A DNA stretch of 64,000 bases from a virus: IMG/VR virus record IMGVR_UViG_3300032238_000977, positions 1 through 64,000 of that record. One strand, written 5' to 3'. Under the pieces are notes generated by a model. It did not search any database, was not told the DNA's origin, and saw only the letters and a program-made list of their open reading frames with translations. The translations under genes were made by a program, and so were the position numbers. The number at the start of each line of letters is the position of its first letter. Within the stretch, counting starts at the first letter, position 1. Shown piece after piece: positions 1 through 64,000 of this stretch.

Positions 1-387
1 TAATGCAGAAGTTGCTGCATCGAATGTTGTTGAACCTGTTGGTTGTAATGCAGCACCATAAGAACCATATGGCGAGAATGTCCAAGTGGTTGGTGATACT
101 GCAGGTGCATAATATGGATTAGGTGATCCATTTTGAAGAGTAGGACTTCCAACTGCGGAAAAAGAACCAGCACTAAAAGTTTGATTACCAGTGACTAAGG
201 TAACACCAGTTCCATTGCCCGTAATAGTCCCATTAGTAAGTGTTCCTGTTTGAGATCCAATATTCCAACCAGATAATGAACCTCCTTCAAAATCTGTTCC
301 AGAGATCGTATCTGCAAATGCTGCTGTTGGCACTCCAAGTAAGAGCACAGACGCTGCAGCGAGCGCCTTTTGCGTGTAATTAGACAT
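1..387 (-). CDS. Secreted protein of unknown function, C-terminus outside window
   Basis: An open frame runs from ATG at 387 off the left edge, giving 129 visible codons. The N-terminus looks like a Sec signal peptide: a polar start (MSNYTQKA), an Ala/Leu-rich core and an AFA-DT cleavage site near residue 25. The mature part is rich in Gly, Ser, Thr and Asn and contains DFEGGSLSGWN, a pattern common at the start of beta-sandwich extracellular or carbohydrate-binding domains. No catalytic motif is visible. It follows the lysozyme gene after about 145 bp of leader, so it probably belongs to the late lysis-side block. Function unknown. Confidence 0.7.
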   Translation of the reverse strand, partial: MSNYTQKALAAASVLLLGVPTAAFADTISGTDFEGGSLSGWNIGSQTGTLTNGTITGNGTGVTLVTGNQTFSAGSFSAVGSPTLQNGSPNPYYAPAVSPTTWTFSPYGSYGAALQPTGSTTFDAATSAL

Positions 388-526
388 AAAAATTCCGTGA
401 CTTGATGTTTACTAACAAAAACAAAAGTATTGTTTAAGATTGAAGTATTCACCAAATCACGGAATCGTGAATTGGACTATGTGGATTCAGACCAGTTAAG
501 ATCAGTGAATCAGTAATGATTGTTAA

Positions 527-534
527 TATTTATT
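527..534 (-). promoter_or_regulatory. T4 late-type promoter element AATAAATA
   Basis: The minus strand reads AATAAATA, one mismatch from the T4 late -10 consensus TATAAATA. It overlaps the stop codon of the upstream lysozyme gene and would start transcription near 518-520. That gives a leader of about 130 nt for the secreted protein at 387. The leader contains an imperfect inverted repeat, TCACGGAATCGTGA, around 460-475. Confidence 0.45.
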
Positions 535-1198
535 ATCCCTTTTTCCAAGCATCACCTTCTGCCTTTCTTCTACGAGCTAGTCCTGCTTCTACATTAGATC
601 CAGGATTACGGTAGAGGTATAAAGCATCGGGAACTTTGTCCCACTCCTTATTCTTCAGTGTGCGTGTAATAGTGTTGAAGTTATCACCACCATAAAAACC
701 AGCGCCAAGATTATAAGCAAAGGAAAGAAGTGCTCCTCTTTTACCATCAGACATTTCACCCCAGTGTGGGATCTTACGAAGTGATGGAAGAAAGTGCTTC
801 TTACACTCATCAATCAATAGTTCATCTGCTTCTGCTTGAGTAATTTTGTCACCCAAATGAAATGGAGATCCATCTTTCTTACGGGTGCAACCCCAACCAA
901 TTGTGATTGGAAGATTACCTGAGAGTGGATCTGGATATGCATTCAATCTGCAACCTTCAAACTCTTTGATGAGTTTAAGTCCCATCATAGACATATCATC
1001 ACCACTAGTTACAGGAGCTGCAGCGGCAGGTGCTGCTACAGCACTATGCTTTTTTCCTCTAAAAATCTCAGCCCACTCTACATTATCTTCAAGATATTTT
1101 GCAGGTAGGTGATCTTCAATCCACTGAACACCCTTTACATGGTTAGGGTTCTTCTCATCATAAAACTTGAAGAAGTTGTGTAAATCTACTTTTGCCAT
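533..1198 (-). CDS. Endolysin: shared N-terminal module plus GH24 lysozyme domain
   Basis: The protein has 221 aa from ATG 1198, which has a good AGGAG site 7 nt upstream; an upstream in-frame start is rejected. Residues 1-50 form a module that recurs in the next gene upstream (DLHNFFKFYDEKN, EWAEIFR). A flexible Ala/Pro linker (about 53-66) leads to a T4-lysozyme-like GH24 muramidase from about residue 73. FEGCRLNAYPDPLSG supplies the likely catalytic Glu81 and an Asp near 90, followed by ITIGWG. It would cut peptidoglycan glycan strands during lysis. It lies 14 nt downstream of the C39 gene, so the two are probably co-transcribed from the late promoter at 1918. Confidence 0.88.
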   Translation of the reverse strand: MAKVDLHNFFKFYDEKNPNHVKGVQWIEDHLPAKYLEDNVEWAEIFRGKKHSAVAAPAAAAPVTSGDDMSMMGLKLIKEFEGCRLNAYPDPLSGNLPITIGWGCTRKKDGSPFHLGDKITQAEADELLIDECKKHFLPSLRKIPHWGEMSDGKRGALLSFAYNLGAGFYGGDNFNTITRTLKNKEWDKVPDALYLYRNPGSNVEAGLARRRKAEGDAWKKG

Positions 1199-1212
1199 TG
1201 TTCTATCTCCTA

Positions 1213-1893
1213 TCAGTGAAAAATACGACCCCAACCATCGTTGCCGCCTGGGCACCAACGATGCTTAAGAACTGCTTTGGTGTAAATGGTCTTCTTACCA
1301 TTCTCTACTGGACCAGTATAGTTATCATTCAATGAACCATATGGGTCATTGATATAATAACCTTTACCATCTGGAGTAGTACCAATGACTACAACCATGT
1401 GCCCGCCAGTAGGTGCAGAAAGAGAACCCCTATGCAGAATACCAATAACAACAGGTTTTCCAGAAGATAAACTCTTATCAATATCAGAAAAAGAAAGATT
1501 GTAACTAAAGTGTGACTTAACACCATAGCCTTCAAGAACACGGGTTTGAACCGCATGATCTGTTGAATCGCCAATTGCGAATACTTTTTGAACATAGGCA
1601 TCATCGCCCTTGGATCCTTTTAACGTGCCTGGTTTAAGATATTCAAGACACATAGCACAACTAGAACTATTACAAGTACGGTGAGCATCTCTATAGTTAT
1701 CTACTTGATTGAAATAAGGAACTGCCAATACTGCGGGAGTAGGTGGTTTGGTTCTAAAAATTTGTACCCACTCTGTTTCAGAATCGTCCATATATTCAGC
1801 AGGAAGGTTATCCTCTAACCATTGAACTGCTGCTACGTGGTCTGCATTCTTGTCATCATAATACTTAAAAAAGTTATGAAGATCTAGGGTCAT
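1213..1893 (-). CDS. C39-like papain-fold peptidase with the same N-terminal module
   Basis: The protein has 226 aa from ATG 1893. A GTG at 1911 is possible, but the ATG aligns with the paralogous start of the lysozyme gene. Residues 1-49 match the lysozyme N-terminus (DLHNFFKYYDDKN, VQWLEDNLPAEY, EWVQIFRTK). The rest looks like the Peptidase_C39_2 family: VPYFNQ at about 58, putative nucleophile Cys74 in RTCNSSSCAM, His165 in GGHMVVVIG and Asp183 in INDPYG. Inferred role: cutting peptide cross-links or processing a protein during lysis or entry. No signal peptide. The substrate cannot be told from the sequence. Confidence 0.75.
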   Translation of the reverse strand: MTLDLHNFFKYYDDKNADHVAAVQWLEDNLPAEYMDDSETEWVQIFRTKPPTPAVLAVPYFNQVDNYRDAHRTCNSSSCAMCLEYLKPGTLKGSKGDDAYVQKVFAIGDSTDHAVQTRVLEGYGVKSHFSYNLSFSDIDKSLSSGKPVVIGILHRGSLSAPTGGHMVVVIGTTPDGKGYYINDPYGSLNDNYTGPVENGKKTIYTKAVLKHRWCPGGNDGWGRIFH

Positions 1894-1917
1894 TGGATAT
1901 TTTCTAAACACTGAAGA

Positions 1918-1925
1918 TATTTATA
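1918..1925 (-). promoter_or_regulatory. T4 late promoter TATAAATA for the lysis pair
   Basis: A perfect TATAAATA on the minus strand, 25 nt upstream of the C39 start. The U-run of the preceding terminator runs directly into it (TTTTTTTATAAATA). Confidence 0.75.
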
Positions 1926-1951
1926 AAAAAAGCGCCTCTTTGGGCGCTTTG
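1926..1951 (-). terminator. Intrinsic terminator after the peroxiredoxin gene
   Basis: Minus-strand stem AAGCGCC / GGCGCTT (1930-1936 pairing with 1943-1949), a 6-nt loop and a T-run. It sits 8 nt past the peroxiredoxin stop and is fused to the late promoter at 1918. Confidence 0.85.
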
Positions 1952-1958
1952 ATTATCA

Positions 1959-2471
1959 TCAAGCAGTAACTTTGACCTTTTGATTTGCAGTTACATATTC
2001 AAGAACTTTATCTGGAGTAGTTTCAACGTAAGGATCATCTGCACAGTTATCCTCTTTACCAGGCTCAACAAATAGTTTTTCAACAAGGCAGTTATCAATA
2101 ACTGCAGCATAGCGCCAAGAACGATAAGCAAATCCAACGTTAAACTTTGAAACAAGCATGTTCATTCCCGAGGTAAATTCTCCATTTCCATCGGGGATCA
2201 ACTTAACTTTTTCAATTCCCAAAGATTTTCCCCAAGCATTCATAACAAAGGAATCATTTACAGAAACACAATAAATTGCATCAATTCCTTTTGAAATAAA
2301 TTCAGAATATTTTTCTTCAAATCCAGGAAGTTGATAAGCACTGCATGTTGGAGTAAATGCACCGGGAAGAGAAAAGAGAACAACTCTTTTAAGTTTAAAA
2401 AGTTCCTCTGCACTATGGGGAACAAATTCTCCACTTTCGCGGAACATTAAGTCTACTGATGGTACAAACAT
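1959..2471 (-). CDS. Type II (Prx5-like) peroxiredoxin
   Basis: A thiol peroxidase of the AhpC/TSA-redoxin superfamily, 170 aa, close to the usual PrxII length. The peroxidatic motif PGAFTPTCS carries Cys43. Further family features are LPGFEEKYSEF and the YxVSVNDxFVMNAW block. It would reduce H2O2 or organic peroxides in the host cytoplasm using host glutaredoxin or thioredoxin. It sits directly downstream of two hli genes, which fits a role in limiting photo-oxidative damage during infection, and it ends at a strong terminator. Confidence 0.88.
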   Translation of the reverse strand: MFVPSVDLMFRESGEFVPHSAEELFKLKRVVLFSLPGAFTPTCSAYQLPGFEEKYSEFISKGIDAIYCVSVNDSFVMNAWGKSLGIEKVKLIPDGNGEFTSGMNMLVSKFNVGFAYRSWRYAAVIDNCLVEKLFVEPGKEDNCADDPYVETTPDKVLEYVTANQKVKVTA

Positions 2472-2564
2472 GATTTTGTCAATAAGTTTCAGAAAGTTGA
2501 TTTATGGAATGAAAAAGCAGTACGAAAAATGTAATACTAGTAAAAGTAAAAACTAGAGATGACA

Positions 2565-2684
2565 TCACCAAACTCCAGGAATAACTTGACCAGTGACTAA
2601 GTATGAACCAACTGCAGCAACAAATCCAATCATTGCTGCCCATCCATTAATACGTTCTGCCTTTTCAGTAAAAATTTTGTTCAT
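2565..2684 (-). CDS. hli: High-light-inducible protein (short form)
   Basis: A 39-aa single-helix Hli/CAB-like protein. Residues 8-35 carry the chlorophyll-binding pattern (AERINGWAAMIGFVAAVGSY) with the ExxN and AMIGF signature. It has no N-terminal extension. The start has an AGGAG site and overlaps the stop of the upstream 52-aa ORF as ATGA. Hli proteins sit in the thylakoid membrane and help protect photosystems from excess light; phage copies are thought to maintain photosynthesis during infection. Confidence 0.9.
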   Translation of the reverse strand: MNKIFTEKAERINGWAAMIGFVAAVGSYLVTGQVIPGVW

Positions 2685-2839
2685 TTGAAAAATCTCCTAA
2701 TGTCTTTTAAATACTTGATAATTTTTTGTAACCTTGTTTTTTTTGTTGTTTCGATTACTGGTTTTCTTTTTGGGTCTGCGGGAATAAATTTGATGTCTGC
2801 CCAGATTTCGGTAACCCTTTTAGAATCAAATGGATCCAT
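2681..2839 (-). CDS. Small basic hypothetical protein between hli genes
   Basis: 52 aa from ATG 2839; Lys/Arg-rich C-terminal half (KKTRLQKIIKYLKDIRRFFK). The stop overlaps the short hli start as ATGA, which is how real genes are packed here. No strong Shine-Dalgarno and no recognised domain. Confidence 0.55.
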   Translation of the reverse strand: MDPFDSKRVTEIWADIKFIPADPKRKPVIETTKKTRLQKIIKYLKDIRRFFK

Positions 2840-2850
2840 ATTTTTTTAAC

Positions 2851-3060
2851 TTAGAAGATTCCAAAGAACAGTTTACCAGTAAATGTATAAGAAATCAAGC
2901 CTGCTACAAAACCCATCATTGCCCAACGACCATTAGCAAGTTCTGCTCTTTCGTTGTGAGTCATCATACCATACTTGATAGCATCTTCATCGGAGATATA
3001 CATCTTAGGTTCACGAGCGAACATATTTTGTTGCCCGTACTCATTAGTCGTTACAGTCAT
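2851..3060 (-). CDS. hli: High-light-inducible protein (long form)
   Basis: A 69-aa Hli protein. The N-terminal 35 residues are soluble, followed by the conserved NERAELANGRWAMMGFVAGL helix with Glu/Asn/Arg chlorophyll ligands and a C-terminal SYTFTGKLFFGIF. It is the first gene after a consensus promoter (TTGACG, 17 bp, TATAAT at 3089-3117) and is likely co-transcribed with the small ORF, the second hli and the peroxiredoxin as one light/oxidative-stress operon. Confidence 0.93.
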   Translation of the reverse strand: MTVTTNEYGQQNMFAREPKMYISDEDAIKYGMMTHNERAELANGRWAMMGFVAGLISYTFTGKLFFGIF

Positions 3061-3088
3061 TTTCCGTTTTGTTACGAAACATTACAAC

Positions 3089-3117
3089 ATTATATAGGAA
3101 ATGTAAAGGGGCGTCAA
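3089..3117 (-). promoter_or_regulatory. Sigma70-type promoter for the hli operon
   Basis: Minus strand TTGACG (3112-3117), 17-bp spacer, TATAAT (3089-3094). The -35 overlaps the loop and 3' arm of the pstS terminator hairpin, so stop and start signals share bases. Confidence 0.85.
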
Positions 3118-3124
3118 GCACCCC
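3106..3124 (-). terminator. Terminator hairpin after pstS, overlapping the hli promoter
   Basis: Minus strand GGGGTG, loop CTTGA, CGCCCC then TTTA. It lies 10 nt beyond the pstS stop (3134). The T-run is short, so efficiency may be moderate. Confidence 0.6.
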
Positions 3125-3133
3125 CCCAACATA

Positions 3134-4096
3134 TCATTCCTTGATTTGATTTACAGCAGCTTGAGATTTTGCTTGAATACCATCCTTGAGAGGAACATAT
3201 CCAAGATCATCAGCAGATGCCTGCGCCTTATCACTCAACATATAATTGATTGCTTCCCTGATAGACGCTGCCTTCGAACCATTACCAGTCTTATAAGCAA
3301 GAACATAAGTCAGTGTTGCAATAGGATACGCACCTTTCGCAGCAGGATTTGGATCCTGTCCTGCAAGGTTCTTATCCAGAGCAATACCATTCAGTGCCTT
3401 AGAACCAGAGGCATAGTTAGGAAGAACAAACTCACCAGACTTGTTCTGAACTGCTGCTGCTTTCAGATTACCTTTCACAAAGGATTGGTTAAGATAACCA
3501 ATTGAACCAGGAGTTGTTGCAAGAACACCAGCAACACCATCATTACCTTTACCACCAATACCAACTTTCCAGTTGACGGATTTACCACTTCCAAGGTTCC
3601 ATTCTTTAGAGAATGCTTGAAGGGACTCAGTGAACGCAGCAGTGGTTCCAGAACCGTCAGAACGGTGTGCTACGACAATTTTACCAGCAGGGCATCCAAG
3701 TTCCTTCCAATTATCAATAGAACCCATAAAGACTGATACTGCTTGTTTCTGAGTGAGTTTCAGTTTGCAGGCAGGATTGTTATAGGCAATTGCAATCGTT
3801 CCACCAACGATGGGGATTTGAACCACACCACGGGAAACTTTAGCACGGTCCTTATCAGAGATAGGATCATCAGATGCTGCAAAGGTTACAGTTTCATCAA
3901 TGAATGCTTTACGACCAGCACCAGAACCAACAGGTTGATAATTTACTTTAGGACCACCCGACTTAGCAAGTTTACTAAACCAGAATTGGTAAATGGGTGC
4001 TGGGAATGTAGCGCCTGCAACATTAATGCGATCTGCTGCAAGTGTTGCAGTAGGTGCAAGAAAAATACTAGCAGCAAGAAGAGCTTTGAGTTTCAT
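3134..4096 (-). CDS. pstS: Phosphate ABC transporter substrate-binding protein PstS
   Basis: 320 aa, the usual PstS length. The signal peptide (MKLKALLAASIFLAPTATLAA) is cut near residue 20. Family motifs include GATFPAPIYQFWF, VGSGAGRKAFID, the phosphate-binding SDGSGTTAAFTE and GKGNDGV. It would bind phosphate in the host periplasm and feed the host PstABC transporter. pstS is an established auxiliary metabolic gene of cyanophages. It lies between a porin gene and hli, with its own terminator and a Pho-box-type promoter, so host PhoBR control is likely. Confidence 0.95.
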   Translation of the reverse strand: MKLKALLAASIFLAPTATLAADRINVAGATFPAPIYQFWFSKLAKSGGPKVNYQPVGSGAGRKAFIDETVTFAASDDPISDKDRAKVSRGVVQIPIVGGTIAIAYNNPACKLKLTQKQAVSVFMGSIDNWKELGCPAGKIVVAHRSDGSGTTAAFTESLQAFSKEWNLGSGKSVNWKVGIGGKGNDGVAGVLATTPGSIGYLNQSFVKGNLKAAAVQNKSGEFVLPNYASGSKALNGIALDKNLAGQDPNPAAKGAYPIATLTYVLAYKTGNGSKAASIREAINYMLSDKAQASADDLGYVPLKDGIQAKSQAAVNQIKE

Positions 4097-4118
4097 AAAA
4101 ATAAGTAACTTCGTAAGA

Positions 4119-4151
4119 ATTATACTATGTGAAAGTTAAATTTGAGTTAAA
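4119..4151 (-). promoter_or_regulatory. Pho-box-type promoter of pstS
   Basis: On the minus strand two direct repeats, TTTAACTC (4144-4151) and TTTAACTT (4133-4140), are spaced 11 bp start to start. They fit the cyanobacterial PhoB repeat pattern (Py-TTAA-Py-Py-T/A, 3-bp spacers). A TATAAT lies at 4119-4124, 8 bp downstream, and there is no -35 hexamer, as expected for an activated promoter. A convincing third repeat is not visible. Confidence 0.7.
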
Positions 4152-4165
4152 TGTGTCCAAACACC

Positions 4166-4187
4166 AAAAATCCCCCTTGCGGGGGAT
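4166..4187 (-). terminator. Terminator after the porin gene
   Basis: Minus strand ATCCCCC-GCAA-GGGGGAT followed by TTTTT, 24 nt past the porin stop. Confidence 0.85.
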
Positions 4188-4210
4188 AAATGGTATCTAT
4201 GATTTAGATA

Positions 4211-5779
4211 TCAGAACTTAAAGGTTGTCTGAATCACACCACCCAAACCATTGAAGGTAGGTTGGTTAGCAGCATTCGTGGTTGAATTGCTTGCTCCAGA
4301 GGCATAGAACAGAGCAGGAGTAACTGAGATATTGTCAGATACTTGAACCTTGTAGAAGAACTCAGCAAGCCAAGGATCACTACCAGAAGCACCAGCAGAG
4401 TTTGCAGGTTGACCAAGAGCAATACCAGCAGCATTACCTTTCACAAAGGCATCATCCCACTGAAGACCAACCATCCAAGAGCGGGAAGATTGTGCTTGTT
4501 TCTGAGCAGTGGCACCAGGAGAAGTGGAGTTACCATTAACAAAGTTATAACCGTAACCTACGCTCACAGAAGGAATTGCTCCAGTGGTTTTGGGTTGCCA
4601 GTAAGCATTCAATGCTACAGCATTTGAATACTGACCAAGACCAAGAGCACTGCCAGCAACACTATTACCATCACGAACACCAGTTTGAGTAGTGCCATAA
4701 CGATAACCAGCAGCAACACCCCACTGAGTTGCTTTATAACCAAGTTGGGTCAGAATGTTGATACCAGACTCGGAATTGAATACACCATAGGAACTATCTG
4801 AACCTGATGCACCATTCTTACAACCAGCAGTACAAGTTGTATTGGAACTGTTTACGGCAGAACCATTCACAACGTAGTTAGCATTGAAGACAAATCCAGG
4901 TTTGCCTTTTGCTACAGGTTGTTTCCATTGTAGACCAACACCTTCACCAGTTGCTTTGTTGTAGACACCACCAGTACCACCAACAGCAAATACATCAAGA
5001 ATATTTGACTTGTATGCAGAAGGAATCCAAGCCATCTCAGTGTTACGAACCAAAGCACCAATGGTCAATTTGGTTGCTTGATTCTTACCAACAGGGAAGG
5101 TATAATAGAGGCGATCAATATAGACTGCATTATTCCAATCTTCTGCTTTATCAAGTTTGAAGATGTTGTTGGTTGAAGTACCGAAAGGATACTTAGAGAA
5201 ATTACCAGTACGAAGACGAGTACGAAGCAAATCTTGTCCAGTATATGAAGTGTCTAGGTTCAGACGAAGATCATAGTTAAAGGTTGTGTTTCCGTATTGT
5301 GGCAATCCAGGGATACCACCAAGAATCATACTTGCTTCACCATTTAGTTTGGTGGTAGTGGAGAATTGTTGTGCCTGAAGGGTACGAACTTTGTTCTCAA
5401 GTCCATCAACACGAGCAGTAAGAACGGTTAGTTCTGTGTCAAACTCAGCAAGAAGTTTGCGAAGTTCATCGGTGCTTTCAGTCACACGATCAAGGCAAGC
5501 ATTCAAAAGTGCCGCTGCCTCAAAACGAGTCAGTGCCTTACCGCCACGGAAAGTTCCGTTGGGATAACCAGCAACGCAACCATATTTCTCAACAAGATTG
5601 CTGAGTGCCTGGTATGCCCAATCCGTAGGACGAACATCAGACAATTGAGTGACGCTCGAAACCTGCTCTCCAGTTGAGTATTGATTGACTGCTGACATAT
5701 TAAGGTCTGCTGCTTGTGCAACAGCAGGAGCAATCATACCCAAAGCAACAGGTGCAAGCATCAGTTGTTTGATTTTCAT
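4211..5779 (-). CDS. SLH-domain outer-membrane porin of cyanobacterial type
   Basis: 522 aa. The signal peptide ends at about residue 23 (AVAQA-AD). An S-layer homology domain spans about 45-98 (LSDVRPTDWAYQAL, GCVAGYPNGTFRGGKALTRFEAA), followed by a short coiled coil (about 103-138, TDELRKLLAEFDTEL onward). The rest is a long beta-rich OprB/Som-type barrel ending in Phe (TTFKF). In cyanobacteria the SLH domain anchors the porin to peptidoglycan and the barrel passes small solutes. It precedes pstS, so phage-directed nutrient (perhaps phosphate) uptake through both cell-envelope layers is a reasonable inference. Probably host-derived; full length with no frameshift. Confidence 0.88.
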   Translation of the reverse strand: MKIKQLMLAPVALGMIAPAVAQAADLNMSAVNQYSTGEQVSSVTQLSDVRPTDWAYQALSNLVEKYGCVAGYPNGTFRGGKALTRFEAAALLNACLDRVTESTDELRKLLAEFDTELTVLTARVDGLENKVRTLQAQQFSTTTKLNGEASMILGGIPGLPQYGNTTFNYDLRLNLDTSYTGQDLLRTRLRTGNFSKYPFGTSTNNIFKLDKAEDWNNAVYIDRLYYTFPVGKNQATKLTIGALVRNTEMAWIPSAYKSNILDVFAVGGTGGVYNKATGEGVGLQWKQPVAKGKPGFVFNANYVVNGSAVNSSNTTCTAGCKNGASGSDSSYGVFNSESGINILTQLGYKATQWGVAAGYRYGTTQTGVRDGNSVAGSALGLGQYSNAVALNAYWQPKTTGAIPSVSVGYGYNFVNGNSTSPGATAQKQAQSSRSWMVGLQWDDAFVKGNAAGIALGQPANSAGASGSDPWLAEFFYKVQVSDNISVTPALFYASGASNSTTNAANQPTFNGLGGVIQTTFKF

Positions 5780-5811
5780 AAAGTTTGTTTTTTTGTACTA
5801 GACGACATTGT

Positions 5812-5880
5812 GAAGATTTACAACAAGGCAAATCTTCGTTATTTAGGGAGTCTTAAGTGATCCTTAAAATACTTTAACAG
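5812..5880 (-). promoter_or_regulatory. Porin upstream region: hairpin plus periodic TTAA repeats
   Basis: An 8-bp inverted repeat (GAAGATTT at 5812-5819 with AAATCTTC at 5830-5837) lies in the expected leader. Upstream, TTAA cores occur at 5853, 5864 and 5874, spaced 11 and 10 bp, with a CTAA core near 5843. The spacing recalls Pho boxes but the flanking bases fit the consensus less well than at pstS. No clear -35/-10 pair. Confidence 0.4.
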
Positions 5881-5902
5881 ATTTCTAAACAATAGTCAAT
5901 AG

Positions 5903-6013
5903 TCAATTTGGAGTGGGAAGTTCAACATTTATACTATTAATAGCATTGTAAGCAATGTTTCCCCCAACAAAAACTAAAGGAACGCAGAGCAGAGCAAGAA
6001 GAATTACTTTCAT
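5903..6013 (-). CDS. Tiny membrane or exported peptide
   Basis: 36 aa (MKVILLALLCVPLVFVGGNI start) dominated by one hydrophobic segment at residues 3-20, with a polar tail. Its start overlaps the stop of the upstream 82-aa gene as ATGA. Could be a membrane peptide or an exported peptide; no family recognised. Confidence 0.6.
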   Translation of the reverse strand: MKVILLALLCVPLVFVGGNIAYNAINSINVELPTPN

Positions 6014-6258
6014 TGATTTTTTTTAGAAAGAGAAAGAGCAAGACCAGTTGCAGCAGTTACGCCAGTAAGACCATAAAGACCACCCCAAAGACCAAGCCAA
6101 AGAGAATTGTTTCTGTGAATTTGAGAAACTTCGGGTGCTACTTTATGGTACTTATATGCAGCACCATATTCCTGCACATACCAAAGAAAACAGGCGCTAG
6201 TCGCAACGGTAGTAACAGTGACGGCAGACGCAAGATAGAACTCAAGAAGTTTTTTCAT
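6010..6258 (-). CDS. Small two-helix membrane protein, unknown function
   Basis: 82 aa with predicted transmembrane segments at about 8-28 (LASAVTVTTVATSACFLWYV) and about 53-76 (LWLGLWGGLYGLTGVTAATG). The short linker between them is basic/polar. A TATAAT lies upstream on the minus strand (about 6283-6288) with no good -35. Likely co-transcribed with the 36-aa peptide and possibly the porin. Confidence 0.65.
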   Translation of the reverse strand: MKKLLEFYLASAVTVTTVATSACFLWYVQEYGAAYKYHKVAPEVSQIHRNNSLWLGLWGGLYGLTGVTAATGLALSLSKKNQ

Positions 6259-6320
6259 GAAGTGGAAAATTGGTCATGAATACATTATAAGGTAAAAAAC
6301 GTAGATCAGACCTATCCAAT

Positions 6321-6340
6321 GGACAGTTCATAAACTGTCT
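6321..6340. repeat. Dispersed 20-nt palindrome, copy 1
   Basis: GGACAGTTCATAAACTGTCT, just past the stop of the GT25 gene. Related near-palindromes occur at 25455, 55889, 59431 and 60270. Could act as a weak terminator or an mRNA 3' end; no T-run. Confidence 0.5.
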
Positions 6341-6343
6341 AGA

Positions 6344-7129
6344 TCAGTTGGGCGTTGCTTCAGTGATCCTTCCTAGATAAGGATCATAATCCATCAGACC
6401 AGATATATTTAACTGGGCACCAGTCTGCTGCCAGAAGTTTAAAAGTCCATCATGATTAGCTTTGTGAATAGCATCAATATGATCTGGATGGATGGAAGAA
6501 CCAAGTTCAATCCTATAAAGAAGCAATGGGATACTATAAGTATTTCCAGAATTGTAAATCAAATCGTCTGCAACGGGGCGTGGTTTAACTCCATTATCGA
6601 GACGGTACTTGTCACCTTTAACATGGAACTTAAGAAGTTTTTCTGCATGGTGGCGAGTAATCAAATAGCAAGCGGTTGAAAAATCATTCACAAATCTCTT
6701 GTGCAGTTTTACATGCAAACTACCTGTACAAATAATTGCAATCTGAACAACATCCCAATCATAAGGGATTTTTGAATAGAAATCATCCCAAGTAAAGTCC
6801 CAATACTTGACCAAATCCAAGTTACAATCATCTTCCATGATAATTGCATAAGGACTATTGGAGGTTTCATACCAATGCTTAATTGCTTTTAGGTGAGAAG
6901 TGATACAACCAATTTCACCAGAATTCATCATCTCAGGATATCTACCAGAAATAATATTACTTAGATCATCATCCCTACCGTCGTATGCTGAGATGCGAGT
7001 ATAGTTCTCAATTTCCCAATATTTAAATTGGTACTCCATATAATTTTTTCTATCAGGTTCCCCATCAAGATTAATGTAATAGATGGGTCCAATGTTTTTA
7101 AGTTTGTATGCAGATTTGTTCTTATCCAT
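6344..7129 (-). CDS. GT25-family glycosyltransferase
   Basis: 261 aa. Features of the LPS-type GT25 family: PIYYINLDGEPDRKNYMEYQ near the start, EIGCITSHLKAIKHW, then the acidic motif MEDDCN that holds the metal and nucleotide sugar. The family moves galactose or related sugars onto lipo-oligosaccharide. It is the last gene of the 18.3 kb sugar block. The acceptor is unknown; it could be host LPS or a virion protein. Confidence 0.82.
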   Translation of the reverse strand: MDKNKSAYKLKNIGPIYYINLDGEPDRKNYMEYQFKYWEIENYTRISAYDGRDDDLSNIISGRYPEMMNSGEIGCITSHLKAIKHWYETSNSPYAIIMEDDCNLDLVKYWDFTWDDFYSKIPYDWDVVQIAIICTGSLHVKLHKRFVNDFSTACYLITRHHAEKLLKFHVKGDKYRLDNGVKPRPVADDLIYNSGNTYSIPLLLYRIELGSSIHPDHIDAIHKANHDGLLNFWQQTGAQLNISGLMDYDPYLGRITEATPN

Positions 7130-7133
7130 TTTA

Positions 7134-7943
7134 TTAAAAATATTTTTTAAGATATGTTTGATTGGAATAATACTCCAGTAGTTGGTCCTTACTCATCTTT
7201 TGGATTTTTTCCCATTCTTGCATGTTAGATACCATGAAAGGATTATTGAACCAAGAATTTTCTCCTCTAGAGTGTTCTAAATGATAAACATAGTTTTCAA
7301 TCCTACCTACATTATATCCCAATGCAGTGAATCTGTAAAATCTTTCCTTATCTTCTGGAGCGTATGCTTTGAAATTTTCATTTTCCATTCCACCATCAAT
7401 ATAAACTTGGCGATTAAAAAATTGAGCCCATCCAAAATCAGAAGTATGAAGATTGGAATATTTCTCAAGATATTTAAAATCACATGTTTGTAAGAAATGG
7501 GAGACTATTTCATCTGTTGCCTTTACCTGCTGCTGATACATTCCCTGCCCATAAGGATAAATTACATCGTGGGTATGATGAAGAATTGATAGGTATGCTT
7601 CATGATACGAATCTAAGGGAAGTAAAACATCACAATCATAATTTACAACGATTTCTGTTTTTGCTTCAGCAATCATTTCATTCAGAACTTTCTGACGATG
7701 AAAGAGTGGTTCATTACTCTTCTCAAAAATATGAAAGATATGAGTATCAACATCATAAAAATCTTTTAGAACAGGAACAACATCTCTAATAAAAACAGAT
7801 TCAGAGTCTACCTCTTTGATAATGATGTTTGTATCAAAGTTGTCTATTAAAAATGCTGTTGTTGTAATAACATTACGCAACCTATCTTGAGATTCAATAC
7901 GAATTGGGATAATAAAAGTAGCTTCTGTTAGATCAAATTTCAT
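7134..7943 (-). CDS. GT-A fold glycosyltransferase (GT2/GT7-like)
   Basis: 269 aa. N-terminal TFIIPIRIESQDRLRNV resembles GT2-type starts. VNYDCDVLLP supplies a DxD-type metal site at mid-protein and GWAQFFNRQVYIDGGMENENF resembles the acceptor-side loop of galactosyltransferase-like GT7 enzymes. It overlaps the upstream GT2 gene by 11 nt. Donor and acceptor cannot be assigned. Confidence 0.7.
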   Translation of the reverse strand: MKFDLTEATFIIPIRIESQDRLRNVITTTAFLIDNFDTNIIIKEVDSESVFIRDVVPVLKDFYDVDTHIFHIFEKSNEPLFHRQKVLNEMIAEAKTEIVVNYDCDVLLPLDSYHEAYLSILHHTHDVIYPYGQGMYQQQVKATDEIVSHFLQTCDFKYLEKYSNLHTSDFGWAQFFNRQVYIDGGMENENFKAYAPEDKERFYRFTALGYNVGRIENYVYHLEHSRGENSWFNNPFMVSNMQEWEKIQKMSKDQLLEYYSNQTYLKKYF

Positions 7944-8691
7944 CTGGATATCTTCTATCTTTAATAAAGTTACTATGCTTTTCGTAAATATACTCGATTT
8001 CTTTTGAATTTACCATCCAACTTCCTTCTTCATGATGAAAATAAGCATCATACTGTGAGTTTTGTTGACTACTAATTCTATCATCATGATCTCTATTAGC
8101 TACGAGAACTTCTGGAATAATATTAGGCATTCCATTTTTCCATCTCATTCTATGATAGAACTCGGTATCAAGAAAGAGTTTTAATTTTTCATCAAAATAA
8201 ACTTTTGATTTGTTCAAAAAAGAAACTACAGAGGGACTGCTTAAAAGATTTCTACCTTCAAGCATGTAATCAGTCCACCTTGGAAGTTTCTCTTCATAGA
8301 AATTCTTACCATCTTTAGTCCCACAAAATCCACTAAAAACCCATTTACATTCTTTGTTTTTATACTGCCTATAAATTATTTCTAAAGAATCTTTTCTAAC
8401 AAAAATATCATCAGAAAACATTATCTTAATAATTCTACCTGTACAATTATCTAAAGCAACATTAATATTTTCACAAGGAACAGATCCTGTGTATTTTACA
8501 TAAGTAAATTCAAAAAAATCAGAATACTCTTGACAGACATCCAATATCAAATCATTTTTACTTTGGTCAGATACAACAACTTCAAAATTTTGAAATGTTT
8601 GTTCCTTTAATGATTCTAGAAGTTCCCTCATCCAGAGAGGTCCATTTTCACCTCTATCATGTGCAGGTATTGCAATTGAAAATTCTTTCAT
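7933..8691 (-). CDS. Family 2 glycosyltransferase
   Basis: 252 aa from ATG 8691, which forms ATGA with the upstream stop; an in-frame start 15 nt earlier lies inside the neighbour. Typical GT2: FSIAIPAHDRGENGPLWMRE, ESLKEQTFQNFEVVVSDQS, then FSDD as the DXD-equivalent. The C-terminal part with LDTEFYHRMRWKNG fits the acceptor half. Inverting transfer of a sugar from an NDP-sugar is the expected reaction. Confidence 0.82.
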   Translation of the reverse strand: MKEFSIAIPAHDRGENGPLWMRELLESLKEQTFQNFEVVVSDQSKNDLILDVCQEYSDFFEFTYVKYTGSVPCENINVALDNCTGRIIKIMFSDDIFVRKDSLEIIYRQYKNKECKWVFSGFCGTKDGKNFYEEKLPRWTDYMLEGRNLLSSPSVVSFLNKSKVYFDEKLKLFLDTEFYHRMRWKNGMPNIIPEVLVANRDHDDRISSQQNSQYDAYFHHEEGSWMVNSKEIEYIYEKHSNFIKDRRYPDEI

Positions 8692-9482
8692 CAGATTCTT
8701 TCCCACCTTTCGGGGACAAGATCAGAATCATCCAATTCAGCCTTATCCCCGAACCAATTTTTAGGAGCGATTACTCTTTTAGAATTAGATAACCATGCTC
8801 CCCACCAAGAGAATGATGAATTAGCAACAATGTGATAATCACACATCGTCATCAAGCACAGATCAACTACATTACTATTGGATTCGGAAACAAGGAATCT
8901 ATCAGATTCAAAAATCTCTTGTGCTTTGCACCAACGAACATCGTCAGAAAAAATAACAACAGGAATATCAGCATTAAGTTTGGATAATGCCTCTTCATAA
9001 TATTCCATTGAACAAATGGGATGATAATCCTGTTTACCCAAATAGTCCCCTCTACGAATATGAAGAGAAATTGCTTCTGTTCCAAAGGAAAACATTTCCT
9101 TACATGGTTTTACAATTTCATCTTTAAAGGTGAAGTCTTTTTTAATTTCATCTTCAATGTGAGAAAAATATTTCTCGGATTGAAAAAATCCATAAAGATT
9201 AATATTATCCTCACAATTATCAAATAGTTCTTGATCAAAATTGAAACCTTTTTCTTGGATGTAAGGTGCGCCCAAAACTTTTACTTCTTTTACAGACTCA
9301 AGTTTAAAGGCATCAAAAAGTTGATGATCTTTTTCTTCGCCAGCTTTTGGTTCTACCCGAAAATCGCTTGGAGGAATGCACCATTCATATTCATGTTTTT
9401 CTGCAATTCCCTTCAGTGCAGCATACTGGAACATTTGATTTCCAAGTCTACCGTTTCTACCTAAGTGGTTATAACCAATCAT
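8691..9482 (-). CDS. GT11 alpha-1,2-fucosyltransferase-like enzyme (copy A)
   Basis: 263 aa from ATG 9482, with GAGGT just upstream. GT11 hallmarks: LGRNGRLGNQMFQYAALKGI at the N-terminus, the GDP-binding SLHIRRGDYLG, the VVIFSDD strand and the C-terminal IVANSSFSWWGAWLS. The family transfers L-fucose, or a related L-sugar, from a GDP donor. A close paralogue lies at 20174-21028 and two more distant ones at 10943 and 15934. Confidence 0.88.
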   Translation of the reverse strand: MIGYNHLGRNGRLGNQMFQYAALKGIAEKHEYEWCIPPSDFRVEPKAGEEKDHQLFDAFKLESVKEVKVLGAPYIQEKGFNFDQELFDNCEDNINLYGFFQSEKYFSHIEDEIKKDFTFKDEIVKPCKEMFSFGTEAISLHIRRGDYLGKQDYHPICSMEYYEEALSKLNADIPVVIFSDDVRWCKAQEIFESDRFLVSESNSNVVDLCLMTMCDYHIVANSSFSWWGAWLSNSKRVIAPKNWFGDKAELDDSDLVPERWERI

Positions 9483-9489
9483 AATTACC

Positions 9490-10161
9490 TCATCGAATAT
9501 CCTGAACAAAAAAATGAAAACCAAAAGTATCTACACCGTCATGATGTGGTGATATATGCCTTTCTTTTGAAAATTTAGCCGCAACTTCTATTGGAGCAAA
9601 CTTACATCCTTGCTCTTCATATATATGCCTATTATGTACACATATATTTCCATCTTCCGAAGTAGATCCATAATTAAAATGCTTATAGAAATCTCCTTGA
9701 TTAACTTCCCATTCAATATATGCATTCTTAGGAACATCAAGAAGTTTTTTACTTCTAAAAGAAAATCCACCATTACCGACAGAAATATGCTCACCAAAAG
9801 GAGTTATGAATGATGCTTCTTCCCATCTCCATGGGGCTCCGATGTAATCGTAGTTGAGCCATTCATTATCCCATTTCCACGGTCTAATAACATACCCATC
9901 CGGTTGAACAAGTAAACAATACTCAGTATCGATATGTTGAGTAAGATTATAGATGCAATAATAGTTGTAATCATGGATTGATTCTATCTTGTAACATTGC
10001 GAAAATTCAATCCCTCCAGGTAAATTTCCAGGATCTTCATGAGTGATCAATTTAGTTGCGCCAAAGTTAATTCCCTCCATACTTTTTTGGAGGGCATAGA
10101 CTGCTCCAGGAATATTATTTGATGAAATGCAGAATAAAGTTACATTTGGTAAGTTAATCAT
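9490..10161 (-). CDS. DUF5672-type putative glycosyltransferase
   Basis: 223 aa. The pattern YDYIGAPWRW ... VGNGGFSFRSKKLLD and TEYCLLVQPDGYVI matches DUF5672 proteins found among O-antigen and capsule genes. The stop-start overlap with the FkbM gene is ATGA. Probably a GT-A-like transferase, but no reaction is established. Confidence 0.75.
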   Translation of the reverse strand: MINLPNVTLFCISSNNIPGAVYALQKSMEGINFGATKLITHEDPGNLPGGIEFSQCYKIESIHDYNYYCIYNLTQHIDTEYCLLVQPDGYVIRPWKWDNEWLNYDYIGAPWRWEEASFITPFGEHISVGNGGFSFRSKKLLDVPKNAYIEWEVNQGDFYKHFNYGSTSEDGNICVHNRHIYEEQGCKFAPIEVAAKFSKERHISPHHDGVDTFGFHFFVQDIR

Positions 10162-10925
10162 TTTTTATTACGTTCAGATTCATTAATTTGTTCATAGTTA
10201 AATTTTAAATCTTTTCTAACCATAAAGATATTACCACCTTGTCCCCAAGGACAATCTTGTCCCCAAGGACCTCTAACCAAAAGTCCATGAAGATCTTCAT
10301 GGAATTCTTCATCAATTGGAGTTAAGAGAGGAAAGTTTTTATCTTCAATTGAAAAAGTATGACCAGGATCTTTCAGATAATAACAATCGTGTGTACTCTG
10401 ATATTGTTCAACTACACTCCAGACATTATAGTTGTCTAGATCAGGCCAACCTCTTCCATACTCAAATTGGATGTATTTGATATCTTTAATAATATCATAA
10501 TACTCTAGTATTTCTGGTTCAGATCCCTCAATATCAATTTTTAGATAATCAATTTTTCCAACAATATCACATTCTTCCATAACCTCATCAAACTTTCTAA
10601 TCTTTACTAGAGATAAATTACTTCCAGTGAATCTATGACGTTGAATGGATTCCATGCGTTCATCATATTCAACTTCTGCATTTTTATTAGAAAGTCCAAA
10701 AGCAAAAGTAGATATATTAAATTCTTTATCTTTGATACTTTCGTTCAATTTTTCTATAAAATATTCACTAGTATCAAAAAGATACATTTTAGTGGTTGGA
10801 CTGATTAATGCATATTCGTAGTTTTCTCTACAACCAATATCCACAAGAACATCAACGTCATCTTTGACTATTTCAAATATTTTTAATTCATAATAAACTT
10901 GTGTAACTAGGTCAGTTGAAGACAT
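10158..10925 (-). CDS. FkbM-family SAM methyltransferase (copy A)
   Basis: 255 aa from ATG 10925 with GAGGA upstream; a TTG 12 nt earlier is less likely. VLVDIGCRENYEYAL is the SAM-binding loop and IDYLKIDIEGSEPEILE is the FkbM signature. Such enzymes commonly O-methylate sugars or glycolipid headgroups, which fits the neighbourhood. Confidence 0.82.
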   Translation of the reverse strand: MSSTDLVTQVYYELKIFEIVKDDVDVLVDIGCRENYEYALISPTTKMYLFDTSEYFIEKLNESIKDKEFNISTFAFGLSNKNAEVEYDERMESIQRHRFTGSNLSLVKIRKFDEVMEECDIVGKIDYLKIDIEGSEPEILEYYDIIKDIKYIQFEYGRGWPDLDNYNVWSVVEQYQSTHDCYYLKDPGHTFSIEDKNFPLLTPIDEEFHEDLHGLLVRGPWGQDCPWGQGGNIFMVRKDLKFNYEQINESERNKK

Positions 10926-10942
10926 TTTTTTCCTCAAAAAAA

Positions 10943-11878
10943 TTAATACTTATAATCATAATTATCTCTTTCTTCTATACAAACTGAACTTGGATAAAGA
11001 TCTCCATCTTTATCCATCCACAACCATTTCTCATCAGAAACAATACTATCCCAAGGTCTCCACCAACCAGTAGACCTAGACCAATCAAACCAATACTTAG
11101 GAACTATAACATTTTTCAATTCATTATTAGTCCATATAGGCCAAAAGGCAAAAGTGGACGAAGATATAATTGCGTACTTACATGTATTTAAAATACTGTA
11201 ATCAATTGAAACTGGACCACCAGGATACTTATACCAAGAAATATTTCCCTGATATTGATCCTTTTCCTCCGAAATTGCAGATCCCACAACTTCAACTCCT
11301 GGAATCAATTTCCTAGCAGTATGAGGATCATCCGTAACGATAACAAATTTGATATTAGGATTATTATCTAACATATGCTTCATTGCATTTTGATAATATT
11401 CCGAAGGAAGCATAGAACCACCAGTTGTATAATCACCTCCACGAATTTGAATTACACAAATATCTTCAGAAGAATAATCCCTAACTTTATACTTATCATC
11501 ATAAGATAACCATTCACAAATTTTATCACGATAATCTTCAATATACTTCATTCTTTGAAAATCACCATTTAAATAGGTATTATCCTTAATAGTGAGAAGA
11601 TTTTCGTCAACATATCCAACTGGTCCTACTGGACCATGAACCCAATGCTCATGGTAATAAGAATCAATCCCTTCAGGAAAAACTTCCGGTACATCAGAAT
11701 CTGTTTCAATATTTAAATCAATATTCTTACCAAAATCAAAATTAAGAAAAGGTCCACGCCAACCCGGATGACTAATTGCATAATCATATCCAAGACGATC
11801 TGCAATAACTCTACAGGTAACCGCTCTCCAAATCTGGTTTCCAAGACCAGCATGTTGATGAATACTTACTGCTAACAT
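10943..11878 (-). CDS. GT11-like fucosyltransferase family protein (divergent)
   Basis: 311 aa. LAVSIHQHAGLGNQIWRAV and ICVIQIRGGDYTTGG match the GT11 entry loop and the GDP-contact motif. The C-terminal ISSSTFAFWPIWTNN replaces the SSFSWWGAWL motif of copies A and B, so acceptor use may differ. Confidence 0.72.
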   Translation of the reverse strand: MLAVSIHQHAGLGNQIWRAVTCRVIADRLGYDYAISHPGWRGPFLNFDFGKNIDLNIETDSDVPEVFPEGIDSYYHEHWVHGPVGPVGYVDENLLTIKDNTYLNGDFQRMKYIEDYRDKICEWLSYDDKYKVRDYSSEDICVIQIRGGDYTTGGSMLPSEYYQNAMKHMLDNNPNIKFVIVTDDPHTARKLIPGVEVVGSAISEEKDQYQGNISWYKYPGGPVSIDYSILNTCKYAIISSSTFAFWPIWTNNELKNVIVPKYWFDWSRSTGWWRPWDSIVSDEKWLWMDKDGDLYPSSVCIEERDNYDYKY

Positions 11879-11880
11879 GA

Positions 11881-12477
11881 TTAAATCCTATGATATTTGT
11901 TACTGTATTTTTTTCTAAGTATAGTTAAACCATTATTCCAAGGAAGAGTTGCCCACTCCCAGAACTGAGGATTAAGTTCTGCAACAGCCCGATAAGGACC
12001 ACCCCCAGCCCATTGCCCATCTTTTAAAGTTAAATCTGAATGATAAAATGGATCAGTATTTCCATACATTAAATCGTGAAGTAAGATAATACTACTAGGA
12101 CCTACCAATTCATCAAGAAGTTCTAATTGTTTTTTAACGTGAGGATATGAATGCCAATCATCAACGTAAACAATATCAATTTTTTTATCTTTAGGCCATT
12201 GCTCAAGAAACTCAATACTATCTTGTTTGCAGAAAGTATAATTTCCGTTATTTGGTCTAAACTCTGTAGGTGAATTAATATCCACCGACCATAGATGACC
12301 ATTATTTAATTTTGCTGCTTCATACAAAGGTTCTGTTGTATGCCCTTCTCTAACTCCAAGTTCAACATAAGTTTTACCTTTTGAAGCTAAAGCGATTGAA
12401 AAAATTGAAATAATATGTCGGTCAGAATCTAGACCTCCATGCAATGCTTTATTGCAAAAATTATTTAACGAGTTCAT
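11881..12477 (-). CDS. Class I SAM methyltransferase (Methyltransf_24-like)
   Basis: 198 aa. TYVELGVREGHTTEPLYEAA is the glycine loop, LWSVDINSP binds the ribose hydroxyls and IDIVYVDDWHSYPHVKKQLE is the VDGxH-type motif of Methyltransf_24/CmcI-like enzymes. A sugar or glycan O-methylation role is inferred from context. Overlaps the upstream gene by 17 nt. Confidence 0.72.
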   Translation of the reverse strand: MNSLNNFCNKALHGGLDSDRHIISIFSIALASKGKTYVELGVREGHTTEPLYEAAKLNNGHLWSVDINSPTEFRPNNGNYTFCKQDSIEFLEQWPKDKKIDIVYVDDWHSYPHVKKQLELLDELVGPSSIILLHDLMYGNTDPFYHSDLTLKDGQWAGGGPYRAVAELNPQFWEWATLPWNNGLTILRKKYSNKYHRI

Positions 12478-13417
12478 TTATGCTTGAATACTTATTTACA
12501 ATATTATCATAAAAATGAGGAAGGGTCAATCCGTTAAGATTCATAGACTTGACTTTTTGATAGAGATGATCATTTTCTATTAAAAGATTTTCATCTAAAT
12601 CTTCATATTGATCAACAAAAAGTATCGGATAATCTTTATACAATTCCTCCAAATATGGATGTCTCCGCATTACAGGAACTCTTCTAAGATATATTACTTC
12701 CCAATTTCTATGACAGTCTAGTGCATTACCAATTGGACATATTATAAATTTGTGATTTAAAATCTTTTTTAAAAAAGATTCATAATCAACTCTTTCCCTA
12801 TCAACTAGTGCCCATTTCTTATCTTCAAATATTTCATTAATACCAAGTCTTTCTTTTGGATTAGTATTAATGCTATGGTTTATGTATAAGAGATTTGATG
12901 GGTCAAAATCCTTATATTTTTTCATAACAAAATTGAGAATTTGATTCCTATTATCGGATGAATTCATTTGTCTTTGAAGTCCATACGGAGCAGGGATAAC
13001 TTTACCTCCCCAAGAAACTGCATTTGTAGCAGAAATACACCGTACATTATTCGGAATCAAATCAAATATAAATTCATCTATTGGAGTGTCTTCTAAATTT
13101 GTAAAGATTATGAAGTTCATGTCTTTAAAATTAGAACACAAATTTAAAAGATCGCTCGTCTCCATTAAAGATTGGACATATTTTTTATCTTCTGGTTTTA
13201 CATCTTTAATATCCCTTTTGTAAAGTCTGATATTATCGATAAAAAGAGTCATATAATTACGTCTCTTTTTTATCTCAAATAATTTACTTACAAATTCAAG
13301 ATTAGTTAAGTTTGCATCTTTCATAAAAGATGTGAAAATATTACCCCATTGCCCAGACTGGTCTCCGAAGGAATAATCACATAATTTGGAAAGTGCTACA
13401 CCTTCAATTAATTCCAT
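12461..13417 (-). CDS. Putative exostosin-like glycosyltransferase
   Basis: 318 aa. The C-terminal KFIICPIGNALDCHRNWEVIYLRRVPVM resembles the nucleotide-sugar site of exostosin/GT47-type proteins (CPxGxGxDxHRxWE). The N-terminal half is not recognised. The overlap with the GT17 gene is 10 nt. A GT-B transferase is the best guess. Confidence 0.6.
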   Translation of the reverse strand: MELIEGVALSKLCDYSFGDQSGQWGNIFTSFMKDANLTNLEFVSKLFEIKKRRNYMTLFIDNIRLYKRDIKDVKPEDKKYVQSLMETSDLLNLCSNFKDMNFIIFTNLEDTPIDEFIFDLIPNNVRCISATNAVSWGGKVIPAPYGLQRQMNSSDNRNQILNFVMKKYKDFDPSNLLYINHSINTNPKERLGINEIFEDKKWALVDRERVDYESFLKKILNHKFIICPIGNALDCHRNWEVIYLRRVPVMRRHPYLEELYKDYPILFVDQYEDLDENLLIENDHLYQKVKSMNLNGLTLPHFYDNIVNKYSSINELVK

Positions 13418-14268
13418 GGTTTAATAAACGAAGAATACTTTTCTTGATTATTCAAGATATATTCTGGAAAACTATCGTCCAAAGGAACTGTAGGATAAAC
13501 AACTCCCCTGTTCAATGGGTCCAATCCGTTTTCTATTTTTTCTTCGGCAGTATCAATTACATCAGGAACATTCATATGACAGTCTGCACAAGCAGAAAGT
13601 TTTGCTCTGAACTTTTCAGCGTCTCCAAAATAACTCCAATGCCATCCACCAGATTCTATTTTGTATGATGTTTCAACACTTTGCCTCAGTTGATCTGCAC
13701 TAATTTCTTTTAGATGTTTCCAAGAACATAGTCTACTACCAAACCAATTTTCTTGATAAAGAATATTTAATTTATAATAAAATGATCTTTGAAGGCAAGC
13801 GTAATGATTATTGGGATCAAACCAATCCAAATCTTCTAAAATATATGGATTAATAATTTCATCGGCATCGCTTACAATTACAATATCATCATCTGTTATT
13901 CCAGCTTTGATTAGACCATAAACAGTACAATCCCTAGCATAGATGTCTCGTTGGTATCTAAGTGGAATTTGATGAAAAGGTTGCCCACAATTAACATCAA
14001 TATTTTTGTATGGTGTATGATATTGCTTTTTCTCAATATAATCTGAAAAATCTGTTGGGATAGTTTCAGTGATATTGTGAATTATTTTATCATTAAATTT
14101 AGAAAATTTATCTTTATTTTCCAAATAGTAAAGTGGTTTCTCATTCCCACTGATTGTAAAAGGAGATTCAGTGAGAACAAAAAAATCAACTACATCATTT
14201 AAAATATTAAGTCTTAATTCTAGAAGTTCCAGTTCATTGAAAAATCTAAAAGTATCAAAAACTTTCAT
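13408..14268 (-). CDS. GT17-family N-acetylglucosaminyltransferase-like protein
   Basis: 286 aa from ATG 14268. Strong resemblance to GT17 (MGAT3-type) proteins: VFDTFRFFNELELLELRLNI, VVDFFVLTESPFTISG, then VIVSDADEIINP (metal-binding DAD) and GGWHWSYFG. The family adds GlcNAc to mannose-containing glycans; bacterial and viral members have unknown acceptors. Confidence 0.82.
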   Translation of the reverse strand: MKVFDTFRFFNELELLELRLNILNDVVDFFVLTESPFTISGNEKPLYYLENKDKFSKFNDKIIHNITETIPTDFSDYIEKKQYHTPYKNIDVNCGQPFHQIPLRYQRDIYARDCTVYGLIKAGITDDDIVIVSDADEIINPYILEDLDWFDPNNHYACLQRSFYYKLNILYQENWFGSRLCSWKHLKEISADQLRQSVETSYKIESGGWHWSYFGDAEKFRAKLSACADCHMNVPDVIDTAEEKIENGLDPLNRGVVYPTVPLDDSFPEYILNNQEKYSSFIKPWN

Positions 14269-14269
14269 A

Positions 14270-14938
14270 TTAATCTCTTGCAATTACAATTAATCCATTA
14301 TTTTCTTCAGTCTCATAATTAATTTCCCATTCAGGATTTTCTTCCAAGAATTCGTCAATTGCTTTTTTGATTCCACCCTCGCCATCCAAACTGTCTCTAT
14401 TTGGATGGTTTACATCCATACTAGGATATCCTTCTCCCCTTTTACCATAAGTAAAAGTATCATGAAAGGCAATATACTTTCTTACTTTACCTGCATGAAG
14501 TTCTAGTTCTTTTTTAAGTTGATCGTAGCAATGCCATGTATCAATGAAAAGAAGATCAGTTTCTTCAATTTCAATTGTGAGAACATCTGCACCAATATAC
14601 TCACAGTTAACTCCCAGTTCTTTTGCTTTTTCAAAGATAGAAATTAATTGGTTAACTTCACTAACTAGATGTGGTTCTGGGTTTTCATACTGATAATCGT
14701 AAGAAATAAATTTTTTAGGATTTGCATAAAGGAATGCTCGTGTACTATTTCCTCCTCTAGCTCCCATTTCAGTTACATGCTCACAGTCTTGTGCATATTG
14801 ATACAATACTGGTAGATGTTGGTAAATGTCGGATACATAACACTCACATGCTTCATCATAAAGTTCTTTCAAACTAAATGGTTTTTCAATCTTAGGTTTT
14901 TTATTTTTTGGGGTATAGACAAGTATTTGTGGTTTCAT
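14270..14938 (-). CDS. Class I SAM methyltransferase of the sugar block
   Basis: 222 aa. CEHVTEMGARGGNSTRAFL is motif I, KFISYDYQYE the post-I strand and TDLLFIDTWHCYDQLKKELE the IDTWH motif shared with CmcI-like enzymes. FHDTFTYGKRGEGY follows. Same general class as the product at 11881-12477, but not a close copy. Confidence 0.72.
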   Translation of the reverse strand: MKPQILVYTPKNKKPKIEKPFSLKELYDEACECYVSDIYQHLPVLYQYAQDCEHVTEMGARGGNSTRAFLYANPKKFISYDYQYENPEPHLVSEVNQLISIFEKAKELGVNCEYIGADVLTIEIEETDLLFIDTWHCYDQLKKELELHAGKVRKYIAFHDTFTYGKRGEGYPSMDVNHPNRDSLDGEGGIKKAIDEFLEENPEWEINYETEENNGLIVIARD

Positions 14939-14941
14939 TTT

Positions 14942-15934
14942 TTACTCCTTCCAATAGTCATAGATTCCTTGATTAACTTCATAACTCATATTCTTAACCT
15001 TTCTGTTTGGTTCTTTCATAGCCCAAACAAAAACCTTTTCAATCAATTCTTCAAGATTCGTATTATCTTGAAATTGTAACATTGACTTAGCCTTTGTATG
15101 ATCACAATAAGCATGTTTAACTTCATGTCTGGGTTGTCCATGCTCGATAGGCACATCATACCCATATTTTCTTCCTATTTTTTGGACCGTTTCTGCAACT
15201 TCATTTAATGAGAAATGCTTATCTGCCCCAATATTAAAAATTTCTCCGTCATAATCTGTTAACAGTTTATCAAACGGTTCCATATAATATTTAATATCAG
15301 AAAAAGCTCGTGTCTGGTTACCGTCACCATACACCAAGATAGGTTGATTATTTAGAGTTTTGCGAATAAAAATTCCAATAACATTGCGATAACGATCCCA
15401 GATATTCTGATAGATTCCCAGAACATTGTGGGGGCGAACAATATTATATCTCAAACCAAATTGTTCGTGAGCAAGTTTTAAATCACACTCAACAGCATAT
15501 TTTGCTACGCCATAAGGATCAATTGGTTGTGGTCTTTTATCTTCGATAAAAGGTGGTTCTTGAGCACCATACACAGCCATACTAGATGTAAAAATCATTT
15601 TAGTATTATGATTAATACACTCATTAATTAAATTTGCTGAGCAAATAAGATTATTTCTGTAGTTGTAGTTCCTAATAAATGGGGATAATCCTTCAGCAGC
15701 ATAAGCTGCAAAATGAAGAAGAACATCTGGTTTATGCTCCTCAAACAATTCAACTATTTTTTTCCTCTTCTCTAGATTAAGTTTTACAAAAGTAAAGTTC
15801 TCACCCTTCGTTACGAAAGATTTGTATCCACCAGACAGATCATCTATTCCGATTACTTCATGACCCCTAGATAACAAGTGCCTAGTGTAATTTGCGCCAA
15901 GAAGACCAGCACATCCCGTTACAAATATTTTCAT
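14942..15934 (-). CDS. NAD-dependent nucleotide-sugar epimerase (extended SDR)
   Basis: 330 aa. Rossmann motif TGCAGLLGANY at 7-17, GIDDLSGG, FTSSMAVYG and the catalytic pair in YGVAKYAVE. It resembles UDP-glucose 4-epimerases and related enzymes. It would interconvert the hexoses used by the neighbouring transferases. The exact substrate is unknown. Its ATG overlaps the upstream stop by one base. Confidence 0.82.
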   Translation of the reverse strand: MKIFVTGCAGLLGANYTRHLLSRGHEVIGIDDLSGGYKSFVTKGENFTFVKLNLEKRKKIVELFEEHKPDVLLHFAAYAAEGLSPFIRNYNYRNNLICSANLINECINHNTKMIFTSSMAVYGAQEPPFIEDKRPQPIDPYGVAKYAVECDLKLAHEQFGLRYNIVRPHNVLGIYQNIWDRYRNVIGIFIRKTLNNQPILVYGDGNQTRAFSDIKYYMEPFDKLLTDYDGEIFNIGADKHFSLNEVAETVQKIGRKYGYDVPIEHGQPRHEVKHAYCDHTKAKSMLQFQDNTNLEELIEKVFVWAMKEPNRKVKNMSYEVNQGIYDYWKE

Positions 15935-16770
15935 TATTCTAATCCATATTTAACAATAAATTTTCTTTGCTCTTCGGTATTATACCATCCACCACCCTCA
16001 TGTGGATGGATTTTGATATAATTATCTAATTCCATTTCATGGACCTTAACATCAGTACTATAAAATATACTATGGTTTAGATTTTCAGTCAATAGCAAAT
16101 CTGTTGTGTAAATATCAGTCACATTACTAGAGCACAATGCGGAAGCCATTGCAAATGTGCCTACTCCAGATAGACCAACATGTTTAGATCTCATAAATGT
16201 AGAAATATCTTCGGAATTGCTCAAATGCTGAATTTTAATTTTATCAATTTTTTCCAATTCTGAAATTAAAGGATTATTATTGTCTGGTTGAGTTACAATA
16301 ATAGTGTTCTTAAAAGATTCAATAAGTCTCAAATAAAATACTAGAGGATTTGGAATATAATTCGTAGGAGGTTCAAAAATCTTATGGTATAAATCACCAC
16401 TTCTTAAATGAATTACAATAGTATCATCATCAAAAGGATCTCCAACTTCAACATTTAAATTTGGAGAAATATAATCTTTACAAACTCTACGCATATTTGC
16501 GTAAAGATATTCCCTACTCAATCCAATTTCATTCCCACCTTCAAAGACATCAGTTGTAGAATTATACCATTGTTGCCATGCAAAAAATCTTCCAGGAGTT
16601 ATAGAATCTTGCTCCTGTTCTCCAAAAGAAATTTTAAATTTTTTAATTATTTCATGATCTAAAGTTTGTTCAAAATTTGTTTTTTTATGCTCAGCAAGCA
16701 TGATTGCGTTTGCTACCTGCTGAATATTATTTCCAAACTGACCGGACCAATGAGAAACTGTATAAGTCAT
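15934..16770 (-). CDS. GT11-like glycosyltransferase (divergent)
   Basis: 278 aa. SHWSGQFGNNIQQVANAI and TIVIHLRSGDLYHKI correspond to the GT11 GxGNQ loop and HxRxGD motif. GLSGVGTFAMASALCSSN is near the expected C-terminal site. Likely a GDP-sugar-using transferase. Overlaps FkbM copy B as ATGA. Confidence 0.6.
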   Translation of the reverse strand: MTYTVSHWSGQFGNNIQQVANAIMLAEHKKTNFEQTLDHEIIKKFKISFGEQEQDSITPGRFFAWQQWYNSTTDVFEGGNEIGLSREYLYANMRRVCKDYISPNLNVEVGDPFDDDTIVIHLRSGDLYHKIFEPPTNYIPNPLVFYLRLIESFKNTIIVTQPDNNNPLISELEKIDKIKIQHLSNSEDISTFMRSKHVGLSGVGTFAMASALCSSNVTDIYTTDLLLTENLNHSIFYSTDVKVHEMELDNYIKIHPHEGGGWYNTEEQRKFIVKYGLE

Positions 16771-17438
16771 TCCTTACCTTTGATAAAAAGTTCAACGCAT
16801 TCAATAAAATGACTTTCAAAAGGTTTCCATTTTTCTTCAGGAACAATCTCAGGATCAACGTACCAATCTTCAAACGGATTGTTACCATTAGCCACATGGT
16901 AAGCAACTAATTTATATCCAAGATCTTGTAGCAGTTCTCTAGACTCTTTAACTACATCTTGATTTCCACCAGCATAAACATCAGTTTCAAATGTAATAAC
17001 ATTAAATCTATATTTTTTAAGATCAATTGCTTTAAGTGCTGCAAGCGTTTGTTTAGCAGGTTCAATGTCTACTTGTAGATAATCAATCCTATTTGGAAGA
17101 TTATATTTTTCAAAATACTCACTATAGTTTACAGTGGTTGCATCGCAGGTGATAATTGGATTTTTCCTCTCATCCTCAAACATTTTGTTGAGGAGTTTGT
17201 CTCTATCAAAAGAGACTCCAGTCCAATCAAATTCACTCTCTAAAACATAAGTATTATTATAATCTATTGGATAACTTGACCCAATTTCTACATATGTTCC
17301 GTTCCTTTTTCCATCAAGAACTGTGAGAACAAATAAATCTTGGTACGCCTGGGAATAAGTTCTTTTTAATTTATCAGAACCTTTGAAGGTATGAAGCAAT
17401 TCATCTTTATGAGCTTCATAATAAGTATTAATATTCAT
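16767..17438 (-). CDS. FkbM-like methyltransferase (copy B)
   Basis: 223 aa. YSQAYQDLFVL and NGTYVEIGSSYPIDYNNTYV form the SAM site; IDYLQVDIEPAKQTLAAL parallels the FkbM KIDxEG motif but with EPA in place of EGS. A late-type TATAAATA element lies 45 nt upstream, so this gene may start a late sub-operon. Confidence 0.72.
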   Translation of the reverse strand: MNINTYYEAHKDELLHTFKGSDKLKRTYSQAYQDLFVLTVLDGKRNGTYVEIGSSYPIDYNNTYVLESEFDWTGVSFDRDKLLNKMFEDERKNPIITCDATTVNYSEYFEKYNLPNRIDYLQVDIEPAKQTLAALKAIDLKKYRFNVITFETDVYAGGNQDVVKESRELLQDLGYKLVAYHVANGNNPFEDWYVDPEIVPEEKWKPFESHFIECVELFIKGKE

Positions 17439-17482
17439 TCAAGATCTCCAAACAAAAATAATTAATTTAAAAATTATAGAAA

Positions 17483-17490
17483 TATTTATA
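17483..17490 (-). promoter_or_regulatory. T4 late-type TATAAATA inside the sugar block
   Basis: A perfect TATAAATA on the minus strand, overlapping the dehydrogenase stop, in one of the few gaps of the block. It would serve the genes from 17438 leftward. Confidence 0.6.
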
Positions 17491-18655
17491 GGTCGATATT
17501 AAGTATGTCTTCATCAATATCAGATTCAGATTCAAAAAATCTTACTCTGTCATAATATTTTTCATACATCTCATCTTTTACTTTATCAATAACTGTTTGA
17601 TTGTCTGTAATATAAACTTTATATCCAGCATCCAATAGCATAGTACAAAGTTTATATTGTTGGCTTTCCGTTATGATATCCGTACCCTTTTTATATGCAA
17701 TATGATCAAAATGGAAAGGAACCTTGTTTACATTTTGATCAACAAAGTAGTTAAACAAAAATTTAGAATGTTCTTCATTAAAGCTGTCCGTAGTCAGTCC
17801 AAGATTGTATTGTAACCCCAATTTTTTAGCATAAGCAGCAAAAGATCGATTATCTCTCGGTAAGCATGGACCACCAAATCCAAATCCATATTTCATATAT
17901 TTGCTACCAATCCTAGTATCTTCCCCAATTGCCTTCAGAACGGTAGAGATTTCATCTTCCATTCCAGCAAGAGTCATGAGTTCACCAACCATGTTAGCAT
18001 AACTAATTTTTGTAGTGAGGTAACAATTAACTGCTAGTTTTACAAGTTCTGCAGCAGTTGTACTCATATTATATACATGAGGTTCTGTTACTTGAATCTT
18101 GGAATAGATCTCACTTATCTTAAAAATGTTATCGCTACTTTTTTCAGAAGTTCCAACCAAAACCATATCAGCATGTTGAAGATCTTTGACTATAGATCCT
18201 TGTGCAATAAATTCTGGATTATAAAATACATCAATATTATATGGATTCAATTTCTGTTGAAATAATTCACAATCACCTGGATTTGTAGTACACCCTACAA
18301 CAAAAATTTTATCTTTAATGTTACTATTTGTAAGAGCAGACTGTTCAATATCAGATACTACTTTCCATACAGAACTAACGTCATAACTACCATCAGGTAA
18401 GGATGGAGTTGCTACAAGAGTATAGACGATATCACATTCCGAAATAACTTCCAGATTATTTGTTGTTGCTCTGAAATTTATTGCATTATCCAGAAGTTCT
18501 ACTACTTCAGGTTCTTCCGTAATGATTAGCCTTTCATTCAATTTTTTAACATAATCATCACGAATATCGGATACGAGAACGTCATATCCCGCCTTTTCTA
18601 GAAGAAGAGCAAAGCAAATGCCCAATCTTCCAGTTCCAATTACACCAATTTTCAT
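17486..18655 (-). CDS. UDP-glucose/GDP-mannose 6-dehydrogenase
   Basis: 389 aa from ATG 18655 (ATGA overlap). N-terminal Rossmann GVIGTGRLGICFA at 4-16, VFYNPEFIAQGSIV around 143-156 and the catalytic Cys near 264 in GFGFGGPCLPRDN. It makes an NDP-uronic acid by two successive NAD-dependent oxidations. The GGPC spacing is typical of the family, so it is probably active. UDP-Glc versus GDP-Man specificity cannot be read here. Confidence 0.88.
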   Translation of the reverse strand: MKIGVIGTGRLGICFALLLEKAGYDVLVSDIRDDYVKKLNERLIITEEPEVVELLDNAINFRATTNNLEVISECDIVYTLVATPSLPDGSYDVSSVWKVVSDIEQSALTNSNIKDKIFVVGCTTNPGDCELFQQKLNPYNIDVFYNPEFIAQGSIVKDLQHADMVLVGTSEKSSDNIFKISEIYSKIQVTEPHVYNMSTTAAELVKLAVNCYLTTKISYANMVGELMTLAGMEDEISTVLKAIGEDTRIGSKYMKYGFGFGGPCLPRDNRSFAAYAKKLGLQYNLGLTTDSFNEEHSKFLFNYFVDQNVNKVPFHFDHIAYKKGTDIITESQQYKLCTMLLDAGYKVYITDNQTVIDKVKDEMYEKYYDRVRFFESESDIDEDILNIDL

Positions 18656-19425
18656 TTTAGCTTTGCAGTAATTAGTAAGTGCCAACCAAGATTCTTTTCA
18701 AGAGTCCTGAACATTTCATCAGGCATAGATTCAAACCAAGGTTGTTTGAGGTATTCACCTTTCTTATAAGGTTCTATTTGATATGGAAAGATATGATCCT
18801 GTTCAATTGAAAGAACTTCATATCCTTCCAATAATTCTACCACATCTTGCTTTGTATACGTCTTTGCAATCGGACAACCATACTGTGCTTCTGGTTGATC
18901 TAAACCAGATTCAATCATATAATTTTTCCAAGAATCTTTTGCATAAAGCATAATTTTGAGAATACTATTCTCATTCATATACTTCTTAATCTCAGAAATA
19001 ATCTTTTCTGGATGGGGACTATGATGAATTACACCAAAAGAGTAAATTAAATCATAAGTTTCTACTGGGACAAAAGAGGAGAGTTCTTCGGCATTACCAG
19101 AATAAAACTCTCCAGTTTGTGCAAATACTTCAAATCGTTTTCTAGCAAGTTCAAGACTTGATTCGGAAAGTTCTACTCCAGTATAATCAGAACCAACAGC
19201 AGCAAAGTTAATTCCAACAGTTGCAAGTCCGCAACCAATTTCTAAAACTTTTTTACCTTCCCATTTTGGAAATTCAGTAAACTTAAGAATATGAGGTTCT
19301 GCCGTAAACTTTTTCCGTTCTACTTCATTAAAGTATTCTTTAGTTCCAATCTCTTTACTGGAATGTTTTACGTTACAAGGACGATCATTCCAAAACTTTT
19401 TTACGTCTTCAATTGTTGCAGTCAT
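18652..19425 (-). CDS. SAM-dependent methyltransferase (Methyltransf_11/UbiE type)
   Basis: 257 aa. KKVLEIGCGLATVGINFAAV (motif I), TGVELSESSLELARKRF and LIYSFGVIHHSPHPEKII (motif II with a typical HHS) mark a small-molecule or sugar methyltransferase. Overlaps nadE and the dehydrogenase at both ends as ATGA. Confidence 0.82.
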   Translation of the reverse strand: MTATIEDVKKFWNDRPCNVKHSSKEIGTKEYFNEVERKKFTAEPHILKFTEFPKWEGKKVLEIGCGLATVGINFAAVGSDYTGVELSESSLELARKRFEVFAQTGEFYSGNAEELSSFVPVETYDLIYSFGVIHHSPHPEKIISEIKKYMNENSILKIMLYAKDSWKNYMIESGLDQPEAQYGCPIAKTYTKQDVVELLEGYEVLSIEQDHIFPYQIEPYKKGEYLKQPWFESMPDEMFRTLEKNLGWHLLITAKLK

Positions 19426-20177
19426 AGTTTAAATGTAGGGATGGGTTCCATTTTATGTTTGTTTTGAGAGTTGAACTTTGCAAGAACTTCAACTGCTGGT
19501 CCAGTTCCATTTTCCATTGCTTCTTCAAGTTCGGTATAAGAAACTCCGATCTGATCTTCATCAGTTCTTCCGTCTTCCCAGAGACCATCTGTAGGTTGTG
19601 CATCAATGATACGTTGATCTACACCAAGATGCTTTCCAAGTTTCCATACTTCAGTTTTATAAAGATCGGCAATTGGAGCAATATCAACTCCACCGTCACC
19701 ATATTTAGTATAGAATCCTATACCATAATCTTCAACCTTATTACCAGTACCAACAACAATACCGCCAACAGAACCTGCAACCTGATACAAAGTAACCATA
19801 CGAATACGAGACTTTGTATTTGCAAGAGCAAGTTTATTAGAAACCATATCATTACCCAACCAGAATCCCAAGCTCTTGGTAAACTGCTCATAAGTGGAAG
19901 AGAGATCAACTTTTAGGGGAGTAACATTCTTATAACTATTAGAAAGAAATTCTCTATGAACTTCTGAAAGTTCTGCCTGAGAAAAAATTTGATTCAGAGG
20001 CATCGATAGGACATATGTTGGAAGTCCTGTCTCGGCACAAAGAGTTGATACAACTGAAGAATCAATACCTCCAGAAATACCAACAACCAAGGACTTAATA
20101 TTATTTGTCGTAGCGTAATCTTTAATCCAACCTACAACTCTTGTTTTTAATTCAGAATAATCAGTAATACGATTCAT
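19422..20177 (-). CDS. nadE: NH3-dependent NAD+ synthetase NadE
   Basis: 251 aa from ATG 20177, which overlaps the upstream stop as ATGA; a TTG 12 nt earlier is rejected. The PP-loop SGGIDSS lies at 35-41; ANTKSRIRMVTLYQVA, GTGNKVEDYGIGFYTKYGDG and APIADLYKTEVWKLGKHLG are NadE signatures. It converts nicotinic acid adenine dinucleotide to NAD+ with ATP and ammonia; no glutaminase domain is present. It may supply NAD for the sugar epimerases and dehydrogenase beside it or for wider host metabolism. Confidence 0.92.
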   Translation of the reverse strand: MNRITDYSELKTRVVGWIKDYATTNNIKSLVVGISGGIDSSVVSTLCAETGLPTYVLSMPLNQIFSQAELSEVHREFLSNSYKNVTPLKVDLSSTYEQFTKSLGFWLGNDMVSNKLALANTKSRIRMVTLYQVAGSVGGIVVGTGNKVEDYGIGFYTKYGDGGVDIAPIADLYKTEVWKLGKHLGVDQRIIDAQPTDGLWEDGRTDEDQIGVSYTELEEAMENGTGPAVEVLAKFNSQNKHKMEPIPTFKL

Positions 20178-21028
20178 AGTACAATCCAATTTTTGGGATA
20201 AAGATCTTTGGTATTTTTATCTGCATAAGCAGGTCCAAACCACATTTTTGGTGCAATCACTTTTTTATTTGGATTGGAAATCAACCATGCACCCCACCAG
20301 CTCATACTACTATTAGCAATAATAGCATGAGAACACAAAGACATCAAGCACAAATCGGAATATGGAGTATATGATCCATCATCATATTTTTCTTGAGGTT
20401 CTGAAATTAAAAACCTATCACTAGAGAAAAATTCTTGCTCTCTTACCCATTCAGGAGAATCAGAAAAAACAATTACAGGTTGATCATCATCAAACTCGGC
20501 AAGTGCCTTTTGATAATATTCGATTGGCTGAACAGGATGTTGATCCCCACATTGGGTATAACTCCATTTAAATCCACGAGGATCTGTAAGATTAGGATCG
20601 CCTCTGCGAACATGAAGCATAATGGGTTCTCCTTCTACAGAGTCTATCATCTCCTTACAAGGTTGCAAATGCTCATCATGAAAAGTAAATTCTTTACGAA
20701 TTTCATCTGAAATATTTTCAAAATACTTTTCAGATTGAAAGAATCCATGAAGACTTACGTTATCTGGACATTGCTCAAAGAGTTCTTCATCAAAATGAAA
20801 AAACCTTTCTCCAATGTATTTAAAATGCTCAATAAAATTTAAATTCTCTTCCTTTACAGATTCCAATTTAAAACAGTTATGAAGACTATAGTTTTCAATA
20901 CCTTTTTTATTAAACGGAGGAATACACCATTCATATCCACGATTTGCAGCAATTCCACGAATAGCAGCATACTCAAACATTTGATTTCCTAGTCTTCCTA
21001 GACTTCCAATCTGATTAAATGCTAACAT
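20174..21028 (-). CDS. GT11 alpha-1,2-fucosyltransferase-like enzyme (copy B)
   Basis: 284 aa, clearly paralogous to copy A at 8691: IGSLGRLGNQMFEYAAIRGI, LHVRRGDPNLTDPRG, IVFSDSPEWV and IIANSSMSWWGAWLI. All GT11 landmarks are intact. An insert around the RGD region and the changed IVANSSF/IIANSSM stretch suggest a different acceptor. Overlaps the upstream epimerase by 14 nt. Confidence 0.88.
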   Translation of the reverse strand: MLAFNQIGSLGRLGNQMFEYAAIRGIAANRGYEWCIPPFNKKGIENYSLHNCFKLESVKEENLNFIEHFKYIGERFFHFDEELFEQCPDNVSLHGFFQSEKYFENISDEIRKEFTFHDEHLQPCKEMIDSVEGEPIMLHVRRGDPNLTDPRGFKWSYTQCGDQHPVQPIEYYQKALAEFDDDQPVIVFSDSPEWVREQEFFSSDRFLISEPQEKYDDGSYTPYSDLCLMSLCSHAIIANSSMSWWGAWLISNPNKKVIAPKMWFGPAYADKNTKDLYPKNWIVL

Positions 21029-21872
21029 AATCCTCCTTCATAGACTCAAATACTTTAGCAATACCTTGTTCGATAGTTGTTTTAGGGATCCACCATTTAG
21101 ATAGATACAAATCTGGGCGATTCTTTTTATCCATCTGAACACTATCTTTTTCAGTAGATGGTTGCAGTTTCACATCATACTTACCGATCAGATTAAATTG
21201 CCCAACTATCATATTTGCAATATGAATAATCTTAGTTGGATGGTAACTTGTAATATGAAGATTATCTTCTGAAGTAAAGTCAGTATAATTCTCCATAATG
21301 GATTCAAGTGCTTCACAACAATCTTCGGCATAAAGGAACTCACGTTCCTCTTCACCATCAGTAAGCATATCAATCACACCAGTCTCAAATCCTTTACGAA
21401 TAAAGTCTGTGATAACGTGTGCTTTCTCATGATCCTTCTCAATACCATAAACATTCCAGAACTTAACGATCAGTCCTTTGAGTGATTTAGTATACAGTTC
21501 ACCAACGTTCTTGAGAACTCCATATGGAGAGTAACTCATATTACTCATTTGAGATGAGGCAAAGATAAACCTTTTATTATACTTTTGAAGCAATCCAAAA
21601 GCATTTGCCATTAAACGAGCATTGTTATCAATAAATTTGAAAGTATGTTGATACTTCTTGAGATAACGTGATCCACCCACATCAAATGCAAGAAAGAATA
21701 CAAAGTCTGCAGTCTCAATTGCATTCTCAAGATATTGATTAGGAATAACAGTCATATCATGATTAGGAGTTTCCACCTTATCAAAATCAATAACTGTGTG
21801 ACCTTTACTGCGAAGATATTCTGAGAGATAGGCACCGATCTGCCCACTAGATCCTAAAATAGTAATTTTCAT
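21015..21872 (-). CDS. NAD-dependent epimerase/dehydratase family protein
   Basis: 285 aa from ATG 21872. TILGSSGQIGAYLSEYL is the NAD loop, FIFASSQMSN the SDR Ser strand and SPYGVLKNVGE the YxxxK pair. LKGLIVKFWNVYG and EEREFLYAEDCCEALE complete an extended SDR. Substrate unknown. Confidence 0.8.
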   Translation of the reverse strand: MKITILGSSGQIGAYLSEYLRSKGHTVIDFDKVETPNHDMTVIPNQYLENAIETADFVFFLAFDVGGSRYLKKYQHTFKFIDNNARLMANAFGLLQKYNKRFIFASSQMSNMSYSPYGVLKNVGELYTKSLKGLIVKFWNVYGIEKDHEKAHVITDFIRKGFETGVIDMLTDGEEEREFLYAEDCCEALESIMENYTDFTSEDNLHITSYHPTKIIHIANMIVGQFNLIGKYDVKLQPSTEKDSVQMDKKNRPDLYLSKWWIPKTTIEQGIAKVFESMKEDYVSI

Positions 21873-21877
21873 TTTAC

Positions 21878-22792
21878 TCAATTAAACAAACTGCGATAGA
21901 CTTCCCAATATTTCTTAGTTTCTTCTGGAAGATAATTTGTATAATTTTCCAAATCTTTAACCAAATTTAGTGTATTTCTATACCCAATAATTTCTTTCTC
22001 CAAGTTAGTAATAAGATCTTGAACATTTCTATCTTGATAGACTGAAGATCTATTATAAATTACAGAATTTGGAAAATAATGTTGCAGAATATACCCACCC
22101 CAAATATCATCCATTCTTCCAACATGAGGTAGGACAGAGTAATAAGGAATAACTTCACGGGACAAAAAAGTATTTTGACTGTTAAATGGTGCTATAAAAT
22201 TTGAACAATATGGTTTTGTTATCTCAGAATATTTTACAATTGGTTTAATAGAAAGTCTAGCCATTGCGTCAATATCAGGATCTCCATCCCACAAATCTGC
22301 TTGAACTAAAACTTTTCTTTTTATTTTTCCCTTATAGTCAACATTATGTCTTGTGGGTACATACTCTAATGGATAACCTCTGTGCCAAACTTGATTACTT
22401 TTGGTTACAGACAAAGGATCAAAAACATCATGCTTTGTTGGTTCATACAAATCACATTCGATTTCCTTTCCAACATATAAATCAGACCCCCAATCATCAT
22501 AAGGAATATTATCATCATCTACGGTTGCTATTACATCAGCACCCAAGTTATAAGCTTCAACAAAACCAACATTTCTTCTTTGAATGGATTTCCACCCAAT
22601 TACATCCGACAATTCTTTATACTTTTTTTCCTGATCATCTGGATGCAAATAAATGCAATTTAGTTTTTCATATTCTGAGTGTGGAGTTTTAGTATCTCCA
22701 ACAACGATTAAAGTCCAATCATTAAATTCGCAAAATTTATGAGTTGCTACAGTTGGACTATTAATCGTTGTTGTTACAATATATTTTTTCAT
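21878..22792 (-). CDS. Putative glycosyltransferase, RGP/STELLO-like
   Basis: 304 aa. Starts KKYIVTTTINSPTVATHKF; RRNVGFVEAYNLGADVIATVDDDNIPYDDW carries the DDD motif seen in reversibly glycosylated polypeptide and STELLO-type GT-A proteins. No transmembrane anchor. Could be a transferase or a sugar mutase; the family call is tentative. Confidence 0.6.
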   Translation of the reverse strand: MKKYIVTTTINSPTVATHKFCEFNDWTLIVVGDTKTPHSEYEKLNCIYLHPDDQEKKYKELSDVIGWKSIQRRNVGFVEAYNLGADVIATVDDDNIPYDDWGSDLYVGKEIECDLYEPTKHDVFDPLSVTKSNQVWHRGYPLEYVPTRHNVDYKGKIKRKVLVQADLWDGDPDIDAMARLSIKPIVKYSEITKPYCSNFIAPFNSQNTFLSREVIPYYSVLPHVGRMDDIWGGYILQHYFPNSVIYNRSSVYQDRNVQDLITNLEKEIIGYRNTLNLVKDLENYTNYLPEETKKYWEVYRSLFN

Positions 22793-23613
22793 TTTTTAAA
22801 TCCAATGTATTTTTCAACAAATTTTTCTGTTGTATATTCATTAATTGCTTTATTGTAAGCATTATCAATTAAATACTGGTAATTAGAATAATCCGCCAAA
22901 ATAGTGTTTAACTTTTCCTGGAGATCTTCTTCACTTTCGAAATAAACAAAGTCCTCATTTTCAACGAACCATTCCTCAATAACATTATACTTATCTTTCA
23001 GAACTAGCATTAATGTTCTTGAAAAAGCTGCTTCAAAAGTTCTACTTTTTAATTGAGGAGTTCCATAAGATAACATATTCTGGATGACTGATATTTTACT
23101 TTTGGAAACCAATTTTAATTTTTCAATGTAACTTACACCCAAATTAGTTTCCAATCCATTTTGTCTTTGAAAAGAGACGTAACGATAATTATACTGAGAA
23201 ATTATATTTGCTAATCTCCTAACATGGGGAATATTTACATATCCAGTATAAATTACATCATATAGTTTTTCAGTTTGTTCGGGAATGTATTTTGGGTTGA
23301 AAGGAAAAAATACATTTGTTCTTCCTTTTCTACCTGTTACATTCGGGCTAACAATGGTAAACGCATTATCAACATAAGGTAAATAATTATCCAAACCATA
23401 CGGATCAGAATATGTTCCATCAGGTTCTGGTTTTGCTTGTTCCTCTAGGCAAAGCAAATATTTTGGAACATTTGTAGGTTCTTTAATTGAAGGATCAGGT
23501 TCACATCCAATAAACAAAAGGCAATCATTTGCTTTATCAGAAAATTCTTCAAATCCAAACATTCTAACTGGATCGTCAGGATAATTTCCCCGAAAATTAG
23601 GAATGACTTTCAT
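22789..23613 (-). CDS. Putative GT-B glycosyltransferase (group 1-like)
   Basis: 274 aa. YDVIYTGYVNIPHVRRLANI starts a second Rossmann domain and LKSRTFEAAFSRTLMLVLKDKYNVIEEWF resembles the donor-binding segment (E-F-N/S-E/F) of short Glyco_trans_1_2 proteins. The N-terminal half is unlike known families. Confidence 0.6.
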   Translation of the reverse strand: MKVIPNFRGNYPDDPVRMFGFEEFSDKANDCLLFIGCEPDPSIKEPTNVPKYLLCLEEQAKPEPDGTYSDPYGLDNYLPYVDNAFTIVSPNVTGRKGRTNVFFPFNPKYIPEQTEKLYDVIYTGYVNIPHVRRLANIISQYNYRYVSFQRQNGLETNLGVSYIEKLKLVSKSKISVIQNMLSYGTPQLKSRTFEAAFSRTLMLVLKDKYNVIEEWFVENEDFVYFESEEDLQEKLNTILADYSNYQYLIDNAYNKAINEYTTEKFVEKYIGFKK

Positions 23614-23625
23614 AATTATATAAAA

Positions 23626-24675
23626 TTATTTTGAATTTTTAATTTGATCAGAAATCCAAGTATAAGTCTTGCGAATTCCTTCTTCTAATGTTTGTTGATA
23701 ATCCCAACCCAGTTTTTCTCGGATGAGATCATTATTGGAGTTACGTCCACGAACACCAAGAGGTCCATCAATATGATTTTTCTCTACAGTCTTTGCAGAT
23801 ACTTTAGCAGCAGTATCAACCAATTGATTGATAGTAACCATTTCCTCAGATCCAATATTCACTGGTCCAATGAAGTCGGAATCCATCATTCTGCGTGTTG
23901 CTTCGATGCATTCATCAATATACAGGAAGGAACGAGTTTGTAGGCCATCTCCCCACACTTCTATGGTTCCACCTTCCTCTGGAAGGTAGGCAACTTTACG
24001 ACAGATTGCTGCTGGTGCCTTCTCTCTTCCACCTTCCCACGTCCCTTCAGGACCGAAGATATTGTGGTAACGAGCAACACGCACGGGAATATTGTAGTTA
24101 CGGTTATAAGCGAAATAAAGACGCTCACTAAAAAGTTTCTCCCAACCATATTCGGAATCTGGGTTTGCTGGATATGCGGATTCTTCACGACAGTCGGGAT
24201 TATCGGGATCAAGTTGATTATGTTCTGGATACATACACGCAGATCCAGAATAGAAAATCTTAGTCTTATTAATTCCAGTCCTCTCATTCATTTTATGTTG
24301 CTCTTCAAGAACATTCAGATTGATAGAAACTGAATTATGCATGATGTCTGCATCGTTCTCACCAGTGAAAACAAATCCAGCACCGCCCATATCAGCAGCA
24401 AACTGATAGATCTCATCAAATGTTTGAATATAACGATAAGGAACTGAATTATAGAAGTTTCCTTGGTCGCCTTTAAATTCAAGAACACGACGAACAAAAT
24501 CTACGTCTCTAAGATCTCCCTGAATAAATTCATGCGCTTCAGTGGGAGAATACTCAGGTCTCTTAAGGTCTACACCACGTACCCAATATCCTTCGGAACG
24601 TAGTCTTTTAACCATATGACTTCCGATAAAGCCACCCGCACCAAGAACAAGTGCAGTCTTAGTATATTGACTCAT
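23626..24675 (-). CDS. GDP-mannose 3,5-epimerase homologue
   Basis: 349 aa, close to plant GME length. GAGGFIG at 12-18 binds NAD; QFAADMGGAGFVFT, YSGSACMYPEHNQL (Cys147), YGWEK (Tyr176/Lys180), YHNIFGPEGTWEGGREKAPA (Lys219) and WGDGLQTRSFLYIDE follow the GME family almost motif by motif, including the extra acid-base Cys and Lys that distinguish it from other SDR enzymes. GME turns GDP-D-mannose into GDP-L-galactose (and GDP-L-gulose). It is the first gene of the sugar block, behind its own promoter. Confidence 0.88.
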   Translation of the reverse strand: MSQYTKTALVLGAGGFIGSHMVKRLRSEGYWVRGVDLKRPEYSPTEAHEFIQGDLRDVDFVRRVLEFKGDQGNFYNSVPYRYIQTFDEIYQFAADMGGAGFVFTGENDADIMHNSVSINLNVLEEQHKMNERTGINKTKIFYSGSACMYPEHNQLDPDNPDCREESAYPANPDSEYGWEKLFSERLYFAYNRNYNIPVRVARYHNIFGPEGTWEGGREKAPAAICRKVAYLPEEGGTIEVWGDGLQTRSFLYIDECIEATRRMMDSDFIGPVNIGSEEMVTINQLVDTAAKVSAKTVEKNHIDGPLGVRGRNSNNDLIREKLGWDYQQTLEEGIRKTYTWISDQIKNSK

Positions 24676-24708
24676 TTTTTGATCAAAAATAATAATCTCA
24701 TATTATAT

Positions 24709-24737
24709 ATTATACTAAAAAAGGAGAGTTTATGCAA
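24709..24737 (-). promoter_or_regulatory. Sigma70-type promoter of the 18 kb sugar block
   Basis: TTGCAT (24732-24737), 17-bp spacer, TATAAT (24709-24714), 34 nt upstream of the epimerase ATG. The -35 lies in the loop of the terminator hairpin and the T-run is the spacer. Confidence 0.8.
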
Positions 24738-24743
24738 CTCTCC
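24715..24743 (-). terminator. Intrinsic terminator fused to the sugar-block promoter
   Basis: Minus-strand stem GGAGAGTT / AACTCTCC (8 bp), loop GCATA, then TTTTTT. It ends transcripts coming from the small genes and tRNAs upstream. Confidence 0.88.
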
Positions 24744-24942
24744 TCTAGGTCTTTCAGGCTCGCCACCAATTCTTTAACTGGAAATTGGAAACCAGGCGGG
24801 GAGAGTATCCCATCCGCACCACCAGTTTTTTAAAGAAACTGGAAACTTTTAAGAGGGTCATATGACTCCACCAGTACTTTTAAAGTCTCTCCGTGACTTC
24901 GAGGGGGTCCCGACCAGTACTTTTTAAGTCTCTCCGTGACTA
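24744..24942 (-). ncRNA. Structured intergenic region, possible non-coding RNA or 3' UTR
   Basis: About 200 nt with no credible ORF between the 82-aa gene and the terminator. It holds several inverted repeats: CCAATT/AAATTGG (24766-24787), CCAGTT/AACTGG arms (about 24822-24842), GTCATATGAC (24857-24866), and the direct repeat listed separately. Density of pairing suggests RNA structure; no known family recognised. Confidence 0.4.
24870..24940. repeat. Two 28-nt direct repeats, 43 nt apart
   Basis: The unit runs from CCAGTACTTT to CTCTCCGTGACT (24870-24897 and 24913-24940) and differs at a single base in the T/A run. The second copy touches the stop codon of the 82-aa gene. Confidence 0.75.
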
Positions 24943-25188
24943 TTGATCCCAAAATTCTTCACTGTCTTTTACATAACAAGGAACCCTATCTGGATCTAAC
25001 CATTTTGCATACTCAATATCTTCCATTGCGGTAGAACATTGCATAGCATTGTCAAATAGATAGATATCATTCCATCGTTTAGTGTATTCGTTTTGTTTTT
25101 GCATACGGTAATCAAGTTTACCGTTGATTTCAAGAATACCTGCTTCAATAAAACGATATCCTTCACGTTCCAAGATAACCTTGGTCAT
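24940..25188 (-). CDS. Hypothetical protein, acidic
   Basis: 82 aa (start MTKVILEREGYRFIEAGILE). Mixed alpha/beta composition, Tyr/Asp-rich C-terminal part, no recognised motif. Its start overlaps the upstream stop as ATGA, so it is translated with the 71-aa gene from the promoter at 25423. Confidence 0.65.
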   Translation of the reverse strand: MTKVILEREGYRFIEAGILEINGKLDYRMQKQNEYTKRWNDIYLFDNAMQCSTAMEDIEYAKWLDPDRVPCYVKDSEEFWDQ

Positions 25189-25400
25189 ACAACCTCACTA
25201 GTTTCAAGATCACTATAAACATATTCCATGAGCATTTCATAATCATCCAGAGGATCACCAGAGAATACTACACCCTCATTTGCATAATAACGACGAACCT
25301 TTTTGTAGAGTTTCGGATTCTTTACATCAAGGTAGAATTCTCCATTTGCTGCACCACGAAGAGTGGGAATATCTTTCTTGAATTTTACTGCGAGAGTCAT
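25185..25400 (-). CDS. Hypothetical protein
   Basis: 71 aa from ATG 25400 (MTLAVKFKKDIPTLRGAANG). A longer frame to 25460 is rejected because it would read through the promoter at 25423-25451. Acidic C-terminus. No family recognised. Confidence 0.65.
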   Translation of the reverse strand: MTLAVKFKKDIPTLRGAANGEFYLDVKNPKLYKKVRRYYANEGVVFSGDPLDDYEMLMEYVYSDLETSEVV

Positions 25401-25422
25401 TGTTTTGAATGTTGACCTTGTT

Positions 25423-25451
25423 ATTATAGGAAAATAATGTTTGTGCGTCAA
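25423..25451 (-). promoter_or_regulatory. Sigma70-type promoter for the 71/82-aa genes
   Basis: TTGACG (25446-25451), 17-bp spacer, TATAAT (25423-25428), between tRNA-Met and the ATG at 25400. Confidence 0.85.
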
Positions 25452-25454
25452 GTA

Positions 25455-25474
25455 GGACAATTTTAAAACTGTCC
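25455..25474. repeat. Dispersed 20-nt palindrome, copy 2
   Basis: GGACAATTTTAAAACTGTCC, palindromic apart from one position pair, wedged between the promoter at 25423 and tRNA-Met. Confidence 0.5.
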
Positions 25475-25475
25475 A

Positions 25476-25549
25476 TGCCCCTTGCGTGGATCGAACACGC
25501 CTCAGCCGAATTATGAGTTCGGTGCATTCACCAGATTGCTAAAAGGGCA
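25476..25549 (-). tRNA. tRNA-Met (CAT)
   Basis: 74 nt. Acceptor TGCCCTT / AGGGGCA with one G-U, anticodon stem CCGAA/TTCGG with loop CTCATAA and T-loop TTCGATC. CAT could also be a lysidine-modified Ile2; not decided here. Confidence 0.88.
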
Positions 25550-25578
25550 TTCGCTATTCGCAAATAGCGAATAGCAAT

Positions 25579-25665
25579 ACGAGTGGGTGGATTCGAACCA
25601 CCTCAAAGCCGCTAATCTGGCGGAAAGAGTTTATAAGACTCCTCTGACTACCAAGTCTCACTCGC
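25579..25665 (-). tRNA. Atypical class II tRNA, apparent anticodon TAT
   Basis: 87 nt with a 7-bp acceptor (GCGAGTG/CACTCGT), a good T arm (GGTGG TTCGAAT CCACC) and anticodon stem GGAGT/ACTCT with loop CTTATAA. The variable region is about 23 nt with a CCGC/GCGG stem, and the D-arm region is only about 16 nt. Long variable arms belong to Leu/Ser/Tyr, which never use TAT, so the isotype is uncertain. May be degenerate. Confidence 0.6.
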
Positions 25666-25669
25666 ACGA

Positions 25670-25710
25670 AAGTTGCCTTGAGGCAACTTATAAGACCTAT
25701 ATGTGGTCTT
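25670..25710 (-). other. Two adjacent hairpins between the Phd-like gene and the class II tRNA
   Basis: AAGTTGCC/GGCAACTT (25670-25689, 8 bp) and AAGACC/GGTCTT (25692-25710). No T-run, so RNA processing or a 3' end is more likely than intrinsic termination. Confidence 0.5.
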
Positions 25711-25713
25711 AAA

Positions 25714-25929
25714 TCACGAACCTTCTTCGTGATCAGTGTGGATGCGTATAAGTTCCTCATCCGAATAATCCGAAGAATCTGAAGAATCCACTATGTAATC
25801 GTAATTGGTTGTTCTTACAATAACCACTTCATTATTATCATTGTATATTTGAAATGACTCTCCAGATTCGACTCTTTCCAAGAGTTCATCAAATCTTTTT
25901 TGAAATTCTTCAACTGTAAACTTTTCCAT
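25714..25929 (-). CDS. Phd/YefM-like antitoxin-fold protein
   Basis: 71 aa from ATG 25929. EKFTVEEFQKRFDELLERVE and SGESFQIYNDNNEVVIVR parallel Phd/YefM antitoxins (helix-turn DNA-binding start, then ETVxITxxGxPVAVLV strand). The C-terminal part is very acidic (SSDSSDYSDEEL) and could bind a toxin or mimic DNA. It overlaps the upstream 197-aa gene by 20 nt. No standard toxin family is recognised next to it. Confidence 0.6.
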   Translation of the reverse strand: MEKFTVEEFQKRFDELLERVESGESFQIYNDNNEVVIVRTTNYDYIVDSSDSSDYSDEELIRIHTDHEEGS

Positions 25930-26503
25930 TAGATTCGGAGACGAGTCGTTTAAATTCGATGAGATAATCATACAGCAAATCAAATTCGTAGTCAACCCCA
26001 GCATCCATCGTAATAGAAATTTTAATATTTGATGGATCCAAATACCTTTCAAGCAACCAAACTTTATAATATGATCTAAAAAATTTAGATACAATTTTAA
26101 AGTCTAATAATTTGAAAAAATCTGCCTCAAGATCATCTGAAGATTTTTTGCTTGGATGATATACATTTATTTTATAATAGTCTTCAGAAAACCACTTCAT
26201 GTGAGATCTGACTATTTTACAATGTTCTTCGAGATCAAAATCTTGATTATTATAATAATGCATTGAAAATAAATTTAATATATTTTCAACATATACTGCA
26301 TTATATTCTGCAATATCATTCGGCATTATTTTAAAGTTCCACTCCATGTCTGGAATAAATCCACATATGAAGTGGGTTATATCATGAGAAGGTTTTGTCG
26401 GAGGTGGTTTAGGGGACGAAAAAGATTCTTGATATTCTTTATGAAGAATTTTATAATAAACCTTTCCGTTTTCCCATGACCATTCTATTTTTTGTAAACT
26501 CAT
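25910..26503 (-). CDS. Hypothetical protein upstream of the Phd-like gene
   Basis: 197 aa, rich in aromatic residues (MSLQKIEWSWENGKVYYKIL start). A Pro-rich stretch SSPKPPPTKPSHD at about 29-41 is followed by a largely helical body. No known motif. Its 20-nt overlap with the Phd-like gene makes it the only candidate partner, but nothing in it looks like a known toxin. Confidence 0.65.
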   Translation of the reverse strand: MSLQKIEWSWENGKVYYKILHKEYQESFSSPKPPPTKPSHDITHFICGFIPDMEWNFKIMPNDIAEYNAVYVENILNLFSMHYYNNQDFDLEEHCKIVRSHMKWFSEDYYKINVYHPSKKSSDDLEADFFKLLDFKIVSKFFRSYYKVWLLERYLDPSNIKISITMDAGVDYEFDLLYDYLIEFKRLVSESNGKVYS

Positions 26504-26514
26504 AATTTTTCAAT

Positions 26515-26585
26515 CGGGGCGACAGGGATCGAACCTGTGACCTCTGGTTCCCAAAACCAGCATTCTACCGCTGAACTACGCCCCG
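26515..26585 (-). tRNA. tRNA-Pro (TGG)
   Basis: 71 nt. Acceptor CGGGGCG/CGCCCCG, anticodon stem CTGGT/ACCAG with loop TTTGGGA, T-loop TTCGATC. Confidence 0.93.
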
Positions 26586-26590
26586 TAAAT

Positions 26591-26851
26591 TCACTCTACA
26601 AATTCTACCACAGGACCATTACCTTTGGCAACTACATCTTCTAAAAGATATTTTTGAACTTCGTCAAATGTTTCAAAAATTTTTTTATCATTTTCAAATT
26701 CTACCCACCAACATACATCATTTTCTGTAGGTGAATTAAGTTCTTCATCATTTTTAGGAATGGCTTCAATTATCATATGAGTATTTACACCATGCTTTTT
26801 TTCAGCCTGCATAATGGTATACATTAGAGGCAAATCAGAAATATATCTCAT
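26591..26851 (-). CDS. Hypothetical protein
   Basis: 86 aa (MRYISDLPLMYTIMQAEKKH start), acidic, with NDVCWWVEFENDKKIFETFD. First gene after the promoter at 26892-26920. Not recognised. Confidence 0.62.
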   Translation of the reverse strand: MRYISDLPLMYTIMQAEKKHGVNTHMIIEAIPKNDEELNSPTENDVCWWVEFENDKKIFETFDEVQKYLLEDVVAKGNGPVVEFVE

Positions 26852-26879
26852 TTCAATAATTTAAATTTTTTACTTATTT

Positions 26880-26960
26880 CTATGTATAAGAATTATACCT
26901 ATAATTTCTGGAATAATCAATACCAAACCAGATCGGGATTGCTGCTAAAACTTCTAACAT
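26880..26960 (-). CDS. Possible 26-aa peptide
   Basis: MLEVLAAIPIWFGIDYSRNY plus six residues. The ATG shares bases with the upstream stop (TGATG) and has a strong GGAG/AGGAG site. The promoter at 26892 lies inside it, so coding is uncertain. Confidence 0.4.
   Translation of the reverse strand: MLEVLAAIPIWFGIDYSRNYRYNSYT
26892..26920 (-). promoter_or_regulatory. Sigma70-type promoter
   Basis: TTGATT (26915-26920), 17-bp spacer, TATAAT (26892-26897), 41 nt upstream of the 86-aa gene. Confidence 0.7.
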
Positions 26961-27154
26961 CAAACTCCTCTCCAGTTCTTATATTCATAATGAAAGTATT
27001 GATCTATAGTATTATCCAGAGGGGCATCAACTTCCCATTGTGCCCATTCTTTACAAAACTGTTTAATGTATCCGTCGTTTAAGACACTTCTACCATATGA
27101 TCTCACAAAACAAGTCATCGCAAAATGATATCTTTGTTTAGTTTGCGTAAGCAT
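26960..27154 (-). CDS. Hypothetical protein
   Basis: 64 aa, Trp/Tyr-rich (FCKEWAQWEVDAPLDNTIDQ). Overlaps the 29-aa membrane peptide by 17 nt. Not recognised. Confidence 0.6.
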   Translation of the reverse strand: MLTQTKQRYHFAMTCFVRSYGRSVLNDGYIKQFCKEWAQWEVDAPLDNTIDQYFHYEYKNWRGV

Positions 27155-27227
27155 GGGTCAACCCCCAATATACAAAAATTCCAACAAAACTAAAAATAGA
27201 CACTGCGGCAAAAATAGTGTTAGTCAT
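27138..27227 (-). CDS. 29-aa single-span membrane peptide
   Basis: MTNTIFAAVSIFSFVGIFVY then WGLTHAYAN: one transmembrane helix with a short tail, similar in size and layout to small photosystem or cytochrome b6f subunits, but no match is claimed. Three-nt gap to the upstream gene and an AGAAG site. Confidence 0.6.
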   Translation of the reverse strand: MTNTIFAAVSIFSFVGIFVYWGLTHAYAN

Positions 27228-27230
27228 CTT

Positions 27231-27437
27231 CTAGTTCAAAGTAATTTTAAGAAATGGAAGTAGAGGTGGAATAACTCCAACTAACCTTAAAAGTCCTTCA
27301 GCAAATAAAGAAAGAACCACCCAACCGACGCACATACTAATGATAGAAGCATTGCGGTTATGTCTTCTGATAGCAGCATCAATCATCTCCTGCACTTCTG
27401 TGCGAGTTACATAATCATCATCAAACGGTTCCATCAT
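27231..27437 (-). CDS. Small membrane protein, unknown function
   Basis: 68 aa. A polar N-terminus (DDDYVTRTEVQEMIDAAIRR) and a C-terminal hydrophobic half with one or two membrane spans (SIISMCVGWVVLSLF, GLLRLVGVIPPLLPFL). Overlaps the upstream stop as ATGA. Confidence 0.65.
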   Translation of the reverse strand: MMEPFDDDYVTRTEVQEMIDAAIRRHNRNASIISMCVGWVVLSLFAEGLLRLVGVIPPLLPFLKITLN

Positions 27438-27583
27438 TTCCCACCTCCAAGAAATTTTTCCAAAGGATCTTTTCTTGTTTTAACTATTTCACATGCTCTC
27501 ATGTAAAACATATTTTCCATATTTCCAGACTTTTCAAATGTTTTTTTTATCTTCACCCAATTGTCGTAGGTGTGCTGATCCAT
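27434..27583 (-). CDS. Small conserved-type cyanophage protein
   Basis: 49 aa from ATG 27583 (MDQHTYDNWVKIKKTFEKSG). A longer frame to 27640 is ruled out because the promoter at 27610-27637 lies inside it. Resembles short uncharacterised cyanophage proteins I recall; function unknown. Confidence 0.7.
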   Translation of the reverse strand: MDQHTYDNWVKIKKTFEKSGNMENMFYMRACEIVKTRKDPLEKFLGGGK

Positions 27584-27609
27584 TTGATTTTTAGATTGGA
27601 TACTATTAT

Positions 27610-27637
27610 ATAATAGTCTCCAATACCAAGAAGTCAA
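27610..27637 (-). promoter_or_regulatory. Sigma70-type promoter
   Basis: TTGACT (27632-27637), 16-bp spacer, TATTAT (27610-27615). Starts the block of small genes from 27583 leftward and fixes the start codon of the 49-aa gene. Confidence 0.7.
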
Positions 27638-27697
27638 CATATGTGTTCATACCATAACACTGATAAAGAAATTGTTAAATTCGTAACTAATTTAAAA

Positions 27698-27782
27698 GGA
27701 AGATCAGGGATTCGAACCCTGGAACGCTACTAACGTTAATAGTTTTCAAGACTATCGCCATCAACCACTCGGCCAATCTTCC
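27698..27782 (-). tRNA. tRNA-Ser (TGA)
   Basis: 85-nt class II tRNA. Acceptor GGAAGAT/ATCTTCC, anticodon loop CTTGAAA, long variable arm, T-loop TTCGAAT. Confidence 0.93.
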
Positions 27783-27793
27783 AATAAAAATCC

Positions 27794-28045
27794 TTAACGG
27801 ACTTCAAAATCTAAACGTCTTACTTTACGTTGACGCCTTGCTTCTTGATAAGCAAGATCTTCATTTGTAAGAACTCCAGATTTTGTTTTGGTATCTATTG
27901 AGTTTAACATAACAACCCGAGATAAGTCAACTGCAGAGATTTTGTCTCCTCTTATCATAGTCATATTAGGACACCCACAAGTAATACTTTTTGATGGATG
28001 TCCAATCATTTCTTTATTGCAATCTTTACATCTTATTGAAATCAT
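27794..28045 (-). CDS. Small Cys-rich (zinc-ribbon-like) protein
   Basis: 83 aa. RCKDCNKEM and ITCGCPNMT give two Cys pairs about 15 residues apart at the N-terminus, consistent with a small zinc site. The C-terminus is basic (YQEARRQRKVRRLDFEVR). Possibly nucleic-acid binding; function unknown. Confidence 0.7.
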   Translation of the reverse strand: MISIRCKDCNKEMIGHPSKSITCGCPNMTMIRGDKISAVDLSRVVMLNSIDTKTKSGVLTNEDLAYQEARRQRKVRRLDFEVR

Positions 28046-28060
28046 TGTCCTTTACCCTAA

Positions 28061-28495
28061 TCACTGTAAATGAGATCTTAACATCCAAACAAACTTACCA
28101 TGGGATTCCATTAAATCCTGAACCAGATTAGCAGTTGCATATTGCTTTTGATCTTCCGATTCTTCCGAAATCTCTTTCATTAATTCACAAAACTTTTCGT
28201 TATTCTCAAGAAGTTCTTGAAGAATTTCTTTTGCTCCTGTTGAACTAGCCGCTTCTTTAATTTGCGTCACTTCAAGCATTCTTGAAAGAGAACTCAATGG
28301 TTTTACGTTTAAGTATCTCATATGCTCAGAAAGACGATCAATCTCTTCAAACATAGTTTCATACTGTCCACCAAAAAGTTGATGTAGTTGAGTGAAATCT
28401 GATCCAACTACATTCCAGTGAAATGCCCAAGTTTTATGAAATAAGACAAAAAGTGATGACTGAGCATCACTCAAGAGTTTATAAAGTTTTTCCAT
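28061..28495 (-). CDS. dps: Dps-like ferritin-family protein
   Basis: 144 aa from ATG 28495; the upstream TTG is discarded. KTWAFHWNVVGSDFTQLHQL and FEEIDRLSEHMRYLNVKPLS match the Dps ferroxidase region and helix pattern. Dps proteins store iron, quench Fenton chemistry and often bind DNA in starved or stressed cells. Here it sits inside the tRNA region between tRNA-Val and a zinc-ribbon-like gene, so early expression is likely. Confidence 0.85.
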   Translation of the reverse strand: MEKLYKLLSDAQSSLFVLFHKTWAFHWNVVGSDFTQLHQLFGGQYETMFEEIDRLSEHMRYLNVKPLSSLSRMLEVTQIKEAASSTGAKEILQELLENNEKFCELMKEISEESEDQKQYATANLVQDLMESHGKFVWMLRSHLQ

Positions 28496-28524
28496 TATAC
28501 TCTTTTTTGAGTATTTATGCAAGT

Positions 28525-28595
28525 GGGCGATACTGGATTCGAACCAGTGACCATCTCCGTGTAAAGGAGGTGCGCTACCGCTGCGCTAATCGCCC
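28525..28595 (-). tRNA. tRNA-Val (TAC)
   Basis: 71 nt. Acceptor GGGCGAT/ATCGCCC, anticodon stem CCTCC/GGAGA with loop TTTACAC, T-loop TTCGAAT. Confidence 0.92.
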
Positions 28596-28601
28596 TTAAA
28601 T

Positions 28602-28662
28602 GGATGGTAGGTATTCCCACTCGGATGTTAAGAAGGTGATTAACCGTTAACCCCGACCATCC
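28602..28662 (-). ncRNA. tRNA-like structured spacer 1
   Basis: 61 nt closed by a perfect 7-bp acceptor-like stem (GGATGGT/ACCATCC). The inside has a GTTAA/TTAAC pairing but no normal anticodon or T loop, so it is not a working tRNA. A tRNA relic or a processing structure. Confidence 0.4.
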
Positions 28663-28665
28663 AAC

Positions 28666-28736
28666 TCCCCCGGCAAGATTCGAACTTGCGACCTGGAAAT
28701 TAACAGTTTCTCGCGCTACCGCTGCGCCACAGGGGA
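28666..28736 (-). tRNA. tRNA-Asn (GTT)
   Basis: 71 nt. Acceptor TCCCCTG/CGGGGGA with one G-T pair, anticodon loop CTGTTAA, T arm GCAAG TTCGAAT CTTGC. The top anticodon pair is an A-C mismatch. Confidence 0.88.
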
Positions 28737-28741
28737 ATAAA

Positions 28742-28810
28742 GGAAGTTACTGGACTTACACCAGTTACGAGGGCATTGTCTGCTTGTCTTGATTCTTTGA
28801 CTTAACTTCC
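28742..28810 (-). ncRNA. tRNA-like structured spacer 2
   Basis: 69 nt closed by GGAAGTT/AACTTCC, with a D-like GTC/GAC stem and a T-arm-like ACTGG/CCAGT hairpin. The T loop is TGTAAGT rather than TTCRA and no anticodon stem of normal shape forms. Confidence 0.4.
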
Positions 28811-28828
28811 GCGATGGGGCAAGTGTGA

Positions 28829-28892
28829 TATACCTCATAAGGATATAACAGGGACTTACCCTCTATCATTTTATATATGGAGATAAACTCCA
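28829..28892 (-). other. Three small hairpins between tRNA-like spacer 2 and tRNA-Arg
   Basis: TATACCT/AGGATATA (28829-28847), AGGG/CCCT with an ACTTA loop (about 28850-28862) and TGGAG/CTCCA (28878-28892). The ACTTA-loop hairpin echoes the arm in spacer 2. No ORF. Confidence 0.4.
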
Positions 28893-28895
28893 AGC

Positions 28896-28968
28896 GTCTT
28901 GGGAGGGACTCGAACCCCCGACCAACTCATTAGAAGTGAGATGCTCTATCCAACTGAGCTACCAAGAC
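28896..28968 (-). tRNA. tRNA-Arg (TCT)
   Basis: 73 nt. Acceptor GTCTTGG/CCAAGAC, anticodon loop CTTCTAA, T-loop TTCGAGT. Confidence 0.95.
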
Positions 28969-28973
28969 ATAAG

Positions 28974-29006
28974 TAGGTTCCTATCGCCGCCACTCCTGAA
29001 CCTACC
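28974..29006 (-). other. 8-bp hairpin upstream of tRNA-Arg
   Basis: GTAGGTTC/GAACCTAC enclosing a 17-nt GC-rich loop. It is followed (28998-29041) by an AGTTGA/TCAACT hairpin. Lies between the promoter at 29043 and tRNA-Arg, so it is the 5' leader of that transcript. Confidence 0.45.
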
Positions 29007-29042
29007 GAAGGAGAGTGTCGCAGTTGATTTCTCAACTCTGAT

Positions 29043-29071
29043 ATTATACCAGTCCTTATGAAACTGGTCAA
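29043..29071 (-). promoter_or_regulatory. Sigma70-type promoter inside the tRNA array
   Basis: TTGACC (29066-29071), 17-bp spacer, TATAAT (29043-29048). The spacer is bounded by the inverted repeat ACCAGT/ACTGGT, which overlaps both hexamers' inner edges. Confidence 0.82.
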
Positions 29072-29082
29072 GTGTGCCGTGT

Positions 29083-29155
29083 GGTTGTGAATCTAAATCA
29101 AACCTTTTTGATAAGTGCCCCACTGGATCTTATCTAAAGTTTTGAACCACGGCAA
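29083..29155 (-). ncRNA. Structured spacer 3 between tRNA-Ile and the internal promoter
   Basis: Closed by TGCCGTG/CACGGCA, extendable by GGTT/AACC, with an inner GATAAG/CTTATC hairpin. About the size of a tRNA but with no anticodon or T loop. Confidence 0.4.
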
Positions 29156-29157
29156 GT

Positions 29158-29230
29158 GGGAAATCCTGGACTCGAACCAGGCACCTCACGATTATCAGTC
29201 GTGCGCTCTAACCAACTGAGCTAATCTCCC
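29158..29230 (-). tRNA. tRNA-Ile (GAT)
   Basis: 73 nt. Acceptor GGGAGAT/ATTTCCC with G-T pairs, anticodon loop CTGATAA, T-loop TTCGAGT. Confidence 0.94.
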
Positions 29231-29234
29231 ACAC

Positions 29235-29322
29235 GGAGGATGTTGGATTTGAACCAACGGAGACCCGTAAAGATCTCAAGAACTTAGCAGGTTCCCGCTT
29301 TAAGCCACTCAGCCAATCCTCC
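29235..29322 (-). tRNA. tRNA-Ser (GCT)
   Basis: 88-nt class II. Acceptor GGAGGAT/ATCCTCC, anticodon loop CTGCTAA, long variable arm, T-loop TTCAAAT. Confidence 0.93.
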
Positions 29323-29325
29323 AAT

Positions 29326-29397
29326 GGGTCAAGTGAGACTCGAACTCACGACTTACAGGTTAAAAGCCCGCTACTCTACCAACTGAGTTATTGACCC
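29326..29397 (-). tRNA. tRNA-Lys (TTT)
   Basis: 72 nt. Acceptor GGGTCAA/TTGACCC, anticodon loop CTTTTAA, T-loop TTCGAGT. Confidence 0.95.
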
Positions 29398-29402
29398 AAA
29401 GT

Positions 29403-29483
29403 GGGCAGGGAGGGATTTGAACCCCCGTAGGCAGAGCCAGCGGATTTACAGTCCGCCTCCATTAACCACTCGGACACCTACCC
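29403..29483 (-). tRNA. tRNA-Tyr (GTA)
   Basis: 81-nt class II. Acceptor GGGTAGG/CCTGCCC with one G-T, anticodon loop CTGTAAA, T-loop TTCAAAT. First tRNA after the promoter at 29560. Confidence 0.93.
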
Positions 29484-29492
29484 ATAAAACTT

Positions 29493-29552
29493 AAAGGCAG
29501 GTGCGGTATCTCCTTTCGGTGCCCATGCTCCTTTTACTTTCCTTGCCTTCAA
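29493..29552 (-). other. Leader of the tRNA transcript with a possible 11-codon ORF
   Basis: From the predicted start near 29553 the RNA can close an imperfect AAGGCA-AGG/CCT-GCCTT stem. Inside, AAAAGGAGC precedes ATG and 11 codons (MGTERRYRTCL) ending in TAA. Confidence 0.35.
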
Positions 29553-29559
29553 TGAGTTT

Positions 29560-29588
29560 ATTGTATCACTCCTTAGGGCAGTCGTCAA
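29560..29588 (-). promoter_or_regulatory. Sigma70-type promoter of the tRNA array
   Basis: TTGACG (29583-29588), 17-bp spacer, TACAAT (29560-29565). The -35 overlaps the last codons of the 64-aa gene. Confidence 0.82.
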
Positions 29589-29779
29589 CCTGCTGTTGCT
29601 TCCTTACGAGCAGTCTTTTCAGCGGTGATTTCGTTACGACGAACTTTTACAAGTTTGGAAATTTCTTGAAGTGCTTTACGAGCACGAGTTCCTGCAGATC
29701 CATTACCTGCGACGAACTTTTCATCTTCAACTTGCCAAGCTGCAACTGCATCTGTGAGTTGTTGTACTGTTTCCGACAT
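29585..29779 (-). CDS. Small Ala/Lys/Glu-rich conserved-type cyanophage protein
   Basis: 64 aa, helical and strongly charged: SETVQQLTDAVAAWQVEDEK, GTRARKALQEISKLVKVRRNE, ending KTARKEATAG. Its composition resembles histone-like or scaffold-type proteins, but no function can be claimed. Confidence 0.7.
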   Translation of the reverse strand: MSETVQQLTDAVAAWQVEDEKFVAGNGSAGTRARKALQEISKLVKVRRNEITAEKTARKEATAG

Positions 29780-29817
29780 AATAATTCCTTTAATATAGGT
29801 ATGTGTTTATATATGTA

Positions 29818-29846
29818 AGAAAGGGGGGGGACAATCTCCCCCCTAA
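29818..29846 (-). terminator. Terminator after the tail-lysozyme-type gene
   Basis: Minus strand GGGGGGAGA-TTG-TCCCCCCC followed by CTTTCTT; starts about 8 nt past the stop at 29851. Confidence 0.72.
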
Positions 29847-29850
29847 CTAA

Positions 29851-30486
29851 TCAGACTTCTACTTGAACTAGTCGAGAAGCATAATCATGGGCATAAGATG
29901 TGCGAGCACCATGATGCCCCCAACCAATCCAACTGTACGCATAGTCCATGTAAGAGTAGATAGACTTTCCAGGTTTTTTCATTCTATCTTCAATATTCTT
30001 CCATTGAACTTCATTTGTGAGATAACGAAGTTGCGTTTGAAGTGCTGATGGCGAACCACCAAACTTCTTAGCGAAATCACCCAATCCATAATAACGATTA
30101 GCAGATGTCCATTGAATCAAACCATAACCGCCGTAGCAGTTGCGGTATGACGTTATACTACCACCTTCGCAAACACTAGATTGGAATGTTGATTCCTGTT
30201 TAATGTTGCCCATGATGGTAGCAAGGGCGTTTTTATCTCTAATTCCAATGTCCTGGAAATAATCCAGGGCTACATTTTCATTTTCATTACACCCTTTACA
30301 AATTAACCTTTTATCTTTTGGTTTTTCGGGAGCAACCTCTTTGGTCGCTGTCGTTGTATCAAACTCCCTAATAACAGAAAATGGTGGAGGACCACTCAAT
30401 AGAGGAGGAAATACTACAGGCAGTGTTGCCGTACTGGTTGTAACCGATGCCAAGAGAGGCAAGGCTACTGTAAAGAAATTTTGCAT
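29851..30486 (-). CDS. Secreted or membrane-anchored tail-lysozyme-type protein
   Basis: 211 aa. Residues 1-22 are hydrophobic (MQNFFTVALPLLASVTTSTA), either a signal peptide or a signal-anchor. A Pro-rich linker follows to about 60. The C-terminal domain from about 75 resembles the phage tail lysozyme (Phage_lysozyme2-like) fold: ALATIMGNIKQESTFQSSVC with a likely catalytic Glu in KQES, GGYGLIQWTSANRYYGL and WIGWGHH. It is the third wall-hydrolase candidate in the window, and the only one with an export signal. Confidence 0.75.
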   Translation of the reverse strand: MQNFFTVALPLLASVTTSTATLPVVFPPLLSGPPPFSVIREFDTTTATKEVAPEKPKDKRLICKGCNENENVALDYFQDIGIRDKNALATIMGNIKQESTFQSSVCEGGSITSYRNCYGGYGLIQWTSANRYYGLGDFAKKFGGSPSALQTQLRYLTNEVQWKNIEDRMKKPGKSIYSYMDYAYSWIGWGHHGARTSYAHDYASRLVQVEV

Positions 30487-30580
30487 TAAGTTTAATAGAA
30501 TTCGACATCCGTATAGAAGAGGGGTGCACCCAACTCTCGAAGGGCATCTTCCACGGCTCTAGGTTTCAATCACCTTCTCA
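30487..30580 (-). other. Leader region of the tail-lysozyme-type gene
   Basis: No ORF. Contains the 10-bp palindrome GGGTGCACCC near 30525 inside a GAAGA/TCTTC pairing. No clear promoter hexamers. Confidence 0.3.
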
Positions 30581-30586
30581 TTACGA

Positions 30587-30612
30587 GAAAACCCACCAAG
30601 GTGGGTCTTTTC
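30587..30612 (-). terminator. Terminator after the 66-aa gene
   Basis: Minus strand GACCCACC-TT-GGTGGGTTTTC, 35 nt past the stop at 30647. Confidence 0.78.
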
Positions 30613-30646
30613 ATTATAAGTGATTATTTAGAAAAAGTAAAGAGGG

Positions 30647-30847
30647 TTAATCAAAATGGTAATAATCATCAACCTTTTCCAAACTCATAATTTCTAATTG
30701 ATCTTCTGTTTCATCAAGATAAATCCATTCATAAAATTCCTGAGAGATAGCATCCGCATTTCCCCGATTATCAGATGCTGTTTGATGCAACTTTTCAATT
30801 GCCCATTCACGAACATGACCAACAATATCTTCAGTCTGTGTTTCCAT
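30647..30847 (-). CDS. Small acidic hypothetical protein
   Basis: 66 aa from ATG 30847 (METQTEDIVGHVREWAIEKL). Acidic C-terminus DETEDQLEIMSLEKVDDYYH. Overlaps the nuclease gene by 17 nt. Not recognised. Confidence 0.68.
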   Translation of the reverse strand: METQTEDIVGHVREWAIEKLHQTASDNRGNADAISQEFYEWIYLDETEDQLEIMSLEKVDDYYHFD

Positions 30848-31274
30848 AATAATCTTTTCGGAAGTACCTATTGAGGATGTTGCTATTGTAGTACCTCGGG
30901 GTTCCTTCGTCAAGGGATTCTGTAAGGACATTGTTGAAGAAGAGTTGTCGCGTCTCTTCGAAGTTTGTTTTGCCTTTTGTTTTATGTAATGAAATAATAG
31001 TTCTTGTAAAATTCTCTTTACCAAATTTTTCAACATCATTTTTTAGTTCTGGACATGATCCATAATACTTTTTCCAATCAGACTCTGATTTAACTTTTCT
31101 AGATTTTCCCTTCGGTGTGCGGAAAGACCAGAAATATTTTCTACCAATATAGTCCCTACCAGTTGCAGTGCAATGAATATGGTAAACAAAACCAAAATAA
31201 TCTTGAATATCACATGAACGAAACACTTCTCCATCATACGTCCAAGGGTTTTCATAGTCAATATCTATATTCAT
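30831..31274 (-). CDS. GIY-YIG-like endonuclease (Seg-type)
   Basis: 147 aa. GFVYHIHCTATGRDYIGRKYFW is a GIY-YIG-type core with GFVYHI and YIGRK. SDWKKYYGSCPELKNDVEKFGKENFTRTI is the Seg-like continuation seen in T4 homing endonucleases. It probably nicks or cuts DNA next to its own locus and spreads it between phages. It sits near nrdB, a classic site for such genes. Confidence 0.7.
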   Translation of the reverse strand: MNIDIDYENPWTYDGEVFRSCDIQDYFGFVYHIHCTATGRDYIGRKYFWSFRTPKGKSRKVKSESDWKKYYGSCPELKNDVEKFGKENFTRTIISLHKTKGKTNFEETRQLFFNNVLTESLDEGTPRYYNSNILNRYFRKDYYGNTD

Positions 31275-31419
31275 CTAGTATATCAAGGACTTCGTTCAGA
31301 TATTTATGGGTTAGACCTTTCATGTCCATATCATGATGAATATACTCGTTGTTCAATTGGTGTTTTAATTTCAACACACGCACTTTCATTTCACCTTTAG
31401 TCAGTTGATTTTTAGACAT
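31258..31419 (-). CDS. Small hypothetical protein
   Basis: 53 aa, basic N-terminus and acidic C-terminus (SKNQLTKGEMKVRVLKLKHQ ... VLDILDEYRY). Overlaps the nuclease start by 17 nt. Its ATG follows directly on the T-run of a terminator, with no Shine-Dalgarno. Confidence 0.5.
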   Translation of the reverse strand: MSKNQLTKGEMKVRVLKLKHQLNNEYIHHDMDMKGLTHKYLNEVLDILDEYRY

Positions 31420-31445
31420 AAAAAAGAGGAGGGTAAACCTCCTCT
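31420..31445 (-). terminator. Terminator downstream of the nrd operon
   Basis: Minus strand AGAGGAGG-TTTACC-CTCCTCTTTTTT, just past the stop of the 53-aa gene at 31448. Confidence 0.87.
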
Positions 31446-31447
31446 AT

Positions 31448-31609
31448 CTATACAACATCATTATGTTTTTTTCCTAGCCATTCGGTTTCATAATCATAAT
31501 CACCAAACATAAACTCATCCAACTCTGCAGCATCTTTATATGCATTTAGGATTTCTTGTTCACACCACTCATCATAATTTGAATCCTGAGAAAGTATTTT
31601 TGGTAACAT
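31448..31609 (-). CDS. Small acidic protein overlapping the nrdB 3' end
   Basis: 53 aa (MLPKILSQDSNYDEWCEQEI start), overlapping nrdB by 38 nt in another frame. Acidic and aromatic (LDEFMFGDYDYETEWLG). The terminator follows its stop immediately, which supports it as the last gene of the operon. Confidence 0.55.
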   Translation of the reverse strand: MLPKILSQDSNYDEWCEQEILNAYKDAAELDEFMFGDYDYETEWLGKKHNDVV

Positions 31610-32702
31610 CTTGTTTGATTCCACCAACGACGTATGATTCTACCTCAGTTTCCTGCGGAGCAACCTGAAGACCTTTAGAAGAGATCCAGTGCTGAGTCCA
31701 AGGTAACGGATTATTATTTGCTGAGATATCGTACTGTGGTTTCAGTCCTATTCCTTTTAGTCTGCGGTTTGCAATCCATTCAACATATTGTTGTAACAAT
31801 TTGTCGTTAAGTCCAATCATACTACCGTCTTTGAACAAATAATCTGCCCATTTCTTTTCTTCATTCACTGCACGATCAAACATTTTATAAACCCACTCTT
31901 CTTCTTCTTTAGCAATTTGCTTCATCTCTGGATCATCCCCATCACGCCACTTATTCAAAATATTTTGAGTAATTGCTAAGTGTTGGTTTTCGTCTCTTGC
32001 AATGAGAGAGATGATCTTAGCTGATCCTTCCATAAGCTTAAGTTCACCAAAGGCGAAAGAGCAAGCAAAACTAACGTAGAACCGAATACCTTCAAGAATG
32101 TTAACGTTTGCAACTGCTCTGTAGAGTTTTCGTTTAACGTCATTGAGTGTTTCCTTTGTGTTTGGGACTCCTTCAAGACTATACATCCATTCATTGGATG
32201 TACCATAATTTTGGGCTGATTGAATAAAGTCATCATACGACTCAGTTACGCTTCTAGCACGTTCTAGAATACGCTCGTCGGTAATGATAGTATCAAACAC
32301 CTCACTTGGGTCTGAATAGACGTTTTTAATAATATAAGTGTACGAACGTGAGTGAATCATTTCCATAAATCCCCACACTTCCATACATGCCTCTAATTCA
32401 GGTAGAGAGCAATAGGGAATAAAGGCCATACCAGGACCACGACCCTGAATAGAATCAAGCATAATCTGATACTTCAAATTGGAAGTGTAGATGTGCTTTT
32501 GTTCTGGACGAAGTGTTTGATAATCTCCACGATCCTTCTGGAGAGATACCTCTTCAGGTCTCCAGAAGTAACCAAGTTGTTGAGTTGTTAGTTTGTCGAA
32601 GACTGGATATTTGTACGAATCGTATCTTTGAACTCCAAGAGGTTTTCCAAAAAACATTGGTTGCTTTTTGGTATCAACTTTTTCAGTATTAAAAACCGTC
32701 AT
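31572..32702 (-). CDS. nrdB: Ribonucleotide reductase class Ia beta subunit NrdB
   Basis: 376 aa from ATG 32702, aligning with the T4 NrdB start (TVFNT..., PMFFGKPLG...RYD); an upstream GTG at 32756 would overlap nrdA. FWRPEEVSL carries the first di-iron ligand region, then LPELEACMEVWGFMEMIHSRSY (ExxH) and ARDENQHLAI (ExxH). It holds the tyrosyl radical and di-iron centre that generate the radical for NrdA. Supplies dNTPs for phage replication. Confidence 0.94.
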   Translation of the reverse strand: MTVFNTEKVDTKKQPMFFGKPLGVQRYDSYKYPVFDKLTTQQLGYFWRPEEVSLQKDRGDYQTLRPEQKHIYTSNLKYQIMLDSIQGRGPGMAFIPYCSLPELEACMEVWGFMEMIHSRSYTYIIKNVYSDPSEVFDTIITDERILERARSVTESYDDFIQSAQNYGTSNEWMYSLEGVPNTKETLNDVKRKLYRAVANVNILEGIRFYVSFACSFAFGELKLMEGSAKIISLIARDENQHLAITQNILNKWRDGDDPEMKQIAKEEEEWVYKMFDRAVNEEKKWADYLFKDGSMIGLNDKLLQQYVEWIANRRLKGIGLKPQYDISANNNPLPWTQHWISSKGLQVAPQETEVESYVVGGIKQDVTKNTFSGFKL

Positions 32703-32736
32703 TCCTTTGACTCGGGATTCTTCCGTTGAAGAAATT

Positions 32737-35037
32737 TTAAACTGCACAGGATTCACACTCCCCCTCCTCTACTGAACTTAACTCATCAATTAAACTTTCC
32801 AATTCGGATTTTTTATCTTCAATTACCTCATCAGTTTTGATATCATAAGTATTTTGGTAATAAGATGTTTTCCATCCGTACTTGTATGTAGTCAAGAAGT
32901 CATTAGCCATTACACTAATAGGAATTTCATTATCCGTGTAATGTTCCGGATTATAGGACCAGTTTCCAGAAATCGCTTGATCGAAGAACTTTTGCATAAC
33001 TGCAACAATATTAATGTACCCATTATTGCTAGGCATATCCCACAGCAACGTATAATTGTTCTTAAGTGTTTGGTACTGGGGAACAATTTGCTTAAGTGGA
33101 CCCTTCTTCGACTTCTTAATGGACAAGTATCCGCGAGGTGGTTCGATACCGTTGGTTGCATTTGACACAACGGAACTGCTCTCTGAAGGCATTTGTGCGG
33201 ACAATGTGCTGTGTCGCAAACCATGTGCCTGAATTTCGGCACGTAAAGTCTCCCAATCATGTTGATATGAAATAGAGGAAATTTCGTCTACATCTTTTTT
33301 ATAAGTATCGATAGGAAGTATTCCATCTGCATATTTTGTACGTCCAAAATTAATACAATGTCCCTTTTCCTTAGCTAACTGATTAGATGCTTTGAGAAGA
33401 TAATATTGAAAAGACTCAGATAGACCGTGAACGGCGTCCCACGCCACCTGAGAGTCGTATTTGCACCCCAGTTTCGCCAAATAGTGAGCAAGACCGATAA
33501 ACCCTACTCCAAGCGAACGACGCGCCTTGGTGGCGATTTCTGCCGCTACTACGGGGTATTTCTGATAGTCGATCAACTCTTCAAGTCCACGAACCGTAAG
33601 ATCACAAAGTTCCTCAAGTTCATCATCAGATTTTACTTTACCAACATTGATTGCAGAAAGAATGCAAAGAGCAATTTCTCCACTAGTATCATCGATGTGC
33701 TGAATAGGATGAGTAGGAAGAGTAATTTCCTGACATAAATTACTCATCTCAATTTTATCTTTAAATGATGAATGAGAATTGCAATGGTCAATATTCATGA
33801 TATAGATACGACCCGTCTCAGCACGTTCTTTGAGGAGGTTAAAAATGAGTTCTTGCGCCTTAACACTTTTCGACGGAATGGACGAATTGTTCTCATATTC
33901 AACGTATAAATCGTCAAACTTGTCTGTTCCAAAAGAATCGTAAAGTCCAGGGACATCATGTGGGGAGAAAAGAGTGATTTCACCGTCTTGAATAAACCTT
34001 TCATAGAACAACTTGCTAATTTGAATAGAGTAATCCAGTTTACGGACACGATTATCTTCAGTTCCCTTGTTGTTCTTGAGAACTAGAATGTCTTGGATTT
34101 CTTGGTGCCAGATTGGGAAGTGTACTGTTGCGCTTCCACCTCTGATGCCATTCTGTGTACAGCATCGGACAGTTGCCTCAAACTTCTTGAGGAATGGGAC
34201 AACCCCAGTATGAGCAACTTCTCCGCCTCTGATCTTGCTGTTGATACCACGGATTCTGCCTGCGTTGATACCGATTCCCGCCCTTTGAGCAACATAGCGC
34301 ATAATAGCCAGGTCGCTACTACCGATACTATCGAGGGTGTCATCAACATCAACAAGAACACAACTAGCAAATTGTCTAAGTGGCGTCCGTACTCCCGCCA
34401 TGATGGGCGTTGGAATGTTGATTTTGTGTTTTGAGATTGCGTCATAGTACCTCCTGACGTATGACATTCTTGTTTCTTTAGAATAATCCGCAAAAATAGT
34501 CAAAGCAATCATCATGTACATAAATTGTGGAGTCTCATACACCCCACCAGTGCTTCTATCCTGCACAAGGTATTTGTCAACAACTTGACGTAGACCTGCA
34601 TAAGTGAACAGATAGTCACGATCATGATCAATATATGAATCTGCTTTATCAATTTCTTCCTTCGAATACTTATTATAAATTTCAACATCATACACTTCCT
34701 CACCAACACATTTGTAAATGTGCTGCTCAAGGGCAGGCAATTCCTTCATCTTACCATACAACTGCTTTCTTACGGCAAAAAGAAGCAAACGAGCAGCCAC
34801 AAATTGATAATTAGGATGATCAAGATCGATCAAATCAGAAGCAGAACGAATCAAAATCTCCTGAATTTCTGCAGTTGTAATTCCATCATAAAACTGAATA
34901 CCAGAAGTCATCTCAACTTGACTTGCAGAAACTCCAGCAAGACCTTTACAAGCCTCATCAACCATTAGATGCATTTTATCAAGGTCAAGGGATTCAATTC
35001 TCCCGTCTCTCTTTTTTACTTTTGTACCGTTGCTCAT
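32737..35037 (-). CDS. nrdA: Ribonucleotide reductase class Ia alpha subunit NrdA
   Basis: 766 aa from ATG 35037 (MSNGTKVKKRDGRIE), beginning with an ATP-cone-like region. RTPLRQFASCVLVDVDD holds the first redox Cys, SNLCQEITLPTHP the radical-site Cys, and the C-terminal CESCAV the relay pair that exchanges with thioredoxin. Full length. The ATG overlaps the primase stop by 4 nt. Reduces NDPs to dNDPs together with NrdB. Confidence 0.95.
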   Translation of the reverse strand: MSNGTKVKKRDGRIESLDLDKMHLMVDEACKGLAGVSASQVEMTSGIQFYDGITTAEIQEILIRSASDLIDLDHPNYQFVAARLLLFAVRKQLYGKMKELPALEQHIYKCVGEEVYDVEIYNKYSKEEIDKADSYIDHDRDYLFTYAGLRQVVDKYLVQDRSTGGVYETPQFMYMMIALTIFADYSKETRMSYVRRYYDAISKHKINIPTPIMAGVRTPLRQFASCVLVDVDDTLDSIGSSDLAIMRYVAQRAGIGINAGRIRGINSKIRGGEVAHTGVVPFLKKFEATVRCCTQNGIRGGSATVHFPIWHQEIQDILVLKNNKGTEDNRVRKLDYSIQISKLFYERFIQDGEITLFSPHDVPGLYDSFGTDKFDDLYVEYENNSSIPSKSVKAQELIFNLLKERAETGRIYIMNIDHCNSHSSFKDKIEMSNLCQEITLPTHPIQHIDDTSGEIALCILSAINVGKVKSDDELEELCDLTVRGLEELIDYQKYPVVAAEIATKARRSLGVGFIGLAHYLAKLGCKYDSQVAWDAVHGLSESFQYYLLKASNQLAKEKGHCINFGRTKYADGILPIDTYKKDVDEISSISYQHDWETLRAEIQAHGLRHSTLSAQMPSESSSVVSNATNGIEPPRGYLSIKKSKKGPLKQIVPQYQTLKNNYTLLWDMPSNNGYINIVAVMQKFFDQAISGNWSYNPEHYTDNEIPISVMANDFLTTYKYGWKTSYYQNTYDIKTDEVIEDKKSELESLIDELSSVEEGECESCAV

Positions 35038-36005
35038 ATCTTTTTCCAAGTAGTAAATTTAAGTTTTGCTTCTAATCCAGAATAAGTATTTAATTCTATC
35101 ACGGACTGTACATCAAGTCCAGATAATACCATTTCATTAATATCCTTTTCTTTTATAGTTGATGGCCAGATGACGACTCTTTCACCTCTAGAGATGGTAG
35201 ATTCGATTCGGGAGACAATTTGTGAATTTCTTGGTTCGTTATCGTATATCCAAACAGGATTGTTAATCCCCCACTCACTAATATCAGCATCAGCTCCGCA
35301 CATAGCAATCGCATTGCGAATAAACGTACTATCGAAAGGTCCTTCTGTAACATAAACTGTTTCGTCTTTTTTAAGGTCATCAATTCCATAGATTTTCGGA
35401 GCATTCTCCTCCAACATTATAGTAATGTATTTTACTTTTGATTCTTGAAGTAAAGACCTCCCTTGATATCCAACAAATCTATTTTGATAAAACAAAGGAA
35501 TAATAATCCTTGGTTCATCTCTATTTACGTTTTCAAATGTTGGTTGAAGAGAATTAGTCCACTCCTTAAATTTTTCAGCGTAATAATAGTTATCTGGGTT
35601 TAACTTTCTATTTTCAAGATACTTCCTAGCGTCAGAATTTGAAGACACTTTTGGAAGATCTAATTTTGGTTTAAACTTTGGAGTATTAAAATTAAATTTT
35701 GGTTCTTCAACTACAAAGTTTTTACCTGTTTTACCCTCTTTAAATTTTTCAAATGCATATTGCTTGTACATCTCACTATCTACTTTTTTAAGTAGATTGT
35801 TAAAAGATATATTTGTACCACAATTATGACACTTAAAATTAATGTTATTTTTTACTTGATAAAGATACCCTCTTGCTTTATTTTTACTTCTTTCAGAATC
35901 TCCACAAATAGGGCATCTAAAATTGTAAAGATTATCTTTAATTCTTTTAAATTTTTGAAGTCTGATAGAAATCAAATTGATGTATTTAACATCAACAAAA
36001 TCCAT
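35034..36005 (-). CDS. 61: DNA primase (T4 gp61-like)
   Basis: 323 aa. An N-terminal zinc-binding domain (FRCPICGDSERSK, FKCHNCGTNISF) precedes a Toprim-like core: RIIIPLFYQNRFVGYQGRSL, VYVTEGPFDSTFIRNAIAMC and WIYDNEPRN. It makes RNA primers for lagging-strand synthesis with the gp41 helicase encoded at 43590. First gene after a consensus promoter. Confidence 0.9.
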   Translation of the reverse strand: MDFVDVKYINLISIRLQKFKRIKDNLYNFRCPICGDSERSKNKARGYLYQVKNNINFKCHNCGTNISFNNLLKKVDSEMYKQYAFEKFKEGKTGKNFVVEEPKFNFNTPKFKPKLDLPKVSSNSDARKYLENRKLNPDNYYYAEKFKEWTNSLQPTFENVNRDEPRIIIPLFYQNRFVGYQGRSLLQESKVKYITIMLEENAPKIYGIDDLKKDETVYVTEGPFDSTFIRNAIAMCGADADISEWGINNPVWIYDNEPRNSQIVSRIESTISRGERVVIWPSTIKEKDINEMVLSGLDVQSVIELNTYSGLEAKLKFTTWKKI

Positions 36006-36029
36006 AATATTGTTGTAGACAGTCCTGTA

Positions 36030-36057
36030 ATTATACCAGACTACCTCTGCTTGTCAA
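36030..36057 (-). promoter_or_regulatory. Sigma70-type promoter for primase and nrdAB
   Basis: TTGACA (36052-36057), 16-bp spacer, TATAAT (36030-36035): both hexamers are perfect consensus. 25 nt upstream of the primase ATG. Confidence 0.9.
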
Positions 36058-36096
36058 GACATAAAACCGTTATAATTCCCGTCCATTTTATAACGG
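36058..36096 (-). terminator. Hairpin just upstream of the primase promoter
   Basis: A perfect 9-bp inverted repeat CCGTTATAA/TTATAACGG (36067-36096) followed on the minus strand by TTTTATG, then the -35. Looks like a weak terminator; could also be an operator. Confidence 0.5.
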
Positions 36097-36194
36097 AATT
36101 TGTAAGTTTATGTAGAGAGTAGTTGGTAGGTTTCTTTTTAGTTTTCATGAGGCAACAATGTGTGCCCAATCTCATACTATTTATTATATGGATC
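36097..36194. other. Short gap with no supported gene
   Basis: No convincing ORF or hairpin apart from the elements at 36030-36096. A 35-codon frame at 36041-36148 lacks a ribosome site and contains the promoter. Confidence 0.4.
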
Positions 36195-36620
36195 TTATTT
36201 CGATCTTTCTATTGAAAGTGCAGGTATTGGTTTGGGGTCCAAGAAAGAACTTACTGTTGGAGCAATTCCAATTAAAAACGCAACTATCGCAAGTGCTCCA
36301 ACTGCTTTCCATTTAAACTGTGATATCTCTTCTACTTTCTCTTCTACTTTTTCTATTCTTTCTCCAAGTTCTTTACTAATTGCATCATGCTGTTCCTTCG
36401 AAGACTTTTTGATATCTTCAATCATTGATACAATTAAATTGTCTGTTCTATTGCACTGTTCAATCTTTTCATTATGAACAGCTAGCATTTGACTAATATT
36501 TTGACTTGTCTCACCAATCTTTTGAATTGCAGTATCAATCCTTTCCATCATCTGCTCATACGCAGTAATACGCTCTTCGAGTATTGCTATTTTTGTTTCC
36601 GCAGATGATGATTGGAACAT
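36195..36620 (-). CDS. Coiled-coil protein with C-terminal membrane anchor
   Basis: 141 aa. Residues about 8-100 are almost continuous heptad-type helix (AILEERITAYEQMMERIDTA ... ERIEKVEEKVEEISQ). One transmembrane helix follows at about 105-125 (WKAVGALAIVAFLIGIAPTV) with a short tail. Topology suggests an inner-membrane or virion protein, perhaps lysis or tail related. No family assigned. Confidence 0.75.
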   Translation of the reverse strand: MFQSSSAETKIAILEERITAYEQMMERIDTAIQKIGETSQNISQMLAVHNEKIEQCNRTDNLIVSMIEDIKKSSKEQHDAISKELGERIEKVEEKVEEISQFKWKAVGALAIVAFLIGIAPTVSSFLDPKPIPALSIERSK

Positions 36621-36621
36621 T

Positions 36622-36870
36622 TTACTTCTTTGTTCGATTTCTTAAGTAATCCATCCATTTTTTTCTGGAATCTTTTCCACCCTTTGCATATCTCTTCCGC
36701 ACAGATCCCATTTTAGGATCAAACCCAGCGGTAGGACCTGGATCAAAACCCTGAGCACTTCCACCAAATCCAGCCTTACCAGCAGTGCTAGCAGTACTCA
36801 TTGTTGGGACACCATCTTCTTTCAGATGCCTAAAGGCTTCTATTATTCTATCAAGTTTCGTTTTGTCCAT
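36622..36870 (-). CDS. Small basic hypothetical protein
   Basis: 82 aa. Helical start (DKTKLDRIIEAFRHLKED), low-complexity Gly/Ser/Pro middle (GKAGFGGSAQGFDPGPTAGF) and a very basic tail (VRKRYAKGGKDSRKKWMDYL). Typical of small virion-associated proteins. Overlaps the upstream gene by 20 nt. Confidence 0.7.
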   Translation of the reverse strand: MDKTKLDRIIEAFRHLKEDGVPTMSTASTAGKAGFGGSAQGFDPGPTAGFDPKMGSVRKRYAKGGKDSRKKWMDYLRNRTKK

Positions 36871-37243
36871 GGAAGATTTTTTGCAATTCCTTTAAGCAGA
36901 CCAGATCAACTTTTATATCATGAATATAGCACTTTGGGTACTCTGGCAATTTACCCAGAAACATCACAAATGTTTTCATTATTTCCCAAAGATCTTTTTC
37001 TATTTTATAAAAAAGCATTGGGGTCGTCGCATCACCAAATATATTATAAAGAATAATAAAATGATTGAGAAGGAGGTGAGTTTTTAACTTACCAGTATTT
37101 TTATATCTTTTCAAAAGTCTTTTAATATACTTAAAATGATTCAAGTCCTTCTCAAAGTCTTCTTTAGTGACTGCTTGAGGATTTTCATAATTTTTAATAG
37201 CGAACAAGAGGAAATTATCCTCATTCAATTCATTAAATATCAT
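36851..37243 (-). CDS. Hypothetical protein of the virion region
   Basis: 130 aa, helical (NHFKYIKRLLKRYKNTGKLK, LLLNHFIILYNIFGDATTPM). No motif recognised. It lies between two virion-type genes with short gaps, so late expression is likely. Confidence 0.7.
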   Translation of the reverse strand: MIFNELNEDNFLLFAIKNYENPQAVTKEDFEKDLNHFKYIKRLLKRYKNTGKLKTHLLLNHFIILYNIFGDATTPMLFYKIEKDLWEIMKTFVMFLGKLPEYPKCYIHDIKVDLVCLKELQKIFHGQNET

Positions 37244-37249
37244 ATTCTA

Positions 37250-38284
37250 TCAAACAACTGTTAATGTAGTAGTTCCAATACCAACAGATCCGGTAATTCC
37301 CGCGCCGCCAATATTGCGAATAAGAATATCACCAAATTGCGAAGTAAATGAACTAGTTACTCCAGCACCATTTGAACCATCAGTGATTACACCAACAAAT
37401 CCTTTACTCATATCAATTTTAAGAGTGGTAGCATTTGTACGAGTACTAAATGTTACGGTAGAACCCACTCCTAGGGATGCATTTGAAGTACTTCCTGCAC
37501 CAATCTGAATGTAAGTAGATGCGACAGAGACTACAGGAGCATTAGTAATTTTAATTCCAGTAGTAGTATTTACTGTGACGGAACTGCCGATAGAAACTCC
37601 ACTTACAGAGTCAATGTAAATTGTCGTTGCTCCTACACCAGCAGCATTTCCAGTAGTAACTGCTGTTGTTAAGAAATTAACATTAGCTGATAAAACAGTG
37701 CTTGGTGAAGTGAATGCAAATGCTACTCTATTGGTAATTTGTCCATTAAAATTGGTATAAACATTAGGAGAACCATGAGTAGCTGCTGCTCCTACCCAAC
37801 CATACTGAGTACCACCATTGGATGGAGAATACGCAATAACTGCAGTGCTTTCATTTCCATTCGCATCAAAAGTACGAATACGAACAGTTGATCCAGTTCC
37901 GGCAAATACCAACTCGTTGAAAACAACATGAACATATCCCGTTGTACCCGCGCCAATACGAGTTGTTCCACCACCACCAACTGAGATTGGAGATGCTTCA
38001 TTTGGATCTTCAAAGAAAACTGCAACTGGACCAGCAGTTCCTAGTCCAGTACCTCCAAGAGTATTACTATTCAATCCAGTAACATCAACCAAAATTTCAT
38101 CAAAATAGCGATTTGAAAGTCCAGAATTAACTTTAGTTTTATATCTTCTCTGAATCCAACCACGAACATCAGCAAAGCAATTCCAAGGAGTGTTGTTTCT
38201 ATCGTTTTCAGATAGATGCTTTGGAATAGCGTAATTATTAGCCGCAGTTTCAGTAGTTGTGGAAATTCCCCAGAGTGCCATCCT
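37250..38284 (-). CDS. Probable virion structural protein, Gly/Thr/Val-rich
   Basis: 344 aa from ATG 38284 with AAAGG 7 nt upstream. A conserved-looking head (ALWGISTTTETAANNYAIPK, WNCFADVRGWIQRRYKTKV) is followed by a repetitive beta-rich body (GVGATTIYIDSVSGVSIGSS) typical of phage head-decoration or fibre-like proteins. It has its own late promoter at 38314 immediately after a terminator. Confidence 0.75.
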   Translation of the reverse strand, partial: RMALWGISTTTETAANNYAIPKHLSENDRNNTPWNCFADVRGWIQRRYKTKVNSGLSNRYFDEILVDVTGLNSNTLGGTGLGTAGPVAVFFEDPNEASPISVGGGGTTRIGAGTTGYVHVVFNELVFAGTGSTVRIRTFDANGNESTAVIAYSPSNGGTQYGWVGAAATHGSPNVYTNFNGQITNRVAFAFTSPSTVLSANVNFLTTAVTTGNAAGVGATTIYIDSVSGVSIGSSVTVNTTTGIKITNAPVVSVASTYIQIGAGSTSNASLGVGSTVTFSTRTNATTLKIDMSKGFVGVITDGSNGAGVTSSFTSQFGDILIRNIGGAGITGSVGIGTTTLTVV

Positions 38285-38313
38285 TTTTACCTTTATTAAT
38301 TTAATCGTAGAAA

Positions 38314-38321
38314 TATTTATA
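38314..38321 (-). promoter_or_regulatory. T4 late promoter TATAAATA
   Basis: Perfect TATAAATA on the minus strand, 30 nt upstream of the structural gene ATG. The preceding terminator's T-run merges into it. Confidence 0.8.
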
Positions 38322-38343
38322 AAAAATGGGGAGTAGACTCCCC
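38321..38343 (-). terminator. Terminator fused to a late promoter
   Basis: Minus-strand stem GGGGAGT/ACTCCCC (38337-38343 with 38328-38334), a very short loop, then ATTTTTT. It ends the transcript of the 59-aa membrane protein. Confidence 0.85.
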
Positions 38344-38369
38344 TCATATAATATTAAATTTTTATTTAC

Positions 38370-38549
38370 TTATGAAGTTAAATCTTTTGCACCTTTATTC
38401 TTTAACTGAGATTGAACTTGCAAAAGAATTAGTGAAAGAATGCCGTTTGACTTAACCTTTGGGTTTGCTCCTAGTGCTTCAGAAATAGCAAATAAAACTG
38501 TTGCAATTAGAGCTTGATTAGCAAGGCACCATGCGATAATAGCGGACAT
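38370..38549 (-). CDS. 59-aa membrane protein, possible holin-type
   Basis: MSAIIAWCLANQALIATVLF then AISEALGANPK: one hydrophobic helix at about 3-25, a short loop and a second moderately hydrophobic helix (NGILSLILLQVQSQL), ending in a basic tail. Strong AGGAGG site. Small late membrane protein between structural genes; a holin-like role is possible but unproven. Confidence 0.75.
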   Translation of the reverse strand: MSAIIAWCLANQALIATVLFAISEALGANPKVKSNGILSLILLQVQSQLKNKGAKDLTS

Positions 38550-38587
38550 AATAACCTCCTTGTGAACAGTATCTTATTATATTTAGA

Positions 38588-40780
38588 TCAATCAAACCTT
38601 GAAGACATATTATCTCTTCCTTGCTGACGTGCTACACGACGGTTCTTAACAATTTGTTCTGGTGAACGTCTTTCTGAACCATACTCACCAGCAGCAGGTG
38701 GTTTTTGTCCAGGAACTTTGCCCTTTCCTCTTGGTTGAATAGGACCACCGGCACCCATTCTACCAGCACCCATAACCTTATGCATGTGGCGCATTACCTT
38801 TGAATTGGAATCGTTTCCACCCATAGTCCCACCTTTAGTTACTGATTTACCAGTCTTATAATCCTTACCAGTCTCCTTCTCATAACGATTAAGTTCATCA
38901 ATATGCTCAACTTCTTCAGCATTTAAAGGAAGTTTACCTTGTTTTTGAAGATTAAGTTTTTGACGCTGAAGCATTTGTTGCTTCTGCTGCATTGTTTTCA
39001 AATTTGCAAGTTTTTGCTTCTCAGCAGCATTTGTTACTTGTCTTTTTTGAATATCATCTTGTTTAGCAGTTGTACCAGAAGGAGGTGTGGTTTCTCTACC
39101 GGGCATTTGCCCTACCGCTTCAGCAACTCTTTTTGCTTGCTTTGTTGCGGTTGCATACATTACTTCTTTACCACGACCAGGATATCTTTTTTCAAAGTCA
39201 CCTGCACTCTTCTTCATTGACTTTACAATCTCTTCCCTCTTTTTGGTTTCAGCAGAAGTCAGAGTCTTTTCATCAAGTTCAAACTCTTCTTTACTGAGTT
39301 CTGCTGCTCTTCTTGCTGCTTTATTTCCAGTTCCACCATAAGATCTAGACTTAACTGGATTTTTAGCAATTGTTGGAGTAGCAGGAGTTCCACTAAGATT
39401 TTCTACATTAGCACGACTGATATGTTTAATTGCAGCAACAGAGGCACCTTGCCCAGATTTTGCTCTACCAGAAGGAGTAGAACGCTTAGCAATCATTTCT
39501 GCTGCTTTTGCTTTACCCTTTTCGCTGGTGATTGCTTCATCAAGTTCAAGTTCTTCTTTGTTAAGTTTTTTTGCTCTCATAGCAGCAGCTTTTGCAAGTG
39601 TTCTTTGTCTTGCAGCATCTTGCTCATCTTTTGGTATAGAAGTTACAGCACCAAGTTTTTCTGCAGGTTTTCCAGGAACTGCAGACTCTCCCATTGCTTT
39701 TTGCTTACGGAGTTTCTTAGGATTCTTAGTCTTATCTGCAGAGTAAGTATTTTCATCACGATCATCATCAGGATCTACAGCAGAACGATGTCTTGCTGCT
39801 CTATCATCATCACTCATGTTTGCTCTGCCTGATTTTGCCTCATCTGGAGAATACTTGTTACCAGTGTTGTACCATTCCTTACCCACATGACCTCTCTTCT
39901 CAGCATCAACAGAAGCAGCACGTCTTACATTCTTCTTACGATTTGATTTGAAGTCTTTCATACTCATGCCTTCTTCAATTTCAACCATTTCAATAAGTTG
40001 ACCACCAATCGCTTCAATTGCCTCATTCATTTTGGGGTGAACATTAATTTTATTGTTAATGTTCTTTTCTACAATTTTTTTATCAGATTTTTCTTTTTCA
40101 ATTTTATCAACGATCTCATAAAGATCCTCTCTCCAATTTGAGAAATTTTCTTTAGTTACTCTCTTTCCAATAGCAGCACCACGAACTTTTCTACGATTCA
40201 AAAGATACTTATCATTCTTATCATGATCCCCATCATTATCAATATCCTTATCTTCATGACCAACAGGATCTAAACCCTTACCGGAAGTCACAGATGCAGT
40301 TTGCTTTCCCCTTTTCCTTTCACCTTCATATGGAGTACCATACTTAGTCATTTCTACCGAAGAAATATTTGAATTGCTGCGAAGTTGATTAATCTTTTCT
40401 CTAGTAGCCATACGAACATATGACTTACCAGAATTTTTATCAGTTACACGAACCTGAAACTTTTTCTCTTCTACTTCTTCGGTTACTTTCTCTTCACCAA
40501 GTTTTGATTTAACTTCAGACTTTTCAGGACCAGTCATGGTCGTATGCGACATGTACTGTCCATATGCTTGCTGAACTGGGATCTCTTCTCTTCTTGCACG
40601 ATATCTAATATCATAAACTGCTTGACGAATTCTTTTTGCAGATCCATCGGATGCATCACCTTCCTTCTTTTCCCCACCACCGACCGGTGGTTTCTCTTTA
40701 GCAATATTTTTGCCCAATTGTGGTTTAAGAACTTCTTGCACGTAAACTGCAGAAATTTCATTTAGAGGATTTATGGCCAT
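38588..40780 (-). CDS. Large charged virion-associated protein
   Basis: 730 aa, extremely Lys/Glu/Arg-rich with many helical and disordered stretches. DKDIDNDGDHDKNDKYL at about 177-193 resembles a calcium-binding DxDxDG loop. EELDEAI/EEFELDEKT-type short repeats recur, and the middle is rich in SxxGRAKSGQGAS-like low complexity. Matches the style of cyanophage internal head or scaffold proteins. No enzymatic motif. Confidence 0.72.
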   Translation of the reverse strand: MAINPLNEISAVYVQEVLKPQLGKNIAKEKPPVGGGEKKEGDASDGSAKRIRQAVYDIRYRARREEIPVQQAYGQYMSHTTMTGPEKSEVKSKLGEEKVTEEVEEKKFQVRVTDKNSGKSYVRMATREKINQLRSNSNISSVEMTKYGTPYEGERKRGKQTASVTSGKGLDPVGHEDKDIDNDGDHDKNDKYLLNRRKVRGAAIGKRVTKENFSNWREDLYEIVDKIEKEKSDKKIVEKNINNKINVHPKMNEAIEAIGGQLIEMVEIEEGMSMKDFKSNRKKNVRRAASVDAEKRGHVGKEWYNTGNKYSPDEAKSGRANMSDDDRAARHRSAVDPDDDRDENTYSADKTKNPKKLRKQKAMGESAVPGKPAEKLGAVTSIPKDEQDAARQRTLAKAAAMRAKKLNKEELELDEAITSEKGKAKAAEMIAKRSTPSGRAKSGQGASVAAIKHISRANVENLSGTPATPTIAKNPVKSRSYGGTGNKAARRAAELSKEEFELDEKTLTSAETKKREEIVKSMKKSAGDFEKRYPGRGKEVMYATATKQAKRVAEAVGQMPGRETTPPSGTTAKQDDIQKRQVTNAAEKQKLANLKTMQQKQQMLQRQKLNLQKQGKLPLNAEEVEHIDELNRYEKETGKDYKTGKSVTKGGTMGGNDSNSKVMRHMHKVMGAGRMGAGGPIQPRGKGKVPGQKPPAAGEYGSERRSPEQIVKNRRVARQQGRDNMSSRFD

Positions 40781-40789
40781 TGCAATACT

Positions 40790-42034
40790 TTACTTTTTAT
40801 TTGCCTTATACTTATTTATGAAATTAATACCATACGCCTTTTGTTTTGGTGCTAGATTTTCTTTTCCAGTACCAACAGATCCTTGAGTCATTTTTGCATA
40901 ATGTTTAAAAGCACCTAAAGTACCAACAAGAGTATTTGGATGTTTTTTATCTCTCATTGGACTATCCATTTTAACTTCAGTATATTCCATCACATCTTTA
41001 ATCCAAGATTTGAACATAATATTATCTTCAGTAACGCAGATAAGGTAATTAGTTCCTCTACGGATAATTTTACCAATTAATCCAGTATTTAAATTTTCAA
41101 CTAAATGTCCAATTTGAAATATTTTTTGCGAGACATAATTTTCCCTCAAATTAATCCAATCAAATTTTGGAGCGATCTCCCACAAACTCCATCCTTCTTT
41201 AATACCCATCGATTTGCGAATAGTATTATAAATTTGTTTTGCGGAGTTATCGTCTAAAGTTCCAGGAACACCAGATCTAAAGGTTTTGTAATCACCTTCT
41301 GCTGCTGCCTTACGGAGTTTAGATGCAGACATTCCCTCCACACCCTCGGCATCAGGATCTCTTTCTCCTGCAGAAACCACATTTAAATCTTTAAAATCAT
41401 AAAGTTCTCCATTATACTGTGTTGCGAGTTTTTCAAATTCTGCCTGACGATCAGAACCGACTACAATATTAACTCCAGAATATCCATCTGCATGTGCTTG
41501 CTTCAATACATCAAAAATTGTTTTTGAGTTTGCATCATTCACAATTCTTTCGCCATGCTTTGGATACATCTGGCGCATGATTGAAATTTTAGTATCAGGA
41601 TCTAATGGATTCTTCTTTTTATCATTAGATCTTGATGGATAGATTTTGTATTCACCCTTTCCAGCAACATTAGCAACTTTATCTAAAAGTTTTTCGTGCC
41701 CAGTTGTTGGAGGATTGAATCTCCCAAATGCGACAGTTAAAGTTCCTTTATCTTTTTTTGGTTCTTCTGTAGGAGGTTGCTCTTGTCGAGGAGGTTGAAC
41801 TTGAGTTGCAACTGGTTGCTGATTTGCGGCAGTTCTATCCTGTGGAGGATCTTGTTTTCCAGGAACCTGATTTTTGTTATAAAACTTTAATTTACCACCT
41901 TCAGTTTTTGCTACAAACTCACCATTTTTATCGTACCATCCTCCATGACCATCGCCAACCAACCCAAGCCTTTTTGCCTGCATTACGGATTGGGAAGATT
42001 GCGCCTCAGATAAAAATTTTGAAAAACTTTTCAT
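40790..42034 (-). CDS. Virion-type protein with a nucleotidyltransferase (NMNAT/cytidylyltransferase-like) domain
   Basis: 414 aa. Begins MKSFSKFLSEAQ, a leader style also seen in other cyanophage virion proteins. A Pro/Gln-rich linker (about 60-95) leads to a Rossmann domain from about 98: TVAFGRFNPPTTGHEKLLDK has the nucleotidyltransferase GRFxPxTxGH motif, VVGSDR the central strand and GMSASKLRKAAAEGDYKTF resembles the SSTxxR motif. The last 140 residues are unassigned. It may be an active NMN adenylyltransferase, which would connect with nadE at 19422, or a structural reuse of the fold. Confidence 0.78.
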   Translation of the reverse strand: MKSFSKFLSEAQSSQSVMQAKRLGLVGDGHGGWYDKNGEFVAKTEGGKLKFYNKNQVPGKQDPPQDRTAANQQPVATQVQPPRQEQPPTEEPKKDKGTLTVAFGRFNPPTTGHEKLLDKVANVAGKGEYKIYPSRSNDKKKNPLDPDTKISIMRQMYPKHGERIVNDANSKTIFDVLKQAHADGYSGVNIVVGSDRQAEFEKLATQYNGELYDFKDLNVVSAGERDPDAEGVEGMSASKLRKAAAEGDYKTFRSGVPGTLDDNSAKQIYNTIRKSMGIKEGWSLWEIAPKFDWINLRENYVSQKIFQIGHLVENLNTGLIGKIIRRGTNYLICVTEDNIMFKSWIKDVMEYTEVKMDSPMRDKKHPNTLVGTLGAFKHYAKMTQGSVGTGKENLAPKQKAYGINFINKYKANKK

Positions 42035-42054
42035 GTTTTACTTTAATATACAAA

Positions 42055-42062
42055 TATTTATT
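42055..42062 (-). promoter_or_regulatory. Late-type element AATAAATA
   Basis: One mismatch from TATAAATA, 21 nt upstream of the 414-aa gene and overlapping the stop of the 276-aa gene. Confidence 0.5.
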
Positions 42063-42891
42063 AAGCGCGTACATCAAACCTAAAAGCAACAGAAGAAATC
42101 CCATCTCTAGACTTTGCTCTAATATCTATCTTGGTTTTTTTCACCATCAATTTAATATATGCACTATCAATCTCACCAAACTTTGCCGGAGAAAGCATAT
42201 AGTTAGCAGTAGCATCAGCATTTGGACCAAAATAGTTTTTTCCCGTTAAAGCTTCTTCAATTAAACAATAAAGAAATTGAGGATCGGACTCCAAGTAATC
42301 AAATAACTCTTTAATTAATACTAGTTTATTTTCAGAAATCCACTTTGTATAATTTTTATCGTCTTTTATTTTACCCTTAGAATCAACAAGATCTTTTACA
42401 ATATTTGGTTTTCTTTCTCTAGCTTTGGACAAATTTTTTTCAGTTAAAAGTTTAGTAGGTGTAGAAGAAATTTTACTTATCAATGCCGAAAGGTTTTTTC
42501 CTCTTTGCCCTGGACAATGAGCAGCAGTTTCCGCCATTGCTTTTGCTGTATTTGGACCTTCTGCACTAGATAATTGAATAGGTCCTTTCATTTTTACTGA
42601 GCATCTAATAGTATTTCTATTATTTTCTTTAAATACAACATCAGTTTTTGGTTCTGGATCGCCAGCAATATTAAGTTCATCACTGTGATATGCATGTGCA
42701 AGTAATTCTGGATTTTTCTCCTCTACCAGATCAACACACTGTTTTGCTTGAATTCCTATGGGTCCAGTATACTGTTTTAAATTAAGATTTTTTTGCATTC
42801 TTTTTTGGATTTCCGTATAAGGAACTCCCCCACGAACCAAAGATTCATACACTATAGCCCACTCTAATTGGACACCTCTACCTTGCGCCAT
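42061..42891 (-). CDS. Hypothetical protein of the virion block
   Basis: 276 aa (MAQGRGVQLEWAIVYESLVR start). Contains AKQCVDLVEEKNPELLAHAY, CSVKMKGPIQLSSAEG and a basic Ser/Lys middle. No family recognised. Placed between tRNA-Ala and virion genes with late-type elements on both sides; structural role inferred only. Confidence 0.68.
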   Translation of the reverse strand: MAQGRGVQLEWAIVYESLVRGGVPYTEIQKRMQKNLNLKQYTGPIGIQAKQCVDLVEEKNPELLAHAYHSDELNIAGDPEPKTDVVFKENNRNTIRCSVKMKGPIQLSSAEGPNTAKAMAETAAHCPGQRGKNLSALISKISSTPTKLLTEKNLSKARERKPNIVKDLVDSKGKIKDDKNYTKWISENKLVLIKELFDYLESDPQFLYCLIEEALTGKNYFGPNADATANYMLSPAKFGEIDSAYIKLMVKKTKIDIRAKSRDGISSVAFRFDVRA

Positions 42892-42909
42892 ATATGAATA
42901 CTTTTTAAG

Positions 42910-42916
42910 TATTTAG
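42910..42916 (-). promoter_or_regulatory. Late-type element CTAAATA
   Basis: 19 nt upstream of the 276-aa gene. Weaker than the perfect sites. Confidence 0.4.
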
Positions 42917-42920
42917 ACAT

Positions 42921-42992
42921 GGAGAATAGGGGACTCGAACCCCTCACCCCCGCCGTGCAAAGGCGGTGCTCTACCAAATGAGCTAATTCCCC
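42921..42992 (-). tRNA. tRNA-Ala (TGC)
   Basis: 72 nt. Acceptor GGGGAAT/ATTCTCC with one G-T, anticodon stem CCGCC/GGCGG with loop TTTGCAC, T-loop TTCGAGT. Stands alone, 13 kb from the main array. Confidence 0.95.
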
Positions 42993-43009
42993 AAAAAACC
43001 CCTTACGGG

Positions 43010-43189
43010 TCAAACGCCAAGTACAGCGCCAATATTATCATCAAGGTCTTGAATCACTGAGCGAATATCAATAACGCGCTCTGGAGTATGCTCAAGTCCA
43101 TATCCTTTTTGTGCGTCAAAAAGAACTTGACGTACCACTGCAGCAGTACGGACATCCATTTTAATTGTTACTTTTTTTTCTTTAGTCAT
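43010..43189 (-). CDS. Small hypothetical protein after mazG
   Basis: 59 aa (MTKEKKVTIKMDVRTAAVVR start; DIRSVIQDLDDNIGAVLGV end). The start overlaps the mazG stop as ATGA and has a GGGAGA site. Compact alpha/beta composition, not recognised. Confidence 0.75.
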   Translation of the reverse strand: MTKEKKVTIKMDVRTAAVVRQVLFDAQKGYGLEHTPERVIDIRSVIQDLDDNIGAVLGV

Positions 43190-43590
43190 AGGTCTCCCTC
43201 AACACGATTTTCAGAACGTTCGATAGTAAAAGCACCTTCAGGATAACGAGCACTCAGTTTCTCAAAGTTCATTTGAATTACTTCTTCAAGTGAAATATCA
43301 AGACCAATACATGCCTGAGAAACATACCACATAATATCTCCAAGTTCACGTTTTAGGTGAAACAAATTTTCTTGGTTTACTGGTTTACCTTGAAAAATAA
43401 TTTTTTTTACAATTTCAGTAAACTCACCTGCTTCAGCAGACATTCCTACAGCAGCAGTAAGCAGTCGCTCGGTATGAAATCCTTGGATCTCAAGTTCCTG
43501 AAGACGGTCTTGAAAATCACTATATTGTTTACTGGGGTTTGAAGTGGTTGTATCGACAAACTCAACATACTTATTAAGATCAATAGTCAT
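43186..43590 (-). CDS. mazG: MazG-type nucleotide pyrophosphohydrolase
   Basis: 134 aa, one MazG domain. MSAEAGEFTEIVKKIIFQGK and LKRELGDIMWYVSQACIGLD supply the ExxE and ExxD metal ligands on two helices. Such enzymes hydrolyse (d)NTPs or related nucleotides; cyanophage MazG has been proposed to alter host nucleotide pools or alarmone levels. Overlaps the helicase stop by one base. Confidence 0.92.
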   Translation of the reverse strand: MTIDLNKYVEFVDTTTSNPSKQYSDFQDRLQELEIQGFHTERLLTAAVGMSAEAGEFTEIVKKIIFQGKPVNQENLFHLKRELGDIMWYVSQACIGLDISLEEVIQMNFEKLSARYPEGAFTIERSENRVEGDL

Positions 43591-44972
43591 TAAAATTTAA
43601 ATCCCTCGAATGATTTTTTAGGTTTTTTGTCTTCATACTCATTATACTCATCATCCTGCCCAGAGTCAAGTATGTCTTTTTGAGCAGACTGTTCTACATC
43701 ATACAATCTCATTTTGGCACGATCAATTCCAACAACAAATCTCTTATTCATTGTAGGATCATTATAACGATTCTTCAATTGTTTTACAAGAATTTGTCCC
43801 AACCCCTCCAACTCTTCAGTGCTAATAAGGGCAAACATAAGATCAGCAGTAGCAGGGAGACCAAAGGATTCAGAAGTATCAGTAAGTTCAACATCAGAAC
43901 TACCAAAACCTGAACGAGTGGTCTGAGTAGCGGAGACAATTGGGACATTAAACTCGACGGCGAGCCCCCTAAGTTCTTCAGCAATTGACTTAACCAACGT
44001 ATATGAGTTGATATTACTGCTTCCTTTATGCCTAGAGGAAGCACAAATATTAAGGTAATCAATGAAAATAATATCAGGTCTAAATGACTTCTTAAGTGCA
44101 AGTTCATTGAGAAGTGCTTTAAAGTGACCACTATGCGCTGATGCAGTAGGATACTCCTTAATTATAAGAGTTCCTTGTGTTTTTTTTGTGATATTATTGA
44201 CTTTATTTTCAAATAATTGTTTTGGGAGGTCTGCAATATCTTGGATGGGAACGTTGAGAAGGTTCGCATCAATTCTTTCTGCAATTCGCTCTTCCGCCAT
44301 CTCAAGAGTGATATAGAGAACGTTCCTACCTTGCAGTAAGACGGCACTAGCCACATGACACATGAATAGCGATTTCCCAACGCCCGTCCCAGCGAGAGCG
44401 ATATTGAGAGTCTTATTAGGGAGACCACCTTTTGTGATCTTATTGAAGTATTCCAGATCAAATTCGATCTTATCCTCTTTCTTATGATATGTATCATATC
44501 TTAATTCATAATCTAATAAGTAATCGTGCCCAATGTGTGTATCAAAACTTACTGCTAGGGCATCCGAAAGAATTGTTGGGATACTATCCCTACCCTTTTT
44601 AGAGTCCTTTCCATCTGCAATATGAATAGATTCCATGAGTGCTAAGTAAATAGCACGATCACGGCACCATTTTTCCGTGGTGGAGACTAACCATTTAAAT
44701 TCAACTGGAACATTTTCCAAAGAAGAAACTAAATGAGAAATTTCTTTAAAGGAAGACTCATTAATATCTCTCCTTTTTTCAATCTCAATTAACAAAACCT
44801 CATTAGTAGCCAATTGATTATAATCTTGAATAAATTTAAGAATTTCCTCAAAAACTACTTTCTGATTGAAATCTTCGAAGTATTCATTTTTAATAAAAGG
44901 TATTACCTTTCTAGTATATTCTTCATTGTATAAAAGATTTCTCAGAACTAAAAATTCAATCTTATCCATCAT
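43590..44972 (-). CDS. 41: Replicative DNA helicase (T4 gp41-like, DnaB family)
   Basis: 460 aa. N-terminal helical domain, Walker A AGTGVGKS at 194-201, ITLEMAEERIAERIDA (helicase H1a-like), Walker B DIIFIDYLN at about 300-308, TQTTRSG (H3-like Q) and NRYNDPTMNKRFVVGID near the end. Unwinds the fork 5' to 3' on the lagging strand with gp61. Start codons overlap the upstream stop as ATGATG. Confidence 0.94.
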   Translation of the reverse strand: MMDKIEFLVLRNLLYNEEYTRKVIPFIKNEYFEDFNQKVVFEEILKFIQDYNQLATNEVLLIEIEKRRDINESSFKEISHLVSSLENVPVEFKWLVSTTEKWCRDRAIYLALMESIHIADGKDSKKGRDSIPTILSDALAVSFDTHIGHDYLLDYELRYDTYHKKEDKIEFDLEYFNKITKGGLPNKTLNIALAGTGVGKSLFMCHVASAVLLQGRNVLYITLEMAEERIAERIDANLLNVPIQDIADLPKQLFENKVNNITKKTQGTLIIKEYPTASAHSGHFKALLNELALKKSFRPDIIFIDYLNICASSRHKGSSNINSYTLVKSIAEELRGLAVEFNVPIVSATQTTRSGFGSSDVELTDTSESFGLPATADLMFALISTEELEGLGQILVKQLKNRYNDPTMNKRFVVGIDRAKMRLYDVEQSAQKDILDSGQDDEYNEYEDKKPKKSFEGFKF

Positions 44973-45526
44973 TTATAATGCAAATAAGTACTTAACAAAT
45001 ATTTTGGACCACTAATTGGTTTTTCACCTCTATGGGGAAACAACCAAACAGGTGGAAAAATTACCAATTTTCCTTTTTCTGGTTTAATTTCAAGATCCTT
45101 GAAAACTGTTTTACCACCTTCATCAACATCATTCAAATACCAGAAAAAAGATAAGAATCTTCTAGAAGATTCATGATCAGTAACATCAACATGAGTATCA
45201 AAAAAATCATTATCATCATTTAGATATCTTTTTATTCTAAATTGCTCAAATGCATTTTTTTCTGGAAAACATCTTTTATCAATATATTTGTAATATGCTT
45301 TCTTATACTCAAGAGTTTTTTTTACGATATAGTCATGAACATTATTAAGTTCTTCAGATTCTTTTGATAATTTTGTTAAATTTATCTGGGTAAAATTAGG
45401 GACTCCATCATTATCAATTCTTTCTTGATAATCAATCAGAGGATCGAATACATTTATCAAGTAATCACAAATATCTGGTTCTAAAGAATTTTCATAAATT
45501 TTGATAAAATCATTGAGTTCATCCAT
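44969..45526 (-). CDS. 2OG-Fe(II) oxygenase (prolyl-4-hydroxylase type)
   Basis: 185 aa from ATG 45526. Iron ligands His112 and Asp114 (FDTHVDVTD) and His165 (FPHRG), with Lys175 ([12 protein letters not shown]) to bind 2-oxoglutarate. [16 protein letters not shown] between them is typical of P4H-like enzymes. The substrate is unknown (protein, nucleic acid or small molecule). Lies between uvsX and the helicase, with ATGATG coupling downstream. Confidence 0.87.
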
Positions 45527-46520
45527 AACTAAACTCTTTTTTAGCAATCGCATCAAGTTTTTGCATTACTTCTTCAGTAAAGTATTCTTCGGGATTAGCA
45601 AGAATTTGTTTTGCGTAGATTTTTTTACCGTCCATTTCATATCTACCAGCAACGTTCTTCCACATTCCACCAATCTCACCTAGTTCCAGAAGACCATAAT
45701 ACTTATCAAGACCACGTTCATCATAGTAAAGACGAACTTCAACTTGTTGATTCTCCTTACTCAGACGTGATTTAGCAGTCTTAGCTTTGATAATATTACC
45801 GACCACTTCTGTTCCATCCTTTTCTTTCTTTTTGCTGAGATAAATGATCGTAGATGCTGCGTACTTGAGTCCGCTCCCTCCACCCATTTCCTTAGTTGGT
45901 ACGTAAGCTCCGATAACATCATAGGTGTGATTAGTAACTATCATTGGAATATTTGCTTGACCAAGTTTCAAGGTAAGCATACGGAATGCACCCTTGATAA
46001 GTTGTGATTTGGTCATATCACGAACTTCTTTATCATTCAATGCATCATTGATCTCTTTGCTGGTAGAAAGCATTCCTAAAGAATCTAGCACAAACATGCA
46101 AGGATTACGCTCTCCCTCAGGTTTTTTCATATACAAGTCTACCGCCTTGAGCGCCTTTCCGCGAAACTCTTCAACAGTAACAACATTAACAACCACCAGA
46201 CGAGTAGTATCAATTCCACGAGATTCTAAAAGAGATTTAGTAATAGCAGCTTCAGTATCAAAATAGAGACAATAACCATCGGGATTATTATCGAGGAAAT
46301 TCTTAACAACGGCGAGGCTGAAGAAAGTCTTTCCAGTAGAAGACTCTCCAGCAATAGCAGTAATCTTATTCCCAGATACACCACCAAACACACTACCTGA
46401 AACCAGTGCATTAAAGATATACGAACCCGTATCAACATAACTTTCAGTCTCATCAATATCGGAGGCAAGTTGTGTATAATCTCCTCCAATTTCTTTTACA
46501 ATATCTTTAAGAAAATCCAT
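45519..46520 (-). CDS. uvsX: RecA-like recombinase UvsX
   Basis: 333 aa from ATG 46520 ([13 protein letters not shown]). Walker A GESSTGKT at 58-65, [22 protein letters not shown] (Walker B) and [25 protein letters not shown] as the L2-like DNA-binding loop. Catalyses strand exchange for recombination-dependent replication and repair. The ATG shares bases with the stop of the preceding small gene. Confidence 0.94.
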
Positions 46521-46684
46521 CAGCAAACCATCCCGTATTCTTCACGAAGTATTTTTTTATAAGGTAAACCTTGTTCTTTAAGTTCCCTAACCAATTTGAG
46601 TTTATGATAAAGGGCAGCATCACCACCAAATCCAAGTGCCTTCACAATTGTATCTAGTTCTTTTTCGTTAATAGGCAAATCCAT
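46520..46684 (-). CDS. Small hypothetical protein upstream of uvsX
   Basis: 54 aa ([20 protein letters not shown] start), helical and charged. TGATG couplings at both ends. Confidence 0.7.
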
Positions 46685-46848
46685 CAATAACCTCTAGAAT
46701 CTTTAGTCTCCATACAAGTAACCCAATCATAACATCTTTTTATTTGATTTGCAAACCAAGTTGCTTTACTCTCATCTTCAAAATCTTTAGACATTTTATT
46801 AATTTTTCCGTCATAAGTTTCATACCAAAAAACAGTATAGTTTCTCAT
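46684..46848 (-). CDS. Small hypothetical protein downstream of DNA polymerase
   Basis: 54 aa (MRNYTVFWYETYDGKINKMS start), with KATWFANQIKRCYDWVTCME. Start overlaps the polymerase stop as ATGA. Confidence 0.7.
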   Translation of the reverse strand: MRNYTVFWYETYDGKINKMSKDFEDESKATWFANQIKRCYDWVTCMETKDSRGY

Positions 46849-49340
46849 GAGAAAAAATCCTCTAAACTAATTTTCTTTTCAACCGACCATCCAATAGAAT
46901 CCAAAATAATTTTAAGAGGTTCTAAAAATGCCTTCTCAAATTGAGTATCATAATCAATATACTTATTAAGTCCAAGTTCTTTTGGAAAATCTTGAATAAA
47001 TGCAATAACATTTTCTTGAATAATATTTGGCTTTTTCAAGAAAATAAATTTAACCTTTTCACCATTAGCAATAAGAGAATACTTATTAGTCAGTTTTTTC
47101 TCTTTAATATGATGATTGAAAAGAAGTGCTCCTCGAACATGAATAGGTGTTCCTTTTGCATAAATTGTAGATGATGCTGTATATTTACGGACATCTGATG
47201 CTGTTCTTGGGAAAGCAATTTCTTCGGGAGTGAGTTTTTTAAACATTTCACGACTCTTATCGATAAAATTAATTACATCATCTTCAGTCCCACTCAGCAT
47301 CAATTTAAGACCATCCTTAATCATCTGACGACAAGGAGCTGGAGTAGAAGATTTGACTGCTTCAATACCCATCATCTTGAGTTTAGGTTCTTCATAACGA
47401 ACACCTTCACTATCCCAGACATTCAAGATATAACGTTTCTTAGCAGTCCATATTCCACGATCAGCAATATTCTCACGCTTCATGATCATTTTCTGATCAT
47501 ATGCATTTACATACTCAGCCAATTCTTGGTAAGAACTCTCAATATACTTTTCAAGTTCCATCTGACAGACCTTATCAAGGAACGAAACAATGCTCTCAGT
47601 AGTTTTCTCTCTTCCCTTGAATACAGTTTCAACCAAAGGACCCATATTAAGATAAATGGAATCAGTATCTGAAGCAATAACATAATCAAAATCTTCCGTT
47701 TTAAAAACTTTATTGAAGTACTTATTCATTTTTTCTTCAATCCATCTGATTGCAACCTGGCCAGATAAGGTGATTGCCTCAGCATTTGCTAGTTTGTAAT
47801 AACGGAAATACTGATTACCAATAGCGCCATAAGCGGAGTTAAGTTGAATCTTTCTCGCCATTTGAATGTTGTTGCAGCGAGCAATCTCTTTCTCTAGATC
47901 TTTTGTTTTTTTCTTTTCATACTCTTGCTTTGCAGCAAGCATTTTATTTTTATAGATGGTGCGATCCTTATAAATTTTTTCCATTAGTTCTGGAAGGAAT
48001 CCACGAACATCTTTACGGTACATTGCACCATTTGCACAGACCGCATAATCCTTATATTCATCAAAATCAATCTCTCGATTCAAAATCCTATCGACAGAAG
48101 ATGTTGGATGACGCTGATCCAAAAGAGTTTCTGGAGAAATATTATACATCATAATTAGATGTGGATATAGAGAGTTGAGGTCGAAATTTACAACCCAATC
48201 ATATACACCAGGCTTTGGTTCTTTTACATAAGCACCAGCATATTTTTCATTTTTAACTGACCGTTCTTTTGGGGGGATGACGATATTCCTTTTCTTCAAA
48301 TAATTGTATATGATGTTATCCCACATACGAACTTGATAAAAAATATCTCCATAATTGACTTTAGCGTCATACGCCATCGTGATGGCGAGTTCAATCAGTT
48401 TCATCTTGTCTTCCAAACGGTCAACAAGTTCCACGTCCTTAATATTATACTCTACGAACTTCTGCCATCCTTTAGTATAAAAGTCCTTAAAGGTATCAAA
48501 CTCTGAGTGGTCAAGTTTCTTCTGACCAAGTTCCACATTTGCAATATGATCTAGGCGATAAGATTCTTGAGCTTTATATGTAAATTTTTTATATAGATCA
48601 AGGTAATCTAGTTGAGTGATTCCACCAACATCATATGCAATTTGCTTTCTACCATTTACAAAGATTTCACCCTGAGTCACAAGACCCCAAGGAGAAAATC
48701 TTTTCATTTGCTTTTCACCAAGAATCCTACTCAATCTACCACAAATGTAAGGAACGTCATAAAATTGAATATTCCATCCAGTAATAACTTCAGGAATATT
48801 TGCGTCCCAATAATCAATAAAATTTGAAAGGAGATGATGCTCACCTGAACATTGAATATAAGTTACATTTTGGTTATCATTTCTAAATGACTTAACTCCC
48901 CATGTAATAATCTTCTTAGTTGTGTAATCCTGAATTGTAATTGCAAGTATTTCTTCTGCACAAGACTCCACATCCGGAAATCCATTTTCTGAAGCAACCT
49001 CAATATCAATTGTTGATAGTTTAATTTTACTAATATCAAATTTAATTTCATCTTCTGGGTACTTATCCGATATGTATTGTGATACATATCGGTCGTTTCC
49101 ATGGATTTTAAATCCGTCTACGTTCTCATATTTTTTATAAAATTCTCTACAATCACGGACCATACCCGGATTAATTGGTTCTACACTTTCACCTTCCAGG
49201 GTTTTATATTTTGTTTCTTTTTTAGATGGAACAAATAAAGTAGGACAATATTCCTCTTTAAACATTACATGCTTACCATTTTCATAACCACGGACGAGAA
49301 ATTGATTCCCGATCATTTGCACATTGGTATAAAATCTCAT
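46845..49340 (-). CDS. 43: Family B DNA polymerase (T4 gp43-like)
   Basis: 831 aa, slightly shorter than T4 gp43. 3'-5' exonuclease: DIEVASE at about 112-118, then GWNIQFYDVPYI and YNIKDVELV. Polymerase motifs: A DLNSLYPH (387-394), B NSAYGAIGN (501-509) and C SDTDSIY (557-563). The C-terminal SLEDFFS is a clamp-interaction-type tail. Replicates the phage genome with the clamp and loader encoded at 51064-54260. Confidence 0.96.
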   Translation of the reverse strand: MRFYTNVQMIGNQFLVRGYENGKHVMFKEEYCPTLFVPSKKETKYKTLEGESVEPINPGMVRDCREFYKKYENVDGFKIHGNDRYVSQYISDKYPEDEIKFDISKIKLSTIDIEVASENGFPDVESCAEEILAITIQDYTTKKIITWGVKSFRNDNQNVTYIQCSGEHHLLSNFIDYWDANIPEVITGWNIQFYDVPYICGRLSRILGEKQMKRFSPWGLVTQGEIFVNGRKQIAYDVGGITQLDYLDLYKKFTYKAQESYRLDHIANVELGQKKLDHSEFDTFKDFYTKGWQKFVEYNIKDVELVDRLEDKMKLIELAITMAYDAKVNYGDIFYQVRMWDNIIYNYLKKRNIVIPPKERSVKNEKYAGAYVKEPKPGVYDWVVNFDLNSLYPHLIMMYNISPETLLDQRHPTSSVDRILNREIDFDEYKDYAVCANGAMYRKDVRGFLPELMEKIYKDRTIYKNKMLAAKQEYEKKKTKDLEKEIARCNNIQMARKIQLNSAYGAIGNQYFRYYKLANAEAITLSGQVAIRWIEEKMNKYFNKVFKTEDFDYVIASDTDSIYLNMGPLVETVFKGREKTTESIVSFLDKVCQMELEKYIESSYQELAEYVNAYDQKMIMKRENIADRGIWTAKKRYILNVWDSEGVRYEEPKLKMMGIEAVKSSTPAPCRQMIKDGLKLMLSGTEDDVINFIDKSREMFKKLTPEEIAFPRTASDVRKYTASSTIYAKGTPIHVRGALLFNHHIKEKKLTNKYSLIANGEKVKFIFLKKPNIIQENVIAFIQDFPKELGLNKYIDYDTQFEKAFLEPLKIILDSIGWSVEKKISLEDFFS

Positions 49341-49606
49341 TATTTCAAAATATCCTCATAAGATTTCAATAATTTAGAATTTGGTTGTGTAATAGTTAAA
49401 ATTTTATCAGAATGAATCATAAAAGTATTTTGGTCAGTATATTCAACCAACCAAGGTTCTAAAGTAAGAGTGGAACCAATTTCATTTTTAACAACAAATG
49501 GTTCTACCAATTTACAATCTGGTTCACCAAGTTCAGATCCACATTCTTCAATTTGACTGATCAGAACTGACTGATTCAGTAAAATCAACATCTTGATGTT
49601 CTTCAT
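49340..49606 (-). CDS. Small beta-rich protein, paralogue of its upstream neighbour
   Basis: 88 aa from ATG 49606 with a GGAGAAAG site. MLILLNQSVLISQIEE, KLVEPFVVK, LTLEPWL, then DKILTITQPNSKLLKSYEDI. The order of strands matches the 127-aa product upstream, so the two look like a tandem duplication. An Sm-like barrel is possible; not shown. Confidence 0.72.
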   Translation of the reverse strand: MKNIKMLILLNQSVLISQIEECGSELGEPDCKLVEPFVVKNEIGSTLTLEPWLVEYTDQNTFMIHSDKILTITQPNSKLLKSYEDILK

Positions 49607-49931
49607 TACTTTCTCCTTTTCCATTTTTTAATACATCCTTTTCATACATTTGAAATAAACTGTCTACTGGATCTACGATACTAAGAACCCAATCTAAATT
49701 TACTGGAATATTTTCCGTTTTGGTTAAAGGAATCCAAGGATACAGTTCAATATCCAAAGATGTTTTTCCTTTAATATCAGAAGGTTTAGTACTTTTAATC
49801 CTAATACCACATGGTTTGTTAAAAATATACCCAACCACTTTACGATCTTCCTCAGTTTCACCAAGCACCATTTCTTGGATACGAGTGATAATATTTTCAC
49901 CCGTTTTTAATATTACTAGTTTTGTAGTCAT
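49548..49931 (-). CDS. Beta-rich hypothetical protein, tandem paralogue
   Basis: 127 aa. KLVILKTGENIITRIQEMV, VGYIFNKPCGIRI, LYPWIPL, then DWVLSIVDPVDSLFQMYEKD parallel the 88-aa neighbour. It has a longer polar C-terminus. First gene of the polymerase operon behind the promoter at 49953. Function unknown. Confidence 0.75.
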   Translation of the reverse strand: MTTKLVILKTGENIITRIQEMVLGETEEDRKVVGYIFNKPCGIRIKSTKPSDIKGKTSLDIELYPWIPLTKTENIPVNLDWVLSIVDPVDSLFQMYEKDVLKNGKGESNEEHQDVDFTESVSSDQSN

Positions 49932-49952
49932 TGCACTAAAATACCTCCATAT

Positions 49953-49981
49953 AGTATAGCAAGAAAAAAAAGAGGAGTCAA
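49953..49981 (-). promoter_or_regulatory. Sigma70-type promoter of the polymerase-uvsX-41 block
   Basis: TTGACT (49976-49981), 17-bp spacer holding a T8 run, TATACT (49953-49958). The spacer and -35 are shared with the hsp20 terminator. Confidence 0.82.
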
Positions 49982-50005
49982 CCTAGATTTTGCCAGGTGC
50001 TCCTC
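49963..50005 (-). terminator. Terminator after hsp20, overlapping the next promoter
   Basis: Minus-strand stem GAGGAG/CTCCTC with an inner ACCT/AGGT pairing, followed by TTTTTTTT. Confidence 0.82.
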
Positions 50006-50028
50006 GCGGCGACAATATTCAAAAGTAT

Positions 50029-50463
50029 TTATAGATAATCTTTACGTTTATGGTAATCTGGAACAATTCTACCAAGAGTCACAGTTAAAAGCCCATCCTC
50101 AAAATCAACTGATCGTACTTCCGTATCATCAGAGAGTGTCCACGCTCTCTTAAAACTCCGTTGAGCCAAACCCTTGTGGATATAGTTGGACTCCGTTTCT
50201 TTATCCTCTTTTTGGCCTTCCACAAAGAGTTTACCATCTTGAGTGTAGACATAAACCTCCTTCTTTTTGAATCCGGCAAGAGCAAGTTCTAGTCGTGATT
50301 CGACATTGCTAACTTGAACAAGATTATATGGAGGATAGTTTGTTGTAGTTTCATGCAAATTAAATATGCGATCAAAATACTCATCCATTCCGATAGTATT
50401 GCGAGTGATCTTATCCATTAAGCGATCTAAATCCGCAGCATTATATTTCATAAGGTTAGTCAT
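50029..50463 (-). CDS. hsp20: Small heat shock protein Hsp20
   Basis: 144 aa from ATG 50463 with AAGGAG upstream. An alpha-crystallin domain spans about 45-135: YNLVQVSNVESRLELALAGF, KKEVYVYTQDGKLFVEGQKE, GLAQRSFKRAWTLSDDTEVR and FEDGLLTVTLGR. An ATP-independent holdase; hsp20 genes are common in cyanomyoviruses. A late-type GATAAATA (50621-50628) and a TATAAT (50523-50528) lie upstream. Confidence 0.93.
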   Translation of the reverse strand: MTNLMKYNAADLDRLMDKITRNTIGMDEYFDRIFNLHETTTNYPPYNLVQVSNVESRLELALAGFKKKEVYVYTQDGKLFVEGQKEDKETESNYIHKGLAQRSFKRAWTLSDDTEVRSVDFEDGLLTVTLGRIVPDYHKRKDYL

Positions 50464-50522
50464 TATAGTAGCTCCTTTAAAGCGAGTTTGTGTTTTGTGG
50501 ACCCTTGCGGCATCCATTATTA

Positions 50523-50576
50523 ATTATACAAGAAACGAAAAAAAGAGGAGGGGTAAAAACCCAACCTCTTTTTAGG
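50523..50576 (-). terminator. regA terminator followed by a TATAAT
   Basis: The minus strand reads AAAGAGG, an inner GGGTTTTTACCC hairpin, CCTCTTTTTTT (about 50540-50576), then CTTG and TATAAT (50523-50528). No -35 hexamer at the right distance. TATAAT is 60 nt upstream of hsp20. Confidence 0.75.
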
Positions 50577-50620
50577 GTGTTCCGACTTTTGTAGAGACCG
50601 CACGAAAAGAGTCTCAACAA

Positions 50621-50628
50621 TATTTATC
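50621..50628 (-). promoter_or_regulatory. Late-type element GATAAATA upstream of hsp20
   Basis: One mismatch from TATAAATA, overlapping the regA stop. A transcript from here would first meet the regA terminator. Confidence 0.3.
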
Positions 50629-51067
50629 ACAAATCTTCTTCTTTTTTCTTCTTAGAACCAATATTATACTTGGTTTCTAACGCCCATTCATTTTTTTCTT
50701 TATAAGAAAGAACTTTAATTTGATTGAGAGGAGCAATGTCTTGAATTTTTTTCAGTTCAACAACCGTAATCAGACCCCAATCAGCAAGAAGTTGGGCAAT
50801 ACGATTACGACGTTGAACATCATTCACAGTCAGATTTGCATGTTTACCATCCAAGGCAAACAGCTCTTTAAAGTGAGTAATGTAATATCTACCCTGCTTA
50901 TGTAGAATGTGACAAGATTGATATATCTTTTTTTCCTTTCTGGATGCTACTCCAATACGAGTCAAAGTTTCTCTAACTTTTAAAAAGTCGTCTGGTTCAT
51001 TAAGAATAACCTCCACCATCATATCAGGAGACCAGTTTACTTGAGGTTCAATTGTTTGGTTAGTCAT
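50627..51067 (-). CDS. regA: Translational repressor RegA
   Basis: 146 aa. VEVILNEPDDFLKVRETLTR, GVASRKEKKIYQSCHILHKQ, GRYYITHFKELFALDG and RRNRIAQLLADWGLI align with T4 RegA throughout. RegA binds the start regions of early mRNAs and blocks translation. About 24 residues longer than the T4 protein, mostly a basic C-terminus (SKKKKEEDL). Overlaps gene 62 as ATGA. Confidence 0.94.
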   Translation of the reverse strand: MTNQTIEPQVNWSPDMMVEVILNEPDDFLKVRETLTRIGVASRKEKKIYQSCHILHKQGRYYITHFKELFALDGKHANLTVNDVQRRNRIAQLLADWGLITVVELKKIQDIAPLNQIKVLSYKEKNEWALETKYNIGSKKKKEEDL

Positions 51068-51450
51068 TTTGTTCCGCCAGTTTCAAGTCGTTTTTTAATA
51101 AAATCTAATTGTTCTTTATTTAGAATCTTCAAAGCTTGAGATGCCTTCTCATTACTATATCCATAGTATTGTTTAACACATTCTAAATCTTTGATTTTAT
51201 CCTTTCGGAGCCAAGGAGAAAATCTCTTACGCTTCCTAAGACTATTTAGATAAAACAAATATTGCATATCTTTTGTAAGGTGATGATTAATATTCATCTC
51301 ATTAGCAAAAAGAATACAGTCAATATTTCCAGATAAACATCTGTTAATAATATATGGTGGATAATTTTTTATCGAATCTGAAGATTCTTCTACAAAATTC
51401 TCTTTAGTAAAATTAATAGAGTTTAACCAATCCTTAAGTTCATAAGTCAT
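51064..51450 (-). CDS. 62: Clamp loader small subunit (T4 gp62-like)
   Basis: 128 aa, shorter than T4 gp62. YELKDWLNSINFTKENFVEE, YPPYIINRCLSGNIDCILFA and NSLRKRKRFSPWLRKDK match cyanophage gp62. It forms the loader with gp44. ATGA coupling on both sides. Confidence 0.88.
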   Translation of the reverse strand: MTYELKDWLNSINFTKENFVEESSDSIKNYPPYIINRCLSGNIDCILFANEMNINHHLTKDMQYLFYLNSLRKRKRFSPWLRKDKIKDLECVKQYYGYSNEKASQALKILNKEQLDFIKKRLETGGTK

Positions 51451-52508
51451 CGAATAATCTCCAAATCACTTCCCAGTTTCCAAAGTTCTAACTCAGTTCT
51501 TAGACGATTTTCATTCTTCAGTTTTTCATATCTTTTACTTGCCTTCTTTTTCCACCAAGAAATTACATCATCGGGTTCATATCCAAACTCAGAAATATAA
51601 TATCTTTTCTTTTCAGTTAAAGATTTAGCATATTCAATTGACTGCTTAAACTCATTCAACTTTGAAGTATCCTGAAGAGAATTTGTAATGATTGAAATCA
51701 TCTTTGTTTGTATTTTTAACTTTTTAGATGATTTATCTGCAGATATGAGACGCTCCCCACCATTGGCTTTATTATTAAACCACCAAAACATTTCACGAAA
51801 ATAATCATCGTGAAAAAGAGGTAGAAACTTACTTTCAGTATCTCCAATGTGTCGAATATAAGGTTTAAGACCATCGTACATTGATATACCCTTTGTCGTT
51901 CCGTACAAGGATGTTGTTTCAAAATAACGGAGATTCGTTCCGTACTTATTATCAAAATCCCTTTTTAATTTGTTTGAAGAAGCTAGTAAAGCAAGTAATT
52001 TTCCACCAAGATAATTGTATCCGAAGGGTTGTACTGGGACAATATTAAATCCCATAACAAATTCTTTATTGATTGTAGATAAAGAAAGAACTTCTCCAAA
52101 ATAATCATTTCTTGGTTTTGAATTAATAGTTGGAGATCCAAACCTAACTACGCCAATAATCTTTTTTGTACTTTCTTCTGTTACTATCCACTTCAAAGTT
52201 CTTCCAGGAATTGCTTCTTCAATTGCATTTGAAGCAGTCTCGTTTAATATTTCCGAATATAAATCTTGATTGTATTTTGATGCTGGTTTGGGACTAGTAT
52301 CCACCTCATGAATCTGGAAATCCATTTCATTCGGATGAATATTAAAATTGGAAAAAATTTCATACTCTGGACCAAACAACTTACCAGAAGCATTGGTAAG
52401 TCTACTAGACTTTACAAATCTCAAATAATCATCAATTCGATTAAATCTTGAATAATAGTTTATAAATTGATCCGCAGCCCACACAGCATCTTCATTTGAA
52501 AGACTCAT
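51447..52508 (-). CDS. DUF4338/DruA-like protein between genes 44 and 62
   Basis: 353 aa. MGFNIVPVQPFGYNYLGGKL, LLALLASSNKLKRDFDNKYG and RYFETTSLYGTTKG resemble a LGGKLLALLA ... TTS(x)xGRSS pattern I associate with DUF4338 proteins, the family that includes Druantia DruA. The C-terminal 130 residues are helical and basic. Coupled by ATGA to the clamp-loader genes, so it may act at or near the replisome. The family link is from memory and needs a profile search. Confidence 0.55.
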   Translation of the reverse strand: MSLSNEDAVWAADQFINYYSRFNRIDDYLRFVKSSRLTNASGKLFGPEYEIFSNFNIHPNEMDFQIHEVDTSPKPASKYNQDLYSEILNETASNAIEEAIPGRTLKWIVTEESTKKIIGVVRFGSPTINSKPRNDYFGEVLSLSTINKEFVMGFNIVPVQPFGYNYLGGKLLALLASSNKLKRDFDNKYGTNLRYFETTSLYGTTKGISMYDGLKPYIRHIGDTESKFLPLFHDDYFREMFWWFNNKANGGERLISADKSSKKLKIQTKMISIITNSLQDTSKLNEFKQSIEYAKSLTEKKRYYISEFGYEPDDVISWWKKKASKRYEKLKNENRLRTELELWKLGSDLEIIR

Positions 52509-53449
52509 TTGAATTCACATTCACACATAACTTCAGTAAGGGCAGCAAGAAGATTTATTTCCTGGTCAGCCACGAACGCACATTGGTATTGATACTTAGC
52601 AATAACAAGAACGGCAGCAGGGATAGATGTGGGTGAAAGATGGTCAAAAGTGGCGTCATAAACCCTGCGAAGTAGACTAGAAGCATCGTTGTCCAAGTTG
52701 GAGACCACCCACTTTCGGACCTCAGTAAAGTTCTTATCCTTGAGATTTTTAACCAGTTCATTTACAGAGATGTCCGAGAAAGATGCAAGAATACCTGAGT
52801 CAATCTTCCCCCCCACCGAATACCTTTGACATTCGTTGAGGACTCTTCGCCAATCTGGAAAGTGTTTGTTAATGATTTCTGCAAGAACTTTTTCATCATA
52901 TTCAATTTTTTCCTTGTCCAAGATTTCTTGGAGTCTTTTGAAGAACGCACCCGCAAGATGCGCTCTTTCCTTACCTTTGATACCAAACTCAACGACAGCA
53001 CACCTGGAATGGAGCGGCTCAATGATTTTATTTTTATAGTTGCAGGTAAAGATGAATCTGCAGTTGTTAGCAAACTCCTCAATAGACGCCCGTAGTAAGA
53101 GTTGTACATCGTTGGTTGTGTTATCTGCCTCATCAATGATGATGACTTTGTGTTTAGCAGTTGACGAAAGCGATACGGTCGAAGCGAAGTTCTTTGCATT
53201 GTTTCTGACAGTATCGAGGAATCTACCCTCATCGGATCCATTAATAACATAAACATCTACTCCCAATTCATTACATAATGCCTTTGCTACTGTAGTTTTA
53301 CCGACCCCAGGAGGACCAGCAAGAAGCATATTTGAAATTTCACCTCTATTTAGAAAGTCACTAAAAGTTTTTTTAATATTCTCAGGAAGAATACAATCTT
53401 CAATTGTCTTTGGGCGATATTTTTCAACCCACAAAAATTCATCACGCAT
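52505..53449 (-). CDS. 44: Clamp loader large subunit (T4 gp44-like AAA+)
   Basis: 314 aa from ATG 53449. WVEKYRPKTIEDCILPENIK, Walker A GPPGVGKT at 45-52, VIIIDEADNT (Walker B, DEAD-type), FTCNYKNKIIEPLHSRCAVV (sensor 1 and SRC arginine finger). Opens and loads the gp45 clamp with gp62. Confidence 0.95.
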   Translation of the reverse strand: MRDEFLWVEKYRPKTIEDCILPENIKKTFSDFLNRGEISNMLLAGPPGVGKTTVAKALCNELGVDVYVINGSDEGRFLDTVRNNAKNFASTVSLSSTAKHKVIIIDEADNTTNDVQLLLRASIEEFANNCRFIFTCNYKNKIIEPLHSRCAVVEFGIKGKERAHLAGAFFKRLQEILDKEKIEYDEKVLAEIINKHFPDWRRVLNECQRYSVGGKIDSGILASFSDISVNELVKNLKDKNFTEVRKWVVSNLDNDASSLLRRVYDATFDHLSPTSIPAAVLVIAKYQYQCAFVADQEINLLAALTEVMCECEFK

Positions 53450-53451
53450 AA

Positions 53452-53598
53452 TCAAATAGGTTGAGGACCACCAACAATAATAGCAGAAGGAATCTGAACT
53501 TGAGCAATTTTCTTTGCTTGAGATTGACTATCTGCATCGACAACAACTTCCAAGTAACGTCCGTCACGTGGAAGTTTATATTTTACACAATATTTCAT
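53452..53598 (-). CDS. Small hypothetical protein between genes 45 and 44
   Basis: 48 aa (MKYCVKYKLPRDGRYLEVVV start; IPSAIIVGGPQPI end). Compact beta-rich composition. Starts as ATGA at the gene 45 stop. Confidence 0.75.
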   Translation of the reverse strand: MKYCVKYKLPRDGRYLEVVVDADSQSQAKKIAQVQIPSAIIVGGPQPI

Positions 53599-54260
53599 CT
53601 AAATTTAGAATCGGGTTCAAGAGCAATATAATACGTCAAATCTGAGGTTTGACTCTTAAATCTAGAAAGAAGTTTTTCCGAAATTACAACTTCATATGTT
53701 CCAGGAAGAATTTTAATATTTTCTACCTTAAAGTTAAAAACAAATTCGTTGTCGGTTTCACCAACAATAATTGAAAACTCATTAGAAGAATCATTCTTCT
53801 TATCACGAACTACCAATTTAATTACACCATTTTCACCAACGGCAGAAAGATCAGAAATCTGATATACTGCTGCAGCTTTTTTAAGTTTATCAATTTGTTG
53901 GGTATTGATAACGAAACAAACATCTTCACTCGGAAGATTAATCTGTTTATCAGGAGGAGTAACAATTACGTTAGGATCTGCAAAGAAATACTTTGAGCGT
54001 TCTTTACCGTCCCTAATAATTGTATAACTATCATTCTCAAAATCCAATTCTGGATTATCATTGATAGAAAGTGCATTCAAAAATTGAGTAAGATCGTAGA
54101 TCCCAAAATCTTTAGGAAATTCTTCTTCAACTGTTGCTTCCGCAAGAATGTTCTTCATCACAGAAATTGTGCGGATTGTTTTCCCAGATTTAAATAAAAT
54201 TGACTGGTTAATTGAGGAAAAATTTTTAAGTACAGAGATGGTCTTTTCAGAAAATTTCAT
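53595..54260 (-). CDS. 45: Sliding clamp (T4 gp45-like)
   Basis: 221 aa from ATG 54260, near T4 gp45 length (228). FSEKTISVLKNFSSINQSIL, GIYDLTQFLNALS and a C-terminal VVISEKLLSRFK ... TYYIALEPDSKF match gp45. A GTG start 18 nt upstream is possible. It also activates late transcription in T4, where it tracks along DNA and contacts the late sigma factor complex. Confidence 0.92.
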   Translation of the reverse strand: MKFSEKTISVLKNFSSINQSILFKSGKTIRTISVMKNILAEATVEEEFPKDFGIYDLTQFLNALSINDNPELDFENDSYTIIRDGKERSKYFFADPNVIVTPPDKQINLPSEDVCFVINTQQIDKLKKAAAVYQISDLSAVGENGVIKLVVRDKKNDSSNEFSIIVGETDNEFVFNFKVENIKILPGTYEVVISEKLLSRFKSQTSDLTYYIALEPDSKFR

Positions 54261-54274
54261 AGTTTTTTTTAGTT

Positions 54275-54649
54275 TCACTTGTTTTCAACGAGATTAAGAT
54301 GATTAATCAAAAGAATAGTATAGTGCAGTACTTTGAATAAGTCGGCACGAGGAGTTCCTTTTGTATCATAACGATCAGTGTACTTAGTGATATTACCAGC
54401 ACAAAATCCTTCACGACGATTGTGCTTAATCTTATCGAGGGTTTGTTCAGTTCCACCACCAGTACGATCAACATAATGTTGACTATAAGTACCAGAAATG
54501 TACTGTTCAAGTTGTTTCAGGATTTTATCTTCGTTGTATTTCCAGAAACCATTAGCATTTGCATTTTCGTTCATAGTAACAGGGGTTTTTTCAATTACAA
54601 TTTTATCTTCACTATTAAGAGACATAGTGAATTGATTATACTCGTTCAT
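54275..54649 (-). CDS. DUF3310-type protein
   Basis: 124 aa. HYVDRTGGGTEQTLDKIKHN, REGFCAGNITKYTDRYDTKG and PRADLFKVLHYTILLI match the DUF3310 layout (H-Y ... FCxGNxxKYxxRY ... D-L-K-A-xxY). Often annotated as nucleotide-kinase-like without proof. First gene after the promoter at 54681. Confidence 0.78.
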   Translation of the reverse strand: MNEYNQFTMSLNSEDKIVIEKTPVTMNENANANGFWKYNEDKILKQLEQYISGTYSQHYVDRTGGGTEQTLDKIKHNRREGFCAGNITKYTDRYDTKGTPRADLFKVLHYTILLINHLNLVENK

Positions 54650-54654
54650 AATAA

Positions 54655-54679
54655 GGGGGAAGTCACATTAACCTCCCCC
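54655..54679 (-). other. 5' hairpin with a start-stop minimal ORF
   Basis: GGGGGA/TCCCCC stem beginning at the predicted transcription start. Within it GGAGG is followed by TTA-ATG-TGA, a one-codon ORF with a perfect ribosome site. The real ATG (54649) has no such site. Confidence 0.5.
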
Positions 54680-54680
54680 A

Positions 54681-54709
54681 ATTATATCAGAAAGAAGCGG
54701 GTTGGTCAA
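54681..54709 (-). promoter_or_regulatory. Sigma70-type promoter of the clamp/loader operon
   Basis: TTGACC (54704-54709), 17-bp spacer, TATAAT (54681-54686), lying across the 3' end of the cobS-like gene. Confidence 0.87.
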
Positions 54710-55817
54710 TATTAGGATTGATATCCACTTGTTCAATAGGCATCTGGAAGTCAACATCAACCTTGTCGTACAGTTCCAAGAACGACTGTTTGGTCTCCTC
54801 ATCAAAGCGGTTCACACACACTTGAATTGCCTTTGCCTTGTCTTGGAAGATGCTGTAGGCGCGGATGATATGGACCAGACGACGGGTAGAGATGATTTCC
54901 TCAATACCACCATCATAGAAGGTCTTGCGGATGATATCTGCCCAATCAGTAAGACGCTTGCAGAAGTCACGGTCTTCCACGCCAAGGTCCAGGGCAACGC
55001 CTTCCAGGATCTTCTGCTCGATAGCAGGAGCAGGATAGGACTGCTCAAGGGTTACGGGGAAACGCTCAAGGAATGCTTCGTTAAGAACGTTAGTACCGAT
55101 GAATCGCCCATCATCAGAACCCTTACCTTTTGTATTAGCAGTAGCTACAATGTTGAAACCAACAGCAGGTTTCACAAACTTACCAATTTTTTTCAGGAAG
55201 ACACCTTTACCTTCCAGGATGGACTGGAGGCACAGAATCTTGTTAGAGGCAAGGTCAATCTCATCCAGAAGCAGGACAGCACCACGTTCCAGTGCTTCTA
55301 CAACGGGACCATTATGCCAGACAGTTTCACCATTCACAAGACGGAAACCTCCGATTAGATCATCCTCATCAGTTTCGATAGTGATATTTACACGGATGAG
55401 TTCACGCTTAAGTTGGGCACACGCTTGCTCAACAGAGAACGTTTTACCGTTACCCGACAGACCCGTGATAAACGCAGGGTAAAAAATATTGGACTGAATA
55501 ATTTTTTTAATATCACCAAAGTTACCAAACTTGACGAAGGTATCATCTTTATCGGGAATAAGGTTTTGTTCCACGGCAGGAAGAGCGGGAGGTGCTTGAT
55601 AAGAACGTTCGATTTCTTGAACACGCTCCTGAGTAACTTCAAGATTCCAACGACCACGGGAAGTTTTAAACTTATCAAGGCGACGGGTCACCGTCTGATA
55701 ATTCAGACTACGGGAAGCGCAGAAACCCTTGATATCACCGGCACTCAGTTCAGAACCGAACAGAGATTGAAGTTCAGCAATCAGTTGATCGTCAGTCACA
55801 GAAATCTTGCGGGGCAT
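54687..55817 (-). CDS. cobS: AAA+ ATPase, CobS/MoxR-like
   Basis: 376 aa. N-terminal helical region to about 90, then the ATPase core: Walker A GLSGNGKT at 119-126, DEDDLIGGFRLVNGETVWHN, Walker B LLLDEID at 182-188, NIVATANTKGKGS (sensor 1) and ALNEAFLERFP-type arginine finger region (NVLNEAFLERFPVTL). Annotated in cyanophages as the cobaltochelatase subunit CobS, but the family (MoxR-like) mostly remodels protein complexes with a VWA partner, and such a partner is encoded at 57223. Confidence 0.9.
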   Translation of the reverse strand: MPRKISVTDDQLIAELQSLFGSELSAGDIKGFCASRSLNYQTVTRRLDKFKTSRGRWNLEVTQERVQEIERSYQAPPALPAVEQNLIPDKDDTFVKFGNFGDIKKIIQSNIFYPAFITGLSGNGKTFSVEQACAQLKRELIRVNITIETDEDDLIGGFRLVNGETVWHNGPVVEALERGAVLLLDEIDLASNKILCLQSILEGKGVFLKKIGKFVKPAVGFNIVATANTKGKGSDDGRFIGTNVLNEAFLERFPVTLEQSYPAPAIEQKILEGVALDLGVEDRDFCKRLTDWADIIRKTFYDGGIEEIISTRRLVHIIRAYSIFQDKAKAIQVCVNRFDEETKQSFLELYDKVDVDFQMPIEQVDINPNIDQPASF

Positions 55818-55850
55818 AATGTAGTTAGGTGGTTTTGTTTAACTGAAGTA

Positions 55851-55887
55851 ATTATAGCAGCAAAAAGGGGGTCTTGAGGACCCCCAG
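55851..55887 (-). terminator. Terminator followed by TATAAT upstream of cobS
   Basis: Minus-strand GGGGGTC-CTCAA-GACCCCC-TTTTT (55862-55887), five bases, then TATAAT (55851-55856), 34 nt upstream of the cobS-like ATG. No -35 hexamer. Confidence 0.82.
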
Positions 55888-55888
55888 T

Positions 55889-55908
55889 GGTCAGTTCACT
55901 AACTGGTT
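55889..55908. repeat. Dispersed 20-nt palindrome, copy 3
   Basis: GGTCAGTTCACTAACTGGTT across the last codons and stop of the 64-aa gene, next to a terminator. Confidence 0.5.
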
Positions 55909-56085
55909 TCTCAACTGCTCCAAATACTCTTGAGAAGCAATTTTTGGTTTATATCCAGGATAAAACATTTTAACAAGAGTTCCAACTCCCATAGCAGTGA
56001 TAGCACTATCACACTTTACCCAAACTTCTTGAGTATCATACTTAACAACGTGATCATATGGAAATTTATCAAGTTTTTTAGACAT
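55891..56085 (-). CDS. Small hypothetical protein
   Basis: 64 aa from ATG 56085 with a GAGGA site (MSKKLDKFPYDHVVKYDTQE start). Contains WVKCDSAITAMGVGTLVKMF. Not recognised. Confidence 0.7.
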   Translation of the reverse strand: MSKKLDKFPYDHVVKYDTQEVWVKCDSAITAMGVGTLVKMFYPGYKPKIASQEYLEQLRNQLVN

Positions 56086-56086
56086 T

Positions 56087-57196
56087 TCAATCCTCAACTG
56101 TAAATGTTTTGTTTTTTACTTTAGTATCAAATTCACCAGTTCTTCCTGGTTTCATTTTACCAATTTTAACATTCTTACCCTTTCCAGGCCAAGAAGTTTT
56201 TGATGTTCCTTTAAGAGTTGCACTTCCACCACCCTTACGTTGAATCAAAACAGAATCTTGATCGTACTTTTTACCCAATTTTTCAATTGCTTTTTTAAAC
56301 TGCCTTTTTCCTTTTTTACCAGGAGTAATGACGTGAGATTTTTCAGCAACTTTTTTCTCCTGAGAAGTCCCTGGGTTCTCAGTATATCTACCTTTTACTT
56401 TAGTAGGTCCTGGAAGACCAGCACCTCTTACATCTTTTTCAAGTTGTTTTGAACGTGCTTTATTCTCTGACTTTGATTTGTCTCCACGTTGGGCAGACAT
56501 AATAGCCATCCCACCTTTTTCAGATTTGGACTTAATTCTATTCAAGGATGTTTCTTGAATAGAATTGCATTCTAGCATAAATTGCTTAAATGATTTACCT
56601 TCCTCTAGTTTTGCCATTTGTACTCCTGTTTTTGGATTTCTTTCACCCATACCAAGTTTTTTATATATTCTACCTCTTTGCTCTGCACCTTCATCATCAC
56701 TTCTCTTTCTTTTTTTCCCCGATGAACTAATAGCAGTAGGAGTATTGGTAGCAACACCCTTACGCTCTTTCATCTTATCTTTTACATCTTTCAAAGCTCC
56801 GACAAATTGTCTTGCCCTTTGCCCTGGTTCTTTTACCTTAGACTTTGGAGAACCCACAGTAATATCATGCACTTCAGAATCTTTTTTAGCTCCAGTTTTA
56901 TGAAACTGTTTTTTCAATTCTTTAGCATCAACCTTTTCACCCTCTTTATGTTTTTGTTTTGATGTATGAGCAGCATAATCTGCAGGAGACTTATGAGTTC
57001 TTACCCAAACAGGAACATCCTTCCCACTTTTTTCCACCTTTGGATCTTGAATAGGACCCTTCTTTCTAAATCCAGCACGAGCAACATCTTTTCTAGCAGC
57101 ACCTTCGGATCCGGGAATAGGCATTGTACCTGATTTGCCGGATCCTTTCATTTTAAGTAAAGTCCTTTCATCAAGGATTTCTTCCTGAAACTGCAT
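56087..57196 (-). CDS. Highly basic virion-type protein
   Basis: 369 aa with repeated Lys/Gly/Ser low complexity and frequent KxGK, KKxG motifs. Short recognisable pieces: QEEILDERTLLKMKGSGKSG (start), LEEGKSFKQFMLECNSIQE at about 200 (similar to the MKSFSKFLSEAQ leader of the 414-aa protein). No enzymatic motif. Probably an internal head or DNA-binding structural protein. Confidence 0.68.
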   Translation of the reverse strand: MQFQEEILDERTLLKMKGSGKSGTMPIPGSEGAARKDVARAGFRKKGPIQDPKVEKSGKDVPVWVRTHKSPADYAAHTSKQKHKEGEKVDAKELKKQFHKTGAKKDSEVHDITVGSPKSKVKEPGQRARQFVGALKDVKDKMKERKGVATNTPTAISSSGKKRKRSDDEGAEQRGRIYKKLGMGERNPKTGVQMAKLEEGKSFKQFMLECNSIQETSLNRIKSKSEKGGMAIMSAQRGDKSKSENKARSKQLEKDVRGAGLPGPTKVKGRYTENPGTSQEKKVAEKSHVITPGKKGKRQFKKAIEKLGKKYDQDSVLIQRKGGGSATLKGTSKTSWPGKGKNVKIGKMKPGRTGEFDTKVKNKTFTVED

Positions 57197-57211
57197 CTTT
57201 ATATTACTTTT

Positions 57212-57219
57212 TATTTATT
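57212..57219 (-). promoter_or_regulatory. Late-type element AATAAATA
   Basis: Within TAAATAAATAAATAAAA, 16 nt upstream of the basic virion-type gene, leaving a very short leader. Confidence 0.35.
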
Positions 57220-57222
57220 TAT

Positions 57223-59373
57223 TTAAGCAACAAGATCCATAAACTCTCCCAAAACCCGCTTGTTCATCTTTTTAGATTTCAGACTCTTTACAAAAGCAGA
57301 TTTAATTTGTGCTTTGGTTGCACATTCATGAACATCAAACTCAGCATCTTGAGATAAAGCAGTTGCAGAAAGACCAAAGTAAGAATGATACCCAGATTTT
57401 TTGATAGAGATTGCTTTTTCCTTTTTCCAAGTAGACATTACTTTTTCATAATCAGGACCATAGCATCCACAGTAACGGCGGATAAAACTTCCAGCATCAC
57501 GACTTTCAAGAACACGGATACCAATGAAGTTAATATAAGCAAATTTATCTCGGAGATTGCAAAGAAGAACATCAGTAAATTTCCACCACTCACCATCAAG
57601 AGAATAAGTGTTACCAGTCTTGCGATCACGAAGGAAAGCATTAGAACCAATGTGAGAAACGCCAATAAAAGGACCTTCTTCCCAGTTACGTTGAACTTCA
57701 CGATGATACTTTGGAGACTGAGATTCACCATCAGTAAGAATCACACATTGAACTTTTTGCAGTTTGTTTTCGCTCCGAAACTTTGGAAGAATTTGATGAA
57801 GAGTAATCAGAGTCTCATTCAATGGAGTTCCAGAAAGATTCAAACCCAAAGGAATATTATAACTACAATTATACGAACGACTAAAAGCTGCAGAAAGACG
57901 AAAAATGTTTTTCATTTGCTCATCTAGAGTTTTGCCATTTACTTTACTAGTCAGAAGATTCATCAAAGAAAACCATTCACCGACTTGAACAAGTCCATCA
58001 CGTTTTTCATAAGAAAGTTCGCGGAAATTTGCTTTACCATCTTCATCATAGGAAACCAAAGGATAATCAGTAGTAAAAGCATAAACCTCAAAAGGAATCG
58101 AAACTTTCTTACAGAACCAAACAAGGTTGAAAAGTTGCTTTACCGTATCCAACATCACATCCCCCATTGAACCAGACCAGTCCAGAATGAATACCAGACC
58201 GTGATTCTTGCCGTCTGCAAGTGTTGTGACCTTGCGGAACAGGTCTTCATTGTATTTGTAGGTGTGCAGTTTAGAGCAGTCTAGAACACCTGTACGCGCC
58301 GTCGTCGCACGTGCATAACTATCTGCTGCCTTACGGCACTCAAACTCTTTTACCAGATAATTAACTTCCTTCTGAGCAGAACGCTTGAACTGATTGAACT
58401 GAGTATCAACATTCCCAAAAATTTCGTCATGAGTGTACCCAGTACGCTCAAGATAATCTTTCCAAGTTTCCTTACACTTATCATGAATTTCTGCATTTGG
58501 AACGATTACTTTTTTCAAATCAAGTTTAGGAAGTTCAATATAAACATTCTCATAACCACTAGTATTAACCAAGTCTTTTAGAGATTCTTCCAAAGAATCC
58601 ATAGTTTTAACTTCAGGTTCTTCATTCTCATCACCACCCACGGGAGAGTTAGTAGATTTCAGTTGCTCCGAAGATTCGCTGGAAGCAGAACCATCAGAAC
58701 CATCAGATTCGGGTTGGTCGTTCTCACCTTCTCGTTGATCGGAGAAGTCAGAAGCAGGTTGTTGATTAGCACCACTTTGTTGAGACTCAAGATTATCAAT
58801 TTGAGTCTTAGTTTCTTCTTGCTTTTTTTGTTTACAATACTTATAGAGTGCTTCTGCAGCGATCAGAACATCAGCAAAGGTTTCGGTATCGGCAATCAGG
58901 TTGATGATTTCAGTTTCTTCGCCACGCTCAACAGGAATATCTACAAAATTACCAACCTTGAACCACAGGTTAGCACGGTCAGCAAGGTTATAAGTTTCCA
59001 GTTTATCATCACCAATCTGAAAGAAATCTTGGTCAGCAAGTTCCTTATAACCGTTGAAGAAAGTCTTAGCAAGACCAGCATAACGACGCTTCATCAGTTT
59101 CTCGATGCGAGCATCTTCCACCACATTCACAAACTGCGGGGGAATCTTGTGCTCCTTCAACCAGTCTTCATCAGGCGTAAAAAGTGCATGACCAACCTCA
59201 TGTCCTACCAGAAGGTCATAGACTGTATTGCTTGCCTTCTCCCACAGAGGCAGCGTCAGCACACGAGTATGAACATTAAAACAGGCAGTCTCTACTTTCT
59301 TATGCTCAACCACAAGATCTTCAGTAGCAAGCAGTTTAGCCAGTTGTGACTTGATTTCGTGGCGGACAGTCAT
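57223..59373 (-). CDS. Metalloprotease plus VWA domain protein, CobT-like
   Basis: 716 aa from ATG 59373; a longer frame to 59454 would read through the -10 and terminator. The N-terminal part has HEVGHALFTP at about 58-67, a HExxH zinc-peptidase motif, with NVVEDARIEKLM downstream as a plausible third-ligand helix. An acidic Ser/Gln-rich linker spans about 185-265. A VWA domain from about 390 carries the MIDAS DWSGSMGD at 398-405 and VILTDGESQS. The layout matches CobT/VWA partners of MoxR-type ATPases; the CobS-like ATPase lies two genes downstream. Confidence 0.85.
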   Translation of the reverse strand: MTVRHEIKSQLAKLLATEDLVVEHKKVETACFNVHTRVLTLPLWEKASNTVYDLLVGHEVGHALFTPDEDWLKEHKIPPQFVNVVEDARIEKLMKRRYAGLAKTFFNGYKELADQDFFQIGDDKLETYNLADRANLWFKVGNFVDIPVERGEETEIINLIADTETFADVLIAAEALYKYCKQKKQEETKTQIDNLESQQSGANQQPASDFSDQREGENDQPESDGSDGSASSESSEQLKSTNSPVGGDENEEPEVKTMDSLEESLKDLVNTSGYENVYIELPKLDLKKVIVPNAEIHDKCKETWKDYLERTGYTHDEIFGNVDTQFNQFKRSAQKEVNYLVKEFECRKAADSYARATTARTGVLDCSKLHTYKYNEDLFRKVTTLADGKNHGLVFILDWSGSMGDVMLDTVKQLFNLVWFCKKVSIPFEVYAFTTDYPLVSYDEDGKANFRELSYEKRDGLVQVGEWFSLMNLLTSKVNGKTLDEQMKNIFRLSAAFSRSYNCSYNIPLGLNLSGTPLNETLITLHQILPKFRSENKLQKVQCVILTDGESQSPKYHREVQRNWEEGPFIGVSHIGSNAFLRDRKTGNTYSLDGEWWKFTDVLLCNLRDKFAYINFIGIRVLESRDAGSFIRRYCGCYGPDYEKVMSTWKKEKAISIKKSGYHSYFGLSATALSQDAEFDVHECATKAQIKSAFVKSLKSKKMNKRVLGEFMDLVA

Positions 59374-59394
59374 AGGTTTGGTGCGTATTGACCT

Positions 59395-59429
59395 ATTATA
59401 CAAAAAAAGGAGGTCTTGCGACCCCCCAG
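59395..59429 (-). terminator. Terminator followed by TATAAT upstream of the CobT-like gene
   Basis: Minus-strand GGGGGTC-GCAA-GACCTCC-TTTTTTT then G and TATAAT (59395-59400). TATAAT is 21 nt upstream of the ATG; no -35 hexamer. Confidence 0.85.
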
Positions 59430-59430
59430 T

Positions 59431-59450
59431 GGACAGTTTAGAAAGTGTCC
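59431..59450. repeat. Dispersed 20-nt palindrome, copy 4
   Basis: GGACAGTTTAGAAAGTGTCC, directly after the stop codon of the 186-aa gene and just before the terminator. Confidence 0.5.
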
Positions 59451-60011
59451 TCAATCTTTAGGCATTCTAGCACCAGTATGATGTCTTACAACACCAGCAG
59501 AATCAGTATAAGTTGCTCTTTCTGGTCTAGGAGATACATAACCTACACCAGGAACAGAACCAGTTTGTCCTTTTGCTCTTGCTTCATTTCTTGCTTGTGC
59601 TCTTTGTGCCGCTCTACGACGATTTCTATCGTATGCTGCATCTTCACCAATAACTTCATCAATGATACTATTTCTCCACTCTTCACTCATATTCGCCATA
59701 ATAGCAAGAGATGCCTTATTTGTATCTGCATAACCTTCGGCAACCAAATATTCAATTATATAATCAAAAAGATCACCTTCAAATTCTTCTCTATTCAATC
59801 TCTTTGCTGCTTGTGCTTTATAAAGACGCGCAGCTTGTGCAGCCTTAGCAGCAGCACCTTCTTTATCACCAGTAACAGAAAGTTTACCACGCTTTATATC
59901 TGCAGCTTTTGATGCTTTCAATGCAAGATCAGGAGAAATTTCATCAAGTTGTTGAGTTTCCACTGACTTTAAATATGCTTCTTGAAGATTAATAAGATCT
60001 CTAACGTCCAT
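59451..60011 (-). CDS. Probable virion-associated protein
   Basis: 186 aa. Ala/Lys/Arg-rich helices; EGDLFDYIIEYLVAEGYADT and NKASLAIMANMSEEWRNSII form a motif I recall from several large cyanophage virion proteins. The tail is Arg/Ala-rich and Gly/Pro-rich. It has a perfect late promoter at 60038. Confidence 0.75.
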   Translation of the reverse strand: MDVRDLINLQEAYLKSVETQQLDEISPDLALKASKAADIKRGKLSVTGDKEGAAAKAAQAARLYKAQAAKRLNREEFEGDLFDYIIEYLVAEGYADTNKASLAIMANMSEEWRNSIIDEVIGEDAAYDRNRRRAAQRAQARNEARAKGQTGSVPGVGYVSPRPERATYTDSAGVVRHHTGARMPKD

Positions 60012-60037
60012 TTTTTTTTCTTAATCTATTATAATAA

Positions 60038-60045
60038 TATTTATA
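60038..60045 (-). promoter_or_regulatory. T4 late promoter TATAAATA
   Basis: Perfect match, 27 nt upstream of the 186-aa gene, fused to the T-run of a strong terminator. Confidence 0.82.
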
Positions 60046-60163
60046 AAAAAGAAGCGTCTCGTTGATCAACGAGACGCTTCTTGAGTGCTTGGCGACGTGC
60101 CTTTGCTTGTCGGAGTGCCTGCGGTTTGAGTTTTCGCTTCTGCTCCTTTTTAGAATGGTGCAT
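60041..60163 (-). CDS. Possible 40-aa basic peptide reading through the terminator
   Basis: MHHSKKEQKRKLKPQALRQA then about 20 more residues, 15 of 40 Lys/Arg. It overlaps the 3' end of the epimerase and its last third is encoded by the terminator stem. Regular helical charge pattern supports coding; ribosome site weak. Confidence 0.42.
   Translation of the reverse strand: MHHSKKEQKRKLKPQALRQAKARRQALKKRLVDQRDASFL
60045..60080 (-). terminator. Strong terminator with a 15-bp perfect stem
   Basis: 60051-60080 is one perfect palindrome (arm GAAGCGTCTCGTTGA) followed by TTT TTT on the minus strand. Ends the 46/47/epimerase transcript. Confidence 0.9.
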
Positions 60164-60893
60164 CCAGTTTGGAGTGTTCATTGATCGTATCCAGAATGTT
60201 GATGGTGGGAAACCACCCAATACTAGTTAGTATTTTAACATCTGCTGCATTGTCCCGTCTCTCTCCAGGGGTCAGTTCCTTAACTGGCAGGTGACCCTGA
60301 CCAAATGCTTCTGCTAAATCAGAAACCTTTACAGATTTTCCAGTCCCAACTGAGACTGGTCCAGTTACATCACTCAAAGCAAGATATCGAATAGCACGAC
60401 AAACATCCTTAACATGAATCCAGTCTCTTTTGTGATTTGTTATATAAGTTGCTTTTTTATCTTTAAGCAAATCATACATCATGTTACCACGACCGCCAGG
60501 ACCATAGACTGTGGTAAATCTCATACCAACAGAGTTTGGTGGGGCCATTACCTCATTAATCCATTTAGTCATTGCATATGGATTAGTCCAATAATCCTCT
60601 TCTACAGTGCTTGAAGAGGCATACAAAAGGCGTGTATTTGTTTCTCTACACCAATCAAATATCTTTTTAGTTTTGAGAACATTGTTTTCGTAATACTTTT
60701 CTGGATTCTCTTGACTGTCTCTAATATCAGCAAAAGCAGCAAGATGAATTACAAGGTTAAAATCTCCTCCAGAAAAATCACCAATATCATAAGGCAAATC
60801 CATACCAACAACTAAGTTGTTATGAGTCTCTACCCAATCATTAAAAACATGTTTTCCAATAAAACCTTTATGTCCAGTAATTAAGACTTTCAT
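60150..60893 (-). CDS. NAD-dependent epimerase/dehydratase away from the sugar block
   Basis: 247 aa, short for an extended SDR. LITGHKGFIGKHVF is the NAD loop, VIHLAAFADIRDS, YASSSTVEED and NPYAMTKWINE (YxxxK) follow, then FTTVYGPGGRGNMM. It sits between gene 46 (overlap as ATGA) and virion genes, 36 kb from the sugar block. Nucleotide-sugar substrate unknown. Confidence 0.82.
   Translation of the reverse strand: MKVLITGHKGFIGKHVFNDWVETHNNLVVGMDLPYDIGDFSGGDFNLVIHLAAFADIRDSQENPEKYYENNVLKTKKIFDWCRETNTRLLYASSSTVEEDYWTNPYAMTKWINEVMAPPNSVGMRFTTVYGPGGRGNMMYDLLKDKKATYITNHKRDWIHVKDVCRAIRYLALSDVTGPVSVGTGKSVKVSDLAEAFGQGHLPVKELTPGERRDNAADVKILTSIGWFPTINILDTINEHSKLDAPF
60270..60289. repeat. Dispersed 20-nt palindrome, copy 5 (inside the epimerase)
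   Basis: GGTCAGTTCCTTAACTGGCA, in frame within the epimerase coding sequence. Confidence 0.45.
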
Positions 60894-62599
60894 ACAATTC
60901 TACTAAATCCTTTAATTTTATCAAATTTAATTACGTTATCAAATTTATCATGCAAAGATTCTTTATGGGAAATAACAAAGATATTTGCATCTTTAATTAC
61001 ATATTTAATAATTTTTAGAAAATCATCAGTTCCAAATCCATCAAGAGAAGAATCAAACACTTCATCCATAATAAGGAGATTGGTATTTACTGAATTTTTA
61101 AATTTAGCAACTTCCCTCCAAGTAAAGAGAAGAGCCAAGTCTATTCTCATTTTTTCCCCTTCACTAAAAGAAGCATAGGAAAAATCTTCATGAATTGGGG
61201 ACTGGACGGTTTCGTTAAATTCATCATCAAGAGTAAAGTTAATGTAAAAGTCCATCATCTGAAGATAACGGTTTACTTGCTGATTTATCAGCGGCAAGTA
61301 CTTCTTAATGATTTTGGATTTTACTCCACCGTCTTTAAGTAAACTATACGCAAAATCGTAATAGTTGATTAAGTCTTTTTTAGAAGCGAGTTCGTCGTAT
61401 GTAGTTTTTAGGTTCTCTTTAAAAGATTCTAACTTCTCATGTTCAGAATTTCGGTTTGCAAGGTTCTCGGTAAGAACTTGAATTTCATGTTCAAGATTTC
61501 GGATTTGTCTTTGTAATCCGTTAATCTTAATATTGTTTTGAGAAATGCCATTCGTTAGTTTCGAAATCTCCTTAGACAGAGTATTGAATTGACGCTCTCG
61601 CTTCTCTTCCTCTTTAATTGCCTCCTCCAGTTCTTTATAACCAGATTGCAACTCCTTTGCTTTATTTTGAGCGTCATTAATCTTATTTATTCTAAACTCG
61701 TCCTCAATCTCCTGTGTGCAGGTAGGACAAACCGTATTTTCAGTGAAGAACTTATGCTCTTTGGTAATCGTAGATACCTTTTGTGAGATTTTACCTTTTA
61801 GATTTCCCAACTTACGAAGTTTTTCTGCATACCCAATTAATTGATCTTGCTCGCAGATATACTCACGAAGAGGATCTTCCAGAGAAGAGTTTTCTTTTAT
61901 ATGATCATCAACTTCTAAATTTAATTCAGATATCTTTTCTTTACTTGCATTAATATTAGCATTACCACGATTCTCAAGTTCTTCAATGAAATTACTTTGC
62001 ATTTCAACTTTTTCTATAATGGATTGCTTTTTCAAATCCAAAGTTCTAAGTTGTTCTTTTGCAGATCTTATTTTCTCTTTAATGAGATTATTCATTGAAG
62101 AGAAAATCTTAATATCTAATAGATCTTCAATAACTTCTCTTCGATGAGCAGCAGGAAGTTGCATAAAGGGAACAAATGCACTTGAACCCAAAATTACAAT
62201 TTGTGTAAAAGATTTATAGTTCATTTTAAGAACATTTTGCTCCAACCATTTTTGCTGATCCAAAGCTGCAGAAGACTGATCTAAAGGAGATCCGTTTCTA
62301 TAGATTTCAAAAATAGCAGGTTTTATTCCACGAACAACTTTCCACTCAGTTTTTCCAATAGAAAATTCAACCTCAACAACACAATCCTTTTCATTTGCAG
62401 TATTGATAAGTTGGGGTTTGTTAATTTTACGAAATGGTTTCCCAAACAAAGAAAAGGTAAGGGCATCCAGAACAGTACTCTTACCTGCACCGTTTGTTCC
62501 AATAATCAAATTCGTTGTTTTATTTACGAATTCAATTTCACTAAAGTGGTTTCCCGTTGAAAGAAAATTTTTCCAACGAATATTACGAAATAAAATCAT
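60890..62599 (-). CDS. 46: Recombination endonuclease subunit gp46 (SbcC/Rad50-like)
   Basis: 569 aa. Walker A GTNGAGKST at 34-42, long coiled coils around a zinc hook CPTC at 291-294, ABC signature SFSEGEK at 477-483 and Walker B LLIMDEVFDSSLD at about 505-517. With gp47 it resects DNA ends to start recombination-dependent replication. Confidence 0.95.
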   Translation of the reverse strand: MILFRNIRWKNFLSTGNHFSEIEFVNKTTNLIIGTNGAGKSTVLDALTFSLFGKPFRKINKPQLINTANEKDCVVEVEFSIGKTEWKVVRGIKPAIFEIYRNGSPLDQSSAALDQQKWLEQNVLKMNYKSFTQIVILGSSAFVPFMQLPAAHRREVIEDLLDIKIFSSMNNLIKEKIRSAKEQLRTLDLKKQSIIEKVEMQSNFIEELENRGNANINASKEKISELNLEVDDHIKENSSLEDPLREYICEQDQLIGYAEKLRKLGNLKGKISQKVSTITKEHKFFTENTVCPTCTQEIEDEFRINKINDAQNKAKELQSGYKELEEAIKEEEKRERQFNTLSKEISKLTNGISQNNIKINGLQRQIRNLEHEIQVLTENLANRNSEHEKLESFKENLKTTYDELASKKDLINYYDFAYSLLKDGGVKSKIIKKYLPLINQQVNRYLQMMDFYINFTLDDEFNETVQSPIHEDFSYASFSEGEKMRIDLALLFTWREVAKFKNSVNTNLLIMDEVFDSSLDGFGTDDFLKIIKYVIKDANIFVISHKESLHDKFDNVIKFDKIKGFSRIV

Positions 62600-62855
62600 T
62601 TGTTTCTGGTGGAATTACAATGTCGTTTTCAGTTATTATTGTATATTGGTAATTGTGTACTTCACATGCTTTAATTAGCAATTCATCATCTACTTCCAAA
62701 ACTTTCATTGTTGGAAATTCTTTTTCCTCCAACATCATAGCATATCTTGCCGCGTCATCTTCTTCAACAAAAAGATAGATAATCTCTTCCCCATCTTCAT
62801 TTTCTACGGAATATGCACCCTTCTCTTCGTTTCCATCAACTGTAAGGATATACAT
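62583..62855 (-). CDS. DUF3110-like protein between genes 47 and 46
   Basis: 90 aa. MYILTVDGNEEKGAYSVENE, IIYLFVEEDDAARYAMMLEE and DDELLIKACEVHNYQYTII match the short DUF3110 family common in cyanobacteria. Function unknown. Overlaps gene 46 by 17 nt. Confidence 0.8.
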   Translation of the reverse strand: MYILTVDGNEEKGAYSVENEDGEEIIYLFVEEDDAARYAMMLEEKEFPTMKVLEVDDELLIKACEVHNYQYTIITENDIVIPPETNDFIS

Positions 62856-62857
62856 TT

Positions 62858-63898
62858 TTATGCCATCTCACAAGCTTCTTTATAGATTTCAGATATAATT
62901 TTTTGAATTACCGATTTATCCAAATTAACCTCAGACTCTTCAATATATCTATTAAGAATAGAAATAGTATCTTCGGATTCAAATCCTTCAAATTCATCAT
63001 CATCTATGATTTGAAAATTTTCAACAATTTTCAATTCAGCAACATTTGCTGCATACAATTTATCGATAAATTTTTCAAACTGTTTGGTATCGGATTTTTT
63101 TCTAACTATAACTTTTACTATTTTTTCTTCATATTCTCTTGTATCGAAAAGTTGAGGATTTGTATCCTCATAATAAATGTTATAGAACATCCTGAACGGA
63201 TTGTTTACGGGAACATGTTCTAAAGTATCTGTATCAAATAGAGTAAATCCGCGATCATCATTCACATCATTCCAATAAATCTCATACGGATTACCCAAAT
63301 AGAAAATTTTTCCATCATTAGAACGAGTATGATAATGACCAGAAAATACTTTTTCAAATTTATTAAAAATTTTGGTTTCCATACCATGATCCATAACATG
63401 GCCTCTATGAGAGTTAAACCCATTAAGTTCCAAATGCCCCATTGCAACGGAAGATTTGGTATTCTCAATCATTTTTAAAGTTTTTTTTTCATTTTCTTGG
63501 TTAATCCAAGGAATAAAAAGTACTTTTAATTTATCAACTAAAACCTCAGTTGGGTCGGAAATAATTTCAACATTATCATACTCACGAAGAAGAAGATCCA
63601 CAGCATTTACTTCGTTTGTATTTTTATAATACGAATCGTGATTTCCAACAATTAAATGCAATTTAATTCCCCTCTTCTTAAGAGGGTCAAAAATATTATC
63701 TTTAGACCAAGCAAGGGCTGAAAAATCAATTCCTTTTCTACTATCAAAAGCATCACCCATATGAATAACAGTTTTAATTTCCTCCTTATCTAAGGTAGGA
63801 AAAAATACATTATGGTAAAACTTTTTAAAATAATCATGAAAAAGTTTAGAATTTTTCCTTGCCCCATAATGGGTGTCACTTATAATACCAATCTTCAT
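62858..63898 (-). CDS. 47: Recombination endonuclease subunit gp47 (SbcD/Mre11-like)
   Basis: 346 aa. Calcineurin-type nuclease motifs: GIISDTHYGAR, VIHMGDAFDSRKG, LIVGNHDSYYKNT, VAMGHLELNGF and VFSGHYHTRS. The metal-dependent nuclease partner of gp46. First complete gene after the promoter at 63943. Confidence 0.95.
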   Translation of the reverse strand: MKIGIISDTHYGARKNSKLFHDYFKKFYHNVFFPTLDKEEIKTVIHMGDAFDSRKGIDFSALAWSKDNIFDPLKKRGIKLHLIVGNHDSYYKNTNEVNAVDLLLREYDNVEIISDPTEVLVDKLKVLFIPWINQENEKKTLKMIENTKSSVAMGHLELNGFNSHRGHVMDHGMETKIFNKFEKVFSGHYHTRSNDGKIFYLGNPYEIYWNDVNDDRGFTLFDTDTLEHVPVNNPFRMFYNIYYEDTNPQLFDTREYEEKIVKVIVRKKSDTKQFEKFIDKLYAANVAELKIVENFQIIDDDEFEGFESEDTISILNRYIEESEVNLDKSVIQKIISEIYKEACEMA

Positions 63899-63903
63899 AA
63901 TTA

Positions 63904-64000
63904 TCAGTATCTTATCTTGCTATGAACAGCATCTTTAATACTATTATAGTCGCTGTAGTTGGATCCGTCAATAAGGTTGTTGTCCACAAAAACCTCATCG
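63904..64000 (-). CDS. C-terminal end of an unidentified gene
   Basis: About 32 codons ending DAVHSKIRY-stop; the 5' part lies beyond the window. In related phages the late sigma factor gene 55 is often next to 47, but nothing in this fragment proves that identity. The next operon's promoter lies inside it. Confidence 0.55.
   Translation of the reverse strand, partial: DEVFVDNNLIDGSNYSDYNSIKDAVHSKIRY
63943..63971 (-). promoter_or_regulatory. Sigma70-type promoter of the 47/46 operon
   Basis: TTGACG (63966-63971), 17-bp spacer, TATAAT (63943-63948), inside the 3' end of the upstream gene, 45 nt before the gene 47 ATG. Confidence 0.87.

What the first reader, a model, noticed from the sequence alone, without database searches (positions are those of the whole stretch)
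4211..5779. A full-length cyanobacterial SLH-domain porin in a phage genome
Seen: signal peptide, SLH domain, coiled coil and a long beta-rich barrel ending in Phe, 522 aa with no break. Known: this architecture is the cyanobacterial Som/OprB-type outer-membrane porin. Inference: the phage remodels host envelope permeability during infection, or changes the surface to block other phages. Placed directly upstream of pstS, the two genes would cover outer-membrane passage and periplasmic capture of phosphate.
Basis: partly seen in the sequence, partly recalled or inferred. Interest (0 to 1): 0.72.

Follow-up and report, generated by a model that had tools for sequence, protein, structure and literature searches.

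The report
Phage-carried phosphate-stress porin beside pstS
A virus of picocyanobacteria carries an intact copy of its host's outer-membrane pore protein, placed beside a phosphate-capture gene as in the host's own phosphate-starvation gene island, so infected cells are probably made to take up more phosphorus.

Summary
4211-5779(-) is an intact 522-aa SLH + coiled-coil + 16-strand barrel protein, matching NCBIfam NF033921 (por_somb) from model position 1 to 485 of 485. It lies in a T4-like cyanophage record. It is not unique: isolate S-SRM01 has an annotated "porin" (59% identity), and 114 IMG/VR stretches encode relatives. The phage copies form one clade, distinct from host porins, under purifying selection (dN/dS 0.05-0.32).

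The phosphate reading gained support.
- In 25 of 71 phage loci with enough sequence, pstS follows the porin within 700 bp, at two different genomic sites.
- In 43 porin-bearing contigs searched whole, all 15 that hold pstS have it beside the porin.
- Those pstS genes come from at least two sources (one origin rejected, p-AU 1.6e-5), so the pairing was rebuilt or pstS was swapped in place.
- The nearest host homologue is also directly upstream of pstS, in a phoB-phoR-ptrA-arsJ island. Ten host genomes show this order.
- Window pstS has a strong Pho-box promoter. The porin is a separate transcription unit without a significant Pho box.

Best reading: a P-stress (PhoE-type) porin-pstS module captured from host. 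Iron uptake is the main rival. Blocking of other phages has no specific support. Transport specificity and virion absence are untested.

The parts
4211..5779 (-). SLH-domain outer-membrane porin, 522 aa, intact (por_somb / OprB type)
5705..5779 (-). signal peptide (residues 1-25, AQA-AD cleavage motif; read by eye)
   Evidence: translation; region 84% identical on average among phage copies
5513..5641 (-). SLH domain (residues 47-89), expected peptidoglycan or cell-wall anchor
   Evidence: Pfam PF00395 E 4e-9; 86% mean identity among phages, 82% among hosts
5366..5527 (-). coiled-coil helix (residues 85-138) between SLH and barrel
   Evidence: AlphaFold2 model
4214..5356 (-). 16-strand beta-barrel (residues 142-522), ending in Phe
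   Evidence: AlphaFold2 strands 142-521; Foldseek OprB 4gey and OmpM1 8byt; PF04966
3134..4096 (-). pstS, periplasmic phosphate-binding protein, 320 aa
   Evidence: phrog_5385 E 5e-129; TIGR00975 over cut-off
4122..4151 (-). Pho boxes TTTAACTCAAATTTAACTTTCACATAGTAT in front of pstS; second box 8 nt before TATAAT
   Evidence: best three-box score of the window on either strand; shuffle p about 0.01
4170..4187 (-). intrinsic-terminator-like stem-loop with T-rich tail between porin and pstS
5871..5899 (-). sigma70-like promoter TTGACT-17-TAAAGT of the porin (consensus match only)
   Evidence: 30 of 49 representative phage loci carry a TTGACN-16..19-TA-type promoter match within 200 nt
5840..5846 (-). 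CTAAATA, possible T4-type late-promoter element
   Evidence: within 130 nt upstream of the porin in 26 of 49 loci against 0.017 expected per locus; 9 of 9 copies in the window on the coding strand
5812..5837 (-). leader hairpin (GAAGAUUUGC...GUAAAUCUUC)
   Evidence: z-score -2.2
5795..5806 (-). leader element GTCGTCTAGTAC, found only in front of phage porins

Best explanation
This is a phage-adapted copy of the picocyanobacterial phosphate-stress porin (the PhoE / PMM0709 kind of SLH-OprB porin), kept beside pstS as a phosphorus-acquisition module taken from a host phosphate island. Proposed working: during infection the porin is exported (Sec, then the host BAM machinery; inferred), inserts as a 16-strand barrel in the outer membrane and is tethered to the wall by its SLH domain (inferred from homology). 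It raises influx of phosphate or small organophosphates. Phage PstS then binds phosphate in the periplasm and hands it to the host PstCAB transporter (established for PstS; inferred here). Phage pstS is switched on by host PhoB through its Pho box in P-starved cells. The porin is read from its own promoter, probably early and possibly again late, and in many relatives it carries a Pho-like box as well. Shown: architecture, synteny, phylogeny, purifying selection, and the Pho-box signal. Inferred: cargo, timing and benefit.
For: Complete family member. pstS within 700 bp downstream in 25 of 71 phage loci. In 43 porin-bearing contigs searched whole, all 15 with pstS have it next to the porin. 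The pair sits in two different genomic contexts (tail lysozyme / Dps, or glycosyltransferases / hli / peroxiredoxin / endolysin). Phage porins are compatible with one clade (AU p 0.55), while porin-linked pstS genes have at least two origins (AU p 1.6e-5), so the coupling was rebuilt or kept through a swap. The nearest host, G090, has the same porin-pstS order (pstS 71% identical) beside phoB-like, phoR-like, ptrA (over cut-off), arsJ (over cut-off) and the ArsJ-linked gap. Ten host genomes have the order. Pho-box pairs of at least 10 bits: pstS upstream 18 of 19, porin upstream 22 of 51, expected 0.02 per region. dN/dS 0.05-0.32. Literature: MED4 PMM0709 (phoE, OprB domain) rises 10- to 700-fold under P starvation and may pass organic P (PMC5451487); MIT9312 PhoE rises more than 15-fold (PMC3349580); PMM0710 and PMT9312_0722, the next locus tags, are pstS (PMC1906773).
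Against: The majority of porin phages searched, including isolate S-SRM01, have no detected pstS, so the porin can be useful without it (many records are fragments). In this window the porin's own upstream scores only about 5 bits for Pho boxes (p 0.17), and the host porins show none either. NCBI names the family 'iron uptake porin', and a ferritin/Dps gene follows the porin in many relatives. Pho-box prediction in phages is known to be unreliable without binding assays (PMC10976474). The AlphaFold model is of moderate confidence.
Confidence: 0.6

Rival explanations
1. Iron uptake: the porin passes iron for the phage or the infected cell, and its link to Dps/ferritin reflects iron handling; the pstS link arises because P and Fe stress are co-regulated.
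For: NF033921 is named 'iron uptake porin'. A ferritin-domain gene (family 2) occurs near the porin in 22 of 49 representative phages. Synechocystis slr1908, an iron-selective porin, is induced by P deficiency through PhoB (PMC11126600).
Against: The family name covers the host Som-like porin tested as well, so it does not discriminate. The Dps link holds in one of two genomic contexts only, while pstS follows the porin in both. Nearest host copies sit beside pstS, in one case in a phosphate island.
Confidence: 0.18
2. General permeability or envelope maintenance: the porin replaces host porins lost by shut-off of host synthesis, or raises influx of many small solutes; pstS is one of several nearby genes of use in infection.
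For: The porin occurs without pstS in many phages. Neighbours include hli, ferredoxin-like, peroxiredoxin and Dps genes.
Against: Does not explain why pstS, when present, is always next to the porin, in both contexts and from two sources.
Confidence: 0.14
3. Surface change that blocks superinfecting phages: the phage porin displaces or masks host receptor porins. Classical precedent, from memory: the Lc/NmpC porin of lambdoid phage PA-2.
For: Extracellular loops L1 and L5-L8 are the most variable parts (42-59% mean identity against 76% for strands among phages) and the phage loops are far less acidic than host loops (net -1.5 against about -10).
Against: Host porin loops vary even more (11-28% for those loops), so loop variability is ordinary for porins. 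Linkage is to pstS and Pho boxes, not to known exclusion genes. A lytic T4-like phage has a short window for exclusion.
Confidence: 0.05
4. Virion component: an SLH or porin protein carried in the particle, for example for adhesion.
For: S-PM2 has an SLH protein annotated 'putative S-layer protein'; the AF2 model matches it weakly.
Against: Signal peptide, complete barrel, C-terminal Phe and closest kinship to host outer-membrane porins; the S-PM2 and S-CREM1 proteins lack the barrel.
Confidence: 0.03

Closest known systems
Picocyanobacterial P-stress porin PhoE (MED4 PMM0709, MIT9312 PMT9312_0721)
   Same: OprB-domain porin with a locus tag next to pstS; the same porin-pstS order was found here in ten host genomes, one of them inside a pho island
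   Different: Encoded by a phage; forms a separate phage clade; much lower GC3 (30% against 67-90% in near hosts); less acidic extracellular loops. Direct orthology to PMM0709 was not tested because its sequence was not at hand
Porin of Synechococcus phage S-SRM01 (QPX48248.1)
   Same: Same family, 59% identical over full length, in an isolated T4-like freshwater cyanophage, same phage clade
   Different: No pstS anywhere in S-SRM01; next recognised gene is Dps; its paper does not discuss the porin
Cyanophage pstS / phoA phosphate genes (P-SSM2, S-SM1 and others)
   Same: Host-derived phosphorus acquisition genes in T4-like cyanophages; P-SSM2 pstS is controlled by host PhoBR (stated in PMC10976474)
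   Different: There pstS is preceded by a DUF680-type, hsp20 or unnamed small gene in other regions and is of different pstS origin; no porin
Iron-selective porin slr1908 (Synechocystis)
   Same: Outer-membrane porin under PhoB control (PMC11126600)
   Different: Characterised for iron; cellular, not phage
OmpM1 of Veillonella (8BYT, 8BYS)
   Same: SLH-anchored porin; SLH part matches by sequence and barrel by fold
   Different: Firmicute protein, remote (about 13% identity in the structural alignment)
Lc/NmpC porin of lambdoid phage PA-2 (from memory)
   Same: Precedent for a phage-encoded outer-membrane porin
   Different: Temperate phage, OmpF/OmpC family; effect is replacement of host porins and receptor exclusion

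Membership tests
por_somb / SLH-OprB cyanobacterial porin | Full-length match to curated model over cut-off | tested here: met
   NF033921, 267 bits against cut-off 100, model 1-485 of 485
por_somb / SLH-OprB cyanobacterial porin | Single N-terminal SLH domain followed by coiled coil | tested here: met
   PF00395 residues 47-89; helix 85-138
por_somb / SLH-OprB cyanobacterial porin | 16-strand barrel ending in aromatic residue | tested here: met
   16 strands 142-521, C-terminal F522; mean pLDDT 67
por_somb / SLH-OprB cyanobacterial porin | Outer-membrane localisation and channel activity | not testable with these tools
   needs expression, fractionation and bilayer recording
PhoE-type P-stress porin | Located beside pstS or in a pho gene cluster | tested here: met
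   window 114 bp upstream of pstS; nearest host in phoBR-ptrA-arsJ-pstS island
PhoE-type P-stress porin | Clusters in the tree with host pstS-linked porins | tested here: met
   nearest hosts L121, then L122-L127, most of them directly upstream of pstS
PhoE-type P-stress porin | Own PhoB-binding site | tested here: not met
   window porin upstream about 5 bits, p 0.17; met in 22 of 51 relatives; host porins also lack it, so this is not a strict criterion
PhoE-type P-stress porin | Induction in P-starved infected cells | not testable with these tools
   needs RNA-seq of infections
Iron uptake porin (slr1908 sense) | Iron conductance | not testable with these tools
   family name only
Host-derived metabolic gene in a lytic cyanophage | Phage context, host homologue, intact ORF under purifying selection | tested here: met
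   isolate S-SRM01
Virion structural protein | Presence in purified particles | not testable with these tools
   no proteome available

The most novel reading that the evidence does not exclude
Cyanophages run a two-membrane phosphorus-scavenging module: a phage-evolved outer-membrane porin, with loops recharged relative to host porins and lysines shared with the host's P-island porins, coupled repeatedly to pstS from different sources and moved between genome sites. It would be the first viral remodelling of the outer membrane for nutrient uptake that I know of.
Probability: 0.4. Interest if true: 0.78.

Novelty: new variant of a known kind. Interest (0 to 1): 0.6.

Why it matters
Phage pstS and phoA are well-known host-derived phosphorus genes, but they act inside the outer membrane. 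A conserved phage porin paired with pstS says that phages also control the first barrier. It gives a testable case of nutrient-uptake remodelling at the outer membrane, with an isolate (S-SRM01) already available for the porin alone.

Tried and rejected
Pho box in front of the window porin: first noted by eye (TTAA repeats at 10-11 nt), rejected as not significant by the matrix, though enriched in relatives. Gene disrupted: rejected, intact here and in the phage copies. Single joint origin of all phage porin-pstS pairs: rejected for pstS, not for porin. Rfam search of the porin/pstS region: nothing. PHROGs: no porin family, so this library gives no help. Net-charge shift as a simple proxy for P function: pstS-linked and unlinked host porins do not differ (p 0.46), so the shift is a phage trait, not evidence of phosphate selectivity. 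Literature searches for a published cyanophage porin found no discussion; the library is open-access only.

Full report
OBSERVATION. The ORF at 4211-5779(-) is real, intact and 522 aa long. It matches Pfam SLH (47-89) and OprB (102-502) over their cut-offs, and NCBIfam NF033921 por_somb over the whole model, 267 bits against 100. AlphaFold2 on 40 relatives gives a helix at 85-138 and 16 strands at 142-521 (mean pLDDT 67, N-terminus poor). Foldseek finds OprB (4gey) and SLH porin OmpM1 (8byt) among the best solved structures. A sequence search finds the same SLH porin group (8bym, 8bys). The window belongs to a 78.4-kb virus record with T4-like replication genes and 12 tRNAs.

NOT UNIQUE. Synechococcus phage S-SRM01, a freshwater isolate, has an annotated porin at 59% identity over full length; its paper does not discuss it. 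S-PM2 and S-CREM1 carry SLH proteins of about 280-290 aa without the barrel. In IMG/VR 114 candidate stretches encode relatives; the loci read in full are open.

PHYLOGENY AND SELECTION. In a tree of 49 phage and 40 host porins the phage copies group together with one host, L121; holding the phages together gives a slightly better tree (AU p 0.55). Pairwise dN/dS is 0.12-0.32 for the window against relatives and 0.05-0.17 within other phage pairs. GC3 is 30% against 67-90% in near hosts, which fits long residence in phages.

LINK TO pstS. pstS lies 114 bp downstream in the window and within 700 bp in 25 of 71 phage loci that hold at least 1.5 kb downstream. In 43 porin-bearing contigs searched whole, 15 hold pstS and in all 15 it is beside the porin (14 directly, one at 1.4 kb). 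The pair occurs in two contexts: lysozyme-like gene / porin / (pstS) / ferritin-Dps, and glycosyltransferase / porin / (pstS) / hli / ferredoxin-like / peroxiredoxin / endolysin. So it behaves as a unit that moves. The pstS tree puts the window's pstS and that of L015 with the porin-linked pstS of hosts G090 and G135 (support 99), and the other phages' pstS in a separate clade; a single origin is rejected (AU p 1.6e-5). Porins look like one lineage and pstS like at least two, so pstS was re-recruited or replaced beside the same porin. That is the strongest hint of joint function. The isolates' pstS (P-SSM2 type and S-SM1 type) are different again and lie elsewhere.

HOST COUNTERPART. The nearest host homologue (G090) is directly upstream of pstS, whose product is 71% identical to the phage PstS. 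The same stretch holds a PhoB-like regulator, a PhoR/PnpS-like kinase, PtrA (over cut-off), ArsJ and the ArsJ-linked GAPDH (over cut-off). The porin-pstS order occurs in ten sampled host genomes: G090, G130, G081, G115, G149, G054, G152, G039, G120 and G135. In the literature MED4 PMM0709 (phoE, OprB domain) rises 10-700 fold under P starvation and was proposed to pass organic P (PMC5451487), and MIT9312 PhoE rises more than 15 fold (PMC3349580); the neighbouring locus tags PMM0710 and PMT9312_0722 are pstS (PMC1906773). Direct orthology of the window protein to PMM0709 was not tested.

REGULATION. A matrix built from published cyanobacterial Pho boxes (PMC1906773) puts the window's best three-box site in front of pstS (4151-4122), 8 nt before TATAAT. 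Across representatives, pairs of at least 10 bits lie upstream of pstS in 18 of 19 and of the porin in 22 of 51, against about 0.02 expected per region. The window's own porin does not reach significance, nor do host porins. Between porin and pstS is a terminator-like stem, so they are probably two units. The porin has a sigma70-like promoter match, CTAAATA (found in the 130 nt upstream in 26 of 49 relatives, 0.017 expected), a leader hairpin, and a phage-only leader element GTCGTTTAGTAC about 27 nt before the start. Published gel shifts warn that Pho boxes predicted in phages often fail (PMC10976474).

SEQUENCE TRAITS. K208, K211, K257 and K349 are nearly fixed in phages and mostly present in the near-host clade, but rare in other host porins. 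This is a clade trait and may or may not bear on anion passage. Phage extracellular loops are much less acidic than host ones. Loops vary more than strands, in hosts even more than in phages.

INTERPRETATION. A phosphorus-acquisition module (porin plus pstS) taken from a host phosphate island best explains the recurrence, the two pstS sources and the host synteny. The iron rival stays open because of the family name, the Dps neighbour and the PhoB-controlled iron porin slr1908 (PMC11126600). Blocking of other phages and a virion role have no positive evidence. Cargo, timing and benefit need experiments.

Noticed in passing
window 5795-5806(-): Leader element GTCGTTTAGTAC (here GTCGTCTAGTAC) sits about 27 nt before the start of phage porins; in the 191 loci fetched by then the exact form occurs only there. 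Function unknown.
   Followed up: partly
L003:3935-4813 and L004:3932-4771: S-CREM1 and S-PM2 encode SLH proteins related to the porin N-terminus but without a barrel (the S-CREM1 product is named 'iron uptake porin').
   Followed up: partly
L049 and L064 (contig IMGVR_UViG_3300044631_000905): One phage contig carries two different porin copies about 15 kb apart.
   Followed up: no
L013:10052-10684 and the same place in about 20 other loci: A ferritin/Dps-like gene follows the porin (or porin-pstS) in one of the two genomic contexts.
   Followed up: partly
G004:C1:215553-216513 (L036): pstS next to the porin is split into two overlapping pieces in different frames: frameshift or assembly error.
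   Followed up: no
window 6344-24675(-): Long run of consecutive minus-strand ORFs upstream of the porin; of the two scored, 6344-7129 is a phage glucosyltransferase family and 7134-7943 an unknown family; others look like sugar-modifying enzymes by eye.
   Followed up: no
window 533-1258(-) and 1213-1911(-): Adjacent lysozyme-domain and C39-peptidase-domain genes that match the two halves of one PHROG (phrog_3617): a possibly split endolysin.
   Followed up: no
phage porin barrels: Phage barrels carry mean net charge +9 against about -4 in host porins, mostly from loss of acidic residues in extracellular loops.
   Followed up: partly

What the first reader, a model, noticed from the sequence alone, without database searches (positions are those of the whole stretch)
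57223..59373. CobS/MoxR-like ATPase and a HExxH + VWA partner: a phage chaperone or chelatase machine
Seen: AAA+ ATPase at 54687-55817 and a 716-aa protein with a HEVGH motif, acidic linker and MIDAS VWA domain, two genes apart, both behind terminator-TATAAT elements. Known: MoxR ATPases act with VWA proteins; CobS-CobT insert cobalt into the corrin ring. No other cobalamin genes are seen here. Inference: either tuning of B12 for ribonucleotide reductase or, given class Ia NrdAB without B12 need, a protein-remodelling or protease function during virion assembly.
Basis: partly seen in the sequence, partly recalled or inferred. Interest (0 to 1): 0.62.

Follow-up and report, generated by a model that had tools for sequence, protein, structure and literature searches.

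The report
Phage ATPase and zincin-like VWA partner
A virus of cyanobacteria carries a well-known two-gene set that is usually labelled as a vitamin B12 enzyme, but its larger protein keeps an intact-looking protein-cutting site that true B12 proteins have lost, so it looks more like an ATP-driven machine that remodels and perhaps cuts proteins.

Summary
The 716-aa protein (57223-59373, minus strand) has HEVGH at residues 58-62, an acidic linker and a MIDAS VWA domain. The MoxR/CobS-type AAA+ gene lies two genes downstream. Both belong to known phage families: phrog_459 'peptidase' and phrog_249 'porphyrin biosynthesis'. The window is a T4-like cyanophage related to S-SRM01 and P-SSM2. In 181 of 181 full-length relatives the HExxH and a downstream N..EDxR[IV][ED] motif are kept. 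All 85 loci with at least 4 kb of downstream sequence carry the ATPase on the same strand. Three phages reported to lack cobS also lack the peptidase. AlphaFold models the N-terminus as a compact domain whose PDB neighbours are almost all zincin metallopeptidases; the VWA part resembles midasin and NorD. Authentic CobT from CobN-bearing bacteria has lost HExxH at the aligned position. No phage genome tested encodes CobN, and the phage encodes B12-independent class Ia NrdAB. Best reading: an ATP-driven remodelling machine with a metalloprotease module, not a cobaltochelatase. Both readings are already in print (PMC8651126, PMC7824862). Added here: the HExxH split, the zincin fold and the coupled loss. 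Activity and substrate are not shown.

The parts
57223..59373 (-). 716-aa zincin-like + acidic linker + VWA protein (phrog_459 'peptidase')
   Evidence: phrog_459 E 1.1e-266 over 3-716; 463 phage records with a match; AlphaFold model pLDDT 77
58786..59373 (-). N-terminal domain, residues 1-196, predicted zincin (gluzincin-like) fold
   Evidence: AlphaFold pLDDT 88.4, pTM 0.84; PDB neighbours are almost all zincins: ArdC Z 7.7, selecase 6.9, ZMPSTE24 6.5
59188..59202 (-). HEVGH, residues 58-62, presumed metal-binding and catalytic motif
   Evidence: invariant H58, E59, H62 in 85 aligned N-termini and HExxH in 181 of 181 full-length relatives
59101..59118 (-). EDARIE, residues 86-91; E86 is the candidate third metal ligand on the next helix
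   Evidence: N83, E86, D87 invariant; helix 79-97 in the model; ligand role inferred
58624..58797 (-). acidic linker of very low model confidence, about residues 193-250
   Evidence: pLDDT under 50; acidic composition
58165..58182 (-). MIDAS DWSGSM, residues 398-403
   Evidence: invariant D398, S402, M403; VWA fold: midasin MIDAS Z 16.6, NorD VWA Z about 15
57724..57735 (-). TDGE, residues 547-550, second MIDAS aspartate D548
   Evidence: D548 and G549 invariant
54687..55817 (-). 376-aa MoxR/CobS-type AAA+ ATPase partner (phrog_249), Walker A GLSGNGKT
   Evidence: phrog_249 E 4.6e-135; PF07728 64.2 bits; downstream on the same strand in relatives
56087..57196 (-). intervening gene with S-adenosylmethionine lyase domain; not a conserved part of the pair
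   Evidence: PF23780 E 2.2e-16; other genes in this place in P-SSM2 and ACG-2014d
55891..56097 (-). intervening 68-aa ORF of unknown function
   Evidence: no family hit
59408..59427 (-). hairpin terminator upstream of the zincin-VWA gene
59395..59400 (-). TATAAT after that terminator; no -35 found
55867..55885 (-). hairpin terminator upstream of the ATPase gene
55851..55856 (-). TATAAT after that terminator; no -35 found

Best explanation
The two genes encode one machine: a MoxR/CobS-type AAA+ ATPase (ring-forming by analogy) and a co-factor that joins a zincin-type metallopeptidase domain to a MIDAS VWA domain. The VWA domain would capture a peptide or protein ligand through its MIDAS metal and dock on the ATPase, as in NorQ-NorD and midasin. 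ATP hydrolysis would remodel or unfold the captured protein, and the HExxH domain would cut it. Shown: both genes, conserved pairing, coupled absence, invariant HExxH and MIDAS, predicted zincin and VWA folds, absence of CobN from the phages. Inferred: complex formation, bound metal, proteolysis, substrate. The substrate is unknown and need not be a virion protein. The machine is probably not a cobaltochelatase.
For: Pairing: ATPase found downstream on the same strand in 161 of 181 relatives and in all 85 with at least 4 kb of room, median gap 291 nt. S-H34, S-B68 and S-N03 lack both genes while the related S-CRM01 has both. Of 384 S-SRM01 ORFs only three share the presence/absence profile, two of them the pair. 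Zincin: HExxH and N..EDxR invariant; PDB neighbours of the N-terminal model are almost all HExxH metalloproteins. VWA: midasin and NorD. Against chelatase: CobT of CobN-bearing genomes has no HExxH; no CobN in 15 phages; 10 of the 14 bacterial genomes tested that carry a zincin-type pair have no CobN; an E. coli phage has the zincin-type pair while the E. coli control genome has no CobN match.
Against: No activity, metal or complex has been measured. Fold matches to zincins are modest (Z at most 7.7; Foldseek E 0.06 at best). One relative, Pseudomonas phage nickie, keeps the pair but has SEISK in place of HEVAH, so the cutting function is not universal. Cyanobacterial hosts do have CobN-type proteins (S. 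elongatus control), so chelatase hijacking is not excluded in this host.
Confidence: 0.58

Rival explanations
1. Viral cobaltochelatase subunits: the pair joins host CobN and drives cobalt insertion to raise B12 supply (reading of PMC8651126 and of most cyanophage annotation).
For: Remote CobT kinship: relatives of the same architecture match Pfam CobT and CobT_C strongly. Cyanobacteria have CobN but no CobS or CobT (PMC9227772; CobN-family match in S. elongatus).
Against: The window protein is below the CobT cut-off (9.5 against 26.1 bits) and the ATPase far below the CobS cut-off (65.6 against 558.55). CobN-linked CobT lacks HExxH. The pair occurs in phages of E. coli and Salmonella, and 10 of 14 pair-bearing bacterial genomes lack CobN. 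The phage ribonucleotide reductase is class Ia.
Confidence: 0.15
2. Non-proteolytic activator or metal-insertion chaperone of the NorQ-NorD, CbbQ-CbbO or RavA-ViaA kind; the HExxH domain is a metal-binding or structural element.
For: The closest VWA structures besides midasin are NorD VWA domains solved with NorQ; the ATPase matches CobS, NorQ and CbbQ chains. Phage nickie and CobT show that such a pair can work without HExxH.
Against: Strict conservation of the catalytic glutamate E59 in 181 of 181 relatives is more than metal binding by the two histidines needs.
Confidence: 0.2
3. The HExxH is coincidental or the N-terminal domain is an unrelated helical fold.
For: HExxH arises in 2.2% of shuffles of this protein; fold matches have moderate scores.
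Against: Invariance across phages of many hosts and near-exclusive zincin neighbours.
Confidence: 0.05

Closest known systems
phrog_459 'peptidase' with phrog_249 'porphyrin biosynthesis' (cyanophage core cobS and its neighbour)
   Same: Full-length membership of both proteins, order and strand
   Different: Two genes, one with an SAM-lyase domain, lie between the pair here; median gap in relatives is 291 nt
MoxR AAA+ with vWA fused to an N-terminal metallopeptidase in group 2.2 jumbo phages (PMC7824862)
   Same: Same architecture and gene pairing, same proposed idea of remodelling plus proteolysis
   Different: Direct homology to the accessions named there was not tested; the virion-assembly role is a proposal in that paper and not shown here
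Aerobic cobaltochelatase CobS-CobT (with CobN)
   Same: AAA+ plus acidic linker plus VWA; remote homology through intermediates that match Pfam CobT
   Different: HExxH present, no CobN, scores below family cut-offs, ATPase outside the CobS clade
NorQ-NorD and midasin
   Same: MoxR-clade ATPase acting with a MIDAS VWA; nearest solved VWA structures
   Different: The NorD-like VWA proteins seen here (L265, L266) carry no HExxH
ArdC, selecase and minigluzincins, ZMPSTE24, Wss1 (zincins)
   Same: Predicted fold and HExxH of the N-terminal domain
   Different: No detectable sequence relation; no VWA or ATPase partner known to me

Membership tests
phrog_459 / phrog_249 | full-length profile match | tested here: met
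   E 1.1e-266 over 3-716 and E 4.6e-135 over 2-362
Cobaltochelatase CobT (PF06213, PF11775) | score above Pfam cut-off | tested here: not met
   PF06213 9.5 bits against 26.1; no PF11775 match at E 1
Cobaltochelatase CobT (PF06213, PF11775) | VWA domain with MIDAS | tested here: met
   D398xSxS, D548; VWA fold
Cobaltochelatase CobT (PF06213, PF11775) | encoded with CobN | tested here: not met
   no PF02514 in the 78-kb record or in 15 phage genomes; cyanobacterial hosts do have CobN
Cobaltochelatase CobT (PF06213, PF11775) | no HExxH at the aligned position (feature of all CobN-linked CobT examined) | tested here: not met
   CobT has GLGDSMALRKACHD where zincin members have GFLDHEVGHLLFTD; host CobT in L280-L283 without HExxH
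Cobaltochelatase CobS (TIGR01650) | equivalog score | tested here: not met
   65.6 bits against 558.55; genuine CobS is a separate 100/100 clade
Cobaltochelatase complex | cobalt insertion activity with CobN | not testable with these tools
   needs biochemistry
Zincin / gluzincin metallopeptidase | invariant HExxH | tested here: met
   181 of 181 relatives; 85 of 85 N-termini
Zincin / gluzincin metallopeptidase | zincin fold | tested here: met
   top neighbours of the predicted model are zincins, with moderate Z up to 7.7
Zincin / gluzincin metallopeptidase | third metal ligand, glutamate on a following helix | tested here: inconclusive
   E86 invariant on helix 79-97; geometry not measured
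Zincin / gluzincin metallopeptidase | bound zinc and peptidase activity | not testable with these tools
   needs biochemistry
MoxR-vWA-metallopeptidase pair of jumbo phages (PMC7824862) | AAA+ gene beside a vWA gene with N-terminal metallopeptidase domain | tested here: met
MoxR-vWA-metallopeptidase pair of jumbo phages (PMC7824862) | MoxR-clade helix-2 insert in the ATPase | not tested
   ATPase structure not predicted; best sequence matches are midasin, CobS, NorQ

The most novel reading that the evidence does not exclude
The pair is a widespread phage AAA+ metalloprotease in which the cutting domain rides on the VWA co-factor, and the CobT subunit of cobaltochelatase is a degenerate, non-cutting descendant or sister of this class. 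The long-standing 'cobS' label of marine cyanophages would then be wrong.
Probability: 0.38. Interest if true: 0.75.

Novelty: new member of a known kind. Interest (0 to 1): 0.5.

Why it matters
cobS is a core gene of marine T4-like cyanophages (PMC3037559), and whether it has its cellular function in the infected host is stated to be unknown (PMC9983427). It is still counted as a vitamin B12 gene in surveys of viral metabolism. If the pair is a protein-remodelling protease, those counts are wrong and the real substrate in infected cyanobacteria becomes a direct experimental target. The HExxH split between phage-type proteins and CobN-linked CobT gives a simple rule for annotators.

Tried and rejected
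Sequence search of the PDB with the protein and with its 66-row profile found nothing significant. The whole-protein fold search was filled by VWA domains, so the N-terminal domain was folded alone. Solved CobT chains (9uka, 21vu) exist by sequence but did not appear among the fold-search rows; this is inconclusive. Profile comparison of the cyanophage family with CobT alone was weak (probability 4%), while the wider family aligned to CobT through the VWA part (99.9%). No PADLOC match for the pair, so no evidence for a defence role. The Pfam metallopeptidase-VWA family DUF2201 did not appear. A viral scan with the Ochrobactrum phage protein found nothing. The deep branching of the ATPase tree is unresolved because of long branches. 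Staphylococcus phage K hits are a weak ATPase match with no HExxH-plus-MIDAS ORF nearby, so I did not count them. A literature search on the SSU5 phage-plasmids and cobST gave nothing useful.

Full report
What is there. The minus-strand ORF 57223-59373 encodes 716 aa and the minus-strand ORF 54687-55817 encodes a 376-aa AAA+ ATPase. HEVGH lies at residues 58-62, a MIDAS motif DWSGSM at 398-403 and TDGE at 547-550. The two genes are separated by a 369-aa gene with a SAM-lyase domain and a 68-aa ORF. Each follows a hairpin terminator and a TATAAT, but this layout recurs elsewhere in the window, and no -35 box was found.

Context. The record is a 78-kb virus fragment with sliding clamp, clamp loader, family B polymerase and class Ia NrdA and NrdB. 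The nearest isolate by the pair is Synechococcus phage S-SRM01 (74% and 86% identity), which has peptidase, one other gene and ATPase in the same order.

Known families. Both proteins are full-length members of known phage families, phrog_459 'peptidase' and phrog_249 'porphyrin biosynthesis'. In the phage collection, the counts of records named Synechococcus, Cyanophage and Prochlorococcus are the same for the two proteins: 365, 61 and 24. The clamp loader is found in 376 Synechococcus records, so about eleven such records appear to lack both.

The pair is a unit. In 161 of 181 relatives the ATPase lies downstream on the same strand, and it is present in all 85 loci with at least 4 kb of downstream sequence; the median gap is 291 nt. 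S-CREM2, S-H34, S-N03 and S-B68 are reported to lack cobS (PMC10665884). I tested S-H34, S-B68 and S-N03: all lack phrog_459 as well, and only clamp-loader-level ATPase hits remain, whereas S-CRM01 of the same cluster has both genes adjacent. Profiling 384 ORFs of S-SRM01 against four pair-positive and three pair-negative phages left three ORFs with the same profile, and two of them are the pair. The sample of genomes is small.

The N-terminal domain. H58, E59, H62, N83, E86 and D87 are invariant in 85 diverse N-termini, and HExxH with N..EDxR[IV][ED] is present in 181 of 181 full-length relatives. AlphaFold gives residues 1-196 with pLDDT 88 and pTM 0.84. The nearest solved structures are ArdC, selecase and other minigluzincins, ZMPSTE24, BlaR1, Wss1 and PprI. 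Each score is modest (Z up to 7.7), but the list is almost purely zincin. I infer a zincin domain with E59 as catalytic base and E86 as possible third ligand; metal and activity are not shown.

The VWA domain. The best structural matches are midasin MIDAS (Z 16.6) and NorD VWA in complex with NorQ (Z about 15). Both act with MoxR-clade ATPases, and the common scheme is peptide capture by the VWA and remodelling by the ATPase (review text in PMC7159879).

Is it CobS-CobT? By membership tests, no. The ATPase scores 65.6 bits against an equivalog cut-off of 558.55, and the VWA protein 9.5 against 26.1. Yet there is kinship: proteins with the same architecture from phages and phage-like loci in enterobacteria and other hosts match Pfam CobT and CobT_C above cut-off while holding HExxH. 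Aligned to them, genuine CobT from Sinorhizobium, Sphingomonas, Pandoraea and Methylobacterium has SMALR-type residues in place of HEVGH and keeps the glutamate of the second motif.

In bacterial genomes reached through the pair, the split is nearly clean. Host-type CobT without HExxH (L280-L283) was found in four genomes, and all four have CobN matches; the other ten pair-bearing genomes have no CobN, and their pair proteins hold HExxH in every case read. L286, a second CobT-like protein without HExxH in a Photobacterium genome that has no CobN, does not fit. The two Pseudomonas genomes of that set are NorQ-NorD-like loci and were left out of the count. The CobN match in the Methylocystis bin is partial.

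Against the B12 reading. No CobN was found in 15 phage genomes. The phage ribonucleotide reductase is class Ia, NrdA 1070 bits (cut-off 813) and NrdB 494.5 bits (cut-off 346), and needs no B12. The zincin-type pair occurs in an E. coli phage and in Salmonella phage SSU5, whereas the E. coli control genome has no CobN match. Two phages of Pelagibacter ubique carry the pair, a host suggested to rely on scavenging or alternative routes (PMC4303638). For the B12 reading: cyanobacteria have CobN and lack CobS and CobT (PMC9227772), so a phage pair could in principle join host CobN, as proposed in PMC8651126.

A caution on the protease reading. Pseudomonas phage nickie keeps the pair, but its N-terminal domain reads SEISK in place of HEVAH. 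Loss of the site has therefore happened in a phage as well as in CobT, and the core function may be remodelling with proteolysis added in most lineages.

Literature. [quoted passage not shown] PMC7824862 describes a MoxR-vWA pair with an N-terminal metallopeptidase in jumbo phages and proposes virion assembly with proteolysis. My evidence favours the second view on the chemistry but does not support or exclude virion assembly; T4-like phages without the pair still form virions (PMC10665884).

Verdict. A real, conserved, already described gene pair. The most likely mechanism is ATP-driven protein remodelling with a metalloprotease module. New here, as far as I could find, are the HExxH split between phage-type proteins and CobN-linked CobT, the zincin fold prediction, and the coupled absence.

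Noticed in passing
window 56087-57196 (-): 369-aa gene with a C-terminal S-adenosylmethionine lyase domain (PF23780, E 2e-16) and a long basic N-terminal part; a SAM hydrolase is reported as virion-associated in S-CREM2 (PMC10665884).
   Followed up: partly
window 51447-52508 (-): 353-aa protein with a DruA-like match (PF14236, E 4.5e-13, Druantia defence protein) inside the replication cluster; phrog_19197, unknown function.
   Followed up: no
L383:2474-4558: Pseudomonas phage nickie CobT-like protein has lost the HExxH (SEISK) while keeping the MIDAS and the ATPase gene.
   Followed up: yes
L243:6757-9500 and L252:6643-9506: In two Sphingomonas loci the zincin domain and the VWA domain are separate ORFs next to the ATPase, so the modules may work as separate chains.
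   Followed up: partly
L243:9605-10834, L252:9605-10846, L213:2383-3615: The ATPase of the prophage and phage-plasmid versions starts with a CxxC...HxxxxH zinc-finger-like segment that the window ATPase lacks.
   Followed up: no
L370, minus strand, ORF at 9020 (S-SRM01): A 199-aa ORF is the only other S-SRM01 family sharing the presence/absence profile of the pair in eight phages; its first 80 aa have no Pfam match.
   Followed up: partly
L217-L242: Many top 'bacterial' or 'archaeal' genome hits look like cyanophage-type contigs binned into unrelated MAGs.
   Followed up: partly
window 25475-29483: Cluster of eleven tRNA genes, with a twelfth (Ala) at 42919-42993.
   Followed up: no
L286: A Photobacterium genome without CobN holds a second CobT-like protein lacking HExxH; its role is unclear.
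   Followed up: no
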